64,000 nt of DNA from Anaeromyxobacter dehalogenans 2CP-1 (GTDB lineage: Bacteria; Myxococcota; Myxococcia; Myxococcales; Anaeromyxobacteraceae). The notes beneath the pieces were generated by a model. It worked only from the letters and a program-made list of their open reading frames with translations. It had not been told where the DNA came from and ran no database searches. Each line of letters begins with the position of its first letter. The first letter of the stretch is position 1. Below, piece after piece: positions 1-64,000 of this stretch. A program made the position numbers and the translations under genes. Location of the stretch: NCBI RefSeq assembly GCF_000022145.1, contig NC_011891.1:3826501-3890500 (forward strand), written 5' to 3'.

Positions 1-90
1 GTCCACGTCCACCGCCACGTCGGTCCGCTTCAGCAGCGCCTCGGCCGCGTAGAAGCCGGCAGGACCGGAGCCGATGATCGCGACGCGCAT
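1..90 (-). CDS. FAD-dependent NADP reductase (ferredoxin/adrenodoxin type), N-terminal 30 residues only
   Basis: Only the first 30 codons lie in the window; the gene continues off the left edge. The peptide opens with MRVAIIGSGPAGFYAAEALL, a Rossmann dinucleotide-binding motif GxGxxGFYAA that is typical of the FprA/adrenodoxin-reductase branch of FAD/NADP oxidoreductases, where the FAD pyrophosphate binds the glycine loop at residues 7-12. The ATG at 90 is preceded by AAGGAG with 8 bases between, a clear ribosome site. By family this would be a cytoplasmic flavoenzyme moving electrons between NADPH and ferredoxin. The substrate cannot be told from so short a fragment, and related FAD enzymes such as GltD-like proteins begin similarly. 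Confidence 0.65.
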   Translation of the reverse strand, partial: MRVAIIGSGPAGFYAAEALLKRTDVAVDVD

Positions 91-326
91 GCGAGGTGCT
101 CCTTACTGTCCGGCGGATACCGTGACGCATCTTACGAGACACCGCGGAGAAGGCCCTGCGACGCGGGGCCTCGGCGGATTGCCCGGTAGCGGGCGATCGC
201 ACCCTGGGCGGCTCAGTCGATGGGGATGCTCCGGCCGTCGTGCGGGTGCACCGGCACCGTCGCGGGGTCCACGCCCTCGGAGCGTGCCCTTCGAGCAGAT
301 GGGGCGTCCCCCCGCATCGTGAGAAG

Positions 327-366
327 GCGGCGCGGCGGCCGCCCGGGGGCGGGTCCGCCGCGCCGC
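327..366 (-). terminator. GC-rich hairpin 3' of the CBS-domain gene
   Basis: A perfect 12-bp inverted repeat (GCGGCGCGGCGG at 327-338 and its complement at 355-366) with a 16-base loop begins 16 bases past the stop codon of the CBS-domain gene. There is no U-tract. It is best read as a stem that stops or protects the transcript. The rest of 91-381 shows no gene I can support. Confidence 0.45.
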
Positions 367-381
367 TCGCCGCCGCTCCAC

Positions 382-807
382 TCAGTGGATCGACGCCTGA
401 TCGCTCTTCACCGCCTGGACGGTGTCGCCGATGGACCGCTCGCTCTCGACCTCGGCGATGTCGGCCAGGCTGATCACGCCGCGGAGCCGGCCGTCGTCGT
501 CGCAGACCATCACCCGAGACAGCTGGCGCTGCCGCATGAGCTGCTCCGCGTCCCTGAGGTCGTCGCCCAGCCGGCAGGCCACCACCTCCCGCGTCATGCA
601 GCTCGACACCTGCTCGTCCGCCGTGCGCCCCTCCGCCAGCACCCGGATAGCGAGGTCGCGATCCGTGATCGCCCCCACCGGCTCGCCGGCGTCGTTGCAC
701 ACCGGCACGAACCCGATCTCCTCGTCCCTCATGAGCTCCGCGCAGTCGCGCACCGAGTCGTTCTCCCGGCAGCCCGTCGCACGGCTCATCGCCTGTTCGA
801 CCCGCAT
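382..807 (-). CDS. Tandem CBS-domain protein (141 aa)
   Basis: A stand-alone pair of CBS domains (a Bateman module), about residues 1-60 and 70-130. Each half carries the usual pattern of a hydrophobic strand, an x-G-x-(I/V) turn and a T/S-D/L-A-D element (GAITDRDLAIRV; GVISLADIAEV). Such modules bind adenine nucleotides and act as cytoplasmic sensors or as subunits of other proteins; no catalytic domain is attached. The ATG at 807 has GGGAGGAGG upstream at good spacing; a longer in-frame reading to 1038 lacks both a site and conserved sequence, so I reject it. It lies upstream of the reductase at 1-90 on the same strand but is separated from it by 291 bases with a strong hairpin. Partner and ligand are not apparent. 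Confidence 0.85.
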   Translation of the reverse strand: MRVEQAMSRATGCRENDSVRDCAELMRDEEIGFVPVCNDAGEPVGAITDRDLAIRVLAEGRTADEQVSSCMTREVVACRLGDDLRDAEQLMRQRQLSRVMVCDDDGRLRGVISLADIAEVESERSIGDTVQAVKSDQASIH

Positions 808-1300
808 CGTTCGCCTCCTCCCGTGGATGAGGGTGCGGACGCGGCGGGGAACGGCAACGTGCGGGCGGGAGGTGCCACGGCCGCTCGCGCGCCTGATTGC
901 GCCGCTGCCCGCTTTTCGGGCAATCGCACATTGCGGGCACTCTGGCCGATTCGGCAATCGAACATTTACGTCCTCCGACGCCGCTGGCGGCAACGGTGAC
1001 GGCCCATCGTGGCCACACACGGACTCGGGGTAAATCACGCTCCGTCAAATCGGCGGCTTACGCATCCGCGATCCCCCGCCCTCGCAGGAGGCCTCCGGGG
1101 CGCCCCCATCGGGACCCCTCGTCACGAAGCGGGGTGGTGTGCACGTGTGCGACAACCGCTCGATCGTAAAGCCACCGAGAAGAAGAGAGGACGGCAGGTC
1201 CCCGCCCGCCGCTACGGGATCCGTCCGTCCTTTCGCGCATCTGTCCGCCTCGCATGGCGCGAGGTGGACGACCGGGCCCCTGCCGGAAGCAGGAGATGCC
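808..1300. other. Divergent intergenic region with a direct repeat
   Basis: These 493 bases separate the minus-strand CBS-domain gene from the plus-strand multicopper oxidase. Around 905-970 the sequence is richer in A+T than its surroundings and holds two near-identical copies of GGCAATCG(C/A)ACATT (see the repeat entry). I found no convincing -35/-10 pair for either gene and no conserved ORF. Confidence 0.6.
919..966. repeat. Direct repeat GGCAATCG(C/A)ACATT, two copies 34 bp apart
   Basis: Copies at 919-932 and 953-966 match at 13 of 14 positions. The second copy overlaps a small dyad, CGATT-CGGC-AATCG (947-960). The 34-bp period puts both copies on nearly the same helical face, as for a dimeric regulator. 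It could act on the CBS-domain gene (start 807), the oxidase (start 1301) or both. The regulator is unknown. Confidence 0.4.
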
Positions 1301-3700
1301 GTGACCGTGACCCGCGCTACCCAGGTGCTCTCGCTCCTCGCGATCGCGAGCGCCGCAGTGTCCGCCGCCGCGCAGCCCGCACCGCTGCCGTCCGCATCGC
1401 TCACGCCGCAGACGGCGCTCCCGCCGAAGGCCATCCCGCCGTTCGTGGATCGGCTGCCGGTGCTCTCCGCCAGCGCGGAGCCGCTCTGGTCGGCGTACCC
1501 GCGCATCGAGACCGTGGTGGACGACGGCGAGACGCCGCTCGCCGTCCACATGTGCGAGTTCCAGACGAACGTGCTCCCCACCGGCACCTTCGCCCCCGGG
1601 CAGCGGCCCGCCACCTGGACCTGGGGCTACCGGCTGGGCGGATGTCCCGCCGCCGGTGCGCTCCCGCAGGACACCTTCCTCGGCCCGGTGGTCGTCGCGA
1701 CCCGCGGCGCGCCCACCACCGTGCGCTACGTGAACGCCCTCCCCGCCTCGCCGGATCCCATCTCGACGAACCCGCTCGGCACGCACGTGATCGCGTACTC
1801 CGACAGCGTGGACCAGACGCTCCACTGGGCCGACGCGAACATGCAGATGTGCATGTCGAGCATGCCGCCCGCGCTCCGCGACGTGTGCACGTACCCGTAC
1901 CGCGACGCGAACGGCGCCATGGGCATCCCCGCGGCGCCGCACCTCCACGGCGGCGAGATCCCCGCCGAGCTCGACGGCAGCCCGGACTCCTGGTTCACCA
2001 GCACCGGCATGATGAACGGGCCGACCTGGTACGCGAGCCCGCTGTTCTCGCCGGCGCCGAACGAGACCGTCTATCGCTACCCCAACAGCCAGGAGGCGGG
2101 GCCGCTCTGGTTCCACGACCACACGCTCGGCGCGACCCGCCTGAACGTCTACGCCGGCCTGGCCGGCGGGTACGTGCTCGTCGATCCCGATCAGCAGCTC
2201 CCGGCCGGCCTGGAGAACCCGGCGAACATCGTCCCGCTCATCCTGCAGGACCGAATGTTCGACACGAACGGCGAGCTGTTCTTCACCGCGGGCACCAAGG
2301 GCGGCATCCTCTGGGCGCTCAACCCCGAGCACCCGTACTGGAACCCGGAGTTCGTGGGCGACACGCTGCTCGTGAACGGGACGGTGTGGCCGTACCTGGA
2401 GGTCGAGCCCAAGCGCTACCGGTTCCTGTTCGTGAACGGCTCGAACGCCCGCACCTACGAGCTGTTCCTCACCAACCCGAAGACCAAGATCAACGGGCCG
2501 GCGATGTGGATCATCGGCACCGACGGCGGCTACGTGGACGTGGCCCGGAAGATCGATCCGACCGCGCTGAAGCCGGCGCCGCAGCGGCTCGTGATCATGC
2601 CGGGAGAGCGCTACGAGGTCATCATCGACTTCGGCGGCCAGCCGGCGGGCACGACGCTCGTGCTCAAGAACGTCGCGAAGACGCCGTACCCCGGCGGCGC
2701 GACGCCGGCGGGCGGCCTCTCGCAGCTGATGCAGCTCCGGATCGCCTGCCCTCCGGCGCCGGCGCAGTGCGGCGCCGGAGGGATCGCCTGGAACCCGGCC
2801 GTGGATCCGACCATCCGCAGCGGCGCGGGCGCGGTGAAGCCGCTCGTCGCGTTCGACACCGGGACGCTCGGCGCGGGCGTGACCGCACAGAAGACGCGCC
2901 TGCTCACGCTGAACGAGGTGATGGGGATGCCGGTGAACGCGGTGAACCCGATCGACGGGGTCATGACCGCGTATCCGGGCGGACCGCTCGAGATCCTGGT
3001 CAACAACACGAAGTGGAGCGGCGCCTCGGCGCGCAACGACCCGGCCTCCGGCACCGCCTACCGCGGCGACTTCACCGAGCTGCCCGCGGGCGGGCTCCAC
3101 TACTCCGAGCTGCCGGCGGAGGGCGAGACGGAGCTGTGGGAGATCGCGAACCTGACGGCCGACTCGCACCCCATCCACCTGCACCTGGTGCAGTTCCAGC
3201 TCCTCAACCGCCAGGCGCTCGACGTGCCGAAGTACGCGGCGGCGTACGCGGCCGCGTTCCCGCAGGTGAACGACCCCGCCACCGGCCAGCCGCTCATGAT
3301 CGGCATGAACGTCTGCACCGCCGGCGCCTACTGCCCCGGCTACGGGCCGCCGCTGCATTACGACACCGGCACGCCCGGCAAGTTCGGCGGCAATCCCGAC
3401 GTCACCCGGTTCCTGAAGAGCGTGCCGGTGCCGGCCGCGGCGCAGGAGCGCGGCTGGAAGGACACGGTGCAGGTGCCGCCGGGCACGGTGACGCGGTTCG
3501 TGGTCCGCTGGGCGCCGACCAGCGCCGACGTCGGCACCACCGCCGCGTTCCCGTTCGACCCGAGCGGCCAGGGCGGCGCGTTCAACTACGTGTGGCACTG
3601 CCACATCATCGACCACGAGGACAACGAGATGATGCGGCCGGACACCATCCTGCCCATCCCCGGCGCCAGCCGGACCTACGTGATGGGCGAGGACTACTGA
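1301..3700 (+). CDS. CotA-like multicopper oxidase, exported (799 aa)
   Basis: Laccase/bilirubin-oxidase type enzyme that oxidises phenols, bilins or metals and reduces O2 to water. All copper motifs are present: HLHGG at 214, HDH at 272, HPIHLHL at 623 and HCHIIDHEDNEMM at 766. The last supplies the type-1 His-Cys-His-Met set, with the Met ten residues after the Cys as in CotA. The stretches WFHDHTLGATRLNVYAGLAG and VNGTVWPYLEVEPKRYRF are strongly CotA-like. At about 800 residues it is longer than CotA (about 510), with insertions between domains. The GTG at 1301 follows AGGAG at 5 bases and yields a signal peptide ending near SAAAQPA; an upstream reading from 1139 lacks a ribosome site. Export is probably Sec, since no twin-arginine motif is obvious. 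Whether the substrate is Mn(II), Cu(I) or organic cannot be decided from sequence. Confidence 0.9.
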   Translation: MTVTRATQVLSLLAIASAAVSAAAQPAPLPSASLTPQTALPPKAIPPFVDRLPVLSASAEPLWSAYPRIETVVDDGETPLAVHMCEFQTNVLPTGTFAPGQRPATWTWGYRLGGCPAAGALPQDTFLGPVVVATRGAPTTVRYVNALPASPDPISTNPLGTHVIAYSDSVDQTLHWADANMQMCMSSMPPALRDVCTYPYRDANGAMGIPAAPHLHGGEIPAELDGSPDSWFTSTGMMNGPTWYASPLFSPAPNETVYRYPNSQEAGPLWFHDHTLGATRLNVYAGLAGGYVLVDPDQQLPAGLENPANIVPLILQDRMFDTNGELFFTAGTKGGILWALNPEHPYWNPEFVGDTLLVNGTVWPYLEVEPKRYRFLFVNGSNARTYELFLTNPKTKINGPAMWIIGTDGGYVDVARKIDPTALKPAPQRLVIMPGERYEVIIDFGGQPAGTTLVLKNVAKTPYPGGATPAGGLSQLMQLRIACPPAPAQCGAGGIAWNPAVDPTIRSGAGAVKPLVAFDTGTLGAGVTAQKTRLLTLNEVMGMPVNAVNPIDGVMTAYPGGPLEILVNNTKWSGASARNDPASGTAYRGDFTELPAGGLHYSELPAEGETELWEIANLTADSHPIHLHLVQFQLLNRQALDVPKYAAAYAAAFPQVNDPATGQPLMIGMNVCTAGAYCPGYGPPLHYDTGTPGKFGGNPDVTRFLKSVPVPAAAQERGWKDTVQVPPGTVTRFVVRWAPTSADVGTTAAFPFDPSGQGGAFNYVWHCHIIDHEDNEMMRPDTILPIPGASRTYVMGEDY

Positions 3701-3706
3701 CGGTCT

Positions 3707-3748
3707 GCGGCGGGGGCCGGCTCCATCCCGGGGCCGGCCCTGCGCCGC
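3707..3748. terminator. Bidirectional hairpin between convergent genes
   Basis: Inverted repeat with GGGCCGGC pairing to GCCGGCCC as the core 8-bp stem, extended by GCGGCG/CGCCGC after a small bulge. It fills the 53-base gap between the stops of the oxidase (3700) and the NTF2-like gene (3754) and probably serves both. There is no U-tract. Confidence 0.5.
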
Positions 3749-3753
3749 ACGGC

Positions 3754-4335
3754 TCACTTCCCGCCGGCGGGCGGCTCCTTGCCGGCGGCGCCGCCGCCCG
3801 CGGCCGAGTCCATGCCCGGCATGTCGCCCCAGCCGCTCTCCATCATCGCGGCGAAGCGCCAGCTCCCGTCCACCCGCACCAGCATCGCGGCGCTGCGCCC
3901 GGCCATCTTCTTCTTGCCCATGGTCATCGACCAGGTGTCGCCCACCAGCGCGAGCGAGTCGCTCACCAGGTGGATGGTCGGGTTGTGCGTCATCTTCGCG
4001 TCGGACATCGGCTTCGCGTACATCGGCTTCATCACCTCGAGCCACTGCTCGCGGGTCCACGCCTCGGCGCTCCCCTGCCCCTTCGCGTCGTCGGTCGCCA
4101 TGAGCACCGGGAAGTGGACGAGCGTCGCCGCGGCCTCGACGTCGCCGTTCACCCCGGCGGCGTCCATCGCCTTCATGAGCGCGAGGATCTCCTTCCGGTC
4201 GGCGGCCTCACGCGCGACCTTGTTCGGCTTCCACGCGGCCATGGGATCCGCGCCGGGCGGTGGGGCCGTCTTCTCCTGCGCGGCGGCGGCGGAGGCGGTG
4301 AGTGCGACGGTCAGCAGGAGCGCGATCCGGATCAT
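3754..4335 (-). CDS. Secreted NTF2-like protein (193 aa)
   Basis: An N-terminal signal peptide (MIRIALLLTVALTASAAAAQ) is followed by a region of about 120 residues with the order expected of SnoaL/NTF2-like folds: a helix with D-R-K-E-I-L-A-L-M-K-A, then strands including IHLVSDSLALVGDTWSM and the closing VDGSWRFAAMMESGWG. The C-terminus is a low-complexity Gly/Ala/Pro/Lys tail. NTF2-like folds bind small hydrophobic ligands or act as protein modules; no catalytic residues can be assigned. The ATG at 4335 has GAGGAGG 4 bases upstream. It is convergent with the multicopper oxidase and shares a hairpin with it, so a joint function is not implied. Confidence 0.75.
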   Translation of the reverse strand: MIRIALLLTVALTASAAAAQEKTAPPPGADPMAAWKPNKVAREAADRKEILALMKAMDAAGVNGDVEAAATLVHFPVLMATDDAKGQGSAEAWTREQWLEVMKPMYAKPMSDAKMTHNPTIHLVSDSLALVGDTWSMTMGKKKMAGRSAAMLVRVDGSWRFAAMMESGWGDMPGMDSAAGGGAAGKEPPAGGK

Positions 4336-4545
4336 GGTTCCTCCTCGGGGGTTCGTGGGCCGCGCGGGGCGCGGCGCCCCGGCAACATCCTCCTCCGGCG
4401 TGGCGGCGGCGCTCGCCCGGGCGGGGCGGCCTCGCCAAGGACGGCGCCGCGGCGCCGCGCCGGCCGCTCCCTGGGCGCAACGCCGCTCGCTCCCTCGCGG
4501 GCACCCGCCTTGACACGGCACCCTCCGTGACGGAAGAGCCGCTGC

Positions 4546-5931
4546 ATGCCCCTTCCCCCTCCGCCCCCCGCCGCCGGCGCGCTCGAGCTCATCGGCGCGA
4601 CGCCCATGGTCCGCGTGCGCCACCTCGACACCGGCCCGTGCGAGCTGTTCCTGAAGCTCGAGAGCGCGAACCCGGGCGGCTCGATCAAGGACCGCATCGG
4701 CCTGTCGATGATCGCGGCGGCCGAGCGCGACGGGAGCCTGGGCGGCGACCGCCGTCACCTGGTGGAGGCCACCGCGGGCAACACCGGGCTCGGCCTCGCG
4801 CTGGTGGCCGCGCAGCGCGGGTACCGACTGACGCTCGTCATCCCCGACAAGATGAGCCGCGAGAAGATCCTGCACCTCAAGGCGCTCGGGGCCGAGGTGG
4901 TGATGACGCGGTCCGACGTGGGCAAGGGCCACCCGGAGTACTACCAGGACCAGGCCGAGCGGATCGCGCGCGAGGAGGGCGCGTTCTACGTGAACCAGTT
5001 CGCGAACCCGGCCAACCCGGCGGCGCACGAGGCCGGCACCGGGCCGGAGCTCGTGGCGCAGCTCGGCGGCCGGCTCGACGCGATGGTGTGCGGCGTCGGC
5101 TCGGGCGGCACGCTGACCGGCCTCTCGCGCCACCTGGCGAAGGCGGTCCCCGGCTGCGAGATGGTGCTGGCCGACCCGGAGGGCTCGGTGCTCGCCGGCT
5201 ACGTCGAGACCGGCACGATCGGCAAGGCGGGGAGCTGGCTGGTCGAGGGCATCGGCGAGGACTTCCTGCCGCCGGTCGCCGACCTCTCGCGCGTCCGGCG
5301 GGCGCACCGGATCCCGGACCGCGAGAGCCTGGAGACCGCGCGCGCGCTGCTCCGCGCCGAGGGGATCCTGGCCGGCTCGTCCACCGGCACGCTGCTCGCG
5401 GCGGCGCTGCGCCACTGCCGCGCCGCGGACCGGCCGCTCCGCGTCTGCACGCTCGTGTGCGACTCGGGCAACAAGTACCTGTCGAAGATGTTCGACGACC
5501 TCTGGATGCTGGAGCAGGGGCTCTCGGACCGGCCCACCGTGGGCGACCTCACCGATCTCGTCACCCGCCGCTTCGCCGACCGCGCGGTGGTGACCGCCGG
5601 TCCCGGCGACCCGCTGCTCGTCGCGCTGAACCGCATGAAGGCGAACGACGTCTCGCAGCTCCCGGTGGTGGAGGACGGGCGCGTGGTGGGCATCGTGGAC
5701 GAGTCCGACCTGCTGCTCGCCGCGGTGGACGACCCGTCCCGGCTCTCGCTGCCGGTCCGCGACGTCATGACCACCCGGCTCGAGACGGTGACGCCCGCGA
5801 CGCCGTTCCAGGCGCTCCTGCCGATGTTCGCGGCGGGCCTGGTACCCATCGTGATGGACGCCGGCCGCTTCGTCGGCCTGGTCACGCGCATGGACGTGCT
5901 GGGCGCGCTCCGGCGCCGCGTCGCGCGCTGA
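4546..5931 (+). CDS. PLP-dependent cystathionine beta-synthase-like enzyme with C-terminal CBS pair (461 aa)
   Basis: Fold-type II PLP enzyme. Residues 1-320 form the catalytic core: GSIKD at 45-49 carries the Schiff-base lysine K48, ATAGNTGLGLA is the substrate/carboxylate loop, GVGSGGTLTGL the phosphate-binding loop and GSSTGTL the cofactor-ring end. Residues about 330-461 hold two CBS domains (SQLPVVEDGRVVGIVDESDLL; VPIVMDAGRFVGLVTRMDVL). Length and order match cystathionine beta-synthase, which joins serine and homocysteine, or a cysteine synthase with a regulatory tail; both share these motifs. It lacks the N-terminal heme segment of the mammalian enzyme. The CBS pair suggests nucleotide or SAM control. 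A ribosome site GGAAGAG precedes the ATG. No other sulfur-pathway gene is nearby. Confidence 0.85.
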   Translation: MPLPPPPPAAGALELIGATPMVRVRHLDTGPCELFLKLESANPGGSIKDRIGLSMIAAAERDGSLGGDRRHLVEATAGNTGLGLALVAAQRGYRLTLVIPDKMSREKILHLKALGAEVVMTRSDVGKGHPEYYQDQAERIAREEGAFYVNQFANPANPAAHEAGTGPELVAQLGGRLDAMVCGVGSGGTLTGLSRHLAKAVPGCEMVLADPEGSVLAGYVETGTIGKAGSWLVEGIGEDFLPPVADLSRVRRAHRIPDRESLETARALLRAEGILAGSSTGTLLAAALRHCRAADRPLRVCTLVCDSGNKYLSKMFDDLWMLEQGLSDRPTVGDLTDLVTRRFADRAVVTAGPGDPLLVALNRMKANDVSQLPVVEDGRVVGIVDESDLLLAAVDDPSRLSLPVRDVMTTRLETVTPATPFQALLPMFAAGLVPIVMDAGRFVGLVTRMDVLGALRRRVAR

Positions 5932-5995
5932 CCGACCGCCCGCCGGCGCCGGCGCCGGATTCGCGGGCCACCCGGCCCCGTGGCACCATGGCGCG

Positions 5996-6742
5996 ATGGA
6001 CCCGCGCGCCGAGCTGCTGGCACGCCGCGCCGCGCTGCGCACCCGCCTGCGCGCCGGCGACGCCCGCGCCGCGCTCTCGCTGGCCCGCTCGCTGGAGCGC
6101 GACCCGCCGCGCGACCACGCCGCCGCCCGGCGCGCCTACGAGGCCGCGGCGAAGGCCGGGCTCGCGGACGCGATGGCCGCGCTCGGCGAGATGCTCCGCG
6201 ACGGCCGCGGCGGCCCGCGGGATCTCGAGGGCGCGGTGCGCTGGTTCTCCGAGGCGGCGCGGCGCGGGAAGCCCGAGGCGATCGCCAGCCTGGCCGGCGC
6301 GCTGCTGCACGGCGAGGGCGCGCCGCGGGATCGCGCGACCGCGATCCGCCTGTTCCGCCGCGCGGCCTCGGCCGGCGTGGTCCAGGCCATGGTGGACCTC
6401 GCGCTGTGCCTGCGCCAGGGCGCCGCCGGCGTGCCGCGCGACGACGCGGCCGCGCTGCGCTGGCTCCGCCGCGCCGCCACGCTGGGCCACGCCGGCGCGG
6501 CGCTCCTCGTCGGCCAGGCCTACTGGTTCGGCCGCATGGGGGCGCCCCGGGATCGCGCGCGGGCAGCGCCGTTCCTGCTCGCGGCCGCGCGCAAGGGCGA
6601 GCCGAAGGCCGCCGGTCTGGCCGCGGAGGCCCGGACGGTGCTCGGGGGCGCGGCGCCGCGGCGGCCGCCGGCGCGCGTCACCGCCCCCGCCGCGCGTCCC
6701 GCAGGATCTCGCGCGCCGCGTTCCGGCCGCACGCGCCCATGA
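5996..6742 (+). CDS. Sel1-repeat protein (248 aa)
   Basis: Residues 20-215 contain about five Sel1-like (TPR-type) repeats with the signature AxxxLGxxxxxGxGxxxDxxxAxxWxxxAAxxGxxxA, clear in AMAALGEMLRDGRG, AIASLAGALLHGEG and AALLVGQAYWFGRM. Sel1 proteins are helical scaffolds for protein contacts. There is no signal peptide or membrane segment, so it is probably cytoplasmic. The C-terminal 30 residues are basic and Pro/Arg-rich. Its last 65 bases overlap the 3' end of the convergent oxidoreductase gene, which is unusual and may mean that the tail is poorly conserved. The ATG at 5996 fits the start of coding bias; no strong ribosome site is seen. Confidence 0.75.
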   Translation: MDPRAELLARRAALRTRLRAGDARAALSLARSLERDPPRDHAAARRAYEAAAKAGLADAMAALGEMLRDGRGGPRDLEGAVRWFSEAARRGKPEAIASLAGALLHGEGAPRDRATAIRLFRRAASAGVVQAMVDLALCLRQGAAGVPRDDAAALRWLRRAATLGHAGAALLVGQAYWFGRMGAPRDRARAAPFLLAAARKGEPKAAGLAAEARTVLGGAAPRRPPARVTAPAARPAGSRAPRSGRTRP

Positions 6743-8276
6743 CCCCGCCGCCCGGGTGGGTGGCGGCGCCGCACAGGTACAGGCCCGGCACCGGCGTGCG
6801 GTAGCCGCCGCCGCCGGGGAACGGCCGCAGGAAGAGCAGCTGCGCCGGCGTCATCGCGCCCTGGAAGATGTTCCCGCCGGTGAGCCCGAAGCGCCGCTCC
6901 AGGTCGAGCGGGGAGAGCACCTCGCGGTGCAGCACCGAGGCGGCGAAGCCGGGCGCGTAGCGGTCGAGCAGCGCCACGCAGCGATCCGCGAACGGCTCCT
7001 TGAGCGCGTCCCAGGAGCCCTCGGCCAGCCGGTACGGCGCGTACTGCACGAACATCGACATCAGGTGGCGGCCCGCCGGCGCGACGCCCGGGTCCACTGC
7101 GGAGGGGATGGTGCACTCCAGCACCGGCTCCTGGGAGGGCCGGCCGGCCACGGCGTCGGCGAACGCGCGCTCGAGGTGGTCCAGCGTCGGCGAGATGTGG
7201 ATGGTGCCGCGGTGATGCGGGCCGGGCGTTGCGCCGGCGTGCGGCGCCGCCGGGAAGCGCGGCAACTCGGAGAGCGCCAGGTTGATCTTGAGGGAGGCGC
7301 TCGCGTAGTCGATCGCGCCCACCGCCTCGGCCACCTCCGGCGCGAGGTGCTCCGCCCCCACCATCCCGAGCAGCGTGCGCCGCGCGTCCACCGACGAGGC
7401 CACCCGCCGGGCCGCGATCTCGGTGCCGTCCGCCAGCACCACCCCGTCCGCCCGCCCGCCGCGCACCCGCACCCGCGCCACCCGGGCGCCGGTGCGGACC
7501 TCCGCCCCGGCCGCCCGTGCCGCGCCCGCCAGCGCGGCCGCGAGCGCGCCCATGCCGCCGCGCACGTAGCCCCAGACGCCGCGCGCGCCGTTCACCTCGC
7601 CCATCACGTGGTGGAACAGCACGTACGCCGTGCCGGGCGTGGACGGCGAGGCCATCGCGCCGATGATGGCGTCGGTGGCGAGCGTGGCGCGGAGCGGCTC
7701 CGACTCGAACCAGCGCTCGAGGATGGGGCGCGCGGCCCCGAGCAGCACCTCCAGCGCGCGCGGGCCGTCCTTGCCGAGGCGCAGCAGCCGCCAGCCGGTG
7801 CGCGCCAGCCGCCACAGGTCGCCGGGCCGGCCGGAGAACGGATCCGGCGGCGGCTCGAGCAGCGACGGCTCGACGGCGCGGGCGAGCCGGTCGAGCAGCG
7901 CCTCGTAGCGCGGGAAGCGCTCCGCGTCGCGCCGGGAGAACTTCGCGATCTCGCGCTGGTTCAGCGCCGGGTCCGGGCCGAGCAGGAGCGAGCGGCCGTC
8001 GGGGAGCGGCGTGAACGAGGACGGGTCGCGCGGCAGCACCGCGTAGCCGTGGCGGGCGAGGTCGAGCTCGCGGACGATCTCGGGGCGGAACAGGCTGACG
8101 ACGTACGCGGCCGTGGAGACGCGGAAGCCCGGCCACGGCTCGTCGCCGCCGCTCGCGCCGCCGACGCGGTCGAGCGCCTCCAGCACCAGCGTCCGCTGGC
8201 CCGCGCGCGCCGCGTACGCGGCCGCCACGAGGCCGTTGTGCCCGCCGCCCACCACCACCAGGTCGAACGGCTCCAT
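6678..8276 (-). CDS. PYROXD2/phytoene-desaturase-like FAD oxidoreductase (532 aa)
   Basis: The N-terminus VVVGGGHNGLVAAAYAARAG is the FAD-binding GxGxxG loop in the form typical of the CrtI/PYROXD2 family (GGGHNGL). It is followed by LVLEALDRVGGAS, the second flavin-contact motif. The C-terminus GLYLCGAATHPGGGVMGACG is the family's closing FAD motif. GGNIFQGAMTPAQLLFLRP is characteristic of the PYROXD2 subgroup rather than carotenoid desaturases, so a role in carotenoid synthesis should not be assumed; the physiological substrate of this subgroup is not settled. Length agrees with the family (about 530). No signal peptide. It is convergent with, and overlaps, the Sel1-repeat gene. Confidence 0.85.
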   Translation of the reverse strand: MEPFDLVVVGGGHNGLVAAAYAARAGQRTLVLEALDRVGGASGGDEPWPGFRVSTAAYVVSLFRPEIVRELDLARHGYAVLPRDPSSFTPLPDGRSLLLGPDPALNQREIAKFSRRDAERFPRYEALLDRLARAVEPSLLEPPPDPFSGRPGDLWRLARTGWRLLRLGKDGPRALEVLLGAARPILERWFESEPLRATLATDAIIGAMASPSTPGTAYVLFHHVMGEVNGARGVWGYVRGGMGALAAALAGAARAAGAEVRTGARVARVRVRGGRADGVVLADGTEIAARRVASSVDARRTLLGMVGAEHLAPEVAEAVGAIDYASASLKINLALSELPRFPAAPHAGATPGPHHRGTIHISPTLDHLERAFADAVAGRPSQEPVLECTIPSAVDPGVAPAGRHLMSMFVQYAPYRLAEGSWDALKEPFADRCVALLDRYAPGFAASVLHREVLSPLDLERRFGLTGGNIFQGAMTPAQLLFLRPFPGGGGYRTPVPGLYLCGAATHPGGGVMGACGRNAAREILRDARRGR

Positions 8277-8424
8277 CCCGCGGTGGTAGGCGGGCGGGCC
8301 GCCGGCCGCAAGCGCACCGGGCGCCGCGCCCCCGGCGATGCGGGGGGCGGGCGCCCGGGCGCCACGGCTGGGCTCCTCGAAGCCGCTCCGGCCGAGCCCG
8401 TCGAGCCGCGAGCGGAGGGCGCGA

Positions 8425-8628
8425 TCAGTTCGCGGCCTTGACCGGCTTCTCGGAAGGCGCCTGCGCGGTCTTCGGCTGCGCCTTCTTCTCCGCCTTGGCG
8501 ACGGCGGTGGTCTTCGCCTTCGCGTCGGTGGCCGTGGCCGTGGTGGTCTTCTTCTCGCCGCACGGGAACGCCGGCGACGCGAGCCCGAGCAGCGCGAGCG
8601 CCGTGGCGGCGCGGAACAGCAGCTTCAT
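8425..8628 (-). CDS. Small Lys/Ala/Thr-rich exported peptide (67 aa)
   Basis: A signal peptide of about 22 residues (MKLLFRAATALALLGLASPAFP) precedes CGEKKTTTATAT and a mature part made almost wholly of Lys, Ala, Thr, Pro and Glu. There is no recognised domain. A strong ribosome site GGAAGGAG lies 7 bases before the ATG, and the composition is unlike shadows of neighbouring frames, so I take it as a real gene. It may be a small basic periplasmic or surface peptide; function unknown. It is followed, 148 bases further along on the same strand, by the FAD oxidoreductase. Confidence 0.65.
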   Translation of the reverse strand: MKLLFRAATALALLGLASPAFPCGEKKTTTATATDAKAKTTAVAKAEKKAQPKTAQAPSEKPVKAAN

Positions 8629-8955
8629 GGGAGGCTCCTTCCGCTCCTCGCCGCCCCGGGGATCGGGGCGACTCGAGGCCCATGTCCGCCGGGCCTCGCC
8701 GCCGCAACCGCGCCGTCCGTGAACGTCCGCTTGCGCCCCCACGGCGCGCCGCGGCAGGGGGCGGGCGCGCGCTGGCCGGGCGCAGCACCGGGACGGCCGC
8801 CGCCGAGGTGCTCCGGGCGCCCACCTCTCGCCCTGACGACGCACGCCGTCGCCGAATTCGCAGGTGGCCTGCGCCGGAGCGCGGGGGTCTACTGCGCGAT
8901 CGCGCGTGTCCCACGTTCCGGCGACACGCCTCCCCCTCCACGAAGGAGCATCTCG
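8629..8955. other. Divergent intergenic region, no gene seen
   Basis: The 327 bases between the small exported peptide (minus) and the lipoprotein gene (plus) should hold promoters for both. I see no convincing -35/-10 pair, repeat or conserved reading frame. GAAGGAG just before 8956 is the ribosome site of the next gene. Confidence 0.6.
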
Positions 8956-10389
8956 ATGAAGCGCCTCCTCCTCCTCGCCGCCGTCGCCACGGCTACCGCC
9001 TGCGGCGGCGGCTCCGACAAGAAGGACCCGAACTGCAACCCGGCGGATCCGGCGGCCTGCGCCGACGGGCTGGTCTGCGAGGTGGTCCAGGGCGTCGGGA
9101 CGCGCTGCGCGTCGCCGGTGGTGATCACCGGGGTGGTGTACGACCTGTCGCTCGGCCTGGAGGCCGGGCCGATCGAGGGCGCGCGCGTGGTCCCGCTCGA
9201 CGTGAACGGCGCGCCGGTCGGCTCCGCCGCCACCACCGACGCGACCGGCGCCTACTCGGTGCAGGTGCCGGCCGAGCGCGACGCGAACCTCGCGCCGGTC
9301 TCCGGGCACGTGACGCTGCGCGCCGACGCCGACGGGTTCGCCACCTTCCCGTCCGGCATCCGCTCGGCGGTGCCCGTCGATCTCTCGGCGGCGACGGAGG
9401 TGAACGCGGCCACCACGCAGTGGGTGGTGGCGTCCTCGCTCACCGACGTCGGCCTCGACCCGACCAGCGGCGCGGGCACCGGGCGCCTCCACGGCAACGC
9501 CGCGCAGGCCACCGCCGGCGCGCTCGTCGTGGCCGAGCGCACCGACGGCACGGTCCGCACCGGCGTCGCGGACGCCTCCGGCGACTACGTGATCTTCAAC
9601 GTCCCCGCCGGCGACTGGACGGTGCAGGGATACACGCAGGGCGTGAACTACCAGCCGGCGCCGGTGGCCGGGCTCACCGATCTGGAGGACCGGCAGGTGG
9701 ACCTGGTGGTGAAGAACCGCGCCGCCGCCACGGTCACCGGCAGCATCCAGCCGACCGGCCAGAACCAGCCGGCCGCGCTCGACACCACGGTGGTGCTGGT
9801 GGTCCGCGCCACCTACGACGTCGAGCTCGATCGCGGCGAGTCGCCCCCGGGCCTGGTGGCGCGCCTGACGAACGCCACCGGGACCCGGTTCAGCGTCCCC
9901 GGCGTGCCGGACGGTGAGTACACGGTGCTCGCGGCGTTCGGGACCGACGGCTACATCCGCGACGTCTCCGGCATCGGCGGCACCGCGCCGGTCGAGGTGC
10001 TGGTCGAGAACGGCGTCATGACCAGCGCGCCGGGCGCGTTCAAGATCACCGGCGCGGTGAGCTTCGCCGACCCCGGGATCTCCCCGTCCACCGGGACCGT
10101 GGGCGAGACGCTGGTCACCGACGCCTCCACCCCGACGTTCGCCTGGCAGGCCTACCCGTCCGCCACCGGCGGCTTCGACCTGGTGGTGTTCGACTCGCTC
10201 GGCACGCCGGTGTGGGCGCCGGCGCGGCTCGCGGCGGCGACGCTGTCCGTCCCCTACGCCGGCGCCGCGCTCGAGGCTGGCCGCACCTACCAGGTGCGGG
10301 TGACGGCGTACGACAACGCCGGCATGGCGGTCTCCCGCTCCGAGGACCTCCTCGGCGTGTTCACCTACGTCCCGCCTGCGGCCCCGTAG
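8956..10389 (+). CDS. Lipoprotein with carboxypeptidase-regulatory-like domains (477 aa)
   Basis: The signal sequence ends in a lipobox-like ATAC with the lipidated cysteine at residue 16, followed by GGGSDKKD, a usual outer-membrane lipoprotein tether. Next comes a short Cys-containing segment (CNPADPAACADGLVC). After it are at least three beta-sandwich modules of carboxypeptidase-regulatory/transthyretin type, recognisable by GxxVxLxxxxxxxxxxATTDATGAYSVQVP and GDYVIFNVPAGDWTVQGY, and then a fibronectin-III-like C-terminal domain. No enzymatic motif is present, so a structural or ligand-binding surface role is likely. GAAGGAG lies 7 bases before the ATG. Such lipoproteins are abundant in myxobacteria; partner unknown. 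Confidence 0.8.
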   Translation: MKRLLLLAAVATATACGGGSDKKDPNCNPADPAACADGLVCEVVQGVGTRCASPVVITGVVYDLSLGLEAGPIEGARVVPLDVNGAPVGSAATTDATGAYSVQVPAERDANLAPVSGHVTLRADADGFATFPSGIRSAVPVDLSAATEVNAATTQWVVASSLTDVGLDPTSGAGTGRLHGNAAQATAGALVVAERTDGTVRTGVADASGDYVIFNVPAGDWTVQGYTQGVNYQPAPVAGLTDLEDRQVDLVVKNRAAATVTGSIQPTGQNQPAALDTTVVLVVRATYDVELDRGESPPGLVARLTNATGTRFSVPGVPDGEYTVLAAFGTDGYIRDVSGIGGTAPVEVLVENGVMTSAPGAFKITGAVSFADPGISPSTGTVGETLVTDASTPTFAWQAYPSATGGFDLVVFDSLGTPVWAPARLAAATLSVPYAGAALEAGRTYQVRVTAYDNAGMAVSRSEDLLGVFTYVPPAAP

Positions 10390-10409
10390 CCCGGCGGCCG
10401 CCGCGCGCG

Positions 10410-10437
10410 CGGCACCGGGCTCCCGGTCCCGGTGCCG
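10410..10437 (+). terminator. Hairpin after the lipoprotein gene
   Basis: A perfect 10-bp stem, CGGCACCGGG/CCCGGTGCCG, with an 8-base loop starts 20 bases after the stop at 10389. There is no U-tract. It separates the lipoprotein from the lemA transcript. Confidence 0.5.
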
Positions 10438-10524
10438 CCGCGCGCGTCTCACCCCCTCCCACCCCGCGGCTGTGGCATCCTCCGGTTCGCGCGCGGTGCG
10501 TCCGCTGCGCCAGGAGGGAAACCC

Positions 10525-11106
10525 ATGGCCGTGGTGCTCGTGCTGCTCGGGCTGGTGGTGCTGGTGGCGCTCGCCGCCGTCGGCATCTACAACGGGCTCG
10601 TCACGCGGCGGAACGCGTACAAGAACGCGTACAGCCAGATCGACGTCCAGCTCAAGCGGCGGTACGACCTCATCCCGAACCTGGTCGAGACCGCGCGCGG
10701 CTACCTGAAGCACGAGCGCGAGACGCTCGAGGCGGTGGTCGCGGCCCGGAACGGCGCCGCCGCGGCCGCCCGCGCGGCGGCGGCGAACCCGGGGGACCCG
10801 CAGGCCATGAACGCGCTCTCCGGGGCCGAGGGCGCGCTCGCCGGCGTGCTCACCCGCTTCCTCGCGGTGGCCGAGGCGTACCCGGATCTCAAGGCGAACC
10901 AGAACATGCTGGCGCTGCAGGAGGAGCTGACCTCCACCGAGAACCGGATCGCGTTCGCGCGCCAGGCCTACAACGACGCGGTCATGGCCTACAACAACGC
11001 CCGCGAGACGTTCCCCGGCGTGCTGCTCGCCGGCGGCTTCCCGCCCGCCACGTCGTTCGAGCTGCAGGGCGCCGCCGAGCGCGAGCCGGTGCGGGTGCAG
11101 TTCTAG
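10525..11106 (+). CDS. lemA: LemA family membrane protein (193 aa)
   Basis: One N-terminal transmembrane segment (residues 2-22, very rich in Val and Leu) is followed by the LemA signature YNGLVTRRNAYKNAYSQIDV, then QLKRRYDLIPNLVETARGY and, further on, ELTSTENRIAFARQAYNDAV. The family is a helical-bundle membrane protein of unsettled biochemical role, often beside M48/HtpX-like proteases or TPM-domain genes. Here the next gene, 3 bases downstream, is such a protease, so the two are surely one operon. AGGAGGG lies 6 bases before the ATG at 10525; an upstream reading from 10432 has no site. Length is normal for the family. Confidence 0.9.
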   Translation: MAVVLVLLGLVVLVALAAVGIYNGLVTRRNAYKNAYSQIDVQLKRRYDLIPNLVETARGYLKHERETLEAVVAARNGAAAAARAAAANPGDPQAMNALSGAEGALAGVLTRFLAVAEAYPDLKANQNMLALQEELTSTENRIAFARQAYNDAVMAYNNARETFPGVLLAGGFPPATSFELQGAAEREPVRVQF

Positions 11107-11109
11107 CCG

Positions 11110-13131
11110 ATGGCCGCCCAGGCCCCGCCCGCCGGGCGGGTCACGCTGGACTTCTTCGCCGCCCAGCGGAACGCCCGCCGGCGCACCACCGTCCTCGTGA
11201 TCGCGTTCGCGGTGGCGCTCGCCGCCGTCATCGCGGTGGTCTACCTCGCGCTCGCCGTGGCGCTCGGGCTGGGCGCCGGCGCGGGCGGCGGCGGGTGGGC
11301 GGTGGACGGGTCCGGCGCGGTGTACGGCCCGCCGCTCCTCCAGCCCGGCCTGCTCGCGCTCACCGCGCTCGGCGTCGGCGCGGTCACCGGGGTGGGCGGC
11401 GCGTGGCACGCGGCGCGGCTCTCGGCGGGCGGCGGCGCCGCGGTGGCGGAGCTGCTGGGCGGCACGCCGGTCGACCGCGCCACCCGGGATCCCGCCGAGC
11501 GGCGCCTCGTCAACGTGACGGAGGAGATGGCCCTCGCCGCCGGGATGCCGGTGCCGCGGCTCTACGTGCTCCGCGGCGAGGCCGGCATCAACGCGTTCGC
11601 GGCCGGCCACACGCCCGGTCACAGCGTGGTGGCGGTGACGCGGGGCGCGCTGGAGCGGCTCACCCGCGACGAGCTGCAGGGCGTGGTGGCCCACGAGCTG
11701 TCGCACGTGCTGAACGCGGACACGCGCATCGACCTGCGGCTCATGGCGGCGGTGGGCGGGCTCGGGTTCCTGACGCTGCTCGGGCGGCTGCTCCTCGACG
11801 TCGACTCCGGGCCGCGCCGCTCGCGCGATCGCAACCGCGGCGCCATCGCGCTGGTCGGGCTGGGGCTGCTCGTCGCCGGCGCCATGGGCAGCCTGTGCGG
11901 CCGGCTGGTCCGCTTCGCGGTGGCGCGGCAGCGCGAGTGGCTGGCGGACGCGTCGGCGGTGCAGTTCACGCGCAACCCGGACGGCCTGGCGGGCGCGCTC
12001 CGGAAGATCGCGGCGGAGGGGTCGGCGGTGTCCGGGCCGCACGTCGCCGAGGCGGCGCACCTGTTCTTCGCGCGGGCCTCGGGCGGCCTCCTCGCCGGCC
12101 TGTTCTCCACGCACCCGCCCATCGAGGAGCGCCTCCGCCGGATCGCGCCGCACCTCGCCGGCGCCCCCCTCTCCCGCGCCACGGCGGCCTCCGCGGAGGC
12201 GTCGCCGCCCCGCCCTGCGCCGGCCCCGGCCGCTGCGCAGGCGCCGGACCGCGCCGGCGAGGCGGGGCTCGCGGGCGGACCGGCGGAGCCGGCGTCGGCG
12301 CCGCCCGCGTCCGCGCTCCTGGCGGACCACCTCCCCCGCGCGGCCGGGCTGCTCTCGGGCCTCCCGCCCGCGCTCGCGGCGGCGGCGCGCGAGCCGTTCG
12401 GCGCGCGCGGCCTCGCCTGCGCGCTGCTCGTGGACGCGGCGGCGCCGGTGCGCGCGGCGCAGCTCGCGTACCTCGAGCGGAACGACCGGGCGCTCCGTGC
12501 CGAGGTGGAGCGGCTCCTCCCCGCGCTCTCGGGGCTGGATCGCACCGCCCGCAACGCGCTCCTCGCGCTGGCGCTCCCGGCGCTCGACGCGCTCTCGCCG
12601 GCGCAGGGCACCGCGCTCGCCGCCGACCTCCGCGCGCTCGCCGCCGCGGACCGCGCCGTGTCGCCCTACGAGCTGGCCGTGCTCCGCGCCGTCCTCCGGC
12701 GGCTCTCCCGCGGCGCCGGCGCGCCGCCCCGGGCGCTCCTGCGCACCGTCGAGGAGGCGGGGCCGGAGTGCCTGGAGCTGCTCTCCTGCCTGGCGTGGAC
12801 CGGCGGGCGCGACGCGGCCGCGGCGCAGGCCGCGCTCGACGCCGGCGCGCGGGCGCTGGGTGCGCGCGGGCCGTGGCGGGTCCTCCCGCGCGACCGGCTC
12901 GGGCTCGGGCGCCTCGAGACCGCGCTCGACCGGCTCGACGCGGCGTCACCCTCAGTGAAGTCCGCGACGCTGGAGGCGTGCTCGGCCGTGGTCCGGGCCG
13001 ACGGGCGCGTCGGCGCGGACGAGGCCGAGCTGGTCCGGGCGGTCGCTGCCTCGCTCGGCCTACCCTTTCCGCCCGGGCTGGAGGCGGCCACCGCGCCCGG
13101 GGCGGACGCCCTGGCGCCCCCGCTCAGTTGA
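11110..13131 (+). CDS. Membrane M48 (HtpX-like) metalloprotease with C-terminal TerB-like domain (673 aa)
   Basis: Zinc protease of the membrane quality-control class. HELSH at 195-199 gives two zinc ligands and the general base; the third ligand is probably E276 in QREWLADASAV, the expected second motif. Two N-terminal hydrophobic segments (about 30-60 and 75-95) and a third near 250-270 anchor it, as in HtpX. THPPIEERLRRI, a typical end of the M48 domain, lies near residue 340. Beyond it a Pro/Ala linker leads to about 280 further residues that HtpX lacks, ending in SATLEACSAVVRADGRVGADEAELVRAV, which resembles the TerB/tellurite-resistance helical domain with its acidic metal-binding pattern. 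Its stop overlaps the convergent DUF2203 gene by 8 bases. Confidence 0.85.
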   Translation: MAAQAPPAGRVTLDFFAAQRNARRRTTVLVIAFAVALAAVIAVVYLALAVALGLGAGAGGGGWAVDGSGAVYGPPLLQPGLLALTALGVGAVTGVGGAWHAARLSAGGGAAVAELLGGTPVDRATRDPAERRLVNVTEEMALAAGMPVPRLYVLRGEAGINAFAAGHTPGHSVVAVTRGALERLTRDELQGVVAHELSHVLNADTRIDLRLMAAVGGLGFLTLLGRLLLDVDSGPRRSRDRNRGAIALVGLGLLVAGAMGSLCGRLVRFAVARQREWLADASAVQFTRNPDGLAGALRKIAAEGSAVSGPHVAEAAHLFFARASGGLLAGLFSTHPPIEERLRRIAPHLAGAPLSRATAASAEASPPRPAPAPAAAQAPDRAGEAGLAGGPAEPASAPPASALLADHLPRAAGLLSGLPPALAAAAREPFGARGLACALLVDAAAPVRAAQLAYLERNDRALRAEVERLLPALSGLDRTARNALLALALPALDALSPAQGTALAADLRALAAADRAVSPYELAVLRAVLRRLSRGAGAPPRALLRTVEEAGPECLELLSCLAWTGGRDAAAAQAALDAGARALGARGPWRVLPRDRLGLGRLETALDRLDAASPSVKSATLEACSAVVRADGRVGADEAELVRAVAASLGLPFPPGLEAATAPGADALAPPLS

Positions 13132-13567
13132 AGAACGCGGGCGGCCGGACCGTCACGCCCTCGATCGGCTGCCGGGCGGCGAACCCCGCGTCCACGGGGT
13201 GCCAGTGCGACACCGCCGGCTCCCCGAACTGCCAGCACAGGAACACCGGCTCGCCGTCCTGGAGCGAGTAGAAGTCCACCAGGCCGGCCTCGAGGTCCTT
13301 CACCAGGCACCCGAGGCCGTTGATGCGCTCCACCGCCGCGCCGAGCTGGTCGGCGAGCGCGCGCAGCCGCTGCGCGTCCTCCCCGTGCCCGGCCGGGCCC
13401 GGCTCGCCCCGCTGCAGGACGGCCATCGCGACCTCGGCGCCGCCCAGCGCCTCCACGCACGCGACCATGTCGGCGCGCACCTGGGCGACCCGCCCGAACT
13501 CGATCTCGAGGTCGGACACGAGGTCGTTCGCCTCCTCGACGGTGAAGTACCGGGGGCCCTCGTCCAT
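13124..13567 (-). CDS. DUF2203 family protein (147 aa)
   Basis: The core YFTVEEANDLVSDLEIEFGRV at the start and LGCLVKDLEAGLVDFYSLQDGEPVFLCWQFGEP near the end are the hallmarks of DUF2203, a small cytoplasmic family in which the conserved acidic and aromatic residues of VDF and CWxxGE are kept. The biochemical function is not known. I chose the ATG at 13567, which has GAGG 9 bases upstream; an in-frame ATG at 13585 would add six residues but its GGAG abuts the start codon. It is convergent with the M48 protease and divergent from ffh. Confidence 0.75.
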   Translation of the reverse strand: MDEGPRYFTVEEANDLVSDLEIEFGRVAQVRADMVACVEALGGAEVAMAVLQRGEPGPAGHGEDAQRLRALADQLGAAVERINGLGCLVKDLEAGLVDFYSLQDGEPVFLCWQFGEPAVSHWHPVDAGFAARQPIEGVTVRPPAFFN

Positions 13568-13593
13568 GGGCGGAAACCTCGTCATCTCCGTGT

Positions 13594-13599
13594 TATAAG
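13594..13599 (+). promoter_or_regulatory. Candidate -10 element of ffh (TATAAG)
   Basis: TATAAG at 13594-13599 lies about 41 bases before the preferred ffh start, giving a leader of about 35 bases. No good -35 hexamer is found 16-18 bases upstream, so the call is weak. It does argue against the GTG at 13608, which would sit on the start site itself. Confidence 0.3.
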
Positions 13600-13640
13600 C
13601 GCGGCGCGTGGCCCGACCAGGGCCGAAAGGATCACGCCGA

Positions 13641-15293
<1,653 letters not shown>

Positions 15294-15303
15294 TCCGGAG
15301 CGC

Positions 15304-16206
15304 GTGGTGGACCTGCCCCGCCAGCGCGCGCTCTCGACGTACCGCGCGGCGCCGTTCCGCCCGCCCGCCTGCGCCGGCGCGGTCTACCCCGACGCGCCCG
15401 GCGCGCTCCGCCGCGCGCTCGACGGCTGGCTGGCGCTCCCTGCCGGCGCCCCGGCCGCGTCGACCCCGCCCCCCGGCGTGGTGGTGGCGCCGCACATCGA
15501 CTACGCGCGCGGCGCCGCCGGCTACGCGCACGCGTACCGGGCGCTCGAGGCGAGCCGGGCCGACCTGTTCGTGATCTTCGGCACCGCCCACGCCACCCCG
15601 CCGCGCCCGTTCACGCTCACCCGCCTCGACTACGGCACGCCGCTCGGGCCGGTCCGCACAGACCGCGCGCTGGTGGACGCGCTCTGCACGACGCTCGGCG
15701 AGGACGCGCTGCTCGGGGACGAGCTCGTCCACCGCGACGAGCACTCGGTCGAGCTGCAGGCGGTGATCCTGGCCCACCGGCTGCGCCGGCCGTTCACCGT
15801 GCTGCCGGTGCTCTGCTCCGCCATCGGCCACCTCGCCGACCCGCGCGCCGCGACCGCCCCGTTCCTCGGCGCGCTCGGCCGCGCGGTGGCCGGCCGCCGG
15901 GTGTGCTGGGTGGCGGCCGCCGACCTCGCCCACGTCGGCCCCCTCTACGGCGACGCGCGCCCGCCCGCGCCGGCCGAGCTGGCCGCGCTCGCGGCGGCGG
16001 ACCGGCGCACGCTCCGCTACGTCGAGGCCGGCGACGCGGCGGGCTTCCACCGCGACGCGGTCCGCGACGGCGCGCGCCGGCGGCTCTGCGGGATCGCCCC
16101 GATCTACGCGGCGCTCCGCGCGGCCGGCGCCGGCGCGCGGCTGCTCCACTACCAGCAGTGGACCGACGGCGTCGACTCGGTGTCCTTCGCCGCGGCCGCC
16201 GGCTGA
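15304..16206 (+). CDS. MEMO family protein (AmmeMemoRadiSam system protein B) (300 aa)
   Basis: The dioxygenase-like MEMO fold is shown by AGAVYP near the start, VVAPHIDYARGAAGYAHAYR, FVIFGTAHA, DEHSVELQAVIL and VAAADLAHVG. In this family the conserved histidines of PHxDYxxG, GTAHA and DEHS line a metal-like pocket. MEMO proteins occur with AMMECR1 and radical-SAM partners; neither partner is seen in this window. It starts 11 bases after ffh and is probably in the same transcript. The start is GTG at 15304 or the adjacent in-frame GTG at 15307, with CGGAG just upstream. Its stop lies 3 bases from that of the convergent zinc-ribbon gene. Molecular function is unproven. Confidence 0.85.
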   Translation: MVDLPRQRALSTYRAAPFRPPACAGAVYPDAPGALRRALDGWLALPAGAPAASTPPPGVVVAPHIDYARGAAGYAHAYRALEASRADLFVIFGTAHATPPRPFTLTRLDYGTPLGPVRTDRALVDALCTTLGEDALLGDELVHRDEHSVELQAVILAHRLRRPFTVLPVLCSAIGHLADPRAATAPFLGALGRAVAGRRVCWVAAADLAHVGPLYGDARPPAPAELAALAAADRRTLRYVEAGDAAGFHRDAVRDGARRRLCGIAPIYAALRAAGAGARLLHYQQWTDGVDSVSFAAAAG

Positions 16207-16209
16207 CGG

Positions 16210-16407
16210 CTAACCCTCGTCGCCGCCGCGGGCGTCCTCCTCGCCCGCCGCCTCGCCGTACTCGATGGCGCAGCGCGGGCAGAAGGCGTTCGGCGCGGGC
16301 GCGCCGGGCACGGCGATCGTGTCCCCCTCGGCGCCGCACACCTGGCACTCGCCGGCGATGACGACCTCGCCGCGGTCCTGCGGGCTGTTCTTGGTCGGCT
16401 CCCTCAT
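16210..16407 (-). CDS. Small zinc-ribbon protein (65 aa)
   Basis: CxxC pairs at residues 21-24 (CQVC) and 43-46 (CPRC) are 18 residues apart, forming a rubredoxin-like zinc ribbon. The C-terminus is acidic and Gly-rich. Its ATG overlaps the TGA of the upstream 373-residue gene in the sequence ATGA, so translation of the two is coupled and they should act together. Small ribbons of this kind bind nucleic acid or protein, but nothing here says which. Confidence 0.7.
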   Translation of the reverse strand: MREPTKNSPQDRGEVVIAGECQVCGAEGDTIAVPGAPAPNAFCPRCAIEYGEAAGEEDARGGDEG

Positions 16408-17525
16408 GATCCACCTCGCCGTCTGCGCTTCGGCACCACCAGGCCGCGCGAGAGGCGCCGGAGCACGCGCTTGAGCTGCCGGCGCTTGTACCGGTCGTGC
16501 GACGAGTCGCCCGCCTCGTTCGCGATCGCGGTCGCGCGATCCACCACCTGGAACTCCACCAGCGAGAACACGATCCGCCCCAGCTCGTCCGCCATGGGGT
16601 CGAGCGGCGGCAGGAGGTCGTCGATGCGGACCGGCAGGTCCACCACGAAGTTCAGCACCCGGTAGCCGCGGCCGCTGAACTCGTTGCGCGGCTCGGAGGG
16701 ATCGCGCCGCTCCAGGTCCGGCGGGAGCTGCAGCTGGCCGCCGATCTCGGCGCCGCGCGGGTGGCGCTTCAGCAGGTCGACGAAGCGGACCAGGCTGTTC
16801 TGCGTCTGGCCGGGGACGGTGTAGTTGAACGGGAACAGCGTCCGGGTGAGGTGCAGCACCACCGGCGCGATCTGCTCCGGGGTCTCGGTGACGATCCGGT
16901 AGCGCACCCGGTCGAAGATCTGCGCCGCCACCGACTCCTTCTTCGCGATGAGCTTCGTCACCAGCGAGCCGCGCGCCTTCACGCTCCCGGCGAACTCGAG
17001 GATGGGCATCCCCCCGGCCCGCATGCGGGCCGCCTCGCCCATGATGCGGCGGTCCACCCGCTCCGAGAGGTCGCTCTCCCGGGTGGGCGTGCGGAACAGC
17101 AGCTCGCGCGCCTCCAGGTGGTGGATCACGTGCATCACCTTGAGCACGACGCACGCGATGCGCCGGTACTTCCGCGGCTCGGCGACGCCGGAGGCGAGCA
17201 GGAACAGGTCCCGCACGTCGTCCGGCATGGCCACCGGGTCGGCCACCCGGTAGCCGAACGCGTGCCGCAGGTACTCGACCGCCTGGCCCAGGATGGCGCG
17301 CAGGCGGCGCTCGTCCCGCGGGTCCTCCAGGTCGAACAGGTTCAGGCCGAGGAACTCGTCCACCTCGGCGGCGGTGGTGAAGTCCAGGCGGCGCCAGTCC
17401 ACCACCGACCCGCCGCGCAGCACCAGCCGCAGCGCCTCCAGCTCGGCCAGCCCCATCTCCTCGAGCGGGCGGTAGAGAGCGCCCGGAACGGACGGCTGCT
17501 TCGGCTGCTTCAGCTCGAAGGGCAT
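16404..17525 (-). CDS. Conserved myxobacterial protein with possible RelA/SpoT-like core (373 aa)
   Basis: I recall this sequence type as a family largely limited to Myxococcota and relatives (TIGR04552-like); no function is established to my knowledge. The middle, about residues 185-260, reads SVKARGSLVTKLIAKKES, then FDRVRYRIVTETPEQI. This resembles the RelA/SpoT nucleotidyltransferase pattern of a basic R/K-x-x-S-L-x-x-K-L segment followed by D-x-x-x-x-R-I/V. It also has an aromatic-rich C-terminal half and a very basic tail (KRRQLKRVLRRLSRG and KRRRRGGS). No signal peptide or membrane segment. GAGGAGAG precedes the ATG directly, and a TTGACC -35 lies upstream. It is coupled by ATGA to the zinc-ribbon gene. 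Confidence 0.6.
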   Translation of the reverse strand: MPFELKQPKQPSVPGALYRPLEEMGLAELEALRLVLRGGSVVDWRRLDFTTAAEVDEFLGLNLFDLEDPRDERRLRAILGQAVEYLRHAFGYRVADPVAMPDDVRDLFLLASGVAEPRKYRRIACVVLKVMHVIHHLEARELLFRTPTRESDLSERVDRRIMGEAARMRAGGMPILEFAGSVKARGSLVTKLIAKKESVAAQIFDRVRYRIVTETPEQIAPVVLHLTRTLFPFNYTVPGQTQNSLVRFVDLLKRHPRGAEIGGQLQLPPDLERRDPSEPRNEFSGRGYRVLNFVVDLPVRIDDLLPPLDPMADELGRIVFSLVEFQVVDRATAIANEAGDSSHDRYKRRQLKRVLRRLSRGLVVPKRRRRGGS

Positions 17526-17563
17526 CTCTCCTCGGAGGTCGCGGGGCGCGAACGGCGAGGCTG

Positions 17564-17592
17564 AAGATGTCAGCGCGGGGTGGCCGGGTCAA
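17564..17592 (-). promoter_or_regulatory. Candidate promoter of the 373-aa gene
   Basis: On the minus strand TTGACC (17592-17587) is followed after 17 bases by CATCTT (17569-17564), a poor -10. It lies about 40 bases before the start codon at 17525. The -35 match is good and the -10 weak. Confidence 0.3.
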
Positions 17593-17706
17593 GGCACCGA
17601 TGGCCGCACGCGAGCGGCCGCCTGCCGCCACGGGCGGCGCCCGCCGGCCCCGAGCCCGTCCGAGGTCCGGCGGAAGCCCCGCCTGTTCGTGAACGTCGAT
17701 CGGCCG

Positions 17707-19509
17707 CTAGAACTTGATCGGGAACGTCACGTCGGAGCGGCCGCTCTTCGACCTCGGGAACCTGGTGCCCCGGAGCACGCCCGACAGGCACTGGGCGAGC
17801 GGGCCCGAGGCGTACTCCGGCGTGGCGCACTTGGCGTTCTGCACCGACCCGTCGGGGGCGATGGCCCAGCGCATCTTCAGCACGCCGGACGCGGCCGGAT
17901 CCCGCGTCTTCTGCTCCTGCACGCACTGCTGCAGCGAGGAGACGCGGCCGAGGATGGTCTCGTTCACCTGCGAGTCGGAGACGCGGTCCGGCAGCGCGCC
18001 GCCGCCGGGCGCGGGCGGCACGTACACGGAGCGTGCGCCGGGCTTGGTGCCGCCGAGCGCCGCGTCCAGCGCGGCGTCGTTGCTCTCGAAGTCGAGGACG
18101 GAGTCGCGCTTCCGCGGCGCGGGCGCCGGCGCGGCATCGGCCTTCGCGACGCGGGTGGGCTCGCGCACCGCCCGCTCCGGCGCCTCGCGCCGCGCCGGGC
18201 GCGCCGGGGCGGGCTCGCGCCGCGCGGGCGCCTCCGCGACCTTGCGCGCCGGCTCGGGCGCCGGCGCCGCCTTGGCGGGCTCGGGGGCCGCCGCGGGGGT
18301 TGGCGCGGGCGCGGGCTCGGCAGCGGCCGGAGGCGCGTCTGCCTTCGCGACCACCGGCTCGGCGGCCGGAGTGGGCGCCGGCGCCGCCGCAGGCTGCGCG
18401 GCGGGCGGAGCCGGGGCGGGCTCCGGGCGGGCCGCGGTCGCGACCGGCGCGGGCGCGGCCTGGCTCGCCGGCGCGCGGCCGAGGATCCACCAGCCGGCCC
18501 CCGCGGCCGCGACCACCGCCACCGTCGCCACCGCGCCGAGCACCGCCGCGCGCGAGGCGGAGCGGCGGTTCCGCAGCTCCTCCGCGCCTCGCGCCACCGA
18601 CGAGCGCCGCTCGATCTTCTTCTCGCCGGTGGTCTCGAGCGCCTTGATGGGCAGCGGCACCGCGCCGGTGGGATCCACCCCGCCGCCGTCCGGCAGGTCC
18701 ATCGAGTCCATGAGCGACTTCACGCCGCCGGCCGACGGCCGCGCCGCGGCGGGCTCGGGCGCGCGGGCGGCCAGCTCGTCGCTGGCGAGCGCGGCGAGCG
18801 CGGACGCGCCCACCGGCTTCCAGTCCACGTCGGCGCCCGGCACCGGCGACGCGGCCGGCGCGGGCTCCGGCGCGGCGCGCGCGGAGGCGGACGCCGCGAA
18901 CGGCGCCGGCGTGCGCGACGGGCGCGCGCCCCGCGGGACCGGCGAGAGGTACGCGGCCAGGTCCGGCACCGCGGACACCGCCGCCCAGTCGCCCATGCCG
19001 GGCCGCCACACCAGCGAGTCGGGGCCGACGTCGCCGCCCTCCCACTTCTTCTTCACCTCGAGGAGCGGCAGCGGCCCCACCTGCGCCTGGCCGATGGCCA
19101 CGTACCACTCGGTGGCGGGCAGCTCGGGCGTCGGCGCCGCGGAGGCGGCCGCGAGGCGCGCCTGCTCCTCCGGCGTGGTCTCCTGGGTGGCGTCGGGATC
19201 CTGCCCGGGCGCCGCCACGCCGGCCGGCGGCGTGTCGCCGAACGCGTGATCGAACGCCTGGCCCAGCTCGGCGTCCAGCCCGCCCTCCGGCGCGCCGCCG
19301 CCGCCGGGCGGCGGGGTCCCGGCGCCGCCGCCGGCCGCCGCGGCCGTCGTGGACGCGGGCGCCTCCGGCGCCACGGCGCCGTTCTCCGCGGCCCGGCGGA
19401 CCCGGATCACGTTCCCGCACTTCTTGCAGCGCACCTTGACGCCGCTCGGACCGACCTTGTCGTCCGAGATCATGTACTGAGCGTCACACCGATCGCAGCC
19501 GAATTTCAT
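17707..19509 (-). CDS. gltJ: GltJ/AgmX-like gliding motility protein (600 aa)
   Basis: Domain order matches Myxococcus GltJ (AgmX). It has a zinc ribbon (C5, C8, C28, C31), an acidic/Ala/Pro linker and a GYF_2-type domain (about 134-188: EWYVAIGQAQVGPLPLLEV with W156 and W168). One membrane helix (about 323-344) is followed by a long Ala/Pro/Lys-rich periplasmic spacer of the TonB kind. The AgmX/PglI C-terminal domain (about 505-600) includes VNETILGRVSSLQQCV and ends in VTFPIKF. In Myxococcus the cytoplasmic N-terminus receives the polarity GTPase MglA and the periplasmic part links the motor to outer-membrane partners. Here it is 58 bases downstream of gltI on the same strand, as in the Myxococcus gltI-gltJ order. 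Role assigned by homology and context. Confidence 0.8.
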   Translation of the reverse strand: MKFGCDRCDAQYMISDDKVGPSGVKVRCKKCGNVIRVRRAAENGAVAPEAPASTTAAAAGGGAGTPPPGGGGAPEGGLDAELGQAFDHAFGDTPPAGVAAPGQDPDATQETTPEEQARLAAASAAPTPELPATEWYVAIGQAQVGPLPLLEVKKKWEGGDVGPDSLVWRPGMGDWAAVSAVPDLAAYLSPVPRGARPSRTPAPFAASASARAAPEPAPAASPVPGADVDWKPVGASALAALASDELAARAPEPAAARPSAGGVKSLMDSMDLPDGGGVDPTGAVPLPIKALETTGEKKIERRSSVARGAEELRNRRSASRAAVLGAVATVAVVAAAGAGWWILGRAPASQAAPAPVATAARPEPAPAPPAAQPAAAPAPTPAAEPVVAKADAPPAAAEPAPAPTPAAAPEPAKAAPAPEPARKVAEAPARREPAPARPARREAPERAVREPTRVAKADAAPAPAPRKRDSVLDFESNDAALDAALGGTKPGARSVYVPPAPGGGALPDRVSDSQVNETILGRVSSLQQCVQEQKTRDPAASGVLKMRWAIAPDGSVQNAKCATPEYASGPLAQCLSGVLRGTRFPRSKSGRSDVTFPIKF

Positions 19510-19567
19510 GTGCCAACCCGCGCAGATCCTAGGTTTGCCTGCTCCGCACCGTCAAGGACGCCCCCGC

Positions 19568-22500
19568 TCACGCCGGCACGACGCAGGAGAGGCCGAGCTT
19601 CTCCCGCAGCGTCGCATATTCCTCGGAGACGCAGAACGTCGCCAGGTCGCGCAGGCGGGTCTCCTCCCGCAGCTTCGAGACCTGGGGCTTCTCCGCCGCC
19701 GCCGCCCGCCGCACCACCTCGAGGTCGCCGGCGAGCAGCGCGCCCGCGCGGTTCGAGGTCAGCTCCGCGCCGTCCAGGTACGACCGCACGTCGCCCGGGT
19801 GCTGCACCTCACAGTAGCTCCGGGCCAGGAGCTTGAGGGTGTTCTTGCGCACGCCCTCGGGCAGCGTGCGCTCCAGCTCGCGCTTCAGCTTCTCCACCAG
19901 GTGCGGATCGGCGGTCACCACGAAGCGCGAGGTGCCCACCGAGCACGCCGCCTGGAACACCAGGTCGAGCTGGTCGTGCGGCATGAGCCGCGCGAGGTAC
20001 AGCTCCGGCCGCGCGAACGCCATCGCCTTGCCGATCGCGAACCACAGCTCCTTCTTCGGCGCCTCCTCGAACAGCTCGTCGGAGGCGACCAGGCCCGCCG
20101 GGTCGGTGGGCACGATGGCCAGCTTCGCCGCGGCGCCGGACTTCCGGAACAGCCGCAGGCCCCGGAAGCCGAGCGTGCGCTCCACGTACTTGAACATGTT
20201 GGCGAAGAAGAGCATCGAGCCCTGCACGTCGAGCTCGTCCTTCTTCGGGTTCAGCCCGAGGTCCTTGTCGCGCTGCAGGAACATCGGGCGCGCGTGGACC
20301 GCCAGCAGCGTCATGATGTCGGCGAGCGGGCCCTTCACCCGCTCGTGGAGCAGCAGCGCCCAGAGCGCGTCGTCGAGCGGGCGGCTCGCCTGCTCGCGCG
20401 CGAACTTGCGCAGCCGCGCCACCACCTGGACCTCCTCGCCGTCGGTGGCGCCGAGCAGGTGGACGAGCACCTGCGCCGCCGAGTACGCCTGGTCGTACTC
20501 GCGCCGCGAGGCGTGCAGCTTCACCAGCGCCGCGGCCGGCTTCTGCGTGCGGCTCCCGCCGCGCAGCAGCTGCCGGTACGCCGCCACCGCCTCGGCCTCC
20601 TCGCCCGGCTTCCGCGCCGCGAGGTCGGCGTACAGCTCCAGCGACACCGCGTCGTCCGGGTCGGCCTTCGCCACCACCTGGTAGGCGAGCCGCGCGCCGT
20701 CGTCGTTCCGCAGCACGTTGCGGTACAGCTCGCCGACCGTCTTCCACAGCGCCAGGCGCGCCTGCGCCACGTCCGGCGTCTTGGGCAGCCGCTGGATCAT
20801 CCGGAGGTACGCCTGCTCCAGCTCCTGCCAGCGCTTGCCGCGGGTGAGGGCGTCCTCGATGGCCGCGAACGCCTGGACGAGCCGCGGGTTGCGATCGAGC
20901 GCGCGCTCCAGCTCGGCCAGCGCGGCGTCCTCGTCCTTGACCTCGTCGCGCAGCACCTCGGCGCGCGCCAGGTGGAGCCGGGCGGCGCGGACCGGGTCGG
21001 CCTGCACCTCGGGCCGCGCCACCATCTGCCCGAGCACGTCGGCCGCCTTCTGGCCCTGGCGCGTCTCGCGGTAGAGGCCGAGCAGCGCCTCGGTGACGGG
21101 CAGGCTGGTGGGGTCGATGCGGGCGGCGCCCAGGAACGCGTCGATGGCCTGGTACGGATCCTGGAGCTTGTCGCGGCAGGCCTCGCCGATGGCGACGAAG
21201 TCGTCGAACCGGGCCTTGCCCTCGAGCAGCGGCAGGAGCCGCTGCCGCTGGTCCACCGCGCCCTCCCAGTCGCCCACCGCCTCGAGCACGCGCACCAGGC
21301 TGCGGCGCGACGGCTCGTGGTTCGTGTCGATCTCGAGCGCCTTGCGGAACGCGTTGGCGGCCCGGTCGAGCTGCCCCAGCTTCGCGGCGATCTCGCCGAT
21401 CTGCCAGTGCGTCTCGACCACCTCGAGGTCGGTGAGGCCGTCGCGGTGGTGGATGATGACCGCGGTGAAGATGCGCAGCGCCTCGTCCCACTCCTCCCGC
21501 CGGACGAGCAGGTTGCCGAGACCCTCCAGCGCGGGCAGGTAGGTCGCGTCGAGCTCGTACGCCCGGCGGTAGGACGCGAGCGCCTTGTCCATGCGCCCGA
21601 GCTTCTCCGCCACGTAGCCCTGGCGGTAGCACTGGCGGCACAGCTCGCGCGCGTCGCCGCCCGCGTCCAGCACGCCCACGATCACGTCGAGCACGCGCTC
21701 GGCGTCGGCCCAGCGCGCCTGCGCCACGTAGATGTCCGAGAGCGGGCGCGCCGCGTCGAGGTGGCCGGGGGTCCGCTTCAGCGCCTCCTCGTAGTAGCGG
21801 GCCGCGCTCTCCCGGTCGTCGCGCTCCTCCTGGTAGACGCGCGCCGCCTCGGTGTAGCGCTCGGTCTTCTCCTGGACGTCGGTCGCGTAGCGGGCCTCGT
21901 CGACCAGCAGCTCGAGGTACCGATCGCGGTCGCGCTCGCGCTCCGCGATGCCCTTCAGCGCGCGCAGGGCCGGGAGGTTGCCCGGGTCGAGCTGCAGGGC
22001 GCGGCCGTAGGCCTCCTTGGCCCCGGCGACGTCCATGAGCATGTCCTCGAAGATCGCGCCCATGCGGACCTGCAGGTCCACCGCGTCGCGCGAGCCGCCG
22101 GCCACCCGCGCCTCGCGGCGCAGCATGTCGAGCGCGAGGTTCCAGTTGCCGCTGTTCTCGTACAGGCGCCCGAGCGCGCTCACCGCCTGGCGCGAGTCGG
22201 GGTCGAGCTGGAGCGCGTGGCTCAGCATGGCCTCGGCGCGATCCACCCGCTGCAGCTCCTTCCACCAGATCTCGCCGATGGCCACCTCGAGCGTCACCTG
22301 CTCGCGCCGGTCCTGCACCAGCGAGACGTGGTGCTGCATCACGCTGATGAGCCGGTCCCAGAGCGCCTCGTCGCGGTAGAGCCGCTCGAGGTTCTTGATG
22401 GCCACCGCGTTCGCGCCGTCGATGCGCAGCACCGCCTCGTTCTTCTCGATGGCGGAGCGCGGGTCGCGCAGCTTCTCGTCGTGGATCGCGGCGCTGCGCG

Positions 22501-25500
22501 ACAGCACCCGCACCTGCTCGCGCGGGTCCTGGGTGAGCGCGATGAGCCGCTCGTAGACGCGGTTCAGCTCGGCGAAGCGGTCGAGCTTGGTGTACAGGCG
22601 CTCCAGCCCCGCCAGCGCGTCGGCGTTCCGGTCGTCCAGGCCGAGCACGGTCCGGTAGCCCTCCACCGCCGCCTCGTCGTCGCCGATCTCGTTCTCGTGC
22701 AGCGAGGCGATCTGGAGCTGGTAGGCGATGCGCGCCTCGTCCGAGGCGGAGAGGTCGCGCGCCCGGGCCAGCACGCCGGCCAGGTCGGCCCAGCGCTGCT
22801 CGCGCCGCAGCAGCTCGGACAGCGCCTCCAGCGCCGCCGGATCCGCGCCGTCCAGCTCCAGCACCCGCCGCAGCGCGCTCACCGCCTCCTCGACGTCGTG
22901 CAGCTCGCCGTCGTAGATGCGCGCCATCTCCAGCAGCGTGGCCTTCTTCTCCTCCAGCCCCGCGGCCGCCTCGAGCTTCTGCTCCAGCGTGATGACCAGG
23001 TCGCGCACCCGCCCGCGCCGCTTGAACAGCTGCGTGAGCGCGTCGAGCGCCTCGGGGCTGGCCGGGTCGGCCTCCAGCGCCTTGCGGTAGGCGGCCTCCG
23101 CCTCCTCGGGCGCGTCCAGCCGCTCGTCCCGCACCTTGCCCAGGCGGAGCAGCAGGCGCGCCCGGACCATGCCCTTCGCGTCCTCCGCCACCTGCTCCAG
23201 CACCGCCGCGAGCTCGTCGAACGCCTCGGTCTCGGCGGCCAGCCGCTCCGCCTCGGCGAGCGCCTCGGCGTCGCCGGGCCCCTCGGCCAGCGCGCGGCAC
23301 CAGCCGAGGAAGCTCATCTCCTTCTGGCCGAGCCGCTTCTCGTGGACGCCGGCCACCTCCTTCAGCAGCGCCAGCTTCTCCGCCGGGTCGGGCAGGTGCG
23401 GCGCGAACAGGTCGCAGACCCGCGCCAGCGCGCGCCAGTTGCCGGCCGTCTCGTGCAGCGCCCGGAGCTGCTCGTAGGCGGTGCGGTTCGCCGGGTCGAG
23501 CTCCAGCACCTTGTCGAGCGCCGCCGCGGCGGCGTCGTTCCGCTTCTGGGCGCGCCACAGGTCGGCCACCGCCAGCCAGGCCGGCACCGCCTCGGCGGGG
23601 CCGCCCTCGGCCGCGAGCAGCGCGGCGCGGGCCTCGGCGGCGCGGACGCCGTCCTGGGCGGCGCCGCCCTGGCGGAAGGTCTCCTCGATGCGGACCAGGT
23701 CGCCGGCCGTGTGCGGCTCGATGTCGAACGCGAGCTTGGCCTGCTCCACCGCCTCGCGCTTCTGGCCGGCCCGCAGCAGCACGTCCGCGAGCTCGAGCCG
23801 GACGCGCTTCACCCCGGCCGCGTCCTCCTGGAGCGGGACCAGGCGCCGGTAGACCGAGACCAGCGCGTCCTGGTCGCCCTGGGCGGCGTGGATGTCCCGC
23901 AGCGCCTCCAGCGCGCGCCGGTTGCGCGGATCCGACTCCAGCACCGCCTTGTACGACTGCACCGCCTGCGCGGCGTCGCCGAGCCGCGTGCCGAGCACGT
24001 GGCCGAGCTTGTCGTTGAGGCGCGCGATCTCGCGGCGGTCCACCGTGGCGGACACCCGCAGCCGCAGGTGCTGCGCCAGGTCCTGCCAGCGCTCCAGCCG
24101 CTCGTAGAGGTCCTCCAGCGCGGCCAGCCCCGCCTCGTGGCGCGGGCGGATCCCGAGCAGCTCCTTCCAGAGCGCCACCGCCTCGTCGAGGCGGCCCAGC
24201 TCGGCCGCCAGCGCGGCCATGCGGGCCAGCACGCGCTCCCGGGCGGCCGGCTCCTGCGCCGCGGCCCGCTGTGCCGCCAGGTTCTGGAACAGGTCCTCGC
24301 GCCGGCCGGCGCCGTCGTACAGCGCCTCGAGCGCCCGGAGCGACGGCACGTGGCGCGGGTCGGCCGCCACCGCGGCCTCGTAGGCCTCGGCGGCCCGATC
24401 CGGCGCGGCGAGCCGCTCCTCGCAGAGCTGCCCCAGCCGGAACAGGAGCTGGACGCGCTCGGCGCCGTGGGCGGAGGAGGCGAGCGACGACAGCGCGTCG
24501 GCGAGGTCGGGCCAGCTCTCCAGCTTCTGGTAGATGCGCTCCAGCGCGGGCAGCGCCGCCGGCGCGGCGGCCGGGTCGAGCGCCGCGGCGCGCCGCAGGA
24601 ACTGGGCGGCGCGGGCCGGCTCGGCCAGGTGCTCCTCGTACAGGGCGCCGAGGCGCAGGGCCACCTGCGCGGTGTCGGACGGCGGCAGCCGGTCCAGCTC
24701 GTCCTCGTAGATGGCGGCCAGCTCCTCCTCGTGGCCGCTCCGCGCCGCGAGCGCCTCCATGCGCGCGCGGAGCGCCGGGTCGGCGGGGTCCTCGCGGAAC
24801 GCCTTGCACAGCGCCAGGAACGCGAGCGAGGGATCGCCGAGCCCCTTCTCGCGCAGCTCGGCCAGCGCGAGGTAGAGCGCCTTGCGCTCCTGCGGATCCG
24901 GGCGCTCGCCGGCGCGCTGCTCCAGCACCGCCGCCTGGCGCAGCGGGTCGCCGGCCGCGGCGTAGGCCCGCTCCAGCGCCACCGCGGCGCGCGCGTTGCC
25001 GGGGTCCTTCTGCAACATGGCCTCGAGCCGCGCCAGCGCCTCGGGGTGGTCCGGCCGGGCGCGCAGCACCTCCTCGTACAGCTCGAGCGCGCCCTCGCGA
25101 TCGAGCAGCCGGTTCTCCTTCAGCTCCGCCAGGCGCTGCCGCACCGCCCCGAGCACGTTCGCGTCGCCGGCCTCGGCCGCGGCCGCGATCTCGCGCGCCA
25201 GCACGTCGCCGAGATCCACCCAGCGCTCGGCCTTCACGCACAGGCGATCCAGCCGCCCGAGCGCCTCGCGATCGTCCGGCGACAGCTCCAGCAGGCGCTT
25301 CAGGCTCTGGATGGCGCCGGCCGCGTCGCCGAGCCGCTCGTCCTGCACCGCCGCCAGCCGCCGCAGCAGGTGGGCGCGGCCCTCGGCCAGCTCCTCCATC
25401 GCCAGCCCGCGCCGCAGCGCCTGCGCCAGCGCCTCGGGATCCGCGCCCGCCTCCAGCGCGTCGATGAGGCCGACCAGCGCCTCGCGATCGTCCGGGGCGA

Positions 25501-28500
25501 GGTCGAGCACCTTCTGCCAGGCCGCGGCCGCGCGGGCCGGCTCGCCGTGCGCGAGCCGCGCGATGCGCCGCTGGTACTCGGCCCGCGCGACCGGCTCGCG
25601 GGCCCGGTCGGCGTGCTCCTCCAGCAGCGCGGCCAGCTCGTCACCCAGCCCCGCCGCCTGCGCGTGGCGGACCGCCAGCTCGAGCGACTCGGGCGCGTCG
25701 GGGTCCGCCGCGAGCGCGCGGGACGCGGCCAGGAACGCCATCTCGGCGTTGCGCAGCGGCCCGCCGTACGTCTCGGCCACCCGCCGCAGCAGCGCGGCGC
25801 GCCGGGCGGGCTCGGTCTCGTTCGCCGCCCGCGCCTCCAGCGTCTCCACCACCTTTCCGTGCTCGCCCTCGGCCGCGTACACCGGCTCGAGCAGCAGCGC
25901 CGCCTCGAGCGCGGCGGGACCGGTGCCGCGGGCCAGCTCCTCGAGCGCGGACAGCGCGGCCGGGTGGCGGGGCACGCGGTGCAGCACCTCGCGGTAGGCG
26001 ACGAGCGCGCCCTCCGCGTCGGCCAGCCGCTGGTGGCGGATGCGGCCGAGCCGGAAGCGCAGCTCGGCGGCCTCGGCGACGAAGTTGGGCTGCCGGTCGG
26101 CGAGCGCCACCTCCCGGTCGAGGATCTGGACCAGCTCCTCCCAGCGCTCGGCCGCGCCCAGCAGCCGCCCGAGCAGCCGGAGCGCCTGGGGGTCCTCCGG
26201 GTCCACCGCGAGGATCTTCCGGTACGCGTCCACCGCGCCTTCGCGATCCGAGAGCTGCTCAGCCATGATCTTCGCCACCTCGAGCAGGAGTTCCTTGCGG
26301 GCCGCCGCCGCGGGCGCGACCTCGGCGAGCCGCGAGAGCGTGACGGCCAGCTCGCGGTGGGCGCCCATGCGGCGGTAGACGCGCGCCAGCGCGCCGAGCG
26401 TCTCGGGGGAGACCGCCGCCGCGGCCACCTCCTCGTACTGCCGGGCCGCCTCGGCGAGATCGCCGAGCCGGTCGGCGCACACCGCGGCCAGCCGCCGCCG
26501 CGCCTCCAGCGCCGCGCGCGCCGGCAGCCCGGCGGCGAGCGCCACCCGCAGCGCCTCCGCCAGCTCCGCCCACGCTCCGGTCGCCGCCGCGAGCCGCTCC
26601 AGGTCCGCCCGCGCCGACGGCGCGTCGCGTCCCGCCCGCGCCGCGTCGGCCAGCTCGCGGACCCGCGCCTCGAACGCGCGGCGCCGGTCGCCGAGCCGCT
26701 CGTGCAGCGCGGCGATCTCGGCGAGCAGCGGCGCGCGCTCGGCCTCGTCGGCGCCCTCCAGCCGGACCTCGAGCAGCGCGGCCAGCCGGCCCGCGTCGCC
26801 CGCGGTCCGGAGCACGTCCTCGAGCAGCCGCGCCGCGCCCTCGCGCGCGTCCGGGCGCTTCAGCAGGCGCTCCAGGCCGGCCACCGCCTGCGGCTCGCGC
26901 GGGCGCTCGGCGAGCACCTCGGCGTAGCCCTCCACCGCCCGGCGCGGATCCGGGTCGCGCTCCAGGCGCGCCGCGCGCCGGAGCAGCGCCGCCACCCGGC
27001 GATCGGGATCGGCCCCGCAGGCGCGGGCGAGCGCCTCCAGCACCTGGAGCAGCTCCGCCGTCGCCGGCCCGGGCTCCGCGCCCGGCGCCCGCTCCAGCAC
27101 GCGCGCGAGCCCCTCCAGCGCCTCGATCCGGTCCGGGGCCTCCTCGAGCACCGCGCGGTAGGCCTCGGCGGCCACGCCCCCGTCGCCCAGCTCGTCCGCG
27201 ACCACCGCCGCGTGCAGCAGGTGGCCGATCCGCTCCTCGCCCTCCGCCAGCGCGGCGCGGCGGCGCGCGACCTCGAGGATCTCCCGCGCCGAGCGCGCCG
27301 CCTCGTGCAGCGCCGCGAGGGCCTCGAGCGCCTCGGCGTCGTCCGGCGCGAGCGCCAGCACCGCGTTCCACGCGTCCACGGCCCCCCGGCCGCCGACGCG
27401 CGCCTCGCGCAGCCGGGCCGCCTGGCGGAGCAGGGCGAGCCGCTCCTCCGGCCCCGCCGCAGCCGCCGCCTGCTCGTAGACGTCGGGCAGCTCGTCCTCC
27501 GCGCCGGTCTCGCGCGCGAGCCGCGCCAGGTCCTCCTCGGCGCCGGCGCGGGACGGCCCGCCCTCGGCGAAGGCGCGGCAGGCCGCCACCCAGGCCAGGC
27601 CGGGCTCGCCCAGGTCGCGCTCCAGGATGGCGCGCAGCTCCGCGTGCAGCCGGGCGCGCTCGCCGCGGTCCTCCACCGCCGCGAGCCGCGCCTCCCGCGC
27701 CGCCACCCGCCGGGCGTGCTCGCCGCCCTCGCGCAGCGACGCGTCGGCGGCGTCGAGCGCCTCGCGCCCGACCGCCCCCGGGACCGCGGCCAGCTCGGCG
27801 AGCGCGTCGCGCACGTCCGCGCGCGAGGGATCCCGGCGCAGCAGCTCGGCGTGGAGCGCCAGCGCGCCGGCCGGATCGCCCAGCCGGAAGCGCCGCAGCT
27901 CGGCGAGCCGGGCGGCGGCGTCCGCGTCGAACGCGCGGGCCAGGCGGCGCTCCAGCAGGGCGGCGAGCGCCTCCGGCCGGTCGAGGCGCTGGTACAGCCG
28001 CTCCAGCGCCGCCGCCGCCTCCGCGTCGTCCGGCGCGAGCGCCGCCACCTCGCCCCACGCCGCGGCCGCGCGCGCCGGATCGGCGAGGCGCGCCTCCGCG
28101 ACCGCCGCCTCCTCGCGCAGCGCGTCCTCGCGCGCCGCCGGCGCGGCCTCCGGCGCGGCCGCCAGCGCGGCGCAGACGTCGGCGAGCTCGCCCCAGCGCT
28201 CGCGCGCGCGGTGCAGGCGGCGCAGCGCGGCCAGCGCGTCGCGATCGCCCGGCGCCGCCCCGGCGACCTCGGCCCAGGCCGCGGCGGCGCGGTCCCGGTC
28301 CAGCCTGCGCTCGGCGAGCTCGGCGCGCTCGCGCAGGACCGCGAGCCGCCCCGAGGCCGGCACCGCGTCGACCAGCGCGTCGTGCACGCGCGCGCAGGCC
28401 TCCCACTCCTGGGCCTCGCCGGCCACGCGCCGCAGCTCGGCCCGCAGGTCCGCGTCGCCGGGCAGCTCGCGCGCGGCCGCGGCCAGCGCGGCGAACGCGA

Positions 28501-31500
28501 GCGACGCCTGCCCCAGCTCCTGCTCCGCGACGCGCGCGGCAGCGCGGTGCGCGGCGGCGCGGCCGCCGGGCTCCGGGTGTGCCCGGGCCTCGGCCTCCAG
28601 CGCGCGCAGCCGCCGGCGCGGGTCCGCCTGGCCGGCCAGCGCGCGCGCCGCCATCAGCGCCGCGGCCGGGTCCTCCGCCCCGAGCTGCTCCTCCAGCGCC
28701 GCGAGCGCGGCCGCGTCGTCGGGCGAGGCCCGCAGCGCGGCGGTCAGCCGCTCCACCGCGGCGCGCGCGTCGCCCATTCCGGCGCGGATGCGCGCGCTCT
28801 CCAGCGCGGCCCGGGTGGCCTCGGCCGGCTCCGGCGAGGCCGCCGACAGGTCGCCGAGCGCCTCGGCCCGCCCGGCCTCGTCGCCGGCGGCCCCGAGGGC
28901 GCCGGCGAGCCGCGCCAGCAGGCGCGCGCGCTGCTCCGGGGCGCAGCGGGCCAGGGCGGTGCGGCACGCCTCGGCGGCGGCGGCGGGGTCGCCGAGGCGC
29001 TCCTGCAGCACCTCGGCGCGCTGCGCGAGCAGCGCCACCTGCTCGGCGCCGGTCGCCGCGGCGGCGCGCTGCGCCAGCAGGCGGTCGGCGTCGGCCCAGC
29101 GCTCGGACGCGAGCGCGGCGCGCGTGAGCCCGGCCAGCACCGCCGGGTCGCCGGGCCGCAGCTCCAGCGCGCGCCGGAGCTGCGCGGCGGCGTCGTCGAA
29201 CGCGCCCAGGTCCTCCTCGGCGGTGGCGGCGGCGCGGATCCGGAGCGCCGCCTCCTCCTCGGGCCGCCCGGAGAGCCGGCCCGCCACCTCGACCAGCAGC
29301 GCGAGCAGCTCGCGGTGCGCGCCGACCTCGCGGGCCAGCGCCTCGCAGCGGGCGCGGGCCTCGGCGTGGTCGGGGCAGGCCCGCAGCGCCGCGGCCGCGG
29401 CGGAGAGCGCGCCGCGGCGGTCGCCCAGGCGCTCGGCCCGGACCGCGGAGGCGTCGAGCAGGTGGCGGGCGCGCTCGCGCGGGTCGGCGGAGGCGGGCAG
29501 CTCCTTCGCCACCCGCTCCAGCATGGCGGCCTGCCGGGAAGCGTCGCCCGCGGCGGCGTGCGCGCGTGCCAGCGCCTGCGCCACGCGCAGCGGCTCCGCG
29601 CCGCGCGCCAGCAGCCGCTCCAGGAGCGCCACCGCCTCCGCGCGCTGCGGCGGGGAGAGCCCGCCGGCCTCGACCACGGCCAGCGCCACCCCGGCGGCGT
29701 CGGCGTGGCGCCCGAGCGGCTCCGCCAGCGCCTCGGCGCGGGCCAGCTCGATCACGGCGCGCTCGGCGGGACCCCGCGCGCGCGCCGCGAGCCGCGCCAG
29801 GATCCCGATCCGCTCCTCGGCCGCGGCCGCGCCGCCCTGCGCCTCGAGCGCCGCGTGCAGGCCCCACAGCGCCTCGTCGTCCTCCGGGCCCTCGGCGAGC
29901 ACCGCGCGCCAGGCGGCCCCGGCGCGGTCCGGCTCGCCGGCCTCGGCCCAGAGCCGCGCCAGCTTCGCCCCGAGCGCGCGCCGCTCGTCGCCGGCCGCGT
30001 GCTCGCGCCGGGCCTCGAGCTCGCGCGCCAGCTCCTGCTGCTGGCCCGCCCGCGCCAGGCACGACTCCAGCGCCGCGCGGGCGCCGCGATCCTCCGGGTC
30101 CACCTCGACCAGCGCGCGCCAGGCCCGGACGGCCTCCTCCGGCTGGCCCAGGTCGCGGTCCAGGATCTCGGCCACCCGGCGCAGCAGCGTCTTGCGCGCC
30201 TTCAGGTCGCCGTTCGCGGCCGCCGCGGCGGTGCGGTAGGCGCGCGCCAGCTCCGCGAACGCGTCGGCGCGGGCGGCGGCGCCCTCCATGGCCTTGCGGG
30301 TGGCCGGCCGGGCCGGGTCGAGCGCGAGCGCGCCCGCCAGCGTGCGCAGCGCGTCGCGCGGACGCCCCAGGCGCTCCTGCTGGATCTCGGCGAGCCGCTC
30401 GAGCAGGCGCACCCGCTCGCCGGGGGAGCGCTCGCGGCGGGCCGACAGCTCCAGCACGCGCGCGAGCGGCTGCCACTCGCCGGCCTCGGCGAGGAGCGGC
30501 GCCAGCGCGGCGGCGGCGGGGGCGTGGCCGGGGTCGGCGCGCAGCGCCGCCTCGAGGTGGCGCCGGGCGCGGCCCGCATCGCCGAGCTTCTCGCGCGCGA
30601 TGGCGGCGGCGCGCACGCGCAGCGGCGCGTGGGCGGGCTTCGCCGGCGCGGCGGCGAGGTGGCGCTCCAGCACGTCCAGCGCCTCCGCGAAGCGGCCCGC
30701 GTCGGTCTCGTGCTCGAACGCCTGCAGCGCGGCGGGCTCGCAGGCGGGATCGAGCTCCAGCGCGCGGCGCAGCGCCGCCAGCGCGGACTCGGCGTCGCCG
30801 AAGCGCACCAGATCCACCCGCGCCATCTCCAGGTGCAGGGCGACCTGCGCGGCGCGGTCGCGGGTCTGCGTCGCGAGGCGCGCCAGCGCGTCGGCGTGGC
30901 CGCGGTGATCGCCGCGCTCGGCCAGCACCCGCTCCAGCAGCTCCAGCGCGGCCGGCGCGCCCGGGGCGAGCGCCCAGGCGCGCTCGATCCGCTCCACCGC
31001 GCGGCCGGCGCCCTCGGGATCGTAGGCGGCGTGGATCTGCGCGAGCCGGAGCTGGAGCGCCGCGGCGGTGCGCCGATCGGACGCGCGCGTCGCCTCGGCC
31101 TCCAGCCGGCCGGCCTCCTCGCGCCAGGCGCGCGGGAAGCCGCGCAGCCGCTCCCGCGCGGCCGCCGCGCCGGGCGCGGCGCGATCGAGCGCGAGCGCGT
31201 CGATGAGCGCGTCGGTCGCGAGCGCGTGGTCGAGCGGCTCGTCCACCAGCGCGGCGCCCAGCCGCGCGTACTCGGCGGCGAGCGCGCGCGGATCGGCGCC
31301 GGCATCGCGCGCGCCGTCGAGCAGCCGCTTCGCCTGCGCGAAGCGGCGGAGCGCGCCGAAGCACTCCATGGCGCGGGCGCGCGCCTCCTCCAGCGAGGGA
31401 TCGAGCCGGTGCGCGCGCGCGTAGAGCAGCGCGGCGCGGTCCCGCCGTCCGAGCCGCTCCTCCTGGACCTTGCCCAGCCGGAGCGTCACCGCCGCGGCGG

Positions 31501-31882
31501 CGGCCCGGTCGGCCGTGGCGGTCGCCTCGCGCTCCAGCGCGGCGGCCACCCCCGCCCAGTCGCCGCGCTCCTCGAGGAGCTCCACCAGCGCGCGAAGCGC
31601 CACGGGGTGCGCCGGCTCGAGCTGGAGCAGCTGCCGGTACAGGTCCTCCGCGCGAGCCACGTTGCGCAGCTTCCGGTGCGCGAGGGTGGCAGCCTCGGCG
31701 AGCAGCGGGCCCGGGCCGGGCGCGTGACGCGCGCGCCCCTCGTAGAGCGCGATCAGCTCCTCCCAGCGCGCGCCGCGCTCGTAAAGTCCCACGAGCGCGT
31801 GAAACGCCTCGTCGTCGCCGGGGGCCGCCTCGAGCGACTCGACGTGGGATCGGATCTGCTCGTCCAGGGAGGGTGCGCTCAA
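19568..31882 (-). CDS. gltI: GltI/AgmK-like giant TPR protein (4104 aa)
   Basis: One of the largest genes expected in such a genome. From residue 1 to about 3800 it is a near-unbroken array of TPR-like helical repeats with the pattern W-x-x-L-A-x-x-L ... A-x-x-x-L-x-x-A-L-x-L-D-P. The final 300 residues are not repeats and hold conserved-looking stretches (FVVTADPHLVEKLKRELERTL; GLSCVVPA at the end). There is no signal peptide, so it is probably cytoplasmic. Size, architecture and position next to gltJ match AgmK/GltI, a cytoplasmic scaffold of the gliding complex. The start is taken as TTG at 31882 because repeats begin at once and no better ATG/GTG exists; its ribosome site is weak. A good sigma70-type promoter stands 53-82 bases upstream. 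It is probably cotranscribed with gltJ. Confidence 0.8.
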   Translation of the reverse strand: MSAPSLDEQIRSHVESLEAAPGDDEAFHALVGLYERGARWEELIALYEGRARHAPGPGPLLAEAATLAHRKLRNVARAEDLYRQLLQLEPAHPVALRALVELLEERGDWAGVAAALEREATATADRAAAAAVTLRLGKVQEERLGRRDRAALLYARAHRLDPSLEEARARAMECFGALRRFAQAKRLLDGARDAGADPRALAAEYARLGAALVDEPLDHALATDALIDALALDRAAPGAAAARERLRGFPRAWREEAGRLEAEATRASDRRTAAALQLRLAQIHAAYDPEGAGRAVERIERAWALAPGAPAALELLERVLAERGDHRGHADALARLATQTRDRAAQVALHLEMARVDLVRFGDAESALAALRRALELDPACEPAALQAFEHETDAGRFAEALDVLERHLAAAPAKPAHAPLRVRAAAIAREKLGDAGRARRHLEAALRADPGHAPAAAALAPLLAEAGEWQPLARVLELSARRERSPGERVRLLERLAEIQQERLGRPRDALRTLAGALALDPARPATRKAMEGAAARADAFAELARAYRTAAAAANGDLKARKTLLRRVAEILDRDLGQPEEAVRAWRALVEVDPEDRGARAALESCLARAGQQQELARELEARREHAAGDERRALGAKLARLWAEAGEPDRAGAAWRAVLAEGPEDDEALWGLHAALEAQGGAAAAEERIGILARLAARARGPAERAVIELARAEALAEPLGRHADAAGVALAVVEAGGLSPPQRAEAVALLERLLARGAEPLRVAQALARAHAAAGDASRQAAMLERVAKELPASADPRERARHLLDASAVRAERLGDRRGALSAAAAALRACPDHAEARARCEALAREVGAHRELLALLVEVAGRLSGRPEEEAALRIRAAATAEEDLGAFDDAAAQLRRALELRPGDPAVLAGLTRAALASERWADADRLLAQRAAAATGAEQVALLAQRAEVLQERLGDPAAAAEACRTALARCAPEQRARLLARLAGALGAAGDEAGRAEALGDLSAASPEPAEATRAALESARIRAGMGDARAAVERLTAALRASPDDAAALAALEEQLGAEDPAAALMAARALAGQADPRRRLRALEAEARAHPEPGGRAAAHRAAARVAEQELGQASLAFAALAAAARELPGDADLRAELRRVAGEAQEWEACARVHDALVDAVPASGRLAVLRERAELAERRLDRDRAAAAWAEVAGAAPGDRDALAALRRLHRARERWGELADVCAALAAAPEAAPAAREDALREEAAVAEARLADPARAAAAWGEVAALAPDDAEAAAALERLYQRLDRPEALAALLERRLARAFDADAAARLAELRRFRLGDPAGALALHAELLRRDPSRADVRDALAELAAVPGAVGREALDAADASLREGGEHARRVAAREARLAAVEDRGERARLHAELRAILERDLGEPGLAWVAACRAFAEGGPSRAGAEEDLARLARETGAEDELPDVYEQAAAAAGPEERLALLRQAARLREARVGGRGAVDAWNAVLALAPDDAEALEALAALHEAARSAREILEVARRRAALAEGEERIGHLLHAAVVADELGDGGVAAEAYRAVLEEAPDRIEALEGLARVLERAPGAEPGPATAELLQVLEALARACGADPDRRVAALLRRAARLERDPDPRRAVEGYAEVLAERPREPQAVAGLERLLKRPDAREGAARLLEDVLRTAGDAGRLAALLEVRLEGADEAERAPLLAEIAALHERLGDRRRAFEARVRELADAARAGRDAPSARADLERLAAATGAWAELAEALRVALAAGLPARAALEARRRLAAVCADRLGDLAEAARQYEEVAAAAVSPETLGALARVYRRMGAHRELAVTLSRLAEVAPAAAARKELLLEVAKIMAEQLSDREGAVDAYRKILAVDPEDPQALRLLGRLLGAAERWEELVQILDREVALADRQPNFVAEAAELRFRLGRIRHQRLADAEGALVAYREVLHRVPRHPAALSALEELARGTGPAALEAALLLEPVYAAEGEHGKVVETLEARAANETEPARRAALLRRVAETYGGPLRNAEMAFLAASRALAADPDAPESLELAVRHAQAAGLGDELAALLEEHADRAREPVARAEYQRRIARLAHGEPARAAAAWQKVLDLAPDDREALVGLIDALEAGADPEALAQALRRGLAMEELAEGRAHLLRRLAAVQDERLGDAAGAIQSLKRLLELSPDDREALGRLDRLCVKAERWVDLGDVLAREIAAAAEAGDANVLGAVRQRLAELKENRLLDREGALELYEEVLRARPDHPEALARLEAMLQKDPGNARAAVALERAYAAAGDPLRQAAVLEQRAGERPDPQERKALYLALAELREKGLGDPSLAFLALCKAFREDPADPALRARMEALAARSGHEEELAAIYEDELDRLPPSDTAQVALRLGALYEEHLAEPARAAQFLRRAAALDPAAAPAALPALERIYQKLESWPDLADALSSLASSAHGAERVQLLFRLGQLCEERLAAPDRAAEAYEAAVAADPRHVPSLRALEALYDGAGRREDLFQNLAAQRAAAQEPAARERVLARMAALAAELGRLDEAVALWKELLGIRPRHEAGLAALEDLYERLERWQDLAQHLRLRVSATVDRREIARLNDKLGHVLGTRLGDAAQAVQSYKAVLESDPRNRRALEALRDIHAAQGDQDALVSVYRRLVPLQEDAAGVKRVRLELADVLLRAGQKREAVEQAKLAFDIEPHTAGDLVRIEETFRQGGAAQDGVRAAEARAALLAAEGGPAEAVPAWLAVADLWRAQKRNDAAAAALDKVLELDPANRTAYEQLRALHETAGNWRALARVCDLFAPHLPDPAEKLALLKEVAGVHEKRLGQKEMSFLGWCRALAEGPGDAEALAEAERLAAETEAFDELAAVLEQVAEDAKGMVRARLLLRLGKVRDERLDAPEEAEAAYRKALEADPASPEALDALTQLFKRRGRVRDLVITLEQKLEAAAGLEEKKATLLEMARIYDGELHDVEEAVSALRRVLELDGADPAALEALSELLRREQRWADLAGVLARARDLSASDEARIAYQLQIASLHENEIGDDEAAVEGYRTVLGLDDRNADALAGLERLYTKLDRFAELNRVYERLIALTQDPREQVRVLSRSAAIHDEKLRDPRSAIEKNEAVLRIDGANAVAIKNLERLYRDEALWDRLISVMQHHVSLVQDRREQVTLEVAIGEIWWKELQRVDRAEAMLSHALQLDPDSRQAVSALGRLYENSGNWNLALDMLRREARVAGGSRDAVDLQVRMGAIFEDMLMDVAGAKEAYGRALQLDPGNLPALRALKGIAERERDRDRYLELLVDEARYATDVQEKTERYTEAARVYQEERDDRESAARYYEEALKRTPGHLDAARPLSDIYVAQARWADAERVLDVIVGVLDAGGDARELCRQCYRQGYVAEKLGRMDKALASYRRAYELDATYLPALEGLGNLLVRREEWDEALRIFTAVIIHHRDGLTDLEVVETHWQIGEIAAKLGQLDRAANAFRKALEIDTNHEPSRRSLVRVLEAVGDWEGAVDQRQRLLPLLEGKARFDDFVAIGEACRDKLQDPYQAIDAFLGAARIDPTSLPVTEALLGLYRETRQGQKAADVLGQMVARPEVQADPVRAARLHLARAEVLRDEVKDEDAALAELERALDRNPRLVQAFAAIEDALTRGKRWQELEQAYLRMIQRLPKTPDVAQARLALWKTVGELYRNVLRNDDGARLAYQVVAKADPDDAVSLELYADLAARKPGEEAEAVAAYRQLLRGGSRTQKPAAALVKLHASRREYDQAYSAAQVLVHLLGATDGEEVQVVARLRKFAREQASRPLDDALWALLLHERVKGPLADIMTLLAVHARPMFLQRDKDLGLNPKKDELDVQGSMLFFANMFKYVERTLGFRGLRLFRKSGAAAKLAIVPTDPAGLVASDELFEEAPKKELWFAIGKAMAFARPELYLARLMPHDQLDLVFQAACSVGTSRFVVTADPHLVEKLKRELERTLPEGVRKNTLKLLARSYCEVQHPGDVRSYLDGAELTSNRAGALLAGDLEVVRRAAAAEKPQVSKLREETRLRDLATFCVSEEYATLREKLGLSCVVPA

Positions 31883-31934
31883 GGTGGCTTCGCGGGGGAG
31901 TGAGTGGCGGGAAAAAAGCGCCTGACGACGCGGA

Positions 31935-31964
31935 AGTATAGGGCGCTGTTCGCAGGAGGGTCAA
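31935..31964 (-). promoter_or_regulatory. Promoter of the gltI-gltJ operon
   Basis: On the minus strand TTGACC (31964-31959) and TATACT (31940-31935) are separated by 18 bases: 5 of 6 matches to the -35 and 5 of 6 to the -10 consensus of the housekeeping sigma factor. The start site should fall near 31928, leaving a leader of about 45 bases before the TTG at 31882. In a region of 70+% G+C this match is unlikely to be chance. Confidence 0.6.
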
Positions 31965-32074
31965 CGTTGTCCCGGCCGGATTCCCTTGCCCTTACGGGCA
32001 TTTGACTACATCGCCCCCGGTCGCGGGCGGGGTGGCAGGAACCCGGACGACCCAGGGTACGGGGTCGCATTGAC

Positions 32075-32091
32075 CGTCCCTCTGCGGGACG
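32075..32091 (-). terminator. Hairpin downstream of the DUF4956 operon
   Basis: CGTCCC-TCTGC-GGGACG, a perfect 6-bp stem with a 5-base loop, lies about 155 bases after the DUF4956 stop and before the gltI promoter. It could end the island transcript. The distance and lack of a U-tract keep confidence low. Confidence 0.3.
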
Positions 32092-32246
32092 TGTCTGGGG
32101 GCGCCGCGGTGCGTTTCCCGCGCAGATCGCGCGCTCCGCTGCCGCTCGCCCGACCGTGCACGAGCGGTGATCGCGGGCGGCCGGAGCGAGACGCCGCGCG
32201 GCGCGCGCGCGGCGCGGATAGCGCCCGATACCAGCCCGCGATCGCC

Positions 32247-32768
32247 TCACTGCGACTTCCGCGACGCATCGGCGAGGCGCGGCGCGACCTCGCCGGCCGG
32301 CGCGGGCGCGCCGTGCGCGGCGCCCGGCGCGTCCGCCTCCGCGGCCTCGCCGGCGGGGAGCAGGTCGAGGACCGCCAGCACCGCCGACGCCGCGAGGCCG
32401 GCGGTGAGCGCGAGGCCGAGCGTCCCGTGCCCGCACGCCATCCCCAGGCCGATGGTGAGGAACAGCACCGCCGCGTCGCGCGGGTCCTTCAGCCCGGAGC
32501 GGAACCGGACGAAGCTGCCCAGGCCCACCAGGCCGAACGCCTTCGCCACGCTGTCGCCGATCACCATGGTGATGATCGCCGCGGCGGCGCAGAGCAGGAT
32601 CTGCGCCTGCGCCATCTCGGTCTTCGGGAGGCGCCGGCCCAGGAGCAGCCGCCAGGGCCGGACCCCGAGCGCCACGCCCACCGCCAGCGCCGCGCCGATG
32701 CGCGGGAGCACCGTGCCGAGCGGCAGCGTGTGCAGGTCGATCCCGCTGATCGGGGTCAAGGGGTGCAT
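32247..32768 (-). CDS. DUF4956/MgtC-like integral membrane protein (173 aa)
   Basis: Four likely membrane helices (about 18-38, 55-75, 95-115, 118-140), with PRIGAALAVGVALGV in the first and the family stretch AIITMVIGDSVAKAFGLVGLGSFVRFRSGLKDP between the second and third. This pattern, including the RFRS/K-D-P loop, marks DUF4956, which is commonly found next to VTC polyphosphate polymerases and CotH kinases. The tail after residue 140 is Ala/Pro-rich. GGAGG stands 5 bases before the ATG. The gene overlaps the 3' end of the kinase-repeat gene by 13 bases, so the two are coupled. By context it may move or sense polyphosphate or phosphate; this is inference. Confidence 0.75.
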   Translation of the reverse strand: MHPLTPISGIDLHTLPLGTVLPRIGAALAVGVALGVRPWRLLLGRRLPKTEMAQAQILLCAAAAIITMVIGDSVAKAFGLVGLGSFVRFRSGLKDPRDAAVLFLTIGLGMACGHGTLGLALTAGLAASAVLAVLDLLPAGEAAEADAPGAAHGAPAPAGEVAPRLADASRKSQ

Positions 32769-34459
32769 GAGGCCTCCACCGCCGCCGGCGGGAGCGGGGC
32801 CGGGCCCGCCGCGTGCGCCGCCAGCGCGAGCGCCGCGTGCGCGTTCCGCAGCACCGGCAGGCTCGCCGGCGCGGCCCGCAGCGCGGCCGCGACGATCTCC
32901 CGGCCGCGCGCGGTCGCGGCGAGGTGCCGGAGCGACGACACCGCGGTGGCGGGCCAGCGCGCGACGCCCTCGGCCCGCAGCGCCCAGGCGCGCGGGTGAT
33001 CCATCCCGTCCACCGCGTCGAGCGCCTCCTTGGTCGCGGCGAGCGCGCGCTCGCGCAGCGGCCAGGTCCACGGCGCCGCGTTGCCCGCCAGCGTGCGGAG
33101 CACGCGCTTCGGCGCGAGCGGGAACAGCCGCTCGCGGAGCGCGCGGGCGGGGCCACTCTCCACCCCGACCGTCCCGCGCAGCGCGGCGAGGCCATCGTGG
33201 GCGGCGAGCGCGGCGCGCATCGCGTCGGCGCGCGCGCCGTCCACGCCGGCCAGGCCGCGCCCCACCGCGTCCCACAGCCCCTGCCCGACGCCCTCCGCGC
33301 GGAGCGCCCACGCGCGCTCCGAGCCGAGCCCGGCCAGCCCGCGCAGCACGCCCTCCAGCCCCCCCCGCTCCAGCGCCTCGGCGCGGAGCGCCCACGCCTC
33401 CGATCCATCCGCCGCGACCAGGCCGGCCACCGCGGGCCCCGGCGCGCGCGCCAGGAGCGCCGCCCGCAGGCGCATCGCCTCGGACGACGCGTCGGCGCCC
33501 AGGCCGGCCGCCACGTCGGCCGGGACCCGCCCGGCCAGCGCCCACCTCAGCGCGTGCGACTCCGGGTCGGACAGGCCCTCGAGCGCGCGCGCAACCACGG
33601 CCGGGCACCGGGCGGCGAGCGCCACCCGCCGCGCGTGGGCGGCGCGGCCGGGGATGCCCGCCAGCAGGTGGGCCGCGAGCGCGGGCTCCCGCGCCGCGAG
33701 CGCGTCGAGCGCCGCCTCGAACCGCTCCGCCAGCCCGCCGGCCTCCGCCTGCGCGGCCGCGTGCGCCCGGGGGCGCGCGGTGGGCGGCGCGGCGCGGGGC
33801 CGGCGCGGGGCGCGGCCGTCCACGCGCGCGGCGATCGCCTCCGCGACCAGGTCGGCGAGCGCCTCGAGCGACCTCCCCTCGTTCGCGACCCGGAGCCAGG
33901 CCTCCGGCGCCGCGGCGGCCTCGGCGGCGAGGTGCTCGCGGATCCGGACCTGGAGGCCGTGCCCGGCGAGGCCCTTCCTCGATCCCGGCTCGTCGGCGCG
34001 GCCCTCCAGGATCTTCCCGACGCGCTTGCGCAGCCGCGCCAGGTCGGGATCCACGTCCACCAGGACGGCGAGGTCCGGCCAGGTGCCGCCCGAGGCGGCG
34101 CGCACCGCCGCCTCGACCTCGGCGCGCGGGAGGCCGCGGCCGGCGATGGCCAGCGCCAGGATCGAGTGGAGGCTCCGGTCGGCGACGCAGAGCGCCCCGC
34201 GCGCCAGCGCCGGCCGCACCACCTCCTCGAGCTGCTGCGCCTCGCGGGCCAGGTTCAGGAACAGCTCGGCGCGCGGCGAGAGCTCGAGCAGGCGCGGGTC
34301 GCGCGTCAGCTCGCGCACCCGGCGCGCCGCGGCGGTGGCGAGGACCCCGCGCTCGCGCGCGTGGACGACCTCGCGCCCCGCGCCGCGGAGGCGCTCGCAG
34401 ACCAGGTTGGAGAGCGCGGTCTTGCCGCTGCCGTCGATGCCTTCGAAGGACACGAGCAT
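32756..34459 (-). CDS. Thymidylate-kinase-like domain fused to helical repeats (567 aa)
   Basis: Residues 1-210 follow the thymidylate-kinase layout: FEGIDGSGKT with the P-loop at 7-14, a DRS triplet near 95 where true Tmk has DRY, then ILALAIAGRGLP, a DVDPDLARLRKR segment and a basic LID-like region. After an Arg/Pro/Ala linker (about 212-245) come some eight irregular repeats of 30-40 residues with the core ALRxEAL/GxxxGLAGLxxxRAWALR, probably a HEAT-like solenoid; ordinary Tmk (about 210 residues) has nothing of the kind. It starts 4 bases after the VTC gene and overlaps DUF4956, so it belongs to that operon. PPK2 polyphosphate kinases are relatives of the Tmk fold, which makes polyphosphate a thinkable phosphate donor or product. 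That is speculative; it may simply be a dTMP kinase. Confidence 0.7.
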   Translation of the reverse strand: MLVSFEGIDGSGKTALSNLVCERLRGAGREVVHARERGVLATAAARRVRELTRDPRLLELSPRAELFLNLAREAQQLEEVVRPALARGALCVADRSLHSILALAIAGRGLPRAEVEAAVRAASGGTWPDLAVLVDVDPDLARLRKRVGKILEGRADEPGSRKGLAGHGLQVRIREHLAAEAAAAPEAWLRVANEGRSLEALADLVAEAIAARVDGRAPRRPRAAPPTARPRAHAAAQAEAGGLAERFEAALDALAAREPALAAHLLAGIPGRAAHARRVALAARCPAVVARALEGLSDPESHALRWALAGRVPADVAAGLGADASSEAMRLRAALLARAPGPAVAGLVAADGSEAWALRAEALERGGLEGVLRGLAGLGSERAWALRAEGVGQGLWDAVGRGLAGVDGARADAMRAALAAHDGLAALRGTVGVESGPARALRERLFPLAPKRVLRTLAGNAAPWTWPLRERALAATKEALDAVDGMDHPRAWALRAEGVARWPATAVSSLRHLAATARGREIVAAALRAAPASLPVLRNAHAALALAAHAAGPAPLPPAAVEASCTP

Positions 34460-34463
34460 GGGG

Positions 34464-35111
34464 TCAGGCCCTGCGCGTGCGCGCCGGCGCGGCGCGCGAG
34501 AACGCCTCGGCGAGCTTGCTGTACGGCTGGGCCCGCGCGGTGACGAGCGCGACGAGCCAGCGCGGCGGCGCGTCCGCCCCGAGCTTCAGCTCCAGCACCG
34601 CGCGCGGCTCGGCGCCGAGCGGGGGCGGCAGCCCGTCGGGCCACGGCGGCGCGCCCGGCTCGAGCAGCGGCCAGCCGGCGGGGTGGAACCGCAGCCCGTC
34701 GTCGAGGGTGACGCGCCACCCCTCGCACGGCTGCCACACGCGGCGCCGGTACGACGTCGCGACGAGCGGCGCGAGCGGCCCCGGCAGCGGCAGGCACGCG
34801 AGCGCGCGCGCCAGCGCGGAGCGCGGCAGCCAGGTGCGATCCTTGGTGGTGAGCCCTCCCCGCTCGTGCTTCAGCTCCAGCACCACGTGCCCGGGCCGGC
34901 CGGAGCGATCCGGGTGGTAGGCCTTCGCGCGCACCTTGACGCAGTCGCCGGGCGACTCGAGCGCCCGGAGCGCCAGCGGCGCGCCGGGCGCGTCGAAGTA
35001 GACGGTCGCCACGCGGGTGGTGACCGCTGCCCCGGCGCCGAGCCGCGCCGCGATGTCCCGGGCCTCCCCCGGCGCGAGCAGCACCTTGTGCTCGCGCCGC
35101 AAGAGCGTCAC
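34464..35111 (-). CDS. VTC-domain polyphosphate polymerase-like protein (215 aa)
   Basis: The tunnel-fold catalytic domain of the VTC4 type, which makes polyphosphate from ATP. Basic and acidic residues expected to line the tunnel are seen in LLRREHKVLL at the start, VYFDAP, KVRAKAYHPD, VVLELKHERGGLTTKDRTWLP, SYRRRVW, WRVTLDDGLRF and AVLELKLG near the end. There is no SPX domain and no membrane helix, so membrane attachment may come from the DUF4956 neighbour. I prefer the GTG at 35111, with GGAGGG 4 bases upstream; an earlier GTG at 35135 would add eight residues. It lies between the OprP-like porin gene and the kinase-repeat gene with almost no gaps. Confidence 0.8.
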   Translation of the reverse strand: MTLLRREHKVLLAPGEARDIAARLGAGAAVTTRVATVYFDAPGAPLALRALESPGDCVKVRAKAYHPDRSGRPGHVVLELKHERGGLTTKDRTWLPRSALARALACLPLPGPLAPLVATSYRRRVWQPCEGWRVTLDDGLRFHPAGWPLLEPGAPPWPDGLPPPLGAEPRAVLELKLGADAPPRWLVALVTARAQPYSKLAEAFSRAAPARTRRA

Positions 35112-35136
35112 CGGTCCCTCCGCGTAGGGCACCACG

Positions 35137-36402
35137 CTAGAACCTCGTCGCGAGCTGGACGGCGATCGCGTTGGCCGGCGCCGTCTCCCCCGGGCGGCGC
35201 GCCCGCTCCCCCTGCACCTTCAGCTTGAGCCCTTCCCCGAAGCCGAGCACCGCCCCGGCCACGGCGGACGATCCGGTCCCCTGCGCGGGCGCGCGGAGTC
35301 GCAGCGCCTCCAGGCCCGCCATCGGCGTGACGCGGAGCCGCTTGCCGAGGGGGATCGTGTACTCGACCAGGCCCAGACCGGCGGTGAACGTCCCCTGCTG
35401 GATGTGCCCCGTGAGCCCCTCCAGGCTCACCGCCAGCGGTCCCGCGTCGAGCGCCGCGAAGGCGGAGGCCGCCTCGCGCCGGGGCACGTCCGGGGTGGAG
35501 CGGCCGGCGCGGTAGCCGGCGGCGCCGAGCTCGAGCGCCCCGGCGAGCCGGACCGCGGCGCGCGCCACGTAGTCCTGCGGCGGCTTCTCGTCGCCGTTGG
35601 GCGTGCCCTGGAACACGCCCGCGGACAGCTCCACCGCGCCGTCCCACGGGCGCAACGCGCCGACCGCGCCGACGCGCCGGCCGCCCATCTCGTTCCGGTC
35701 CACCAGGTAGTCGTTCACCACGCCGCGCCCGATGCGCGGGAGCTTCCACGCGGAGGCCGTCTCCCGCTCCAGGAACGGCGGCTTGAACCGGCCGGCGGTG
35801 AGCCGCGTCGAGGAGGGGCCGTCGAGGCGCACGAACGCGTCCTTCAGCGGCTTCGTGTCGGCGACGTCCGCCTCGATGACGGTGAGCAGGCCCGGCATGC
35901 TCCCGCGCACCTCGATGCGGGCCCGGTCGAGCGCCACGTCGCGCTTCCACCCGTCGCGCGCGTCCGCCGCGCCGCCGACGAACACCTGCCCGCCCACCTC
36001 GATCTGGAGCCCCTCGCGGCGGGCGCGGATCGGCTCCGCCACCGGGCTCGGGGGCGGCGCGACCGGCGCGGGCGGCGCGGCCCTCGGCGCGGGCGCGGGC
36101 GCCGCGGGCAGCGGGGCGGCGCGCACCACCTCGACGCGCGCCGTGCCGGCCGGCGCGTCGGGCGGCGAGTAGGTGGCCTCGCGGGCGCTCGCCGCCCCGG
36201 CCGTCGCCGGGGCCGCCGGCACGTCCGCCTGGCCAGCGAGGGGCCGGTCGGTGTCCGGCACGGCGGCCGGCGTGGCGACCGCCACCTCGCGCTCACCCCG
36301 TGCCGCCGGTGCGGCGCTCCCCTCCGCCGCGAGCGCGGCACACGGGCTGGAGAGCAGCAGCAGCAACGGGAGCGCACGGCGCGTGGGTCGGTATGCGAGC
36401 AC
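35137..36402 (-). CDS. OprP/OprO-like (phosphate-selective) outer-membrane porin (421 aa)
   Basis: After a signal peptide (LPLLLLLSSPCAALA) there is a Pro/Ala-rich stretch of about 90 residues and then a beta-barrel of about 290. Barrel segments such as DRARIEVRGSMPGLLTVIEA, AFVRLDGPSSTRLTAGRFKP-PF and RRVGAVGAL resemble the OprP/OprO family; the GRFKxPF motif is typical. The chain ends in an aromatic residue (ATRF), as outer-membrane barrels do. The start is uncertain: I use the GTG at 36402 because it places the signal peptide near the N-terminus, though no ribosome site is visible; the frame stays open to 36522. It heads the polyphosphate operon. OprP-like proteins in general may carry phosphate or polyphosphate; selectivity here is not proven. 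Confidence 0.7.
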   Translation of the reverse strand: MLAYRPTRRALPLLLLLSSPCAALAAEGSAAPAARGEREVAVATPAAVPDTDRPLAGQADVPAAPATAGAASAREATYSPPDAPAGTARVEVVRAAPLPAAPAPAPRAAPPAPVAPPPSPVAEPIRARREGLQIEVGGQVFVGGAADARDGWKRDVALDRARIEVRGSMPGLLTVIEADVADTKPLKDAFVRLDGPSSTRLTAGRFKPPFLERETASAWKLPRIGRGVVNDYLVDRNEMGGRRVGAVGALRPWDGAVELSAGVFQGTPNGDEKPPQDYVARAAVRLAGALELGAAGYRAGRSTPDVPRREAASAFAALDAGPLAVSLEGLTGHIQQGTFTAGLGLVEYTIPLGKRLRVTPMAGLEALRLRAPAQGTGSSAVAGAVLGFGEGLKLKVQGERARRPGETAPANAIAVQLATRF

Positions 36403-36651
36403 GGCCGGCCGCGGTGCAACGGCGATGCCCGTACATCCGCGCCCACGCTCCCCCGCCCCCAGGGCGGCCGCGCGGCGCCGGTCGTGGAAGCGCCGTTCCC
36501 ACCCGCGCCCGCGGACCGCCACGCGATCGGCACGGGAACGCCGCGGCGCGCACCCCGACGGAATGGTGCGGCGCCCCGCGCGTGTTCAGACGGGCTGATC
36601 CCCTCAAGCGCCGTCCTGCGGCCCGCGCCCTCGCGCGCACGGAGATGCCAC

Positions 36652-37995
36652 ATGCGCTCGTTCCCCCGCCTGCTCCTCGCGCTCGCCGCGCTGCCCTCGG
36701 CGGCCTTCGCCGCGAGCGTGACGCGCGGCCCCTTCCTGCAGCAGACCGGCCCGTCCTCCGCGCTGGTGGTGGTGGACACCGACGCGGCCGCGACGGTGCA
36801 GGCCATCGCGGACCTCCCGGGCGGTGGGACGGCGCGCGCCGCGAGCGACGGCACCCATCACCTGCTCCGCCTCGACGGGCTGCCGGCGGCGAGCGCGGTG
36901 CCGTACCGGCTCACCGTGGACGGCGTCGAGCGGCCGGGCGGCACGCTCCACACGCCGGGCCGGCCCGACACGGCCGAGGGCCGCGCCGCCATCCTCGCGG
37001 TCGTCGGCGACTACGGCACCGGCGATCCCGCCGAGATGAACCACATCGCGCGCATCCGCGAGGAGGGCGCGCAGGCGATCCTGACGGTCGGCGACAACGC
37101 CTACCCGGACGCCACGGCCGCCGACTTCCTCACCAAGCTGTTCCGCCCGATGGCGGCGCTCCTCGCGGACGTGACGATGTGGCCGGCGCTCGGGGACCAC
37201 GAGTACCGGCAGGCGTGGGCGCAGCCGTACCTCGACGCGTTCGAGCTGCCCGAGGGACCCCAGGGCGAGCGCTACTACGCGTTCGACTGGGGCGACGTGC
37301 ACGTGGCCGCGCTGGACTCGAACTGCATCGTCCCGATGGACGCGGCCACCGCCGGCTGCGACGGGAAGACCATGGTGGGCTGGCTCACCGCCGACCTCGC
37401 CGCCAGCCGCGCCCCGTGGAAGATCGTCCTCATCCACCGGCCCGTGGTCGCGACCGGGAAGTACGGCGTGTACCCGCAGATCCCGGCGGCGCTGCTCGGG
37501 GTGCTGGAAGGTGCCGGGGTGGACCTGGTGCTGCAGGGCCACAACCACCTCTACGAGCGGAGCTGGCCGACGCGGCAGGGCCAGCCGGTGCAGAAGGACT
37601 ACGACCACCCCGCCGCGCCGGTGTACGTGACGAGCGGCGGCGCGGGCGGCTGGCTCTACGACTTCGCCCTCCCGGCCGAGCCCTGGACGGCGTACCGCGA
37701 GAAGATCGACCAGCACCTCCGGCTGACGCTCGAGGGCGGCACGCTGAAGGTGGACTCGATCCGCGGCGACGGCGTCATCCACGACACCTTCACCATCGTG
37801 AAGGACATCCCGCCGCTGCCCGCCCAGCCGCCCGGTGGCGGGGACGGCGGCGGCGCTGGCGGCACCCCGGAGACGCCGCCCGCGAACGGCGCCGTGGCGG
37901 TCGGCTGCCAGGCCGGCGCTGGCTCGGGCTGGGCGCTGCTCGCCCCGCTGGCGGTCGTCGCGGCCGCGGCGCTGCGGCGGCGGCGGCAGCGTTAG
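36652..37995 (+). CDS. Purple-acid-phosphatase-like metallophosphoesterase with MYXO-CTERM-like tail (447 aa)
   Basis: Signal peptide of 20 residues (ending AAFA), an N-terminal beta-sandwich (about 21-105) as in plant-type purple acid phosphatases, and then the metallophosphatase motifs in order: GDYG (D120), GDNAYPD (D148, N149), GDHEY (H183), LIHRP (H262) and GHNHLYERSWP (H297, H299). GHxHxYER is characteristic of the purple acid phosphatase branch. The C-terminus has a Gly/Pro linker, then a GC-containing segment, one hydrophobic helix (LLAPLAVVAAAAL) and RRRRQR: the MYXO-CTERM arrangement for surface sorting in myxobacteria. GGAG lies 7 bases before the ATG. It is divergent from the porin-VTC operon, so extracellular phosphate release is the likely role. 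Confidence 0.85.
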   Translation: MRSFPRLLLALAALPSAAFAASVTRGPFLQQTGPSSALVVVDTDAAATVQAIADLPGGGTARAASDGTHHLLRLDGLPAASAVPYRLTVDGVERPGGTLHTPGRPDTAEGRAAILAVVGDYGTGDPAEMNHIARIREEGAQAILTVGDNAYPDATAADFLTKLFRPMAALLADVTMWPALGDHEYRQAWAQPYLDAFELPEGPQGERYYAFDWGDVHVAALDSNCIVPMDAATAGCDGKTMVGWLTADLAASRAPWKIVLIHRPVVATGKYGVYPQIPAALLGVLEGAGVDLVLQGHNHLYERSWPTRQGQPVQKDYDHPAAPVYVTSGGAGGWLYDFALPAEPWTAYREKIDQHLRLTLEGGTLKVDSIRGDGVIHDTFTIVKDIPPLPAQPPGGGDGGGAGGTPETPPANGAVAVGCQAGAGSGWALLAPLAVVAAAALRRRRQR

Positions 37996-38084
37996 CGCAC
38001 GGCGAGCGCCGCGCCGCCGCGCCCGCGGGGAGCTCGCGCGAGCCCGCGTCGGCGTGCTCCGAGGTCGCGGGCCCCAGGCAGCTC

Positions 38085-38103
38085 CGCCCCGCCGGGCGGG
38101 GCG
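38085..38103 (+). terminator. Hairpin between the phosphatase and cotH
   Basis: CGCCCCG-CCGGG-CGGGGCG, a 7-bp stem with a 5-base loop, starts 90 bases after the phosphatase stop. The 178-base gap and this hairpin suggest that cotH has its own transcript. Confidence 0.35.
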
Positions 38104-38173
38104 CCGCCCCGTAGAAGGGGAAGCCCCCGCGTGCCCGCTTCCCCGCGCGCCGACCGCTGCGCTGCATGTGCTC

Positions 38174-39847
38174 ATGCGACGCACCTCGGCGGCCGCCGTT
38201 CTCCTGCTTCCGTTCCTCCTGCTCGCCTGCAACGGCGCGCCCCTCCCCGACGCCTCGCTGGGCGGCCAGCCGGGCGGTGGTGGACCGGGCGGCCAGCCGG
38301 GCGGAGGAGGTGGCGGCGGCGGCGCCGGGTCGGTGAACCCCGACGCCCCGCTCGCCGCGCCCGCCTGGCCTCCGCTGCAGGCCAGCGTCGAGCCGTACGC
38401 GCTCGCGTTCGACGACGCGACGGCGGCCATCGTCTACACGATGTGGAGCAAGGACTACGCGCCGGGCCGGTTCCACTACCACGGCGCCTGGTGGGACGTT
38501 GAGCTGCGCCAGCGCGGCGACGGCTCGCGCGAGCACCCCAAGCACAGCTGGAAGGTGCGCCGCCCGAAGGACGCGCCGCTCGACGGCGAGCGCACGCGCA
38601 ACCTGCTCGCGGAGTGGCCCGACGGCGGCTACCTGTCGGACCCGTTCTCCTACGGGCTCATGAAGGGCGCCGGCGTGCCCACGCCGCGGGCGCAGTTCGT
38701 GACGCTCGACGTCAACGGCGAGCACCAGGGCGTGTACGTCGAGCTCGAGGAGCCGGACGAGAAGCACTTCCTCCTGGAGAACGGCATCGACTCGAACGCC
38801 AACGTCTACCGCTGCGGGCTGCGCGACTGCGAGCTGAAGCTCACCCCGCCCGCCCACTACCAGGGGCCGTGGGAGAAGAAGACGAACGAGAGCGAGCCCT
38901 CCGACGACCTCGACGCGTTCCTGATCGGCCTGAACCGCACGCCCGAGGGCGAGATCGAGGCGTGGCTGGAGCAGCACGTCGACCTGCCGCGCTTCTTCCG
39001 CTTCTACGCGGTGGGCATCCTCATCAGCCTCTCCGGCATCGACGACTCCGGCAGCTACCTCGTGCACGACCGCACGCGCGACAAGTGGCTGTGGGTGCCG
39101 TGGGATCTCAACAACGCGAAGCTGGTGTTCTGGCGCGACAACCCGGTGGAGTGGGGCGTGCCGTTCCGCTACGCGATCCCGTTCTACACGCTCTACGACG
39201 CCGCCACCCTGGGCGTCGCGGCCGGCAAGGAGGCGCGCTACGGCGGCGCGCACCCGCCGTTCGTGGTGCTGTTCCAGCGCATCTGGGACCGGCCGGCGCT
39301 GCGCGACCGCATCCTCGACGAGGTGGAGGCGATGCTCGACGGCCCGTTCGCCGAGTCCGAGACGTCGCCGCGCATCGACGGGCTGCGCGCGCTCATCGCC
39401 GGGCTGCTCCCGGCCGATCCCTGGGTGGAGCCGGCGCACGCGGACGCCTCGGTGCAGGTGCTGAAGGACTACGTCCGGCGGCGGACCGGGTTCCTGCGCG
39501 AGCAGATCGCGCTCGAGCGACACCGCGGCGAGGGAGGCCTGGTGGTGAACGCGATCGCGCCGGACGCGATCGAGCTCTACAACCGCGAGGACGCGCCGCG
39601 CGACCTGGGCGGCCTGGCCCTGACCGGCGACCTGCGCCAGCGGCTCGCGACGCTGCTGCCCGCCGGCACGGTGGTGCCGCCGCACGGCACGCTGCGGCTC
39701 CCGTTCCCGGTGGCGGCCGAGGGCGGCGAGGTCGGGATCTTCGACGTCGCGACCCAGCTGCCGGTGGACGCCGTCTACTACGGGCCGCCCGGCGGGCGGA
39801 CCTACGCGCGCACGCCGGACGGCGCGGAGACCTGGGCCTGGCGGTGA
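38174..39847 (+). CDS. CotH-kinase family lipoprotein with lamin-tail-like C-terminus (557 aa)
   Basis: CotH proteins are secreted atypical kinases, first known from Bacillus spore coats. Here a lipobox LLAC gives lipidated C19, followed by a Gly/Gln/Pro linker. The kinase core shows LRQRGDGSREHPKHSWKVRR (R114, G115, K123), VYVELEEPDEKHFL and VPWDLNNAK (D311, N313/N314), where D and N of WDxN/D bind Mg-ATP in the family. The last 110 residues (AIELYNREDAPRDLGGLALTG ... EVGIFD ... VYYGP) match a lamin-tail-domain sandwich, a common CotH partner domain. The preferred ATG at 38174 has no clear ribosome site; a GTG two codons upstream is possible. Proximity to VTC and DUF4956 genes fits a recurring association. 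Protein substrate unknown. Confidence 0.85.
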   Translation: MRRTSAAAVLLLPFLLLACNGAPLPDASLGGQPGGGGPGGQPGGGGGGGGAGSVNPDAPLAAPAWPPLQASVEPYALAFDDATAAIVYTMWSKDYAPGRFHYHGAWWDVELRQRGDGSREHPKHSWKVRRPKDAPLDGERTRNLLAEWPDGGYLSDPFSYGLMKGAGVPTPRAQFVTLDVNGEHQGVYVELEEPDEKHFLLENGIDSNANVYRCGLRDCELKLTPPAHYQGPWEKKTNESEPSDDLDAFLIGLNRTPEGEIEAWLEQHVDLPRFFRFYAVGILISLSGIDDSGSYLVHDRTRDKWLWVPWDLNNAKLVFWRDNPVEWGVPFRYAIPFYTLYDAATLGVAAGKEARYGGAHPPFVVLFQRIWDRPALRDRILDEVEAMLDGPFAESETSPRIDGLRALIAGLLPADPWVEPAHADASVQVLKDYVRRRTGFLREQIALERHRGEGGLVVNAIAPDAIELYNREDAPRDLGGLALTGDLRQRLATLLPAGTVVPPHGTLRLPFPVAAEGGEVGIFDVATQLPVDAVYYGPPGGRTYARTPDGAETWAWR

Positions 39848-39860
39848 GTGGGGGAGCCGG

Positions 39861-39894
39861 GGCGGGCGCGCGGCGAGGACCGCGCGCGCCCGCC
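39861..39894. terminator. Bidirectional hairpin between cotH and gltH
   Basis: GGCGGGCGCGCGG (39861-39873) pairs with CCGCGCGCGCCCGCC (39880-39894), allowing a 2-base bulge, around a 6-base loop. It sits in the 54-base gap between two convergent stop codons and can serve both transcripts. Confidence 0.5.
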
Positions 39895-39901
39895 GCCCGG
39901 A

Positions 39902-40519
39902 TCAGAACGTGTAGCGGACCGTCGGGTAGACCGCGTACCCGCTCGCCTTCGCCTTCGTGGCGTAGACGTAGTCCGCGGCCAGGCCCACCGAGAAGTGGCG
40001 CAGGCGCGTGAAGTACTCGATGCCGGGGCCGCCCTGCACCACCACGTCGTTCGTGCTGAACAGGCCCTCGGGCCAGCTCTTCGCGTAGCCGCCGCGGCCG
40101 TGCACGTAGAGGTAGAAGCGCTCCCAGTCGTTGCGGTCGGTCCAGCCGAGCAGCGCCACGCGCAGGTCGAGGCCGCCGGCGAACAGGCTGAAGGCGCCGT
40201 AGCTCGAGCTGCCCTTCTGGTTGCCGCCCTGCCCGTAGACGGCCATCGAGAGCCGGTTGCCGAAGTCCATGCCGAGCGTGAGCCCGACCATCAGGCCGCC
40301 GGCCGCTCCGCCCCCCTTGCCGGCGTAGGGATACTTCGCCGGGTCCTCGGTGGGCGTGTCGGTGAAGCCCATGTAGCCGGCCTCCATGCCGACGAAGAGG
40401 CCGCGCTCGACGTCGCGGAAGCGCGCGGCGCGCGGGTCCTCCTGCAGCCGGGGCGCCGACTCCTGGGCGCCGGCGAGGAGCGGCGCGCTGAGCGCCAGGA
40501 TGGCGAGGATGTTCTTCAC
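39902..40519 (-). CDS. gltH: GltH/CglE-like outer-membrane barrel of the gliding machinery (205 aa)
   Basis: A signal peptide (about 18 residues, ending AGAQ) and then a small beta-barrel. Amphipathic strands with Gly/aromatic alternation recur (GLFVGMEAGYMGF, LMVGLTLGMDF, LDLRVALLGW, FYLYVHGRGGYA, FSVGLAADYVYA) and the chain ends YPTVRYTF with a terminal Phe, the outer-membrane insertion signal. Size and place directly after gltG match gltH, which I recall being equated with the contact-stimulated gliding gene cglE in Myxococcus. The GTG start is supported by AGGAGGG 8 bases upstream. It is the last gene of the gltBACDEFGH block. Confidence 0.7.
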   Translation of the reverse strand: MKNILAILALSAPLLAGAQESAPRLQEDPRAARFRDVERGLFVGMEAGYMGFTDTPTEDPAKYPYAGKGGGAAGGLMVGLTLGMDFGNRLSMAVYGQGGNQKGSSSYGAFSLFAGGLDLRVALLGWTDRNDWERFYLYVHGRGGYAKSWPEGLFSTNDVVVQGGPGIEYFTRLRHFSVGLAADYVYATKAKASGYAVYPTVRYTF

Positions 40520-40532
40520 GGAGATGTCCCTC

Positions 40533-42575
40533 CTATTCGCCGCCGGCGGACCGGAGGATCCAGGGGTAGGTGATGACGGCGATGCCGCCGCCCTTGGGCT
40601 TGGGGAACTGCCAGCTGGTGATGCGGCTCATCATGCAGTCGTGGACCTTGGCGTCCTCGAGCGTGGTCGCCCCGGAGTCCACCTGCGGGCTGGTGGCGCT
40701 GCCGTCGGTCTGGATGACCCACTTGATCGACACCTTGCCCGCGAGCCGCGGGTTGATGGCGAGCTGCTGCTCGTAGCAGTAGCGGATCTGCGCGGCGTGG
40801 TCCTGGATGACCTTGCGGACCAACTCCTTGTCGATCGATCCCATGACCTGGGCGGCGCCGGTGCCGATGCTGATGTCGCGGTCGCCCTTCTTGCCGAGGC
40901 CGCCCACGCCGGTGCCGTAGGTGCCGAGCCCGCCGCCGCGGCCCTTCGTGCCGACGGCGCCGATGCCGATGGTCTCGCCGGAGCCGCCGCCGCCCGAGCC
41001 GGAGCCGCGGATGCCCAGGCCGCCCAGGCCCTGCGCGTCGCCGACCACCGGACCGAACATGTTGCCGACCGCGCCCTTCAGGTCGCCGCCCAGGCCGCCC
41101 GAGCCGAACACGGTGGAGAGCCCGCCGCCGCCGCGGCCGAGCGCGCCGAGCAGGCCGGTGCTCTTCACGACGTCCTTGGCGTTCGGGTCGATGGCGCGCG
41201 GCGCGGACCGGGCGTTCGACTTGGGCGCGTCCCGCTTGCCCATCTTGCCCTCGTCGCCCTTGTGCTTCTCGGCCATCTCGCCCGGATCGTCCTTCTGCGT
41301 GCCGCCGGCGAGCTTCTCGAGCTTCTTCGGCTTCGCCTCGGGGGGCTTGATGATGAACTTCGCCATCCGGGACGGGTTCTTGAACAGGTCGTCGGCCAGG
41401 ACGTCGGTGTCGTACGGGAAGTTGTTCGCCGCGACGATGAACCCGGACTGGATGAAGAACAGCACCAGGAACAGGTTGAGCAGCCGGTAGTTGACGCGGT
41501 CCCAGAGCGGGACGGGCTTCACCGGCTCCGGCTTCTTCGGGCGCGCCTCGATGGCGAGGCGGCTGCCCACCTCGGCGCGGACCGCGCCGGCGCGGGGCAC
41601 CGGGATCCAGTAGGCGCCCTTCACCTTCTCGTCGCTGGCGGCCTTGCGCGACTTCACCAGCTCGCCGAACGCCGTGCGCTGCCCCCGCTCGTCCACCACG
41701 CCGGTCATCCCGGAGCCGAACGCGAACTTGTAGTCGCCGTCCTCGAAGCGGAGCATCGGGAACTCGGCGAGCGGCAGCCCCTCCACGCGCAGGCTGCACT
41801 TCTCGCCGTCGCCCACCAGCACCGGCTGCTTCGGCCGCACGAACGTGGCGGCGTCGAGCAGCGTGTCGCCCCAGAGCACGCGCAGCTCGACCCCGAGGTC
41901 GGCGACCGCCGAGAGATCCTCGGCGGCGGCGGCATCGGCGGGACGGAGCGCGGCGCGGCGGCGCGGCTCGGTGGACCGGCGCGGCGCGGGCGCCGGGGCC
42001 GCGGCGGGCGCGGGCTCCGGCCGCGGCGACGGCGCGGGGGCCGCGGCGACGGCAGCGGCCGCGGCGACGACCGGGGCGGCCGCGACCGGCGCCGCCTCGG
42101 CGGCGCCGACCGCTGCGGCGGGTGCGGGCGCGGGCAGCTCGGCGTGCGCGTGCCCGTGGCCGTTCACGCCGTTGCCGTTCACCTTGGCCGGGCGGGCCGC
42201 CGCGGGCGCGGCGACCGCGTGGTTCACCGTCTCGGCCGCGGGCACCGCCGCGTTCGCCGGCGCCGGCACCTCCGCCGCCGCGCCCTCCACCACGATGAGG
42301 AGGCCGCCGAGCGTGATCTGGTCGCCGGCGCGCAGCGCGCCGCGGCTGACCTTCTTGCCGTTGACGAAGGTCCCCTCGGCGCTGCCCATGTCGATGATGG
42401 AGATGGCGCCGTCCGGCGAGACCTCGATCACCGAGTGGATGCGCGAGACCTTCTCGTCGTCGAGCACCAGGTGCGCCGACGCGAGGCGTCCGATCTTGAT
42501 GATCTCGCGGCTGAACTGCTCGCTGCGCACGAGCTCGTTGCCGCGGAACACCTTGAGGGTGATGGGGGTGGCCAT
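40533..42575 (-). CDS. gltG: GltG/PglI-like gliding protein: FHA domain, one membrane helix, AgmX/PglI C-terminal domain (680 aa)
   Basis: The N-terminal FHA domain has all its landmark residues (G29-R30, S44-R45-x-H47, N72-G73), so it should bind phosphothreonine on a partner. An Ala/Pro-rich linker (about 95-205) leads to a second beta-rich region (about 220-350). One helix follows (about 361-382, LNLFLVLFFIQSGFIVAA), then a Lys/Pro-rich periplasmic part, a Gly-rich stretch and the C-terminal AgmX/PglI domain (about 575-680) with IQDHAAQIRYCYEQQL and KVSIKWVIQTDGS. GltJ ends in the same kind of domain. In Myxococcus both GltG and GltJ are inner-membrane proteins reaching towards outer-membrane partners. 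The ATG has GGGAGACC immediately upstream. It lies 30 bases after gltF and 13 before gltH. Confidence 0.85.
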   Translation of the reverse strand: MATPITLKVFRGNELVRSEQFSREIIKIGRLASAHLVLDDEKVSRIHSVIEVSPDGAISIIDMGSAEGTFVNGKKVSRGALRAGDQITLGGLLIVVEGAAAEVPAPANAAVPAAETVNHAVAAPAAARPAKVNGNGVNGHGHAHAELPAPAPAAAVGAAEAAPVAAAPVVAAAAAVAAAPAPSPRPEPAPAAAPAPAPRRSTEPRRRAALRPADAAAAEDLSAVADLGVELRVLWGDTLLDAATFVRPKQPVLVGDGEKCSLRVEGLPLAEFPMLRFEDGDYKFAFGSGMTGVVDERGQRTAFGELVKSRKAASDEKVKGAYWIPVPRAGAVRAEVGSRLAIEARPKKPEPVKPVPLWDRVNYRLLNLFLVLFFIQSGFIVAANNFPYDTDVLADDLFKNPSRMAKFIIKPPEAKPKKLEKLAGGTQKDDPGEMAEKHKGDEGKMGKRDAPKSNARSAPRAIDPNAKDVVKSTGLLGALGRGGGGLSTVFGSGGLGGDLKGAVGNMFGPVVGDAQGLGGLGIRGSGSGGGGSGETIGIGAVGTKGRGGGLGTYGTGVGGLGKKGDRDISIGTGAAQVMGSIDKELVRKVIQDHAAQIRYCYEQQLAINPRLAGKVSIKWVIQTDGSATSPQVDSGATTLEDAKVHDCMMSRITSWQFPKPKGGGIAVITYPWILRSAGGE

Positions 42576-42605
42576 GGTCTCCCGGGTGGTCGCCGTGGGT
42601 ACCGG

Positions 42606-42875
42606 CTACAGGTCGCCGGACGCCTGCATCACCTTGTCGCGCCAGTCCTCGCGGATCTTGATGAGGTTGGAGTGGTCCACCTTCTGGCGCGACTCCACGT
42701 ACTCGCCGTCGGGCCGCTTCAGGTCGCCCTCGATGGTGTCGTCCTCGAAGTTGATCACCGTCTTCTTCTCGTACTCGACCTTGCCCTGAGGCTGCTGGGC
42801 CGCCCCCTGGCCCGTCGACTGGGCGGACGTCGCGAGGGGAAGGCCGAGCACCAGCGTGAGCAGAAGCATTCGCAT
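42606..42875 (-). CDS. gltF: GltF/CglF-like small exported gliding protein (89 aa)
   Basis: A signal peptide (MRMLLLTLVLGLPLATSAQS) precedes a 70-residue mature part with VEYEKKTVINFEDDTIEGDL, then RPDGEYVESRQK and IKIREDWRDKVMQASGDL. No known fold is apparent. Position between gltE and gltG, size and export match gltF, which has been equated with cglF of Myxococcus. The ATG at 42875 is followed two codons on by another ATG; neither has a strong ribosome site. The 89 bases separating it from gltE are the longest gap in this block. The identity rests on gene order more than on sequence I can recognise. Confidence 0.65.
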   Translation of the reverse strand: MRMLLLTLVLGLPLATSAQSTGQGAAQQPQGKVEYEKKTVINFEDDTIEGDLKRPDGEYVESRQKVDHSNLIKIREDWRDKVMQASGDL

Positions 42876-42964
42876 CTTGGAACCCCGATTCTCGTTGGCC
42901 GAGGCTATCACCGCGGCCGGTGGTGCAAGTAGCAACGGCTGTGCTCCGGAACCGACCTTCGCGC

Positions 42965-44320
42965 TCACCGTGACGGGTTCGGGGGCGATGTGGGCGCGGC
43001 ACCTCCGCCCGCACCGGTACCCGGCTCCCCCGGCTCGCTCTTCCCCGCCCCTGCCCCGGCGGCGGCAGGCGCGACGGCGGGCGCGGCCGCCGCGGCCTTG
43101 CGCGCGGCGGCCTCCGCCGCCTTGCGCTCCGCGTCCCGCTGCATCTCCTTCGCGGCCTCCTGCGCCCGCTTGTTCTCGGCCACGATCTGCTCGCACTCCC
43201 GCTGGAGCTTGAGCGCCGGCGAGTCGGCGGACGCCACCGGCCCCACCATCCGGCCGTAGGCGCGGAGCTCCTCGAGCGCCGGCTCGCACTCGTTCTTCAC
43301 GCGCATGAACAGGACGCCGCGGGCGAGGTGCACCTCCGGCAGCGCGTCGCCGGACGCCTCCTGCGCCTTCGCGTACGCGGCGAGCGCCTCGTCGGGCTTG
43401 TCCTGGTGGCGCTTCGCGACGCCCAGCGCCAGCCACGCCGGCGCGTTCTTGGGATCCGCGTGCACCATGGCCTGCGCGTGCTCCGCGACCACCGGCCAGC
43501 GGCGGCCCTTCACGGCGGCGTCGAGCAGCGCGCGGCGCGCCGGCAGGTACCCGTCGTCCAGGGTGAGCGCCTTGCGCCACTGCGCGGCCGCCGCCTCGAC
43601 GTCGCCCTGCTTCGCGAGCACTTCGCCGGCGAGGAAGGGCAGCTCCGGCTCGGAGGGCGCGAGCTTCTGCGCGCGCAGCAGGATGAGCTGCGCGACGTCC
43701 AGGTTGCCGCGCTGCAGCGAGACCCGCGCCATCACCACGTACGCGCCCACCGAGCGCGAGTCGCGCAGCAGGGCCTCGCGGGCCAGCCGCCAGGCCTCGT
43801 CGAGCTGGCCGGCGTTGCGGTACATCGCGGCGAGCCGCTCGCGCGCGCGGGCGTCCTCGGGGAAGTCGCGCACCACCGCCGCGTAGATCGACTGCGCGCC
43901 GGCCAGGTCGCCCTGCTTCTCGAGCAGCACGCCCAGGTTCACCGCCGACTGGCGCAGGCCGGGCTTCGCCGCGAGGGCCTTCTGGTACTCCGCCCGCGCC
44001 TCGTCCACGCGCCCCTGCGCCTCGAGCGCGACGCCCAGGTTGTGCCGCGCCTCGGCGACCTCGCCCGCGTCGAGCACCGCGCGCCACTTGCGCTCGAGGA
44101 CCGCCCAGTCGGTGGGCACCTTGAGCCGGCGCTGGTCCTCCTGAGCCTGGACGGCCTCGGCGTAGAGCCGCTGCGCGCGCGCCGAGAGCGCCTCGGCCGC
44201 GTCGGCGGGGAGCCCCGCGGGGCGGGCGCCGGACGCCGGCGCCGGGGCGTTCGCGCGCGAGCCGGCGCAGCCGGCGGCGGCGAGCAGGAGCAGCAAGGAG
44301 GCGGTGCGCGCGTTGGTCAC
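42965..44320 (-). CDS. gltE: GltE/AglT-like TPR lipoprotein (451 aa)
   Basis: The lipobox AAGC gives lipidated C18; SRANAP after it does not look like an inner-membrane retention signal. Residues about 80-340 are TPRs with clear helices (ARHNLGVALEAQGRVDEARAEY; AWLALGVAKRHQDKPDEALAAY). The last 90 residues are first a charged helix (ENKRAQEAAKEMQRDAERKA) and then Ala/Pro/Gly-rich. AglT/GltE in Myxococcus is a TPR protein of the periplasmic part of the gliding complex. The GTG start overlaps the TGA of gltD (GTGA at 44320-44317), giving translational coupling; GAGGA lies 9 bases upstream. Confidence 0.75.
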   Translation of the reverse strand: MTNARTASLLLLLAAAGCAGSRANAPAPASGARPAGLPADAAEALSARAQRLYAEAVQAQEDQRRLKVPTDWAVLERKWRAVLDAGEVAEARHNLGVALEAQGRVDEARAEYQKALAAKPGLRQSAVNLGVLLEKQGDLAGAQSIYAAVVRDFPEDARARERLAAMYRNAGQLDEAWRLAREALLRDSRSVGAYVVMARVSLQRGNLDVAQLILLRAQKLAPSEPELPFLAGEVLAKQGDVEAAAAQWRKALTLDDGYLPARRALLDAAVKGRRWPVVAEHAQAMVHADPKNAPAWLALGVAKRHQDKPDEALAAYAKAQEASGDALPEVHLARGVLFMRVKNECEPALEELRAYGRMVGPVASADSPALKLQRECEQIVAENKRAQEAAKEMQRDAERKAAEAAARKAAAAAPAVAPAAAGAGAGKSEPGEPGTGAGGGAAPTSPPNPSR

Positions 44321-47300
44321 GGCAGGAGGTCCTCGTCCTCGTCGCCGCCCTTCTTGCGGCGGGGGAGCTGCGGCTCGGCGTCGGCGCGGCCGGGGCGCGC
44401 GTCGGCGGGCTCGGCGGCCGCGCGGCCGGGGCGCGGATCGCCGGGCTCGGCCGCGGCGCTGCGGGCGCCGGCCGGCTGGAGGCGGAGCACCGGCAGCGGC
44501 GCCTCGGGGGCGCGCGGCGCGCCGGCGGCGGGGCGGGCCTGCACCGGCTGGATCTCGGCCAGGATCCCGTAGCCCTTCGGCGCCTCGGCGATGGGCGGCG
44601 CGGGGACCGACGGGACGACCTCGGCCGAGGCCGCGCCGGCCTGATCCGGCTTCGCCTTCGCGAGCATGGCCGAGGCGTCGCGGGCGCACGCGTTCACCAC
44701 GCCGTAGTCGCGCGACGCGTTCGCCGCGAGCTCGAAGCCCTCCACCGCCTTGCGCTCGAGCGGCTCGGACGCCTGCGTGAGCTGGGCCCGGTACTCCTCC
44801 ACGAACGCCTTGTTGCCGCGGATCTCGCGGGGGATGGGCGCGGCGTGGAGCGCGCGGGCGAAGCGCTCGTACCCGAGGCCGATCTTGTACAGCGCGCAGA
44901 TGGCGGGGCCGGCCTGCTTCAGCTTCACCACCTCCCCGTAGGCGTCCTCGAGCTGCTTCAGCTTGCGCCCCTTCACCTGCAGCTGCGCCTTCAGGTAGTT
45001 CGGCGCCACGTCGAGCGTGATCTTGTCGTACTTGCCGAAGTCGTCCTCGAGCTCGAGGTACATCGCCTGCGCCACCAGCCCGAGGCCGCGCTCCTTCACC
45101 TTGTCCCGGTTCCGCCGCCAGTAGGCGTAGCCGGCCTGGTAGGTGCGCTGCGCGGCGGCGCCGTTGCCGGACTTCTCCTGGATCGCGGCGATGCGCTGCT
45201 GCGCGTCCATCCAGTCCTCCGGGTCGCGCGCGTACTTCAGCTGGAACTCCTCGAGCTGGCGCAGCTCGCGGCTGGCCTGGCCCTGCTTGCCGTAGAGGTC
45301 GGCGAGCGAGCGGAACATCCGCCGCGCGTCGGGGCCGTTCGGCCAGGTGTCGAGGTACGCCCGGGTGGCGGCCTCGGCCTTGGCCCACTCCCGCAGGCCG
45401 GCGCGGAACACCGCCGCGTTCACGATGGCGTCGTTCGCCTTCTTCTCCTCGTACACCGCGGGCGGCCCGGCCGGCGCCTCGGCGACGGCGGCGGCGGCCT
45501 TGCCGCCCCTGGCCTTGCCCTTCGCGGCGGGCGGCGGCTCGCGCCGGCTGGCGGCGCGCCAGGCCTGGAAGTACCGCTCGTAGTGGTCCGCGGCGCGCCC
45601 GAAGTCCGCCACCGCCTCGTACGCCTCGGCGTTGTCGTAGAGCGACTTCGGCGCGAGCGTGTGCGTCGGGTACCGCTGCAGGAACTGCTCGCGGATCTCC
45701 ATGGCGCGGTCGAGCCGGTGGGCCCGGACGTAGTCCACCGACGCGTTATAGTAGGCGGTGGGGGCGAGGCGGGAGGTGGGCCAGTCGCGCGCGAACGCGA
45801 GGTACTGCTCGGCCGCGCCCACGAAGTCCTGGGCCTTCTCCTTCTCCTCGATCACCTTGAACGCGCTCTGCTCGATGACGCGGGAGAGGTCGTCCTTGAG
45901 CTGCGGGTGGGCGGCGATGAGCGCGCGGTTGTCGTAGAACCGCTTCGCCCAGCCGTTCACGTTGCGCCAGTCGCCGAGCAGGTTGTACGCGTCCAGCACC
46001 AGGTTCGCGGAGTAGCCGGCCAGCTCGTGCTGCGGGTGGTCGAGCGCGATGCGCGTGAACAGGTCGCTCGCCTCGCCGAACGCGTTGTGGCGGTAGTGCA
46101 GGTTCGCGAGCTTGTAGGCGACCTCCACCCACTTCTCGCCGCGGGGCTGGTACTCGAGGTAGCGCTGGCACGCCTCGGCCAGCTTCTGCCGCTGCGGCGC
46201 CATCGCGAGCTTCTTCTTCGGGTCCGAGGGCTGGCGCTTCTCGGTCTCGTCGAGCTTCTTCGCGACGAGGTCGTAGGCGAACACCGCGTTCTCGAGCGCG
46301 TCCTTGAAGAACTTGCCCGGCTTCGGCGCCGGCTGCCCGGCCTGCGGCTTCGCCTTGAGCGCCTGGACGTCGGCGAGCGCCACGCGCTCGTACTCCGCGC
46401 CGGCGGCCTCGAAGTCGGCGAGCGCGTAGAGCAGCTCGGCGTGGAAGAACCGCATCTCGTAGGCGGGCGCCTCGCCCGGGAAGACGTCGAGGTAATCCTT
46501 GTAGACGGCGGCGGCGTAGCCGGCGACCGGGTCGTCGCGCGTCTTCTTCCACTCGTTGTGGTACTGCACCGCGAGGATGCGCAGCGTGGACTCGGCGTCG
46601 CGCCGCGCGTCCTTCAGCACCTTCGCGTTCTTCGGGTCCTTGCCCTCGGCCGACGCCTCGATGTCGCGGAGCATCCGCACGAAGACGTGCGCCTGGGCCA
46701 CCGCGGCGTCCTTGCGCCCCATGCGGCCTGCGCAGGTGACGATGCGCGACTGGAAGAACGGCGCCTCCACCGAGAGCGGCTTCTCCTGGATCATGCGGTG
46801 GTAGACCAGCACCGCGTCGCGATCCTTGCCCTCGTCGAAGTACAGGCCGGCCAGGGACTTCAGCATGTCCCACCAGCCGGTCTGGCCGCCGACGCGCCGG
46901 AAGTCGTCCCAGGCGCCCTCGGCCGAGCCGACGTGGCTGTAGGTGCGGACGTAGTCCTTCCGCGCCTCCTTCACCAGCGCGAGCTTGCGGTCGGCGGGCA
47001 CCGTGCTCGTGGGCATCTCGCCGAAGAAGATCACCCCGCGGAACAGCTCCAGCGCCTCGCTCCAGTTGCCGAGGTTGTAGTGGACCCAGCCCTGCTTGTA
47101 GAGCGCGTAGCCGTAGACCGAGCTCTCCTGGTACTCGGCGGCCTTGCGGTAGGATTCGAGCGCCTTGCGCAGGTTGCCGTTGCGGTCGTTCTTGTTGGCC
47201 CGCTCGAAGTAGTACTCGCCGAACGCCATCCACGCGTCGGGCACGTAGCGCGAGCTCGGGAACTTCTGGATGAGCGCGCGGTACGCCTTCAGCGCGTCGG

Positions 47301-47892
47301 GGTCGTTGCGGTCGCGGCGGGAGAGGTTCTCGCCCAGGAAGTAGAGCACCTCGTCGAGGCGCGGGTAGCTCGGGTAGCGCGAGATGATGGCCTTGTAGAG
47401 CGCCACCGCCTGCTCCTGCAGGCGCCGCGACTGCTGGTCGAGCCCCTTCTTCTCCTCCTGGAGCCGGCCCACCTCGCCCGGGTTCGACGTGCCGATCTCG
47501 ATGATGCAGTCGTCGCGGCGGTTCGCCTCGAAGAAGAAGTACTGCGACTCCTCCCAGAGCAGCTCGGCCAGCCGGAAGTACCACTGCGGCGTCTCGGTGG
47601 CCGAGCCGCCGCCGAGCTGGATGAGCTGCTGGAGGCTGGCGATCTCCTCGCGGCGCTTGGCCGAGATGTCCACCTCGACCTTCTTGCGGAACGTCTCGAA
47701 GTCCAGCTTCGGGCCGCCCGGCTCGGCGACCTTCTTCGCGGCCTGGAGGCTCCCGCCCAGCGACGCGTCGGGCGCGACCTGGCGCTTCTGGCCGAGGTCC
47801 GCCTCCTTGGGCTGCGGGCGCGGATCCGCGGCGCGCGCGGGACCGGCCGCGAGCGCCACCACCACGGCGCCGAGGGCGAGAGCACGGGTCAT
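44317..47892 (-). CDS. gltD: GltD/AgmU-like periplasmic TPR protein (1191 aa)
   Basis: A signal peptide of about 21 residues (ending ARAA) is followed by a long array of degenerate TPRs over residues 95-1000, e.g. PQWYFRLAELLWEESQYFF, DEVLYFLGENLSRRDR and PDAWMAFGEYYFERANKNDR. A Lys/Ala-rich insertion lies near 780-800 and the 90-residue C-terminus is Ala/Pro/Glu/Arg-rich, ending EDEDLLP. Length agrees with AgmU/GltD, a large protein that decorates the gliding complexes in Myxococcus and spans part of the periplasm. The ATG at 47892 has AGGAGAG about 8 bases upstream. The gene is 24 bases after gltC and coupled to gltE. Confidence 0.8.
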   Translation of the reverse strand: MTRALALGAVVVALAAGPARAADPRPQPKEADLGQKRQVAPDASLGGSLQAAKKVAEPGGPKLDFETFRKKVEVDISAKRREEIASLQQLIQLGGGSATETPQWYFRLAELLWEESQYFFFEANRRDDCIIEIGTSNPGEVGRLQEEKKGLDQQSRRLQEQAVALYKAIISRYPSYPRLDEVLYFLGENLSRRDRNDPDALKAYRALIQKFPSSRYVPDAWMAFGEYYFERANKNDRNGNLRKALESYRKAAEYQESSVYGYALYKQGWVHYNLGNWSEALELFRGVIFFGEMPTSTVPADRKLALVKEARKDYVRTYSHVGSAEGAWDDFRRVGGQTGWWDMLKSLAGLYFDEGKDRDAVLVYHRMIQEKPLSVEAPFFQSRIVTCAGRMGRKDAAVAQAHVFVRMLRDIEASAEGKDPKNAKVLKDARRDAESTLRILAVQYHNEWKKTRDDPVAGYAAAVYKDYLDVFPGEAPAYEMRFFHAELLYALADFEAAGAEYERVALADVQALKAKPQAGQPAPKPGKFFKDALENAVFAYDLVAKKLDETEKRQPSDPKKKLAMAPQRQKLAEACQRYLEYQPRGEKWVEVAYKLANLHYRHNAFGEASDLFTRIALDHPQHELAGYSANLVLDAYNLLGDWRNVNGWAKRFYDNRALIAAHPQLKDDLSRVIEQSAFKVIEEKEKAQDFVGAAEQYLAFARDWPTSRLAPTAYYNASVDYVRAHRLDRAMEIREQFLQRYPTHTLAPKSLYDNAEAYEAVADFGRAADHYERYFQAWRAASRREPPPAAKGKARGGKAAAAVAEAPAGPPAVYEEKKANDAIVNAAVFRAGLREWAKAEAATRAYLDTWPNGPDARRMFRSLADLYGKQGQASRELRQLEEFQLKYARDPEDWMDAQQRIAAIQEKSGNGAAAQRTYQAGYAYWRRNRDKVKERGLGLVAQAMYLELEDDFGKYDKITLDVAPNYLKAQLQVKGRKLKQLEDAYGEVVKLKQAGPAICALYKIGLGYERFARALHAAPIPREIRGNKAFVEEYRAQLTQASEPLERKAVEGFELAANASRDYGVVNACARDASAMLAKAKPDQAGAASAEVVPSVPAPPIAEAPKGYGILAEIQPVQARPAAGAPRAPEAPLPVLRLQPAGARSAAAEPGDPRPGRAAAEPADARPGRADAEPQLPRRKKGGDEDEDLLP

Positions 47893-47916
47893 GCTTCGGT
47901 CTCTCCTGGTGAGGCC

Positions 47917-49659
47917 CTACTTCGAGGCGGTGCCGGGCCGCGAGAGGCGGTCCTTGCAGCCGCGGGTGAGCGTGTACGAGTACGTGCCGAGCTCGTCGCG
48001 CCAGAACTCGCCCTCGTACGGCCAGTACAGGTGCTCGTCGGAGACGGCCGAGGAGTACTTCAGGTCCTTCACCACCTCGACCTGGCTGCCGCGGGCCAGC
48101 GAGCCCTCCAGCGCCTCGCGCTCCTTGCGCGAGACCTCGATCTTGATGCGGAGCGCCTGCGCCAGCAGCGAGCGGAGCTGGTCCCGCTCCCACTCGAGCT
48201 TCGCGCGGGTGCGGGCCCCGGCCTCCTCGACCAGCGCCACCTTCTCGGCCCGGAGCTGGTCGCCCAGCCGCTTGGCCAGCGCCGACTGGCGGAACTCGGA
48301 GCGCCGCCCGCCGATGCCGCGGTCCATCTCGTCCTCGACCTCCGTGACGCTCTGGGCGAGCTGGCGGACGTTCTGGTCGGTGAACGCGAGCTTCATGATG
48401 CGGCGCGGGAGGGCGCCGGCGCGCACGCCCGCGTCGAGCAGGTCGTAGTACGCCGCGGGCGGCCGCTGCGCCGCGGTGGTCTTCACCAGCTCGTCGTAGA
48501 CCGGCTGGTACAGCCCGGCGAACGTCTCGAGCACGCGCCGCGCCTCGGGGTAGCGGCAGTTCTCGTAGTAGACGATCGACTTCAGGACGTACGACTCGGG
48601 GAAGTACTCGTCCTTGAAGTACGGCGACTGCAGCGTGAGCAGGTTGCCGAGCGTCTTCTCGTAGTCGCCGATGCGGTAGTGGGCGTACGACGCCTCCCAC
48701 AGCCCCTCGAGCCAGCTCTCGCCGCCCCACGGCATCTTCCCGTAGTAGAAGATGGCGTAGCGGTTCTGCCGGTTCTGGTAGTGGATGCGCGCGAGCTGCA
48801 GGAACGCGAGCTCGCGGAGCTGCGGATCGGCGGCCCGGCCGCGCTTCGGGTTCGTCAGGCGGACCACCTGCTTGAACTGCTCGGACGCGCCGACGTCGTC
48901 GCCGGACGCGTAGAGCACCAGGCCGTCCACGAACCGCGCCTTCGCGTACACGTCGCCCTGCTCGTTCGGCGGGGCGTCGCCCTTCGGCGCCGCGGCGCCG
49001 GCCTGCTCGCGCACCAGCGACACCAGCCGCCGCGCCTCGCCCCAGGCGCCGCGCGCCTCGTCGGCGCGCCCGGCGTCGGCGAGCGCGCGGCCGCGCTCGA
49101 ACTCGTACTTGGCGAGGAGGAAGTGGAAGCGGTCCTCGAAGCCGGGCGGGAACGAGTCGCGGGCGTGCTTCGCCACGCGGGAGAGCAGCGGCTGCTCGTT
49201 CTTGAGCTTGTTGCCCGCGTAGAACAGCCACTCCATCGAGGAGCCGTAGAAGCGCGAGCCGCTCGGGCCCTTCGCCAGGATCTCGTCGAAGGTGGCGAGC
49301 GCCGAGTGGAGCAGGCCCATGCGCGCGAGCGACTTGCCGAGCTGGTAGCGCGCCTCGTCGTGCGCGGCGGCCAGCGCCGGCTCGCGCAGGATCTGGTCGA
49401 ACGCGAGGGCCGCCGTCTCGGTGGCCTTCTCGTCGAGGAGCCGCTTGGCCGCGTCGAGCCGCGCCTTCGCCTCGGCGGCGGGCGCGGCCTTGCCGAGCTC
49501 GAGCGCGGGGAGCGAGAGCGACTCGTCGCGCTTCTGCGCGGCGGGAGGGGCCGGCTTCTTGTCCGGCGCGGTGAGATCGATGCCGAGCTGCGCCTCGGCC
49601 GCGGGAGCGGCGGCGAGGGCGGCGACGGCGAGGAGGATCTTGGAGGTGGCGCGCGCCAT
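47917..49659 (-). CDS. gltC: GltC-like exported TPR protein (580 aa)
   Basis: Signal peptide ending PAAEAQ near residue 23, then TPR-like helices over about 60-450 (EARYQLGKSLARMGLLHSALATFDEIL; AFLQLARIHYQNRQNRYAIFYY; YAHYRIGDYEKTLGNLLTL). A charged coiled-coil-like segment (about 470-540, with KRLGDQLRAEKVALVEEAGARTRAKLEWERDQLR) precedes a short end with EFWRDELGTYSYTL. In Myxococcus GltC is the TPR protein encoded after gltB and gltA, acting with the outer-membrane barrels. The same order holds here: the ATG is 6 bases past the gltA stop. Assigned by order and architecture. Confidence 0.75.
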   Translation of the reverse strand: MARATSKILLAVAALAAAPAAEAQLGIDLTAPDKKPAPPAAQKRDESLSLPALELGKAAPAAEAKARLDAAKRLLDEKATETAALAFDQILREPALAAAHDEARYQLGKSLARMGLLHSALATFDEILAKGPSGSRFYGSSMEWLFYAGNKLKNEQPLLSRVAKHARDSFPPGFEDRFHFLLAKYEFERGRALADAGRADEARGAWGEARRLVSLVREQAGAAAPKGDAPPNEQGDVYAKARFVDGLVLYASGDDVGASEQFKQVVRLTNPKRGRAADPQLRELAFLQLARIHYQNRQNRYAIFYYGKMPWGGESWLEGLWEASYAHYRIGDYEKTLGNLLTLQSPYFKDEYFPESYVLKSIVYYENCRYPEARRVLETFAGLYQPVYDELVKTTAAQRPPAAYYDLLDAGVRAGALPRRIMKLAFTDQNVRQLAQSVTEVEDEMDRGIGGRRSEFRQSALAKRLGDQLRAEKVALVEEAGARTRAKLEWERDQLRSLLAQALRIKIEVSRKEREALEGSLARGSQVEVVKDLKYSSAVSDEHLYWPYEGEFWRDELGTYSYTLTRGCKDRLSRPGTASK

Positions 49660-49665
49660 GGTGGC

Positions 49666-50451
49666 CTAGTGCCCCGCCCGGTTGTGGAACGGGAAGAAGA
49701 ACGACAGCCCGATCTCGGTGAACAGCTGGTTCTGGATGTCGTCCCGGGCCGCGCCGCCCTCCTGCCAGTTGGGCACCGGGACCGAGTAGATGTAGTCCTT
49801 GAACTCCAGCCGGGCGGCGATCCACTCGGCGAAGAACACGCGGAAGCCGAGCCCCACGTGGCCGCCGATCGTGCTCTTCGTGCCGGGCTTGCCGCCCGAG
49901 ACGGCGAGCGCCTCCGCCTGCGTGGCCGACAGCACCTCCTCGTAGGAGATCCAGTCGGCACCCGCGATCACCGAGAGGTCGAAGTGCGCGACGCGCTCCG
50001 CGAACACGTTGAGCTTGCCGTACACCGGCGACCAGCCCACCTCCAGGCCCGTGACCATCTTGAGGTTGCCGGGGACCTGGTAGAGCTGCGTGTCGGCGGC
50101 GTCCTGGCAGCCGCCGTTGGAGGGGCACACCACCGCGGAGCCGGTCCGGGTGGAGCTGCCGGCCGCCACGGCCGCGCCCACGTAGAGCCACTCCGCCGGG
50201 TGATAGCCGAGCTTCAGGCCGCCCCAGCGCTTCGCGTAGAACGCGTCGTTGAGGGAGAGGTTGCCGGTGAGGGAGAGCTCGAACCGTCCGGCCTTCTGGA
50301 AGAGCGCGCCGGAGACCGGCGGGATCTTGCCGGCGAAGGCGTCGGACTTGCTCTGCGCCCGCGCCGCGAGCGGCGCCAGCAGGAGCGCCAGCGCGAGCGC
50401 GGCGAGCGCGCGTGCGGCGAGGGATCGGATCGTCAGGCCGTCGGTCGTCAT
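49666..50451 (-). CDS. gltA: GltA-like outer-membrane beta-barrel of the gliding complex (261 aa)
   Basis: Signal peptide of about 32 residues (LALALLLAPLAARAQ), then an eight-to-twelve-strand barrel pattern: RFELSLTGNLSLNDAFYAKRWGG, GLKLGYHPAEWLYVGAAVA, LNVFAERVAHFDLSVIAGADW, GHVGLGFRVFFAEWIAARLEF and the near-terminal LFTEIGLSFFFPF. The preceding gene encodes a clear paralogue with the same xNDAFYxK and IAxRxEF/GLSFFFPF features, as expected for the related GltA and GltB pair. ATG overlaps the TGA of that gene (ATGA, 50451-50448), so translation is coupled. GltA versus GltB is assigned only from the Myxococcus order gltB-gltA-gltC. Confidence 0.75.
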   Translation of the reverse strand: MTTDGLTIRSLAARALAALALALLLAPLAARAQSKSDAFAGKIPPVSGALFQKAGRFELSLTGNLSLNDAFYAKRWGGLKLGYHPAEWLYVGAAVAAGSSTRTGSAVVCPSNGGCQDAADTQLYQVPGNLKMVTGLEVGWSPVYGKLNVFAERVAHFDLSVIAGADWISYEEVLSATQAEALAVSGGKPGTKSTIGGHVGLGFRVFFAEWIAARLEFKDYIYSVPVPNWQEGGAARDDIQNQLFTEIGLSFFFPFHNRAGH

Positions 50452-51302
50452 GGGTGGACGTACTCGAACGTCGTCGGGAAGAAGAACGAGAAGCCCACGT
50501 TCGCGGTGAACACCTTCTGGAGCGTGCTCGGGACCGAGGCGACGGGCTGATCGGGGTAGAGCGTCGCGAGCATGCCGAGCTCGAACGCCATCCACTCCCG
50601 CGGGTAGAAGCGGACGCCGCCGCCGAGGTCGGTGGCCAGGTGCGGCCCCTCGTTGCGCGGCGCGACGCTGGTCGCCGTCCACACCGCGCCGAAGCCGGCG
50701 GTGAGGAACAGGTCGAAGTGGATGATGCTCTGGTTGAGGAAGGCCGCCTTGCCGTAGATCGGCGACCACACCCCGGCCAGCATCGCCTGCCCGTACAGAT
50801 CGGAGGTGAGCAGCTGGCTCTGGAAGGCGAGCTTGCCCTCGCGCACGTTGTCGGTGCGGAGCGAGGTGCCGCAGCCCCAGTCCTCGCGGTAACAGGCGCC
50901 GCGCACCGCGATGGCGAAGGAGTCGTGCACGCTGTACGCGAGCCGCAGGCCGACGCCGAGCTTCTGGTAGAACGCGTCGTTCACCGTGGCCGAGAACATC
51001 GGCGCGATCTCGAAGCGCCCGCGCTTCATGAACCCCTTGCGCTGGACGGCCTTCACCTTGTCGCCGAGCGCCACGTCCTTCTCGGAGAAGGGCAGCACCG
51101 GCGCCGGCTCGGCCTTCGCCGCGCCCTCGCTGGGCGGTGGCGTGGCCGGCTTGGGCGGTGGAAGGTCATCCGTGCGCACCGGGTCCGCGTCCTTCGCGGG
51201 CGGAGGTGGCTGGCTCAGATCGAGCCCTGGAAGGTCCTGGGCGGCCCCGGACAGCGGGACCACCACGACGAGCAACCAGGCATATGCGAGATGTTTTCTC
51301 AT
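50448..51302 (-). CDS. gltB: GltB-like outer-membrane beta-barrel of the gliding complex (284 aa)
   Basis: A signal peptide (MRKHLAYAWLLVVVVPLSGAAQ) is followed by a Pro-rich region (about 23-80, DLSQPPPPAKD and PPPKPATPPPSEG) and then a barrel: RGRFEIAPMFSATVNDAFYQK, GLRLAYSVHDSFAIAV, FLNQSIIHFDLFLTAGFGAVW, DLGGGVRFYPREWMAFEL and, near the end, VFTANVGFSFFFPTTFEYVHP. It resembles the next gene along its length. It is the first gene of the block, with a candidate promoter 27-55 bases upstream. Two earlier start codons as far as 51344 have no ribosome site and would extend past that promoter. GltB and GltA form the outer-membrane part of the gliding machine in Myxococcus. Confidence 0.75.
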   Translation of the reverse strand: MRKHLAYAWLLVVVVPLSGAAQDLPGLDLSQPPPPAKDADPVRTDDLPPPKPATPPPSEGAAKAEPAPVLPFSEKDVALGDKVKAVQRKGFMKRGRFEIAPMFSATVNDAFYQKLGVGLRLAYSVHDSFAIAVRGACYREDWGCGTSLRTDNVREGKLAFQSQLLTSDLYGQAMLAGVWSPIYGKAAFLNQSIIHFDLFLTAGFGAVWTATSVAPRNEGPHLATDLGGGVRFYPREWMAFELGMLATLYPDQPVASVPSTLQKVFTANVGFSFFFPTTFEYVHP

Positions 51303-51328
51303 TCGATGGCGTCCCACGTACACGGGGC

Positions 51329-51357
51329 ATCCTAGCCAAAGCAAATGGGAGGAGCAA
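51329..51357 (-). promoter_or_regulatory. Candidate promoter of the gltBACDEFGH block
   Basis: On the minus strand TTGCTC (51357-51352) and TAGGAT (51334-51329) are separated by 17 bases; the -10 matches 4 of 6 and the -35 matches 3 of 6 consensus positions. The transcript would start about 20 bases before the gltB ATG. It is weaker than the gltI promoter. Confidence 0.4.
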
Positions 51358-51371
51358 CGGAGCGTACCGCG

Positions 51372-51389
51372 CAGAAATGCGTGATTCTG
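51372..51389. promoter_or_regulatory. Small dyad CAGAA-N8-TTCTG in the gltK/gltB divergent region
   Basis: Five-base half-sites at 51372-51376 and 51385-51389 lie in the 165-base gap between divergent gltK and gltB. The size suits a dimeric regulator's operator. Chance occurrence is possible. Confidence 0.25.
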
Positions 51390-51467
51390 TGCGTCTGTAG
51401 GCGCTTGTAGCGGGTCGAGAGCCTTCCTTGTCGAGTCGCGAGGTGCGTGCTAACGATTCCCACAATC

Positions 51468-51887
51468 ATGCGTCCCCAGGTCATCCGATTGATCGCCGCG
51501 CTCGCCTCTGCCGCAGCGCTCACCGCTTGCCAGAACCCGAACGTCGGGGAGCGCTGCAAGCTCTCGTGGGGGAGCGGCGACCCGCCGAGCCCGCAGACCG
51601 CTTCCGGCGACTACTTCGAGTCCGGCAACATCGGCTGCGAGGACCTCATCTGCATCGTCTCACCGGCCCCGGAAGGCTCCAAGTACGGCGGCTGCTCCGG
51701 TGATTCGTGCGGATACTGCTCGAAGCCGTGCGTCTCCGACCAGGACTGCTACAAGTCCGAGACCGGCCTGGTCTGCGACCAGGTGGTGCTCGACCCGGCG
51801 TTCCTGGCCAGCCTCGACGAGACGACCCGCCAGCGCTACCTGGGCGAGACGCAGTACTCGTCCTACTGCGTCGTCCCGCGGCAGTGA
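51468..51887 (+). CDS. gltK: Cys-rich lipoprotein, probable CglC/GltK (AgmO) of the gliding machinery (139 aa)
   Basis: The lipobox LTAC gives lipidated C21, followed by QNPNVGERCKLSW. The mature part has eleven further cysteines, clustered in CEDLICIVS, GGCSGDSCGYCSKPCVSDQDC and LVCDQV; such a pattern implies disulfides in the periplasm or at the surface. Position next to gltB (here divergent) and the lipoprotein nature match gltK, also called agmO or cglC, the first gene of the Myxococcus gltK-B-A-C group; CglC is one of the lipoproteins restored by cell contact. The ATG at 51468 gives a proper signal; a GTG at 51447 with GAGG close by would lengthen it by seven residues. It overlaps the DUF192 gene (GTGA). 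Confidence 0.6.
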   Translation: MRPQVIRLIAALASAAALTACQNPNVGERCKLSWGSGDPPSPQTASGDYFESGNIGCEDLICIVSPAPEGSKYGGCSGDSCGYCSKPCVSDQDCYKSETGLVCDQVVLDPAFLASLDETTRQRYLGETQYSSYCVVPRQ

Positions 51888-52342
51888 TCGGCGCGCGCGC
51901 CGTGGTCGTGCTCGCCGCCGCGCTGGCGTGTGCCTCTCCCAAGGCACCCGAGCCGGCGCGCCCCGCCCCGCGCGTCATCGTCGAGACCGCGGCCGGCGCG
52001 AGCCACGCCGTCCGGGTCGAGGTCGCGCGCGACGAGGCCTCGCGCACGCGCGGCCTCATGGAGCGCTCCTCCCTCGCCGCGGACGCCGGGATGCTGTTCG
52101 TGTTCGAGGAGAGCGAGCTCCACACGTTCTGGATGCGCAACACGCTCATCCCCCTCGACATGATCTTCGTCGACGACGCCGGCCGCGTGGTCGGCGTGGT
52201 GGAGCGGGCCGAGCCCCTCACCCTGTCGCCCCGCGACGTGGGCGTGCCGAGCCGCTACGTGCTCGAGGTGAACGGCGGCTGGGCCGCGGCGCACGGCGTG
52301 AAGGCCGGCGACCGGGTGCGCTTCGAGAACGTGCTGTATTGA
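51884..52342 (+). CDS. DUF192 lipoprotein (152 aa)
   Basis: The N-terminus VVVLAAALAC ends in a lipobox with C16. Residues 35-150 form the DUF192 fold, known by the stretch RTRGLMERSSLAADAGMLFVF, then ELHTFWMRNTLIPLDMIFV and GVPSRYVLEVNGG. The family is a small beta-barrel, often secreted, of unknown function. The GTG start at 51884 overlaps the TGA of the Cys-rich lipoprotein (GTGA), so both are made from one message by coupled translation. That links it physically to the gliding locus, although no role of DUF192 proteins in motility is known to me. Confidence 0.8.
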   Translation: MIGARAVVVLAAALACASPKAPEPARPAPRVIVETAAGASHAVRVEVARDEASRTRGLMERSSLAADAGMLFVFEESELHTFWMRNTLIPLDMIFVDDAGRVVGVVERAEPLTLSPRDVGVPSRYVLEVNGGWAAAHGVKAGDRVRFENVLY

Positions 52343-52360
52343 GCGCGGGGCCCGTGACCT

Positions 52361-52388
52361 CGCGCGCCCGCCTTCGCGGGCTCGCGCG
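52361..52388. terminator. Bidirectional hairpin between the DUF192 and PilZ genes
   Basis: GCCCGC-CTTC-GCGGGC is a perfect 6-bp stem with a tetraloop, extended by CGCGC/GCGCG after a 2-base bulge. It lies between the convergent stops at 52342 and 52417. There is no U-tract. Confidence 0.5.
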
Positions 52389-52416
52389 ACGTCCCCGCGG
52401 GCGCAGGATCGCCGCG

Positions 52417-52782
52417 CTACCCCTTCCTCAGCAGCCGCTTCGCGAGCAGCGGCCCGAGGCTCTCGGACATCAGGCGCTCCACCGTGCTCTCGAAGTCGGC
52501 GCGGAGGCGCTCGTCGGACCAGACGAAGCGGATGCCCATCCCCGCCTCCTCGCCCTGCGCGCTCGCGTGCACCACCTCGCCGTTCAGCTCGAACGCCGCC
52601 GGGCGCCCCGGCACCGCGAGCCGGAACACGAAGCGCGTCCCCACGGGAAGCGTCTTCCGGGTCTTGATGAACGTGCCGCCCTTCGAGATGTTCTTCGTGT
52701 AGTCGGCGAAGAAGCTGTTCAGCTTCTTGTAGTCGACCTTCAGCTCGATGGGCGCGCGCGCGTGCTCGCGGTTCTCCGGCAT
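52417..52782 (-). CDS. PilZ domain protein, c-di-GMP motif intact (121 aa)
   Basis: A single PilZ domain. The two cyclic-di-GMP elements are present: RxxxR at R5-R9 (REHAR) and NxSxxG at N31-G36 (NISKGG). The barrel follows with GTRFVFRLAVPG, FELNGEVVHAS and MGIRFVW, and a C-terminal helix covers the last 30 residues. It resembles the PilZ subfamily common in myxobacteria (TIGR02266-like), some members of which affect motility. The ATG at 52782 is closely followed by conserved sequence; the ribosome site is weak. It lies about 1 kb beyond the gliding genes, convergent with the DUF192 gene. A link to gliding control is possible but not shown. Confidence 0.85.
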   Translation of the reverse strand: MPENREHARAPIELKVDYKKLNSFFADYTKNISKGGTFIKTRKTLPVGTRFVFRLAVPGRPAAFELNGEVVHASAQGEEAGMGIRFVWSDERLRADFESTVERLMSESLGPLLAKRLLRKG

Positions 52783-52847
52783 CGCGCGCCATGTTATCCC
52801 GGGGCTGGCGCGGCCGGTAGCGGCGGCGCCGATATCGGCGGGACGCG

Positions 52848-55109
52848 ATGCTCGATCTCCTCCAGGCGCTGATCCGCCTGCGCGCGGTGCGCGGCGCCGC
52901 GGCGCTGCTCGCGGCGCTGGGGCTGGCGAGCGGCTCGCTCCCGCTGCTCGACGCGCCGGGGTACGAGCTGGGCGAGGCCGGCGCGCTGCTCGCGGCGCTC
53001 GTCCTCGGTCCGGCGCTCGGGTTCGCGGCGGGGCGCGCCGCCCGGGCCCGCCCGGAGCCGTCGCCCGCGGCCGCTGCCGCCGCGGCGGGCGCGGTCGCGG
53101 CGGGCCTGCTCGGGCTGCTGCTCGCGGGCGCCCTGCTCCGGGCCGCGGTCGGGCCGTGCAGCGCCCTCGCCGCCGCCGGCTTCTTCCCGCTGCTCGCCGT
53201 CCCGTCGGCGCTGCTCGCCGCCGCCCTGGGCGCCGCCGCCGCGTTCCTGGCCCGCGGCCGCGCCGGCCCGGCGGCGGCCCTGTACGCGCTCGTCGTGCTG
53301 GCGGCGCTGGGCGTGGCGCTCCGGGGCGCGTACGCCGGCCCGGCCGCGTTCGCCTGGAGCCCGCTGCTCGGCGCCTGGCCCGGCCCGCTCTACGACGAGG
53401 CGCTCCGGGTGGACGGGCGGGTGGTGCTCGGCGCCCTCGAGGCCACCGCGCTCGCCGCCGCGGTGGCCGCGGCGGCCGAGCTCGCGCTCCGGCCCCGGCG
53501 CACGCGGCGCCGGCTGGCCGGGGTCCTGCTCGCGCTCGCCGCCGCGGCGGGTGCGGTCGCCGCCGCGCGGGGCGCCCGCGCCGCGCTCGGGCTGGACGGC
53601 TCGCGCGAGACGGTGGCGCGCGCGCTGGGCGGCGTCCGCGAGGGCCCGCGCTGCACGCTCGTGCTCCCCTCGGAGAAGCCGGAGGCGGCCGCCGCCGAGC
53701 TGCTGGCGGAGTGCGAATTCCACGTGGCCGAGGTGGCGCGCGCGCTCGGGATCGAGCGGCCGCCGCGGGTGACGGTGTACGTGTACCGGAGCGCCGAGGA
53801 GAAGCGGCGCCTGGTGGGCGCGGCCGGCACCGACTTCACCAAGCCCTGGCGCGCCGAGATCCACCTCGGCGACGCGCCGCTCCCGCACCCGGTGCTGCGC
53901 CACGAGGTGGTCCACGCGGTCGCCTCGGCGCTCGCGCCCGGCCCGCTGCGCGTCCCGGCGCGGGCCGGCGTGCTGGTGTCGGCGGGCCTGGTGGAGGGGC
54001 TGGCGGTGGCGCTCGAGGTGCCGCGCGGCGCCTGGACGGTGCACGAGTGGTCCCGGGCGGCGCGCGACCAGGGCCGGCTCCCGGACCTGCCGGCGATCGT
54101 GGGCCCGGGCGGCTTCTGGAGCCAGGCGCCGGCGCGCGCGTACACCGCGGCGGGGAGCTTCCTCGCGTTCCTGCTCGCCCGGCACGGGCCGGCGCCGGTG
54201 GCGCGCGCCTACGCCACCGGCGACGTCGCCGCCGCCCTGGGCCGCCCGCTGCCGGCGCTGGTGGACGAGTGGCAGCGCTTCCTCGACGGCGTGGCCGTGC
54301 CGGAGGGGCTCCGGCGCGAGGCCGAGGCGCGGCTCGCGCGCGGCAGCCTGTTCACGCGCCGCTGCGCGCGCGAGGCGGCGGCGCTGGAGGCCGGCGCCGG
54401 GGCCGCGGCGGCCGCCGGGCGGACCGAGGAGGCCTGCGACCTGTACCGGCGCGCCGGCGCGCTGACCGGCTCGCCCTGGGCCGCGAAGGCGCGCGGCGAC
54501 GCGCGGGCACGGTCCGGCGACCTCGCGGGCGCGCTCGCGGCGTACGCGGAGGCCCGGGCCCAGGGCGAGGGCCAGGGTGCGCTGCAGGGCGCGCTCGCCG
54601 CCGCCGAGGCGGACGTCCGCTGGCGGCAGGGCGACGCCGCCGCGGCCGCGGCCGGGTGGGCGGAGGCGCTCGGCGCGGGCCCGGACCGCGGGGAGGCGCG
54701 GCTCCTCTCGGCCAAGCTCGCGGCGCTGCGCGACCCGCGGCTCGCCGCCGCCGCCCTGCCCTACCTGCTCGGCCTCGGCGACGCGACGCTCGCGCTCGCC
54801 CGCACCGCGGCGGTGGACGCGCCGCTCGCGGCGTACCTGGTCGGGCGCGCGCACGGGATCCGCGGCGAGGCGGCGCCGGCGGCTGCCCTGCTCGCCCGCG
54901 CCGCGGCGGGCGGCCTCCCGCCCGAGCTCGCGGCCGAGGCGCGCGCGGCCGGCGGCGAGGCGGCCTGCGCCGCCGGCGAGATCGGCGCGGGCGAGGAGGC
55001 GCTCCGGGCGGCGCTGGCGCGCGCCGCCTCGGAGGCGGAGCGCGAGCGCCTGGAGGCGGGGCTGCGCCGCTGCGCGTTCGTGGCCGCGGATCGATCCGCC
55101 GCGCGCTGA
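52848..55109 (+). CDS. Membrane gluzincin (peptidase MA-like) with TPRs (753 aa)
   Basis: Six to eight hydrophobic helices fill residues 15-245. From about 260 a soluble metallopeptidase-like domain begins: HEVVH at 352-356 gives two zinc ligands, and E383 in LVEGLAVALEV is the expected third. The following GSFLAFLLARHG and YATGDVAAALGRPL resemble the peptidase-MA family. Residues 480-740 are Ala-rich TPR-like helices. A signal peptide is not distinct from the first helix. The protein therefore looks like a membrane-bound zinc peptidase with a helical scaffold. It lies divergent from the PilZ gene and convergent with the SCP2-like gene. Substrate unknown; I know of no named homologue. Confidence 0.65.
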   Translation: MLDLLQALIRLRAVRGAAALLAALGLASGSLPLLDAPGYELGEAGALLAALVLGPALGFAAGRAARARPEPSPAAAAAAAGAVAAGLLGLLLAGALLRAAVGPCSALAAAGFFPLLAVPSALLAAALGAAAAFLARGRAGPAAALYALVVLAALGVALRGAYAGPAAFAWSPLLGAWPGPLYDEALRVDGRVVLGALEATALAAAVAAAAELALRPRRTRRRLAGVLLALAAAAGAVAAARGARAALGLDGSRETVARALGGVREGPRCTLVLPSEKPEAAAAELLAECEFHVAEVARALGIERPPRVTVYVYRSAEEKRRLVGAAGTDFTKPWRAEIHLGDAPLPHPVLRHEVVHAVASALAPGPLRVPARAGVLVSAGLVEGLAVALEVPRGAWTVHEWSRAARDQGRLPDLPAIVGPGGFWSQAPARAYTAAGSFLAFLLARHGPAPVARAYATGDVAAALGRPLPALVDEWQRFLDGVAVPEGLRREAEARLARGSLFTRRCAREAAALEAGAGAAAAAGRTEEACDLYRRAGALTGSPWAAKARGDARARSGDLAGALAAYAEARAQGEGQGALQGALAAAEADVRWRQGDAAAAAAGWAEALGAGPDRGEARLLSAKLAALRDPRLAAAALPYLLGLGDATLALARTAAVDAPLAAYLVGRAHGIRGEAAPAAALLARAAAGGLPPELAAEARAAGGEAACAAGEIGAGEEALRAALARAASEAERERLEAGLRRCAFVAADRSAAR

Positions 55110-55122
55110 CGCGCAGGCGCGA

Positions 55123-55581
55123 TCAGACGCCGCCGCGCAGGCGGTCGATGGCGGCCTTCGGGTTCTTCACACCTTTCTTCAGCAGCCACCAGCCGACCTT
55201 CATCCCACCGACCGCGAGCACGCCCAGGTACCCGTGCTCCAGCAGCCGCGCCGTGGACGCGTCCACCCGCACGCGCACCTTCACGGCCGGGTCGCGCTCG
55301 ATCACCAGCTTGAAGAACTCCACGCCGAACTCGCCCACGTCGTCGGAGCGCAGCCCCGTGATCCGCTCCACCGCCGCGGCCGGCAGGGTGAGCGTGAAGT
55401 CCGGGTCGGGCGCCGCGCCGTCCTCCACCGCGGGCCCGCCGCTCGCCATGGTGAAGCGGGCCGGGCCGCCGTCGAGCGCCAGGTTCACGCGCGCGCCGCG
55501 CGCCAGCGGCCGGGTGGCCTTGCGGGCGGCGGGGGCGGTCTCGAAGAACGTGCGGAGCGAGGCGAGGCTGGGATCGGCCAT
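55123..55581 (-). CDS. SCP2-like sterol/lipid-binding domain protein (152 aa)
   Basis: Shows the SCP2 arrangement: a first helix (SLASLRTFFETA), strands with GARVNLALDGGPARFTMASGG and DFTLTLPAAAVERI, and the D-D-V-G-E-F-G-V-E-F helix that usually closes the lipid tunnel. After the fold there is LEHGYLGVLAVGGMKVGWWLLKKG, a hydrophobic helix that could touch the membrane. SCP2 domains carry acyl chains or sterol-like molecules. No signal peptide. The start at 55581 is an ATG without a good ribosome site; a longer reading to 55824 shows no conserved sequence. Confidence 0.65.
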   Translation of the reverse strand: MADPSLASLRTFFETAPAARKATRPLARGARVNLALDGGPARFTMASGGPAVEDGAAPDPDFTLTLPAAAVERITGLRSDDVGEFGVEFFKLVIERDPAVKVRVRVDASTARLLEHGYLGVLAVGGMKVGWWLLKKGVKNPKAAIDRLRGGV

Positions 55582-55690
55582 CGCCGGGAATGTATGCGGC
55601 GGGAAAGCGCGTCGGCAACGGCCCGCCGCGGCGCCCCGGAAAGGCCCGAGAAGATTGACGCGGCACCTCGGGCGGGACAAAGTCGCGCGC

Positions 55691-56152
55691 ATGACGAAGC
55701 GCCTCGCCCTCCTGCTCGCCCTGGCCACGGCCTGCGCAGCGCGCCAGCTCCCCGGCACCAACATCGACGACACCCGGGACAACCGCGGGGTCTTCGAGGC
55801 CATCCAGCAGTACGTCCAGGCCATGGGTCGCCGCGACGCGGCCGCGGTGGTCGCGCTCGCCGCGCCGGACTACTTCGACGACGCCGCCACGCCCGCGCCG
55901 GAGGACGACGTGGACCGCGCCACGCTCGCGCGCACGCTGCCCGAGGACCTCGCGAAGGTGGACGCGCTGAAGCTGGAGATCCAGGTCCGCAAGATCGAGG
56001 TCCAGGGCGACCGCGCCATCGCCGAGGTGTTCTACGACGGGTGGTACCGGGTGAAGACCGCGACCGGCGTGGTGCCGCGGCGCGACTCCGACGTGCACCG
56101 CATGCACCTGCGCAAGGTGGACGGGCGCTGGCTGTTCACCGCCGGGCTGTAG
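55691..56152 (+). CDS. NTF2-like lipoprotein (153 aa)
   Basis: LATAC is a lipobox with C15. The mature domain has the NTF2/SnoaL order: a helix with GVFEAIQQYVQAMGRRDAAAVVALAAP-DYF, a middle with RATLARTLPEDLAKV, then paired strands IQVRKIEVQGDRAIAEVFYDG and a last one with HLRKVDGRWLFTAGL. Such domains are ligand-binding or dimerisation modules; no catalytic dyad is clear. TTGACG stands 30-40 bases before the ATG but without a convincing -10. It is convergent with the homoserine-kinase-like gene, four bases apart. Confidence 0.75.
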   Translation: MTKRLALLLALATACAARQLPGTNIDDTRDNRGVFEAIQQYVQAMGRRDAAAVVALAAPDYFDDAATPAPEDDVDRATLARTLPEDLAKVDALKLEIQVRKIEVQGDRAIAEVFYDGWYRVKTATGVVPRRDSDVHRMHLRKVDGRWLFTAGL

Positions 56153-56156
56153 CGGG

Positions 56157-57125
56157 TCAGACGCCGAGCAGCGCCCGGAAGCCGCCCTCGCCCATGTCGC
56201 GCAGCGCGGCGAGCCGGTCGCGGTAGCGCCTCCAGTCCTTCCAGGCCAGCCGGTCGGCGCCGAGCGCGGCGCGGTGGAACGCGTGGATGCGCGAGGCGGT
56301 GAAGCGCAGCGCGGCGTAGCGCGCCCACGGGTAGAGCGCGTCCGCGGTCTCCGGCTCGAGCCGGCGCTTCGCGCGGTAGCCGGCGAGCAGCGCGGCGGCG
56401 CGCGCCGGGTCGTAGCGATCCACGTAGCACCAGGCGTTCACCGCGACCCCGAGGTCGTAGGCGAACGGGTCCACGCAGCTCATCTCCCAGTCGAGCACCG
56501 CGCCGACGCGATCGCCGATCCAGAGCACGTTGTCGATGAACAGGTCGCCGTGGACCAGCCCGCGCGGCGCGCCGGGGAGCCGCTCCGCGCGCGCCAGCTC
56601 CTCCTCCAGCATCGGCAGCGCCGCCCGCACGTCGGCGTCGCCCCCGCCGTCCGGCCGCAGCTCCGAGATCCACCCGCGCACGCGCTCCGGCGCGTACGGG
56701 TTGCGGCGCTCCGGCACGAAGCCGGACGCGAGCTCGTGCAGCCGCCCGAGCTGCTCGCCCACGCGACGGCAGCGCTCCGGGCCCGCGGCGTCGCGCGAGA
56801 TCTCCTCGCCGGCCGCGTAGGCGAACAGCATCGCCTGCTTGCCGTCCACCGGCACCCAGGGCCGCCCGTCCGCCGCGAGGCGCAGGCGCGCCACCGGGAA
56901 CCGGGCCTCGTGGAGGTAGCGCTGGACCTCGGCCTCGAACCGCACGTCGGCGTCGGTCTTCCCCTCGTTGAGCCGCAGGAACCAGCGCTCGCCGCCGGCC
57001 CACAGGTGGTAGTTCGTGTTGACGCTGCCCTTCGGCTCCGGCTGGACGCGGTCCGGCGCGGGGAGCCCGAAGCTCCGGACCGCGGCGGCGATCTGCTCGC
57101 TGGAGAGGACGGTGTAGAGGGCCAT
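56157..57125 (-). CDS. thrB: Homoserine kinase type II / APH-fold phosphotransferase (322 aa)
   Basis: Aminoglycoside-phosphotransferase fold. The N-lobe has GSVNTNYHLW and FLRLNEGK with the ATP-binding lysine-like pattern. The catalytic loop HGDLFIDN begins at H192 (D194, N199), and the DWEMSCVDPFAYDLGVAVNAWCY stretch supplies the Mg aspartate. NAWCY and the aromatic SxxDxxAYDL form are typical of ThrB type II, which phosphorylates homoserine in threonine synthesis; methylthioribose and choline kinases share much of this, so the substrate is a best guess. Length agrees (about 320). No ribosome site is evident before the ATG. The gene is 55 bases downstream of the 174-residue NTF2-like gene on the same strand. 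Confidence 0.75.
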   Translation of the reverse strand: MALYTVLSSEQIAAAVRSFGLPAPDRVQPEPKGSVNTNYHLWAGGERWFLRLNEGKTDADVRFEAEVQRYLHEARFPVARLRLAADGRPWVPVDGKQAMLFAYAAGEEISRDAAGPERCRRVGEQLGRLHELASGFVPERRNPYAPERVRGWISELRPDGGGDADVRAALPMLEEELARAERLPGAPRGLVHGDLFIDNVLWIGDRVGAVLDWEMSCVDPFAYDLGVAVNAWCYVDRYDPARAAALLAGYRAKRRLEPETADALYPWARYAALRFTASRIHAFHRAALGADRLAWKDWRRYRDRLAALRDMGEGGFRALLGV

Positions 57126-57180
57126 CGGTCGAGGCCGGCCGGAGCCGGGAGGCGGAGCATGCCCTCCAGGGTCGTCCCCG

Positions 57181-57705
57181 TCAACGGTCGGGGGCCGGCG
57201 GGAGCGTCGCCGGCGGCGGCCCCGCCAGTGCCTCGGCGAGCGTGATGGGCCGCCACGCCGCCTCGACCACGCGCCACCCGTCCGCCTCGCGCTCGAGCCG
57301 CAGCGCGAAGCGGTGCGCGGTGCCCTCGCCGGGGAGGAGGTTCACGAGCGCCTTCCCCCGGCCCGCCGCGCGCGACAGCACCGCGTCCACCTGCGCCGCG
57401 GCGCGGTCCCCGTCCACCGCCACGGTCGCGCCGGCCACCGCGGCCGAGGCCCAGGCGCCGCGCAGCACCTCGAACGCGACGAGCTGCTTCGCGCCGGCGC
57501 GATCCAGGCCGTGCCCCCCGAACCGCTCCGACAGCGGCGCCACCACCGCATTCACGTCGCGGGACGCGACCGCCGCGGCAGAGCCGTCCACCAGGCGGCG
57601 GATGCGCGCCTCGTCGTCCTCCTCGCCCCGGCCCCACCACCAGGCGGCGCCGGCCGCCGCGATCGCCAGCGCGATCGCCATCCACCACGCGCTCCTTCGC
57701 CTCAC
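57181..57705 (-). CDS. Membrane-anchored NTF2-like protein (174 aa)
   Basis: A basic N-terminus (VRRRSAWW) and one helix (MAIALAIAAAGAAWWWG) anchor the protein with the rest outside. Residues 30-165 have NTF2-like order: ARIRRLVDGSAAAVASRDVNAVVAPLSERF, GATVAVDGDRAAAQVDAVL and ERE-ADGWRVVEAAW. The GTG at 57705 follows GGAGG at 6 bases. Together with the lipoprotein at 55691 and the secreted protein at 3754 it is the third NTF2-like exported protein in the window. The function is unknown. Probably cotranscribed with the homoserine-kinase-like gene. Confidence 0.65.
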   Translation of the reverse strand: MRRRSAWWMAIALAIAAAGAAWWWGRGEEDDEARIRRLVDGSAAAVASRDVNAVVAPLSERFGGHGLDRAGAKQLVAFEVLRGAWASAAVAGATVAVDGDRAAAQVDAVLSRAAGRGKALVNLLPGEGTAHRFALRLEREADGWRVVEAAWRPITLAEALAGPPPATLPPAPDR

Positions 57706-57834
57706 CCTCGCCTCCCGGGCGCCCGCCCGTCCGCCCTCTCCGTCCCTGGCCCCGGGGCGCCGGCGCCGGTTAGATTCGCTCCAGCCGACCTCCGCGCCCC
57801 TGTTCCGGGCGAAACGAAAGTACACTCCGCCGCC

Positions 57835-58659
57835 GTGAGCCGCGACAAGAAGGACCCCATCGCCCTGTCCGACGCGCACAACTCGCGCGGCATCGAGCTC
57901 GCCGACCGCGGCTGGCTCGACGAGGCCATCAAGGAGTTCCACAAGGCCATCGAGCTCGACCCCAGCTCCGCGCACGCGCACGACAACCTCGCGACGGTGT
58001 ACTCGGAGAAGAAGCTCTACCGCGAGGCGCTGAACGAGTACCTCACCGCGCTCCGGCTCGAGCCGGACAGCGCCACCGCGCACTACAACCTGGCCTCCTT
58101 CCTCGCCACCCACGGGCCGGACATGGCGGTCGTCGAGTACCAGGACGCGATCCAGCTCGAGCCCGACCACCCCGACGCGCACCTGAACCTCGGGCTGACG
58201 CTGGCCGACCAGGGCAAGACGGAGGAGGCGGTGAAGGAGCTCGGCGTCGCCATCGAGCTCGAGCCGTCCGACCCGTTCCCGCGCCACGAGCTGGCCGGCC
58301 TGCTCATGGACGAGGGCGACTACCGCGCCGCCATCGCCCACCTCAAGGAGGTCGTGCGCCTCGAGCCGTCCAACTTCGAGGCCGAGCTGGACCTGGGCAT
58401 CTGCTACGCGCAGAAGGGCTTCTACGCCGAGGCCGAGCGCGCCTACGCGCGGGCCGCGGCGCTGAAGCCGGACGACCTGCTCCTCAACTACGACGTGGCG
58501 GCGCTGTACGCGCTCTGGGGCAAGCCGGCCCCGGCGCTGGAGGCGCTGCGCAAGGCGCTGGCGCAGGACGCCGACAAGGTGCGGGACTGGCTCCGGACCG
58601 ACCCGATGTTCGATGGCCTGAAGGGCAACGCGGAGTTCGAGGAGCTGGCCCGCGGGTAG
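57835..58659 (+). CDS. TPR protein (274 aa)
   Basis: Residues 10-235 are six to seven canonical TPRs (GIELADRGWLDEAIKEFHKAIELDP; HAHDNLATVYSEKKLYREALNEYLTALRLEP; DAHLNLGLTLADQGKTEEAVKEL). The C-terminus (RDWLRTDPMFDGLKGNAEFEELARG) is the short closing motif seen in many TPR proteins. There is no signal peptide or membrane helix, so it is a cytoplasmic scaffold for unknown partners. The GTG at 57835 is the first start in the conserved frame; no ribosome site is seen, and a longer frame to 57313 is unconserved. It is divergent from the NTF2-like gene. Confidence 0.75.
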   Translation: MSRDKKDPIALSDAHNSRGIELADRGWLDEAIKEFHKAIELDPSSAHAHDNLATVYSEKKLYREALNEYLTALRLEPDSATAHYNLASFLATHGPDMAVVEYQDAIQLEPDHPDAHLNLGLTLADQGKTEEAVKELGVAIELEPSDPFPRHELAGLLMDEGDYRAAIAHLKEVVRLEPSNFEAELDLGICYAQKGFYAEAERAYARAAALKPDDLLLNYDVAALYALWGKPAPALEALRKALAQDADKVRDWLRTDPMFDGLKGNAEFEELARG

Positions 58660-58760
58660 CGCTCCGGCTGCCCGGGTCAGCCACGCACTCCCCGTATGGC
58701 CGCCCCCTCGGCGGAGGGCGGACCTTCACCCAGGGCGCGGGGTTGGCTAGCCTCGGGCGC

Positions 58761-60425
58761 ATGCCCGAGCTTGCCTTCTTCCGCCACGGCGAGGAGCTGC
58801 TGCGCGTCACCCTGACCGATCGCACCGCGCTCGGCAGCGGCCCCGAGTGCGACGTCTCGCTGCCCGATCCCGCGCTCGCCCGCGTGCAGGCGGTGGTGGA
58901 GCGGCGCGCCGACGGGTGGTGGCTGGTGGACCGGTCCGGCGCGGGCACCGCGGTGGGCGGGGCGCCGGTGCGCGAGGCGCGGCTCGGCGACGGCGCCGAC
59001 CTCGCGCTCGGCGCCTGGCGGGCGCTCTTCCGCGCGGCCGAGGGCGTCGCGCCGGGCGCGGGCGAGACGCGGCTGCGCGCGCACGACGAGCCGCCGGCCG
59101 GGGCGCCGCCGCCCGCGCGGCTCCGGCTCCGCGCCGGCGGCCGCGAGCGCACCGTCCCGGTCACCGCCGCGGGCGTGGTGGTGGGCAAGGACCCGACCTG
59201 CGACGCGCCGCTCGACGACGCGTTCGTCTCGGCCCGCCACCTGCGCGTCGAGGCGCGCGGCGGCCGGTGGGCGCTCGTGGACCTCGGCTCGACGAACGGC
59301 ACGTTCATCAGCGGCGCGCGGGTGACGCGCGCGGAGCTGCCGTTCGGCCTGCCGGTTCAGCTCGGGGACGCGGAGATCGTCCTCGAGCCGCGCGAGGCGC
59401 CCGAGCCCGCCCGCGCCGAGGCGTTCGAGGGGATGATCTCGCGCGACGCCGCCATGCGGCAGGCGTTCGAGCTGGTGGAGCGGGTCGGCCCGTCGGAGGC
59501 GGCGGTGACCATCCTCGGCGAGACCGGCACCGGCAAGGAGCTGTTCGCCCGCGCGCTGCACGCGCGCTCCGCGCGGCGGGACGGGCCGTTCATCCCGGTG
59601 AACTGCTCGGCCATCGCCGAGACGCTCATCGAGTCCGAGCTGTTCGGCCACGAGAAGGGCGCGTTCTCCGGCGCGGAGCGCATGCGCAAGGGCGCCTTCG
59701 AGGAGGCCGACCGCGGCACGCTGTTCCTGGACGAGATCGGCGAGCTCCCGCTCGACCTGCAGCCGAAGCTGCTCCGCGTGCTCGAGCTGGGCGAGGTGAA
59801 GCGGGTGGGCGCGTCCAGGCCGATCCAGGTGAGCGTGCGCATCGTGGCCGCCACCCACCGCGACCTGCGCGCGCAGGTGCGCGCCGGGCGGTTCCGCGAG
59901 GACCTGTTCTACCGGCTCTGCGTGGTGCCCATCACCGTCCCGCCGCTGCGCCGGCGCGCCGGCGACGTGCGGGCGCTGGCGGAGACGTTCCTGGCGCGCG
60001 CGGCGCCGCGCGGCGTGGCGCTGCGCTGGAGCGAGGAGGCGCTCGCGAAGCTCGAGGCGTACGACTGGCCCGGGAACGTCCGGCAGCTCCGGAACGTGGT
60101 GCAGCGCGCGCTCCTGTTCCGGGGCGAGGGGCTGGCCATCGGGCCGGCGGCGGTCACCTTCGAGGACACGCGCGCCGCGCCCGCCGACGGCGGCGACGAC
60201 GACACGCTGTACGTGCGCGGCCTCACGCTGGAGGAGATCGAGCGGGAGGCGATCCGCCTGTCCCTGCGACGCAACCGCGGCAAGCGCGCCGCGGTGGTGA
60301 AGGAGCTGCGCATCGCCAAGAGCACCGTGATGAAGCGCATCGGCCAGTGGGGCCTGCACGACGAGGGTCGGCCGCCGGGCGAGGCGCCGGATCCCGAGCC
60401 CGACGACGAGGCCGAGGTGGCCTGA
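58761..60425 (+). CDS. Sigma54-dependent activator with two FHA domains and GAFSGA loop (554 aa)
   Basis: Two N-terminal FHA domains (about 15-95 and 125-205; the second has SARH and STNGTF intact, the first is more degenerate) should read Ser/Thr phosphorylation. The AAA+ domain (about 215-445) has Walker A GETGTGKE at 253-260, Walker B TLFLDEIGE and arginine-finger region FREDLFYRL. The sigma54-contact loop is GAFSGA (300-305) instead of the usual GAFTGA. A Fis-type helix-turn-helix (about 485-530, RGKRAAVVKELRIAKSTVMKRI) binds DNA. FHA-type activators of this kind are a myxobacterial speciality, linked to eukaryotic-like kinases. The ATG at 58761 starts the conserved frame; a TTG at 58743 is less likely. 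Its target promoters are not identifiable here. Confidence 0.85.
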   Translation: MPELAFFRHGEELLRVTLTDRTALGSGPECDVSLPDPALARVQAVVERRADGWWLVDRSGAGTAVGGAPVREARLGDGADLALGAWRALFRAAEGVAPGAGETRLRAHDEPPAGAPPPARLRLRAGGRERTVPVTAAGVVVGKDPTCDAPLDDAFVSARHLRVEARGGRWALVDLGSTNGTFISGARVTRAELPFGLPVQLGDAEIVLEPREAPEPARAEAFEGMISRDAAMRQAFELVERVGPSEAAVTILGETGTGKELFARALHARSARRDGPFIPVNCSAIAETLIESELFGHEKGAFSGAERMRKGAFEEADRGTLFLDEIGELPLDLQPKLLRVLELGEVKRVGASRPIQVSVRIVAATHRDLRAQVRAGRFREDLFYRLCVVPITVPPLRRRAGDVRALAETFLARAAPRGVALRWSEEALAKLEAYDWPGNVRQLRNVVQRALLFRGEGLAIGPAAVTFEDTRAAPADGGDDDTLYVRGLTLEEIEREAIRLSLRRNRGKRAAVVKELRIAKSTVMKRIGQWGLHDEGRPPGEAPDPEPDDEAEVA

Positions 60426-60448
60426 CGCGGGGGCGCAGCCCTCGTCGG

Positions 60449-60994
60449 CTAATGCATCCAGCCGTCGCCCCGACGCAGCAGCGTCAGCGGGCTCGTGTCC
60501 TCGGGCAGGTCCACCGCGTCCGGGCGGTAGGCGAAGCCGCCGGGCCGGAACGTCGCGCCGTCCAGCAGCCGCGCGATGGCCCGGGTGAGGTCGTCGTCGG
60601 CGGCCAGCACCGGCTTGACCCGCAGGCCGGTCGCGAACGCGATCTCGTCGAGGACGCCGAGGTCCCCCGGGTCCGCCAGCGCGACCACCACCGCCGCGCC
60701 GCGGGGCTCGTTCACGCGCGAGAGCGGCAGCACGTTGCGGGTGCGGATGAGCTTCTCGGGCAGCAGGCGAAGGACCGCCGGCGGCACGTGCCGGTCGCCG
60801 ATCTCCATGAACGGCACCCCGAGCTGCGCGCCCACCGCGCCGAGCACGACCGGCTCGCCCAGGAACCCGAGGCTGACGATGCTGCGGCCGAGGCGCCCGC
60901 CCCAGCGGCGCTGGTGCGCGAGCGCGCTCTCGAGCTGGACCGCGTCGATGGCGCCCTGCGCCACGAGCAGCTCGCCGATCCGCATCCTCGCCAT
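60449..60994 (-). CDS. Stand-alone GspE/MshE N-terminal (MshEN-like) domain protein (181 aa)
   Basis: RIGELLVAQGAIDAVQLESALAHQ (residues 5-28) and RLGRSIVSLGFLGEPVVLGAVGAQ (35-58) form a tandem of the RLGxxLxxxGxxxxxxLxxxLxxQ motif that binds cyclic di-GMP in MshE-type ATPases. The next 70 residues (AVLRLLPEKLIRTRNVLPLSR, then VVVALADPGDLGVLDEIAFATG) are the rest of the type II/IV secretion GspE N-domain. There is no ATPase domain, so this is a detached module that may sense c-di-GMP and contact other proteins. GGAGGG lies 6 bases before the ATG. It follows the pal-cpoB pair on the same strand. Confidence 0.75.
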   Translation of the reverse strand: MARMRIGELLVAQGAIDAVQLESALAHQRRWGGRLGRSIVSLGFLGEPVVLGAVGAQLGVPFMEIGDRHVPPAVLRLLPEKLIRTRNVLPLSRVNEPRGAAVVVALADPGDLGVLDEIAFATGLRVKPVLAADDDLTRAIARLLDGATFRPGGFAYRPDAVDLPEDTSPLTLLRRGDGWMH

Positions 60995-61022
60995 CGCACA
61001 CCCTCCACGGACGGTGGAACAC

Positions 61023-61045
61023 ACACTCCGAACGGGACGGAGTGT
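61023..61045 (-). promoter_or_regulatory. Perfect 8-bp dyad upstream of the MshEN-like gene
   Basis: ACACTCCG (61023-61030) and CGGAGTGT (61038-61045) are separated by 7 bases. On the minus strand the dyad overlaps TACACT (61046-61041), a possible -10, so it may be an operator; no matching -35 is visible. Lying 36 bases after the cpoB stop, it could instead be a terminator stem. Confidence 0.45.
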
Positions 61046-61080
61046 ACCACCTACCTCAGGGGGATGTGAGAGGAACGCGC

Positions 61081-61926
61081 CTACTTCCGGCGCGGCTTCT
61101 TCGGGGTGAGGTCGGCCTGGAGCTTCCTGGCCTGCGCGGCCGCGTCCGACCTGGGGAACTTCGCCACGAGCTCCTTCAGCACGCCCGGGGCGTCCTTCTT
61201 CAGCTCGTCCACCTCGAGCATGGCCCGGGCGATGCCCAGCATCGCGTCGGGCGCGCGCTCGGAGCGCGGCGCCTTCTCGTAGATCCAGCCGTACGCGACC
61301 AGCGCCTCGCGCCAGCGCTTCTGCTCCATCGAGCGCTCGGCGGAGTGGAAGGCGGCCTCGGGCGCCATGGCGTCCGCCGGCCAGCGGCGCACGTACTCGT
61401 CGTACAGCGTCCGCGCGACGCTCTTGTCGCCGGTCGCCTCCTCCTTCTGCGCGAGCGCCAGGAAGGAGACCTTGTCGTCCGGCCGCTCGAGCGTGTCGAT
61501 CCGCTCCTTCGCCTCGAGCTCGTCGAGCGCGCCGCGCCCGCGGAGGGCCGCGAAGCGCTTGTCGGTGCGATCGGAGAGGGCGCCGACGGACTTCTCGATC
61601 TGCCCGAGGCGGTGCTGCTCGACCTCGAGGTCGCCCTTCACGCGCGTGAACTCGTCCTGCAGGCGCTGGAGGGAGACCCCGAGATCGGCGCCGCTCCGCC
61701 GGGCGGCGCGGTTCAGCTCGTCGATCTTCTGCTGCACCTCGACGATCTTGCGATCGACCGCGGCGACGCGATCGGCGACGACCCGCTGCTGCTCGGCGGA
61801 GTCCGCCTCGAGCCGGTCGAGGCGCGCCTCCATCTGACGCCCGCGCTCCAGCGGGACCCAGCATGCGGTCAGCAGGAGCGCGAGCGCCGGCGCGGCGGCC
61901 CGGAGGATGGAGGTGCGGAGGCTCAC
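61081..61926 (-). CDS. cpoB: CpoB/YbgF-like TPR lipoprotein of the Tol-Pal group (281 aa)
   Basis: Lipobox LTAC with C22, then a long coiled coil (about 35-130: ARLDRLEADSAEQQRVVADRV and IDELNRAARRSGADLGVSL) and a C-terminal TPR domain (about 165-275; FLALAQKEEATGDKSVARTLYDEYVRRWP, then AFHSAERSMEQKRWREAL). This coiled coil plus TPR layout is that of CpoB/YbgF, which links peptidoglycan synthesis to outer-membrane constriction; E. coli CpoB is periplasmic rather than lipidated. The GTG at 61926 overlaps the TGA of the Pal gene (GTGA), so the two are coupled, matching the usual pal-cpoB order. Tol genes are not in the window. Confidence 0.8.
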   Translation of the reverse strand: MSLRTSILRAAAPALALLLTACWVPLERGRQMEARLDRLEADSAEQQRVVADRVAAVDRKIVEVQQKIDELNRAARRSGADLGVSLQRLQDEFTRVKGDLEVEQHRLGQIEKSVGALSDRTDKRFAALRGRGALDELEAKERIDTLERPDDKVSFLALAQKEEATGDKSVARTLYDEYVRRWPADAMAPEAAFHSAERSMEQKRWREALVAYGWIYEKAPRSERAPDAMLGIARAMLEVDELKKDAPGVLKELVAKFPRSDAAAQARKLQADLTPKKPRRK

Positions 61927-62651
61927 CGCTCGATCTGGAAGTCGTCGCGGCGGTTCTTGGACCAGCAGGCCTCGGTCGCCTCGGAGCAGACCGGCTTCTC
62001 CTCGCCGTAGCTGACCGTGTCGACGGAGGAGCTGACGCCGAGGTCGGTCAGGTACTTCTTGGCCGACTCGGCGCGGCGGTTGCCGAGCGCGACGTTGTAC
62101 TGCGCGGTGCCGCGCTCGTCGCAGTTGCCCTGCACGAGCACGCGCTTCGCCGGGGCCTGCTTCAGGCAGTCGGCCAGCTTCTGCAGGTTCTGCTGCGACT
62201 CGGGGGTCAGGTTCGAGCGATCGAAGGCGAAGTGGACGCTGAACGCGGTGACGTCGGCGCACTCGGGCGGAACGGACGCCTCGGGGGCGGCGGCGGCGCA
62301 GCGGCCGGCCTGGCACTTCTCACCGGCGCCGCAATCGCGATCCGACGCGCAGGAGCCGGGCTCGCGGGCCACGCAGCGCTCGCCCTGGCAGGTCTGGCCG
62401 GCGGGGCAGTCGGTGTCGGCCGCGCACTGGGGCTTCGGAACGCACGCGTTCGCGCGGCACACGAAGCCTTCCTTGCAGTCGGAGTCGGCGCCGCACTCCT
62501 GGCAGCGGCCCTCGACGCAGACCTTGCCGTACCCCTCCTGCTCGGCGCAGTCCTGGCTGGTCTTGCACTCACCGTTCTTCGGCTTCGACGGACAGCCGCC
62601 GAGGACGAGGGCACCTGACACGGTCAGGGCGAGAAGGAGAACACGACGCAT
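61923..62651 (-). CDS. pal: Pal-like OmpA-family lipoprotein with Cys-rich spacer (242 aa)
   Basis: LGGC gives lipidated C20. Residues 28-135 are a cysteine-rich spacer with repeated CxxxxDC...G..C...C units (CKTSQDC, CGADSDC, CAADTDC, CASDRDC), about four in number. The OmpA domain (about 138-242) has FAFDRSNLTPESQQNLQKLA, the Pal core QGNCDERGTAQYNVALGNRRAESA and a final FQIER; D and R in this core bind the diaminopimelate of peptidoglycan. Ordinary Pal proteins (about 170 residues) lack the cysteine units. GGAGG stands 6 bases before the ATG at 62651. Coupled to the cpoB-like gene; together they should tether the outer membrane to peptidoglycan. Confidence 0.85.
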   Translation of the reverse strand: MRRVLLLALTVSGALVLGGCPSKPKNGECKTSQDCAEQEGYGKVCVEGRCQECGADSDCKEGFVCRANACVPKPQCAADTDCPAGQTCQGERCVAREPGSCASDRDCGAGEKCQAGRCAAAAPEASVPPECADVTAFSVHFAFDRSNLTPESQQNLQKLADCLKQAPAKRVLVQGNCDERGTAQYNVALGNRRAESAKKYLTDLGVSSSVDTVSYGEEKPVCSEATEACWSKNRRDDFQIER

Positions 62652-62699
62652 GACGACCTCCATTCGAAAATGACAAGTCTGGGAACTTGGGGACGCCCG

Positions 62700-62729
62700 C
62701 TTATTGGCTCCATTCGGAACGCCTGTCAA
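62700..62729 (-). promoter_or_regulatory. Candidate promoter of pal-cpoB
   Basis: On the minus strand a perfect TTGACA (62729-62724) is followed after 18 bases by AATAAG (62705-62700), a poor -10. It lies about 50 bases before the pal start. This is the most A+T-rich stretch of the right end of the window. Confidence 0.4.
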
Positions 62730-62772
62730 AGGATTTCCTCGTCGCGGAACCATCCGGGATTAACATCCCCGC

Positions 62773-64000
<1,228 letters not shown>

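Follow-up and report, generated by a model that had tools for sequence, protein, structure and literature searches.

A compact island of six genes between the gliding genes gltI and gltH of Anaeromyxobacter dehalogenans carries a VTC-DUF4956-CotH core trio that is real and old, here accompanied by an outer-membrane barrel, a kinase-like repeat protein and a metallophosphatase. Empty sites in related genomes show that the island, about 7.9 kb in length, was inserted between gltH and gltI in Anaeromyxobacter. We tentatively favour the reading that it is an outer-membrane edition of the VTC-DUF4956-CotH module, in which polyphosphate synthesis is coupled to export and to processing at the surface. 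The trio has been described before as an accessory set of pel operons; what is new, to our knowledge, is a barrel whose presence follows lineage, a kinase-repeat protein as partner, and a genomic background with no PPK1 or PPK2 match.

Six genes form one unit between gltI and gltH

The analysis centred on a window of 64,000 bases (G000:C1:3826501-3890500) from a complete genome of 5,029,329 bases. Genes were called by third-position G+C in DNA whose composition is 70-84% G+C. Six genes, all at the positions given in the first-pass annotation, lie between gltI (19568-31882) and gltH (39902-40519). Four of them form a minus-strand operon in the order barrel, VTC, kinase-repeat and DUF4956, successive genes being separated by +1, +4 and -13 bases, and the metallophosphatase and CotH genes diverge from it. 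The features of the region are as follows.

19568-31882, minus strand: gltI, left neighbour, encoding a 4104-aa TPR protein (size and order as in PMC3169522)
31935-31964, minus strand: promoter-like site before gltI, TTGACC-18-TATACT (inside the conserved flank; readable in G104 too)
32014-39883, no strand: stretch missing from the congener G104 (blastn)
32247-32768, minus strand: DUF4956 membrane protein, 173 aa (PF16316)
32756-34459, minus strand: thymidylate-kinase-like P-loop domain fused to helical repeats, 567 aa (PF02223, AlphaFold model)
34464-35135, minus strand: VTC-type triphosphate-tunnel protein, candidate polyphosphate polymerase, 223 aa (PF09359, Vtc4 profile match)
35137 to about 36402, minus strand: outer-membrane 16-strand barrel, OprP/OprO-like, with signal peptide (PF07396 in relatives, model; probable start)
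36652-37995, plus strand: purple-acid-phosphatase-like metallophosphatase, probable MYXO-CTERM surface protein, 447 aa (PF00149, PF14008)
38174-39847, plus strand: CotH-family lipoprotein (PF08757, lipobox)
39902-40519, minus strand: gltH (CglE), right neighbour (NF033755, 133.6 bits against a cut-off of 70)

NCBIfam profiles named gltG, gltF (CglF), gltE, gltH (CglE), gltC and gltJ around the island. Gene calls, profiles and structural models bore out the composition that had been proposed earlier, namely a barrel-VTC-kinase-DUF4956 operon with a divergent phosphatase and CotH between gltH and gltI, and the island is clearly one well-delimited unit; the first-pass interpretation of the island as a whole was partly supported. 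Codon usage in the island agrees with that of the remainder of the window (r 0.97). An origin as recent foreign DNA was considered and rejected, as codon usage and G+C are unremarkable and the window holds no tRNA gene.

The island is an insertion in the glt locus

The suggestion that the island had entered an older gliding cluster was supported: the site is empty in a congener and in genomes of sister genera. The blastn match of the congener G104 ends at 32013 on the gltI side and restarts at 39884 on the gltH side, and the gap between the matched flanks is about 7.87 kb in the window versus about 200 bases in G104. In genomes from four other genera of the family (G015, G111, G060 and G107), where gltH and gltI were assigned by position, size and the gltH match, the two genes directly adjoin one another, and operon protein P0001 found no match in these four genomes or in G104. 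The island adjoins gltI in G081, G064, G067 and G103, while in G070 the CotH and phosphatase genes stand beside gltH on a short contig and the remainder may fall in an assembly gap. Gain within Anaeromyxobacter is the simplest reading of the empty sites; loss of the island in G104 and in the other genera could alternatively account for them.

The operon does not stay with the glt genes across Myxococcota. In Myxococcaceae it lies far from glt (in G123 the VTC gene is at 2.97 Mb and the gltH candidates are at 3.96 and 6.15 Mb), and since gltH and gltI are moreover adjacent in the congener and the four genera, a role in gliding is unlikely. The view that the island belongs to, or regulates, the gliding machinery draws solely on its location at the gltH-gltI junction of several Anaeromyxobacter genomes, and we regard it as very improbable given the distance of the Myxococcaceae operon from glt, the glt loci that lack the island in one congener and in other genera of the family, and the promoter-like site that gltI retains. 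The latter lies inside the conserved flank and can be read in G104 too, so that the insertion need not have deprived gltI of a promoter. A gliding function was therefore discarded on the grounds of synteny, which strongly suggests that the position of the island within glt is incidental to gliding.

Several minor observations concern the same region. One Myxococcaceae locus has an unrelated 306-aa gene (L123:16356-17276) together with small ORFs between its gltH and gltI homologues, so the gltH-gltI junction has accepted other genes too. In G064 a 23S rRNA gene (L098:170-2565) lies between MTAP and ABC-F genes, beside CotH and glt genes, and the G067 and G103 contigs end at the equivalent position. 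A candidate loss of gltG and gltH in G064 was dropped because 5000 bases at the site read N.

The VTC protein is a candidate polyphosphate polymerase

The VTC protein (223 aa) consists of a VTC domain only, with neither an SPX domain nor fused membrane helices, and it matched PF09359 with 42 bits against a cut-off of 23. A profile built from 21 VTC relatives found yeast Vtc4 at 5.9e-22, and the VTC alignment contains fifteen invariant columns. K200 of Vtc4, a position known from the Vtc4 literature, served as the anchor of the alignment. Vtc4 residues K200, R264, K281, K294, R361, R373, E426, K428 and K458 correspond to K17, R69, K89, K98, R131, R141, E182, K184 and K207 of the island protein, and the counterpart of R266 is a lysine, K71. 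The tunnel residues expected of the VTC polymerase named in the first-pass annotation are therefore conserved, the basic tunnel positions and the catalytic glutamate of Vtc4 being retained with R266 as lysine. R264, R266 and E426 are the positions that were altered to inactivate Vtc4 (PMC9911596), and the same work supports coupling of synthesis and translocation for yeast VTC.

Neither the PPK1 middle domain nor PPK2 was matched in the genome of the window, while controls were positive, so that the VTC protein is its only recognisable candidate polyphosphate polymerase. The genome therefore offers a clean background, in which any polyphosphate would point to VTC. Ppx/GppA is present. PPK1 occurs in the congeners G064, G067, G103 and G104, and a profile check did not find its middle domain in G081 or G070, both A. 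dehalogenans-like genomes, so that the A. dehalogenans line seems to have lost PPK1; no PPK1 was found in G138, which also bears the operon. Because most Myxococcaceae have both PPK1 and VTC, the latter is no simple substitute for the former, and a general mutual exclusion of the two was rejected for the same reason.

DUF4956, barrel, phosphatase and kinase-repeat proteins

The DUF4956 protein matched PF16316 with 36.5 bits (cut-off 30.6) and has hydrophobic segments and, in the alignment, a conserved FVRFRSGLKDPRD motif. It also shows a weak similarity to MgtC, at 18.5 bits and under the cut-off. The barrel on its own reached 15.8 bits with PF07396 against a cut-off of 20.9, and 13 of the 17 members of its family match this profile at E<=0.1 (best 7e-14). 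Its model has 16 strands and its top fold match is OprO/OprP (Z 25.8, 2.8 A over 291 residues); the next porins follow at Z 23.7, a margin of about two units that counts against the polyphosphate-export reading. The barrel thus resembles the OprP/OprO porins of Pseudomonas aeruginosa in its top fold match and in the family-level PF07396 matches, but it is only 16% identical to them and its own score lies below the Pfam cut-off. The barrel gene probably starts near 36402 with a signal peptide, and a shorter ORF begins at 36285. A sequence search of solved structures yielded nothing useful for DUF4956 or the barrel. The metallophosphatase exceeds the cut-offs of PF00149 and PF14008, the latter being a purple-acid-phosphatase C-domain, and has a MYXO-CTERM match under the cut-off.

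The kinase-repeat protein matched PF02223 with 65.3 bits and the dTMP kinase equivalog with 68.7 bits, under the cut-off of 83.25. In its AlphaFold model (mean pLDDT 89.8) a thymidylate kinase (TMK) domain is joined to two-helix repeats, and a repeat period of 27 aa is seen in all 15 relatives. The model adopts the fold of TMK, with Z 26.6 for the P. aeruginosa enzyme; as the TMK domain filled the fold-search lists, the assignment covers that half of the protein. As in bacterial thymidylate kinases, the fold, the P-loop and the DR motif are intact; in contrast to them, the protein carries a long helical repeat domain and lacks the AYQG thymine motif of true TMKs, whose place is taken by ALAI here and by ALSG in some relatives. 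Loss of this motif points to a kinase-like protein with an altered substrate. The identity of a housekeeping dTMP kinase was rejected on the motif, on the score and on the presence of a true tmk, which is encoded elsewhere in the genome and carries AYQG.

The operon in Myxococcota relatives

Barrel, VTC, kinase, DUF4956 and a lipoprotein form a conserved operon in Myxococcaceae, often followed by a phosphatase (for example in L104-L108). CotH is not adjacent to this main copy, which counts against the polyphosphate-export reading. Some genomes have a second copy in the order CotH-VTC-barrel-kinase-DUF4956 (L110-L113 and L116); the kinase genes of L111-L113 were matched from residue 1, and their apparent N-terminal gaps proved to be an artefact of gene calling. 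Within our sample of 146 genomes, full-length relatives of the kinase-repeat protein were found only in Anaeromyxobacter, in Myxococcaceae and in a single genome from another family of the same order. The kinase tree unites the five Anaeromyxobacter proteins and separates them from the second copy, placing them on the same side as the main Myxococcaceae copy; it supports the placement at this level and not the finer order.

Most relatives encode a lipoprotein-like protein of about 220 aa after DUF4956 (for example L097:8417-9091, L102:10922-11590, L104:7714-8379, L107:12447-13184 and L130:985-1677), one member of which has a weak DUF3108-like match. It is absent from the window, and G064, G067 and G103 have an extra lipoprotein-like gene at this place. 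Directly 3' of one second-copy operon is a PhoU-like DUF47 gene (L112:6672-7298), a possible link to phosphate.

The VTC-DUF4956-CotH trio spans several phyla

In the sample of 146 Myxococcota genomes, a DUF4956 gene is located no more than 5 kb from 87 of the 92 VTC genes, and each of the 76 genomes that carry VTC also has DUF4956; relatedness inflates the p-values of this link, which nevertheless persists far outside Myxococcota. VTC and DUF4956 were detected in the same three of 14 control genomes. A single scan of 84,980 species genomes returned 80 VTC loci from Myxococcota, Sericytochromatia/Cyanobacteria, Planctomycetota, Aminicenantes, Chloroflexi, Actinobacteria and Methanolobus, so that the trio is spread over several bacterial phyla and the VTC-DUF4956 pair is found in an archaeon as well. 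DUF4956 was near 78 of the 80 loci and CotH near 66 of them, and where 6 kb of flank was available on both sides the counts were 47/47 and 43/47, respectively. With phyla assigned from record titles, all 13 fully flanked loci of Myxococcota and Sericytochromatia/Cyanobacteria contain the barrel family, as against 0 of 33 such loci of Actinobacteria, Chloroflexi and one archaeon. The barrel thus accompanies the lineages that have an outer membrane; it was not seen in the few loci from Planctomycetota and Aminicenantes, none of which was fully flanked. Such confinement is concrete, if indirect, as a sign that some product or substrate passes through the envelope. A small protein with no Pfam match lies between CotH and VTC in some loci (L150:7564-8220, L134:4947-5495 and L130:5856-6314), and the family of the first recurs in 19 loci.

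On the polyphosphate-export reading, the cytosolic VTC protein would most likely build polyphosphate from ATP, as its fold and residues suggest, and DUF4956 would carry the chain through the inner membrane. Synthesis and export would then be coupled as in the yeast VTC complex, in which case the set would be a bacterial polyphosphate exporter. The OprO/OprP-like barrel would pass phosphate or polyphosphate across the outer membrane, and the CotH lipoprotein and the metallophosphatase may act outside on polyphosphate or on surface targets. The thymidylate-kinase-like protein, with its changed substrate site and helical-repeat scaffold, might conceivably supply or control the cytosolic side. The likeness to yeast VTC lies in a VTC-type tunnel domain that keeps the catalytic positions and in a membrane protein that is nearly always encoded alongside; the bacterial set differs in having no SPX domain or fused helices, in using DUF4956 as its membrane partner, and in the addition of CotH and an outer-membrane barrel.

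The same genes could instead serve phosphate scavenging and storage, with the barrel and phosphatase importing phosphate, VTC storing polyphosphate in the cytosol and DUF4956 acting as an MgtC-like regulator and not as a channel. The OprP/OprO-like barrel, the probable surface phosphatase, the PhoU-like gene beside a second-copy operon, the lack of PPK1 and PPK2 in the genome and the weak MgtC match of DUF4956 all agree with this account. However, the core trio occurs without the barrel in Actinobacteria and Chloroflexi, the phosphatase profile was found in only 1 of the 80 wide VTC loci, and the CotH partner is left unexplained, so that we consider scavenging rather unlikely.

The first-pass annotation had stated that CotH-VTC-DUF4956 associations recur in other bacteria and have no established role. 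Recurrence far outside close relatives was upheld by the neighbourhood counts in the 80 loci, and no established role was found in the literature searched, which consists mainly of PMC7112168, PMC2879425 and PMC11677781; however, the association is not altogether new to the literature. For Gram-positive bacteria, Whitfield et al. 2020 (PMC7112168) reported that cotH, a poly-phosphate polymerase gene and DUF4956 accompany pel operons as accessory genes. The three genes are clustered there as in the island, which differs in having no pel genes or DUF4832, in having glt genes as neighbours, in adding the barrel, the TMK-like repeat protein and the phosphatase, and in its outer-membrane host. NELoc-2 of Clostridium perfringens (PMC2879425) likewise combines VTC-domain proteins and CotH in one locus, but its host is monoderm and it has two VTC genes and other neighbours. 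As has been proposed for the pel accessory genes, the set could alter or control an exopolysaccharide or some other polymer of the surface, in which case the VTC substrate would be something other than polyphosphate. The lipoprotein nature of CotH would suit such a function, as would a Cthe_2159 carbohydrate-binding protein whose gene repeatedly neighbours VTC-DUF4956 in Chloroflexi and Methanolobus (L197:12144-13943 and six other loci). Set against this are the retention of all Vtc4 catalytic positions and the lack of a polysaccharide synthase gene in the island or among the identified flanking genes, and we judge a surface-polymer function unlikely.

The CotH lipoprotein

The CotH protein matched PF08757 with 268 bits (E 1.8e-79), and its gene most likely starts at 38174, where the product has the lipobox MRRTSAAAVLLLPFLLLACNG. 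The canonical CotH motif is D...N followed by W-D-x-[DN]. In the protein of the window, and likewise in that of G064, both aspartates are kept, the loop is shorter and the asparagine, which is conserved in about 90% of relatives, is replaced by glycine or serine. This loss makes kinase activity doubtful and counts against the polyphosphate-export reading, and protein phosphorylation should not be assumed. A further possibility, which we consider improbable, is an extracellular phosphorylation system in which CotH-type enzymes at the ATP-free surface would draw their phosphoryl groups from VTC polyphosphate exported via DUF4956 and the OprO-like barrel. Elsewhere in Myxococcota, long CotH proteins of about 940 aa that are encoded next to VTC (L140:5515-9459 and L145:6622-9447) lack the aspartate of W-D, having W-S or W-N in its place, and look like pseudokinases.
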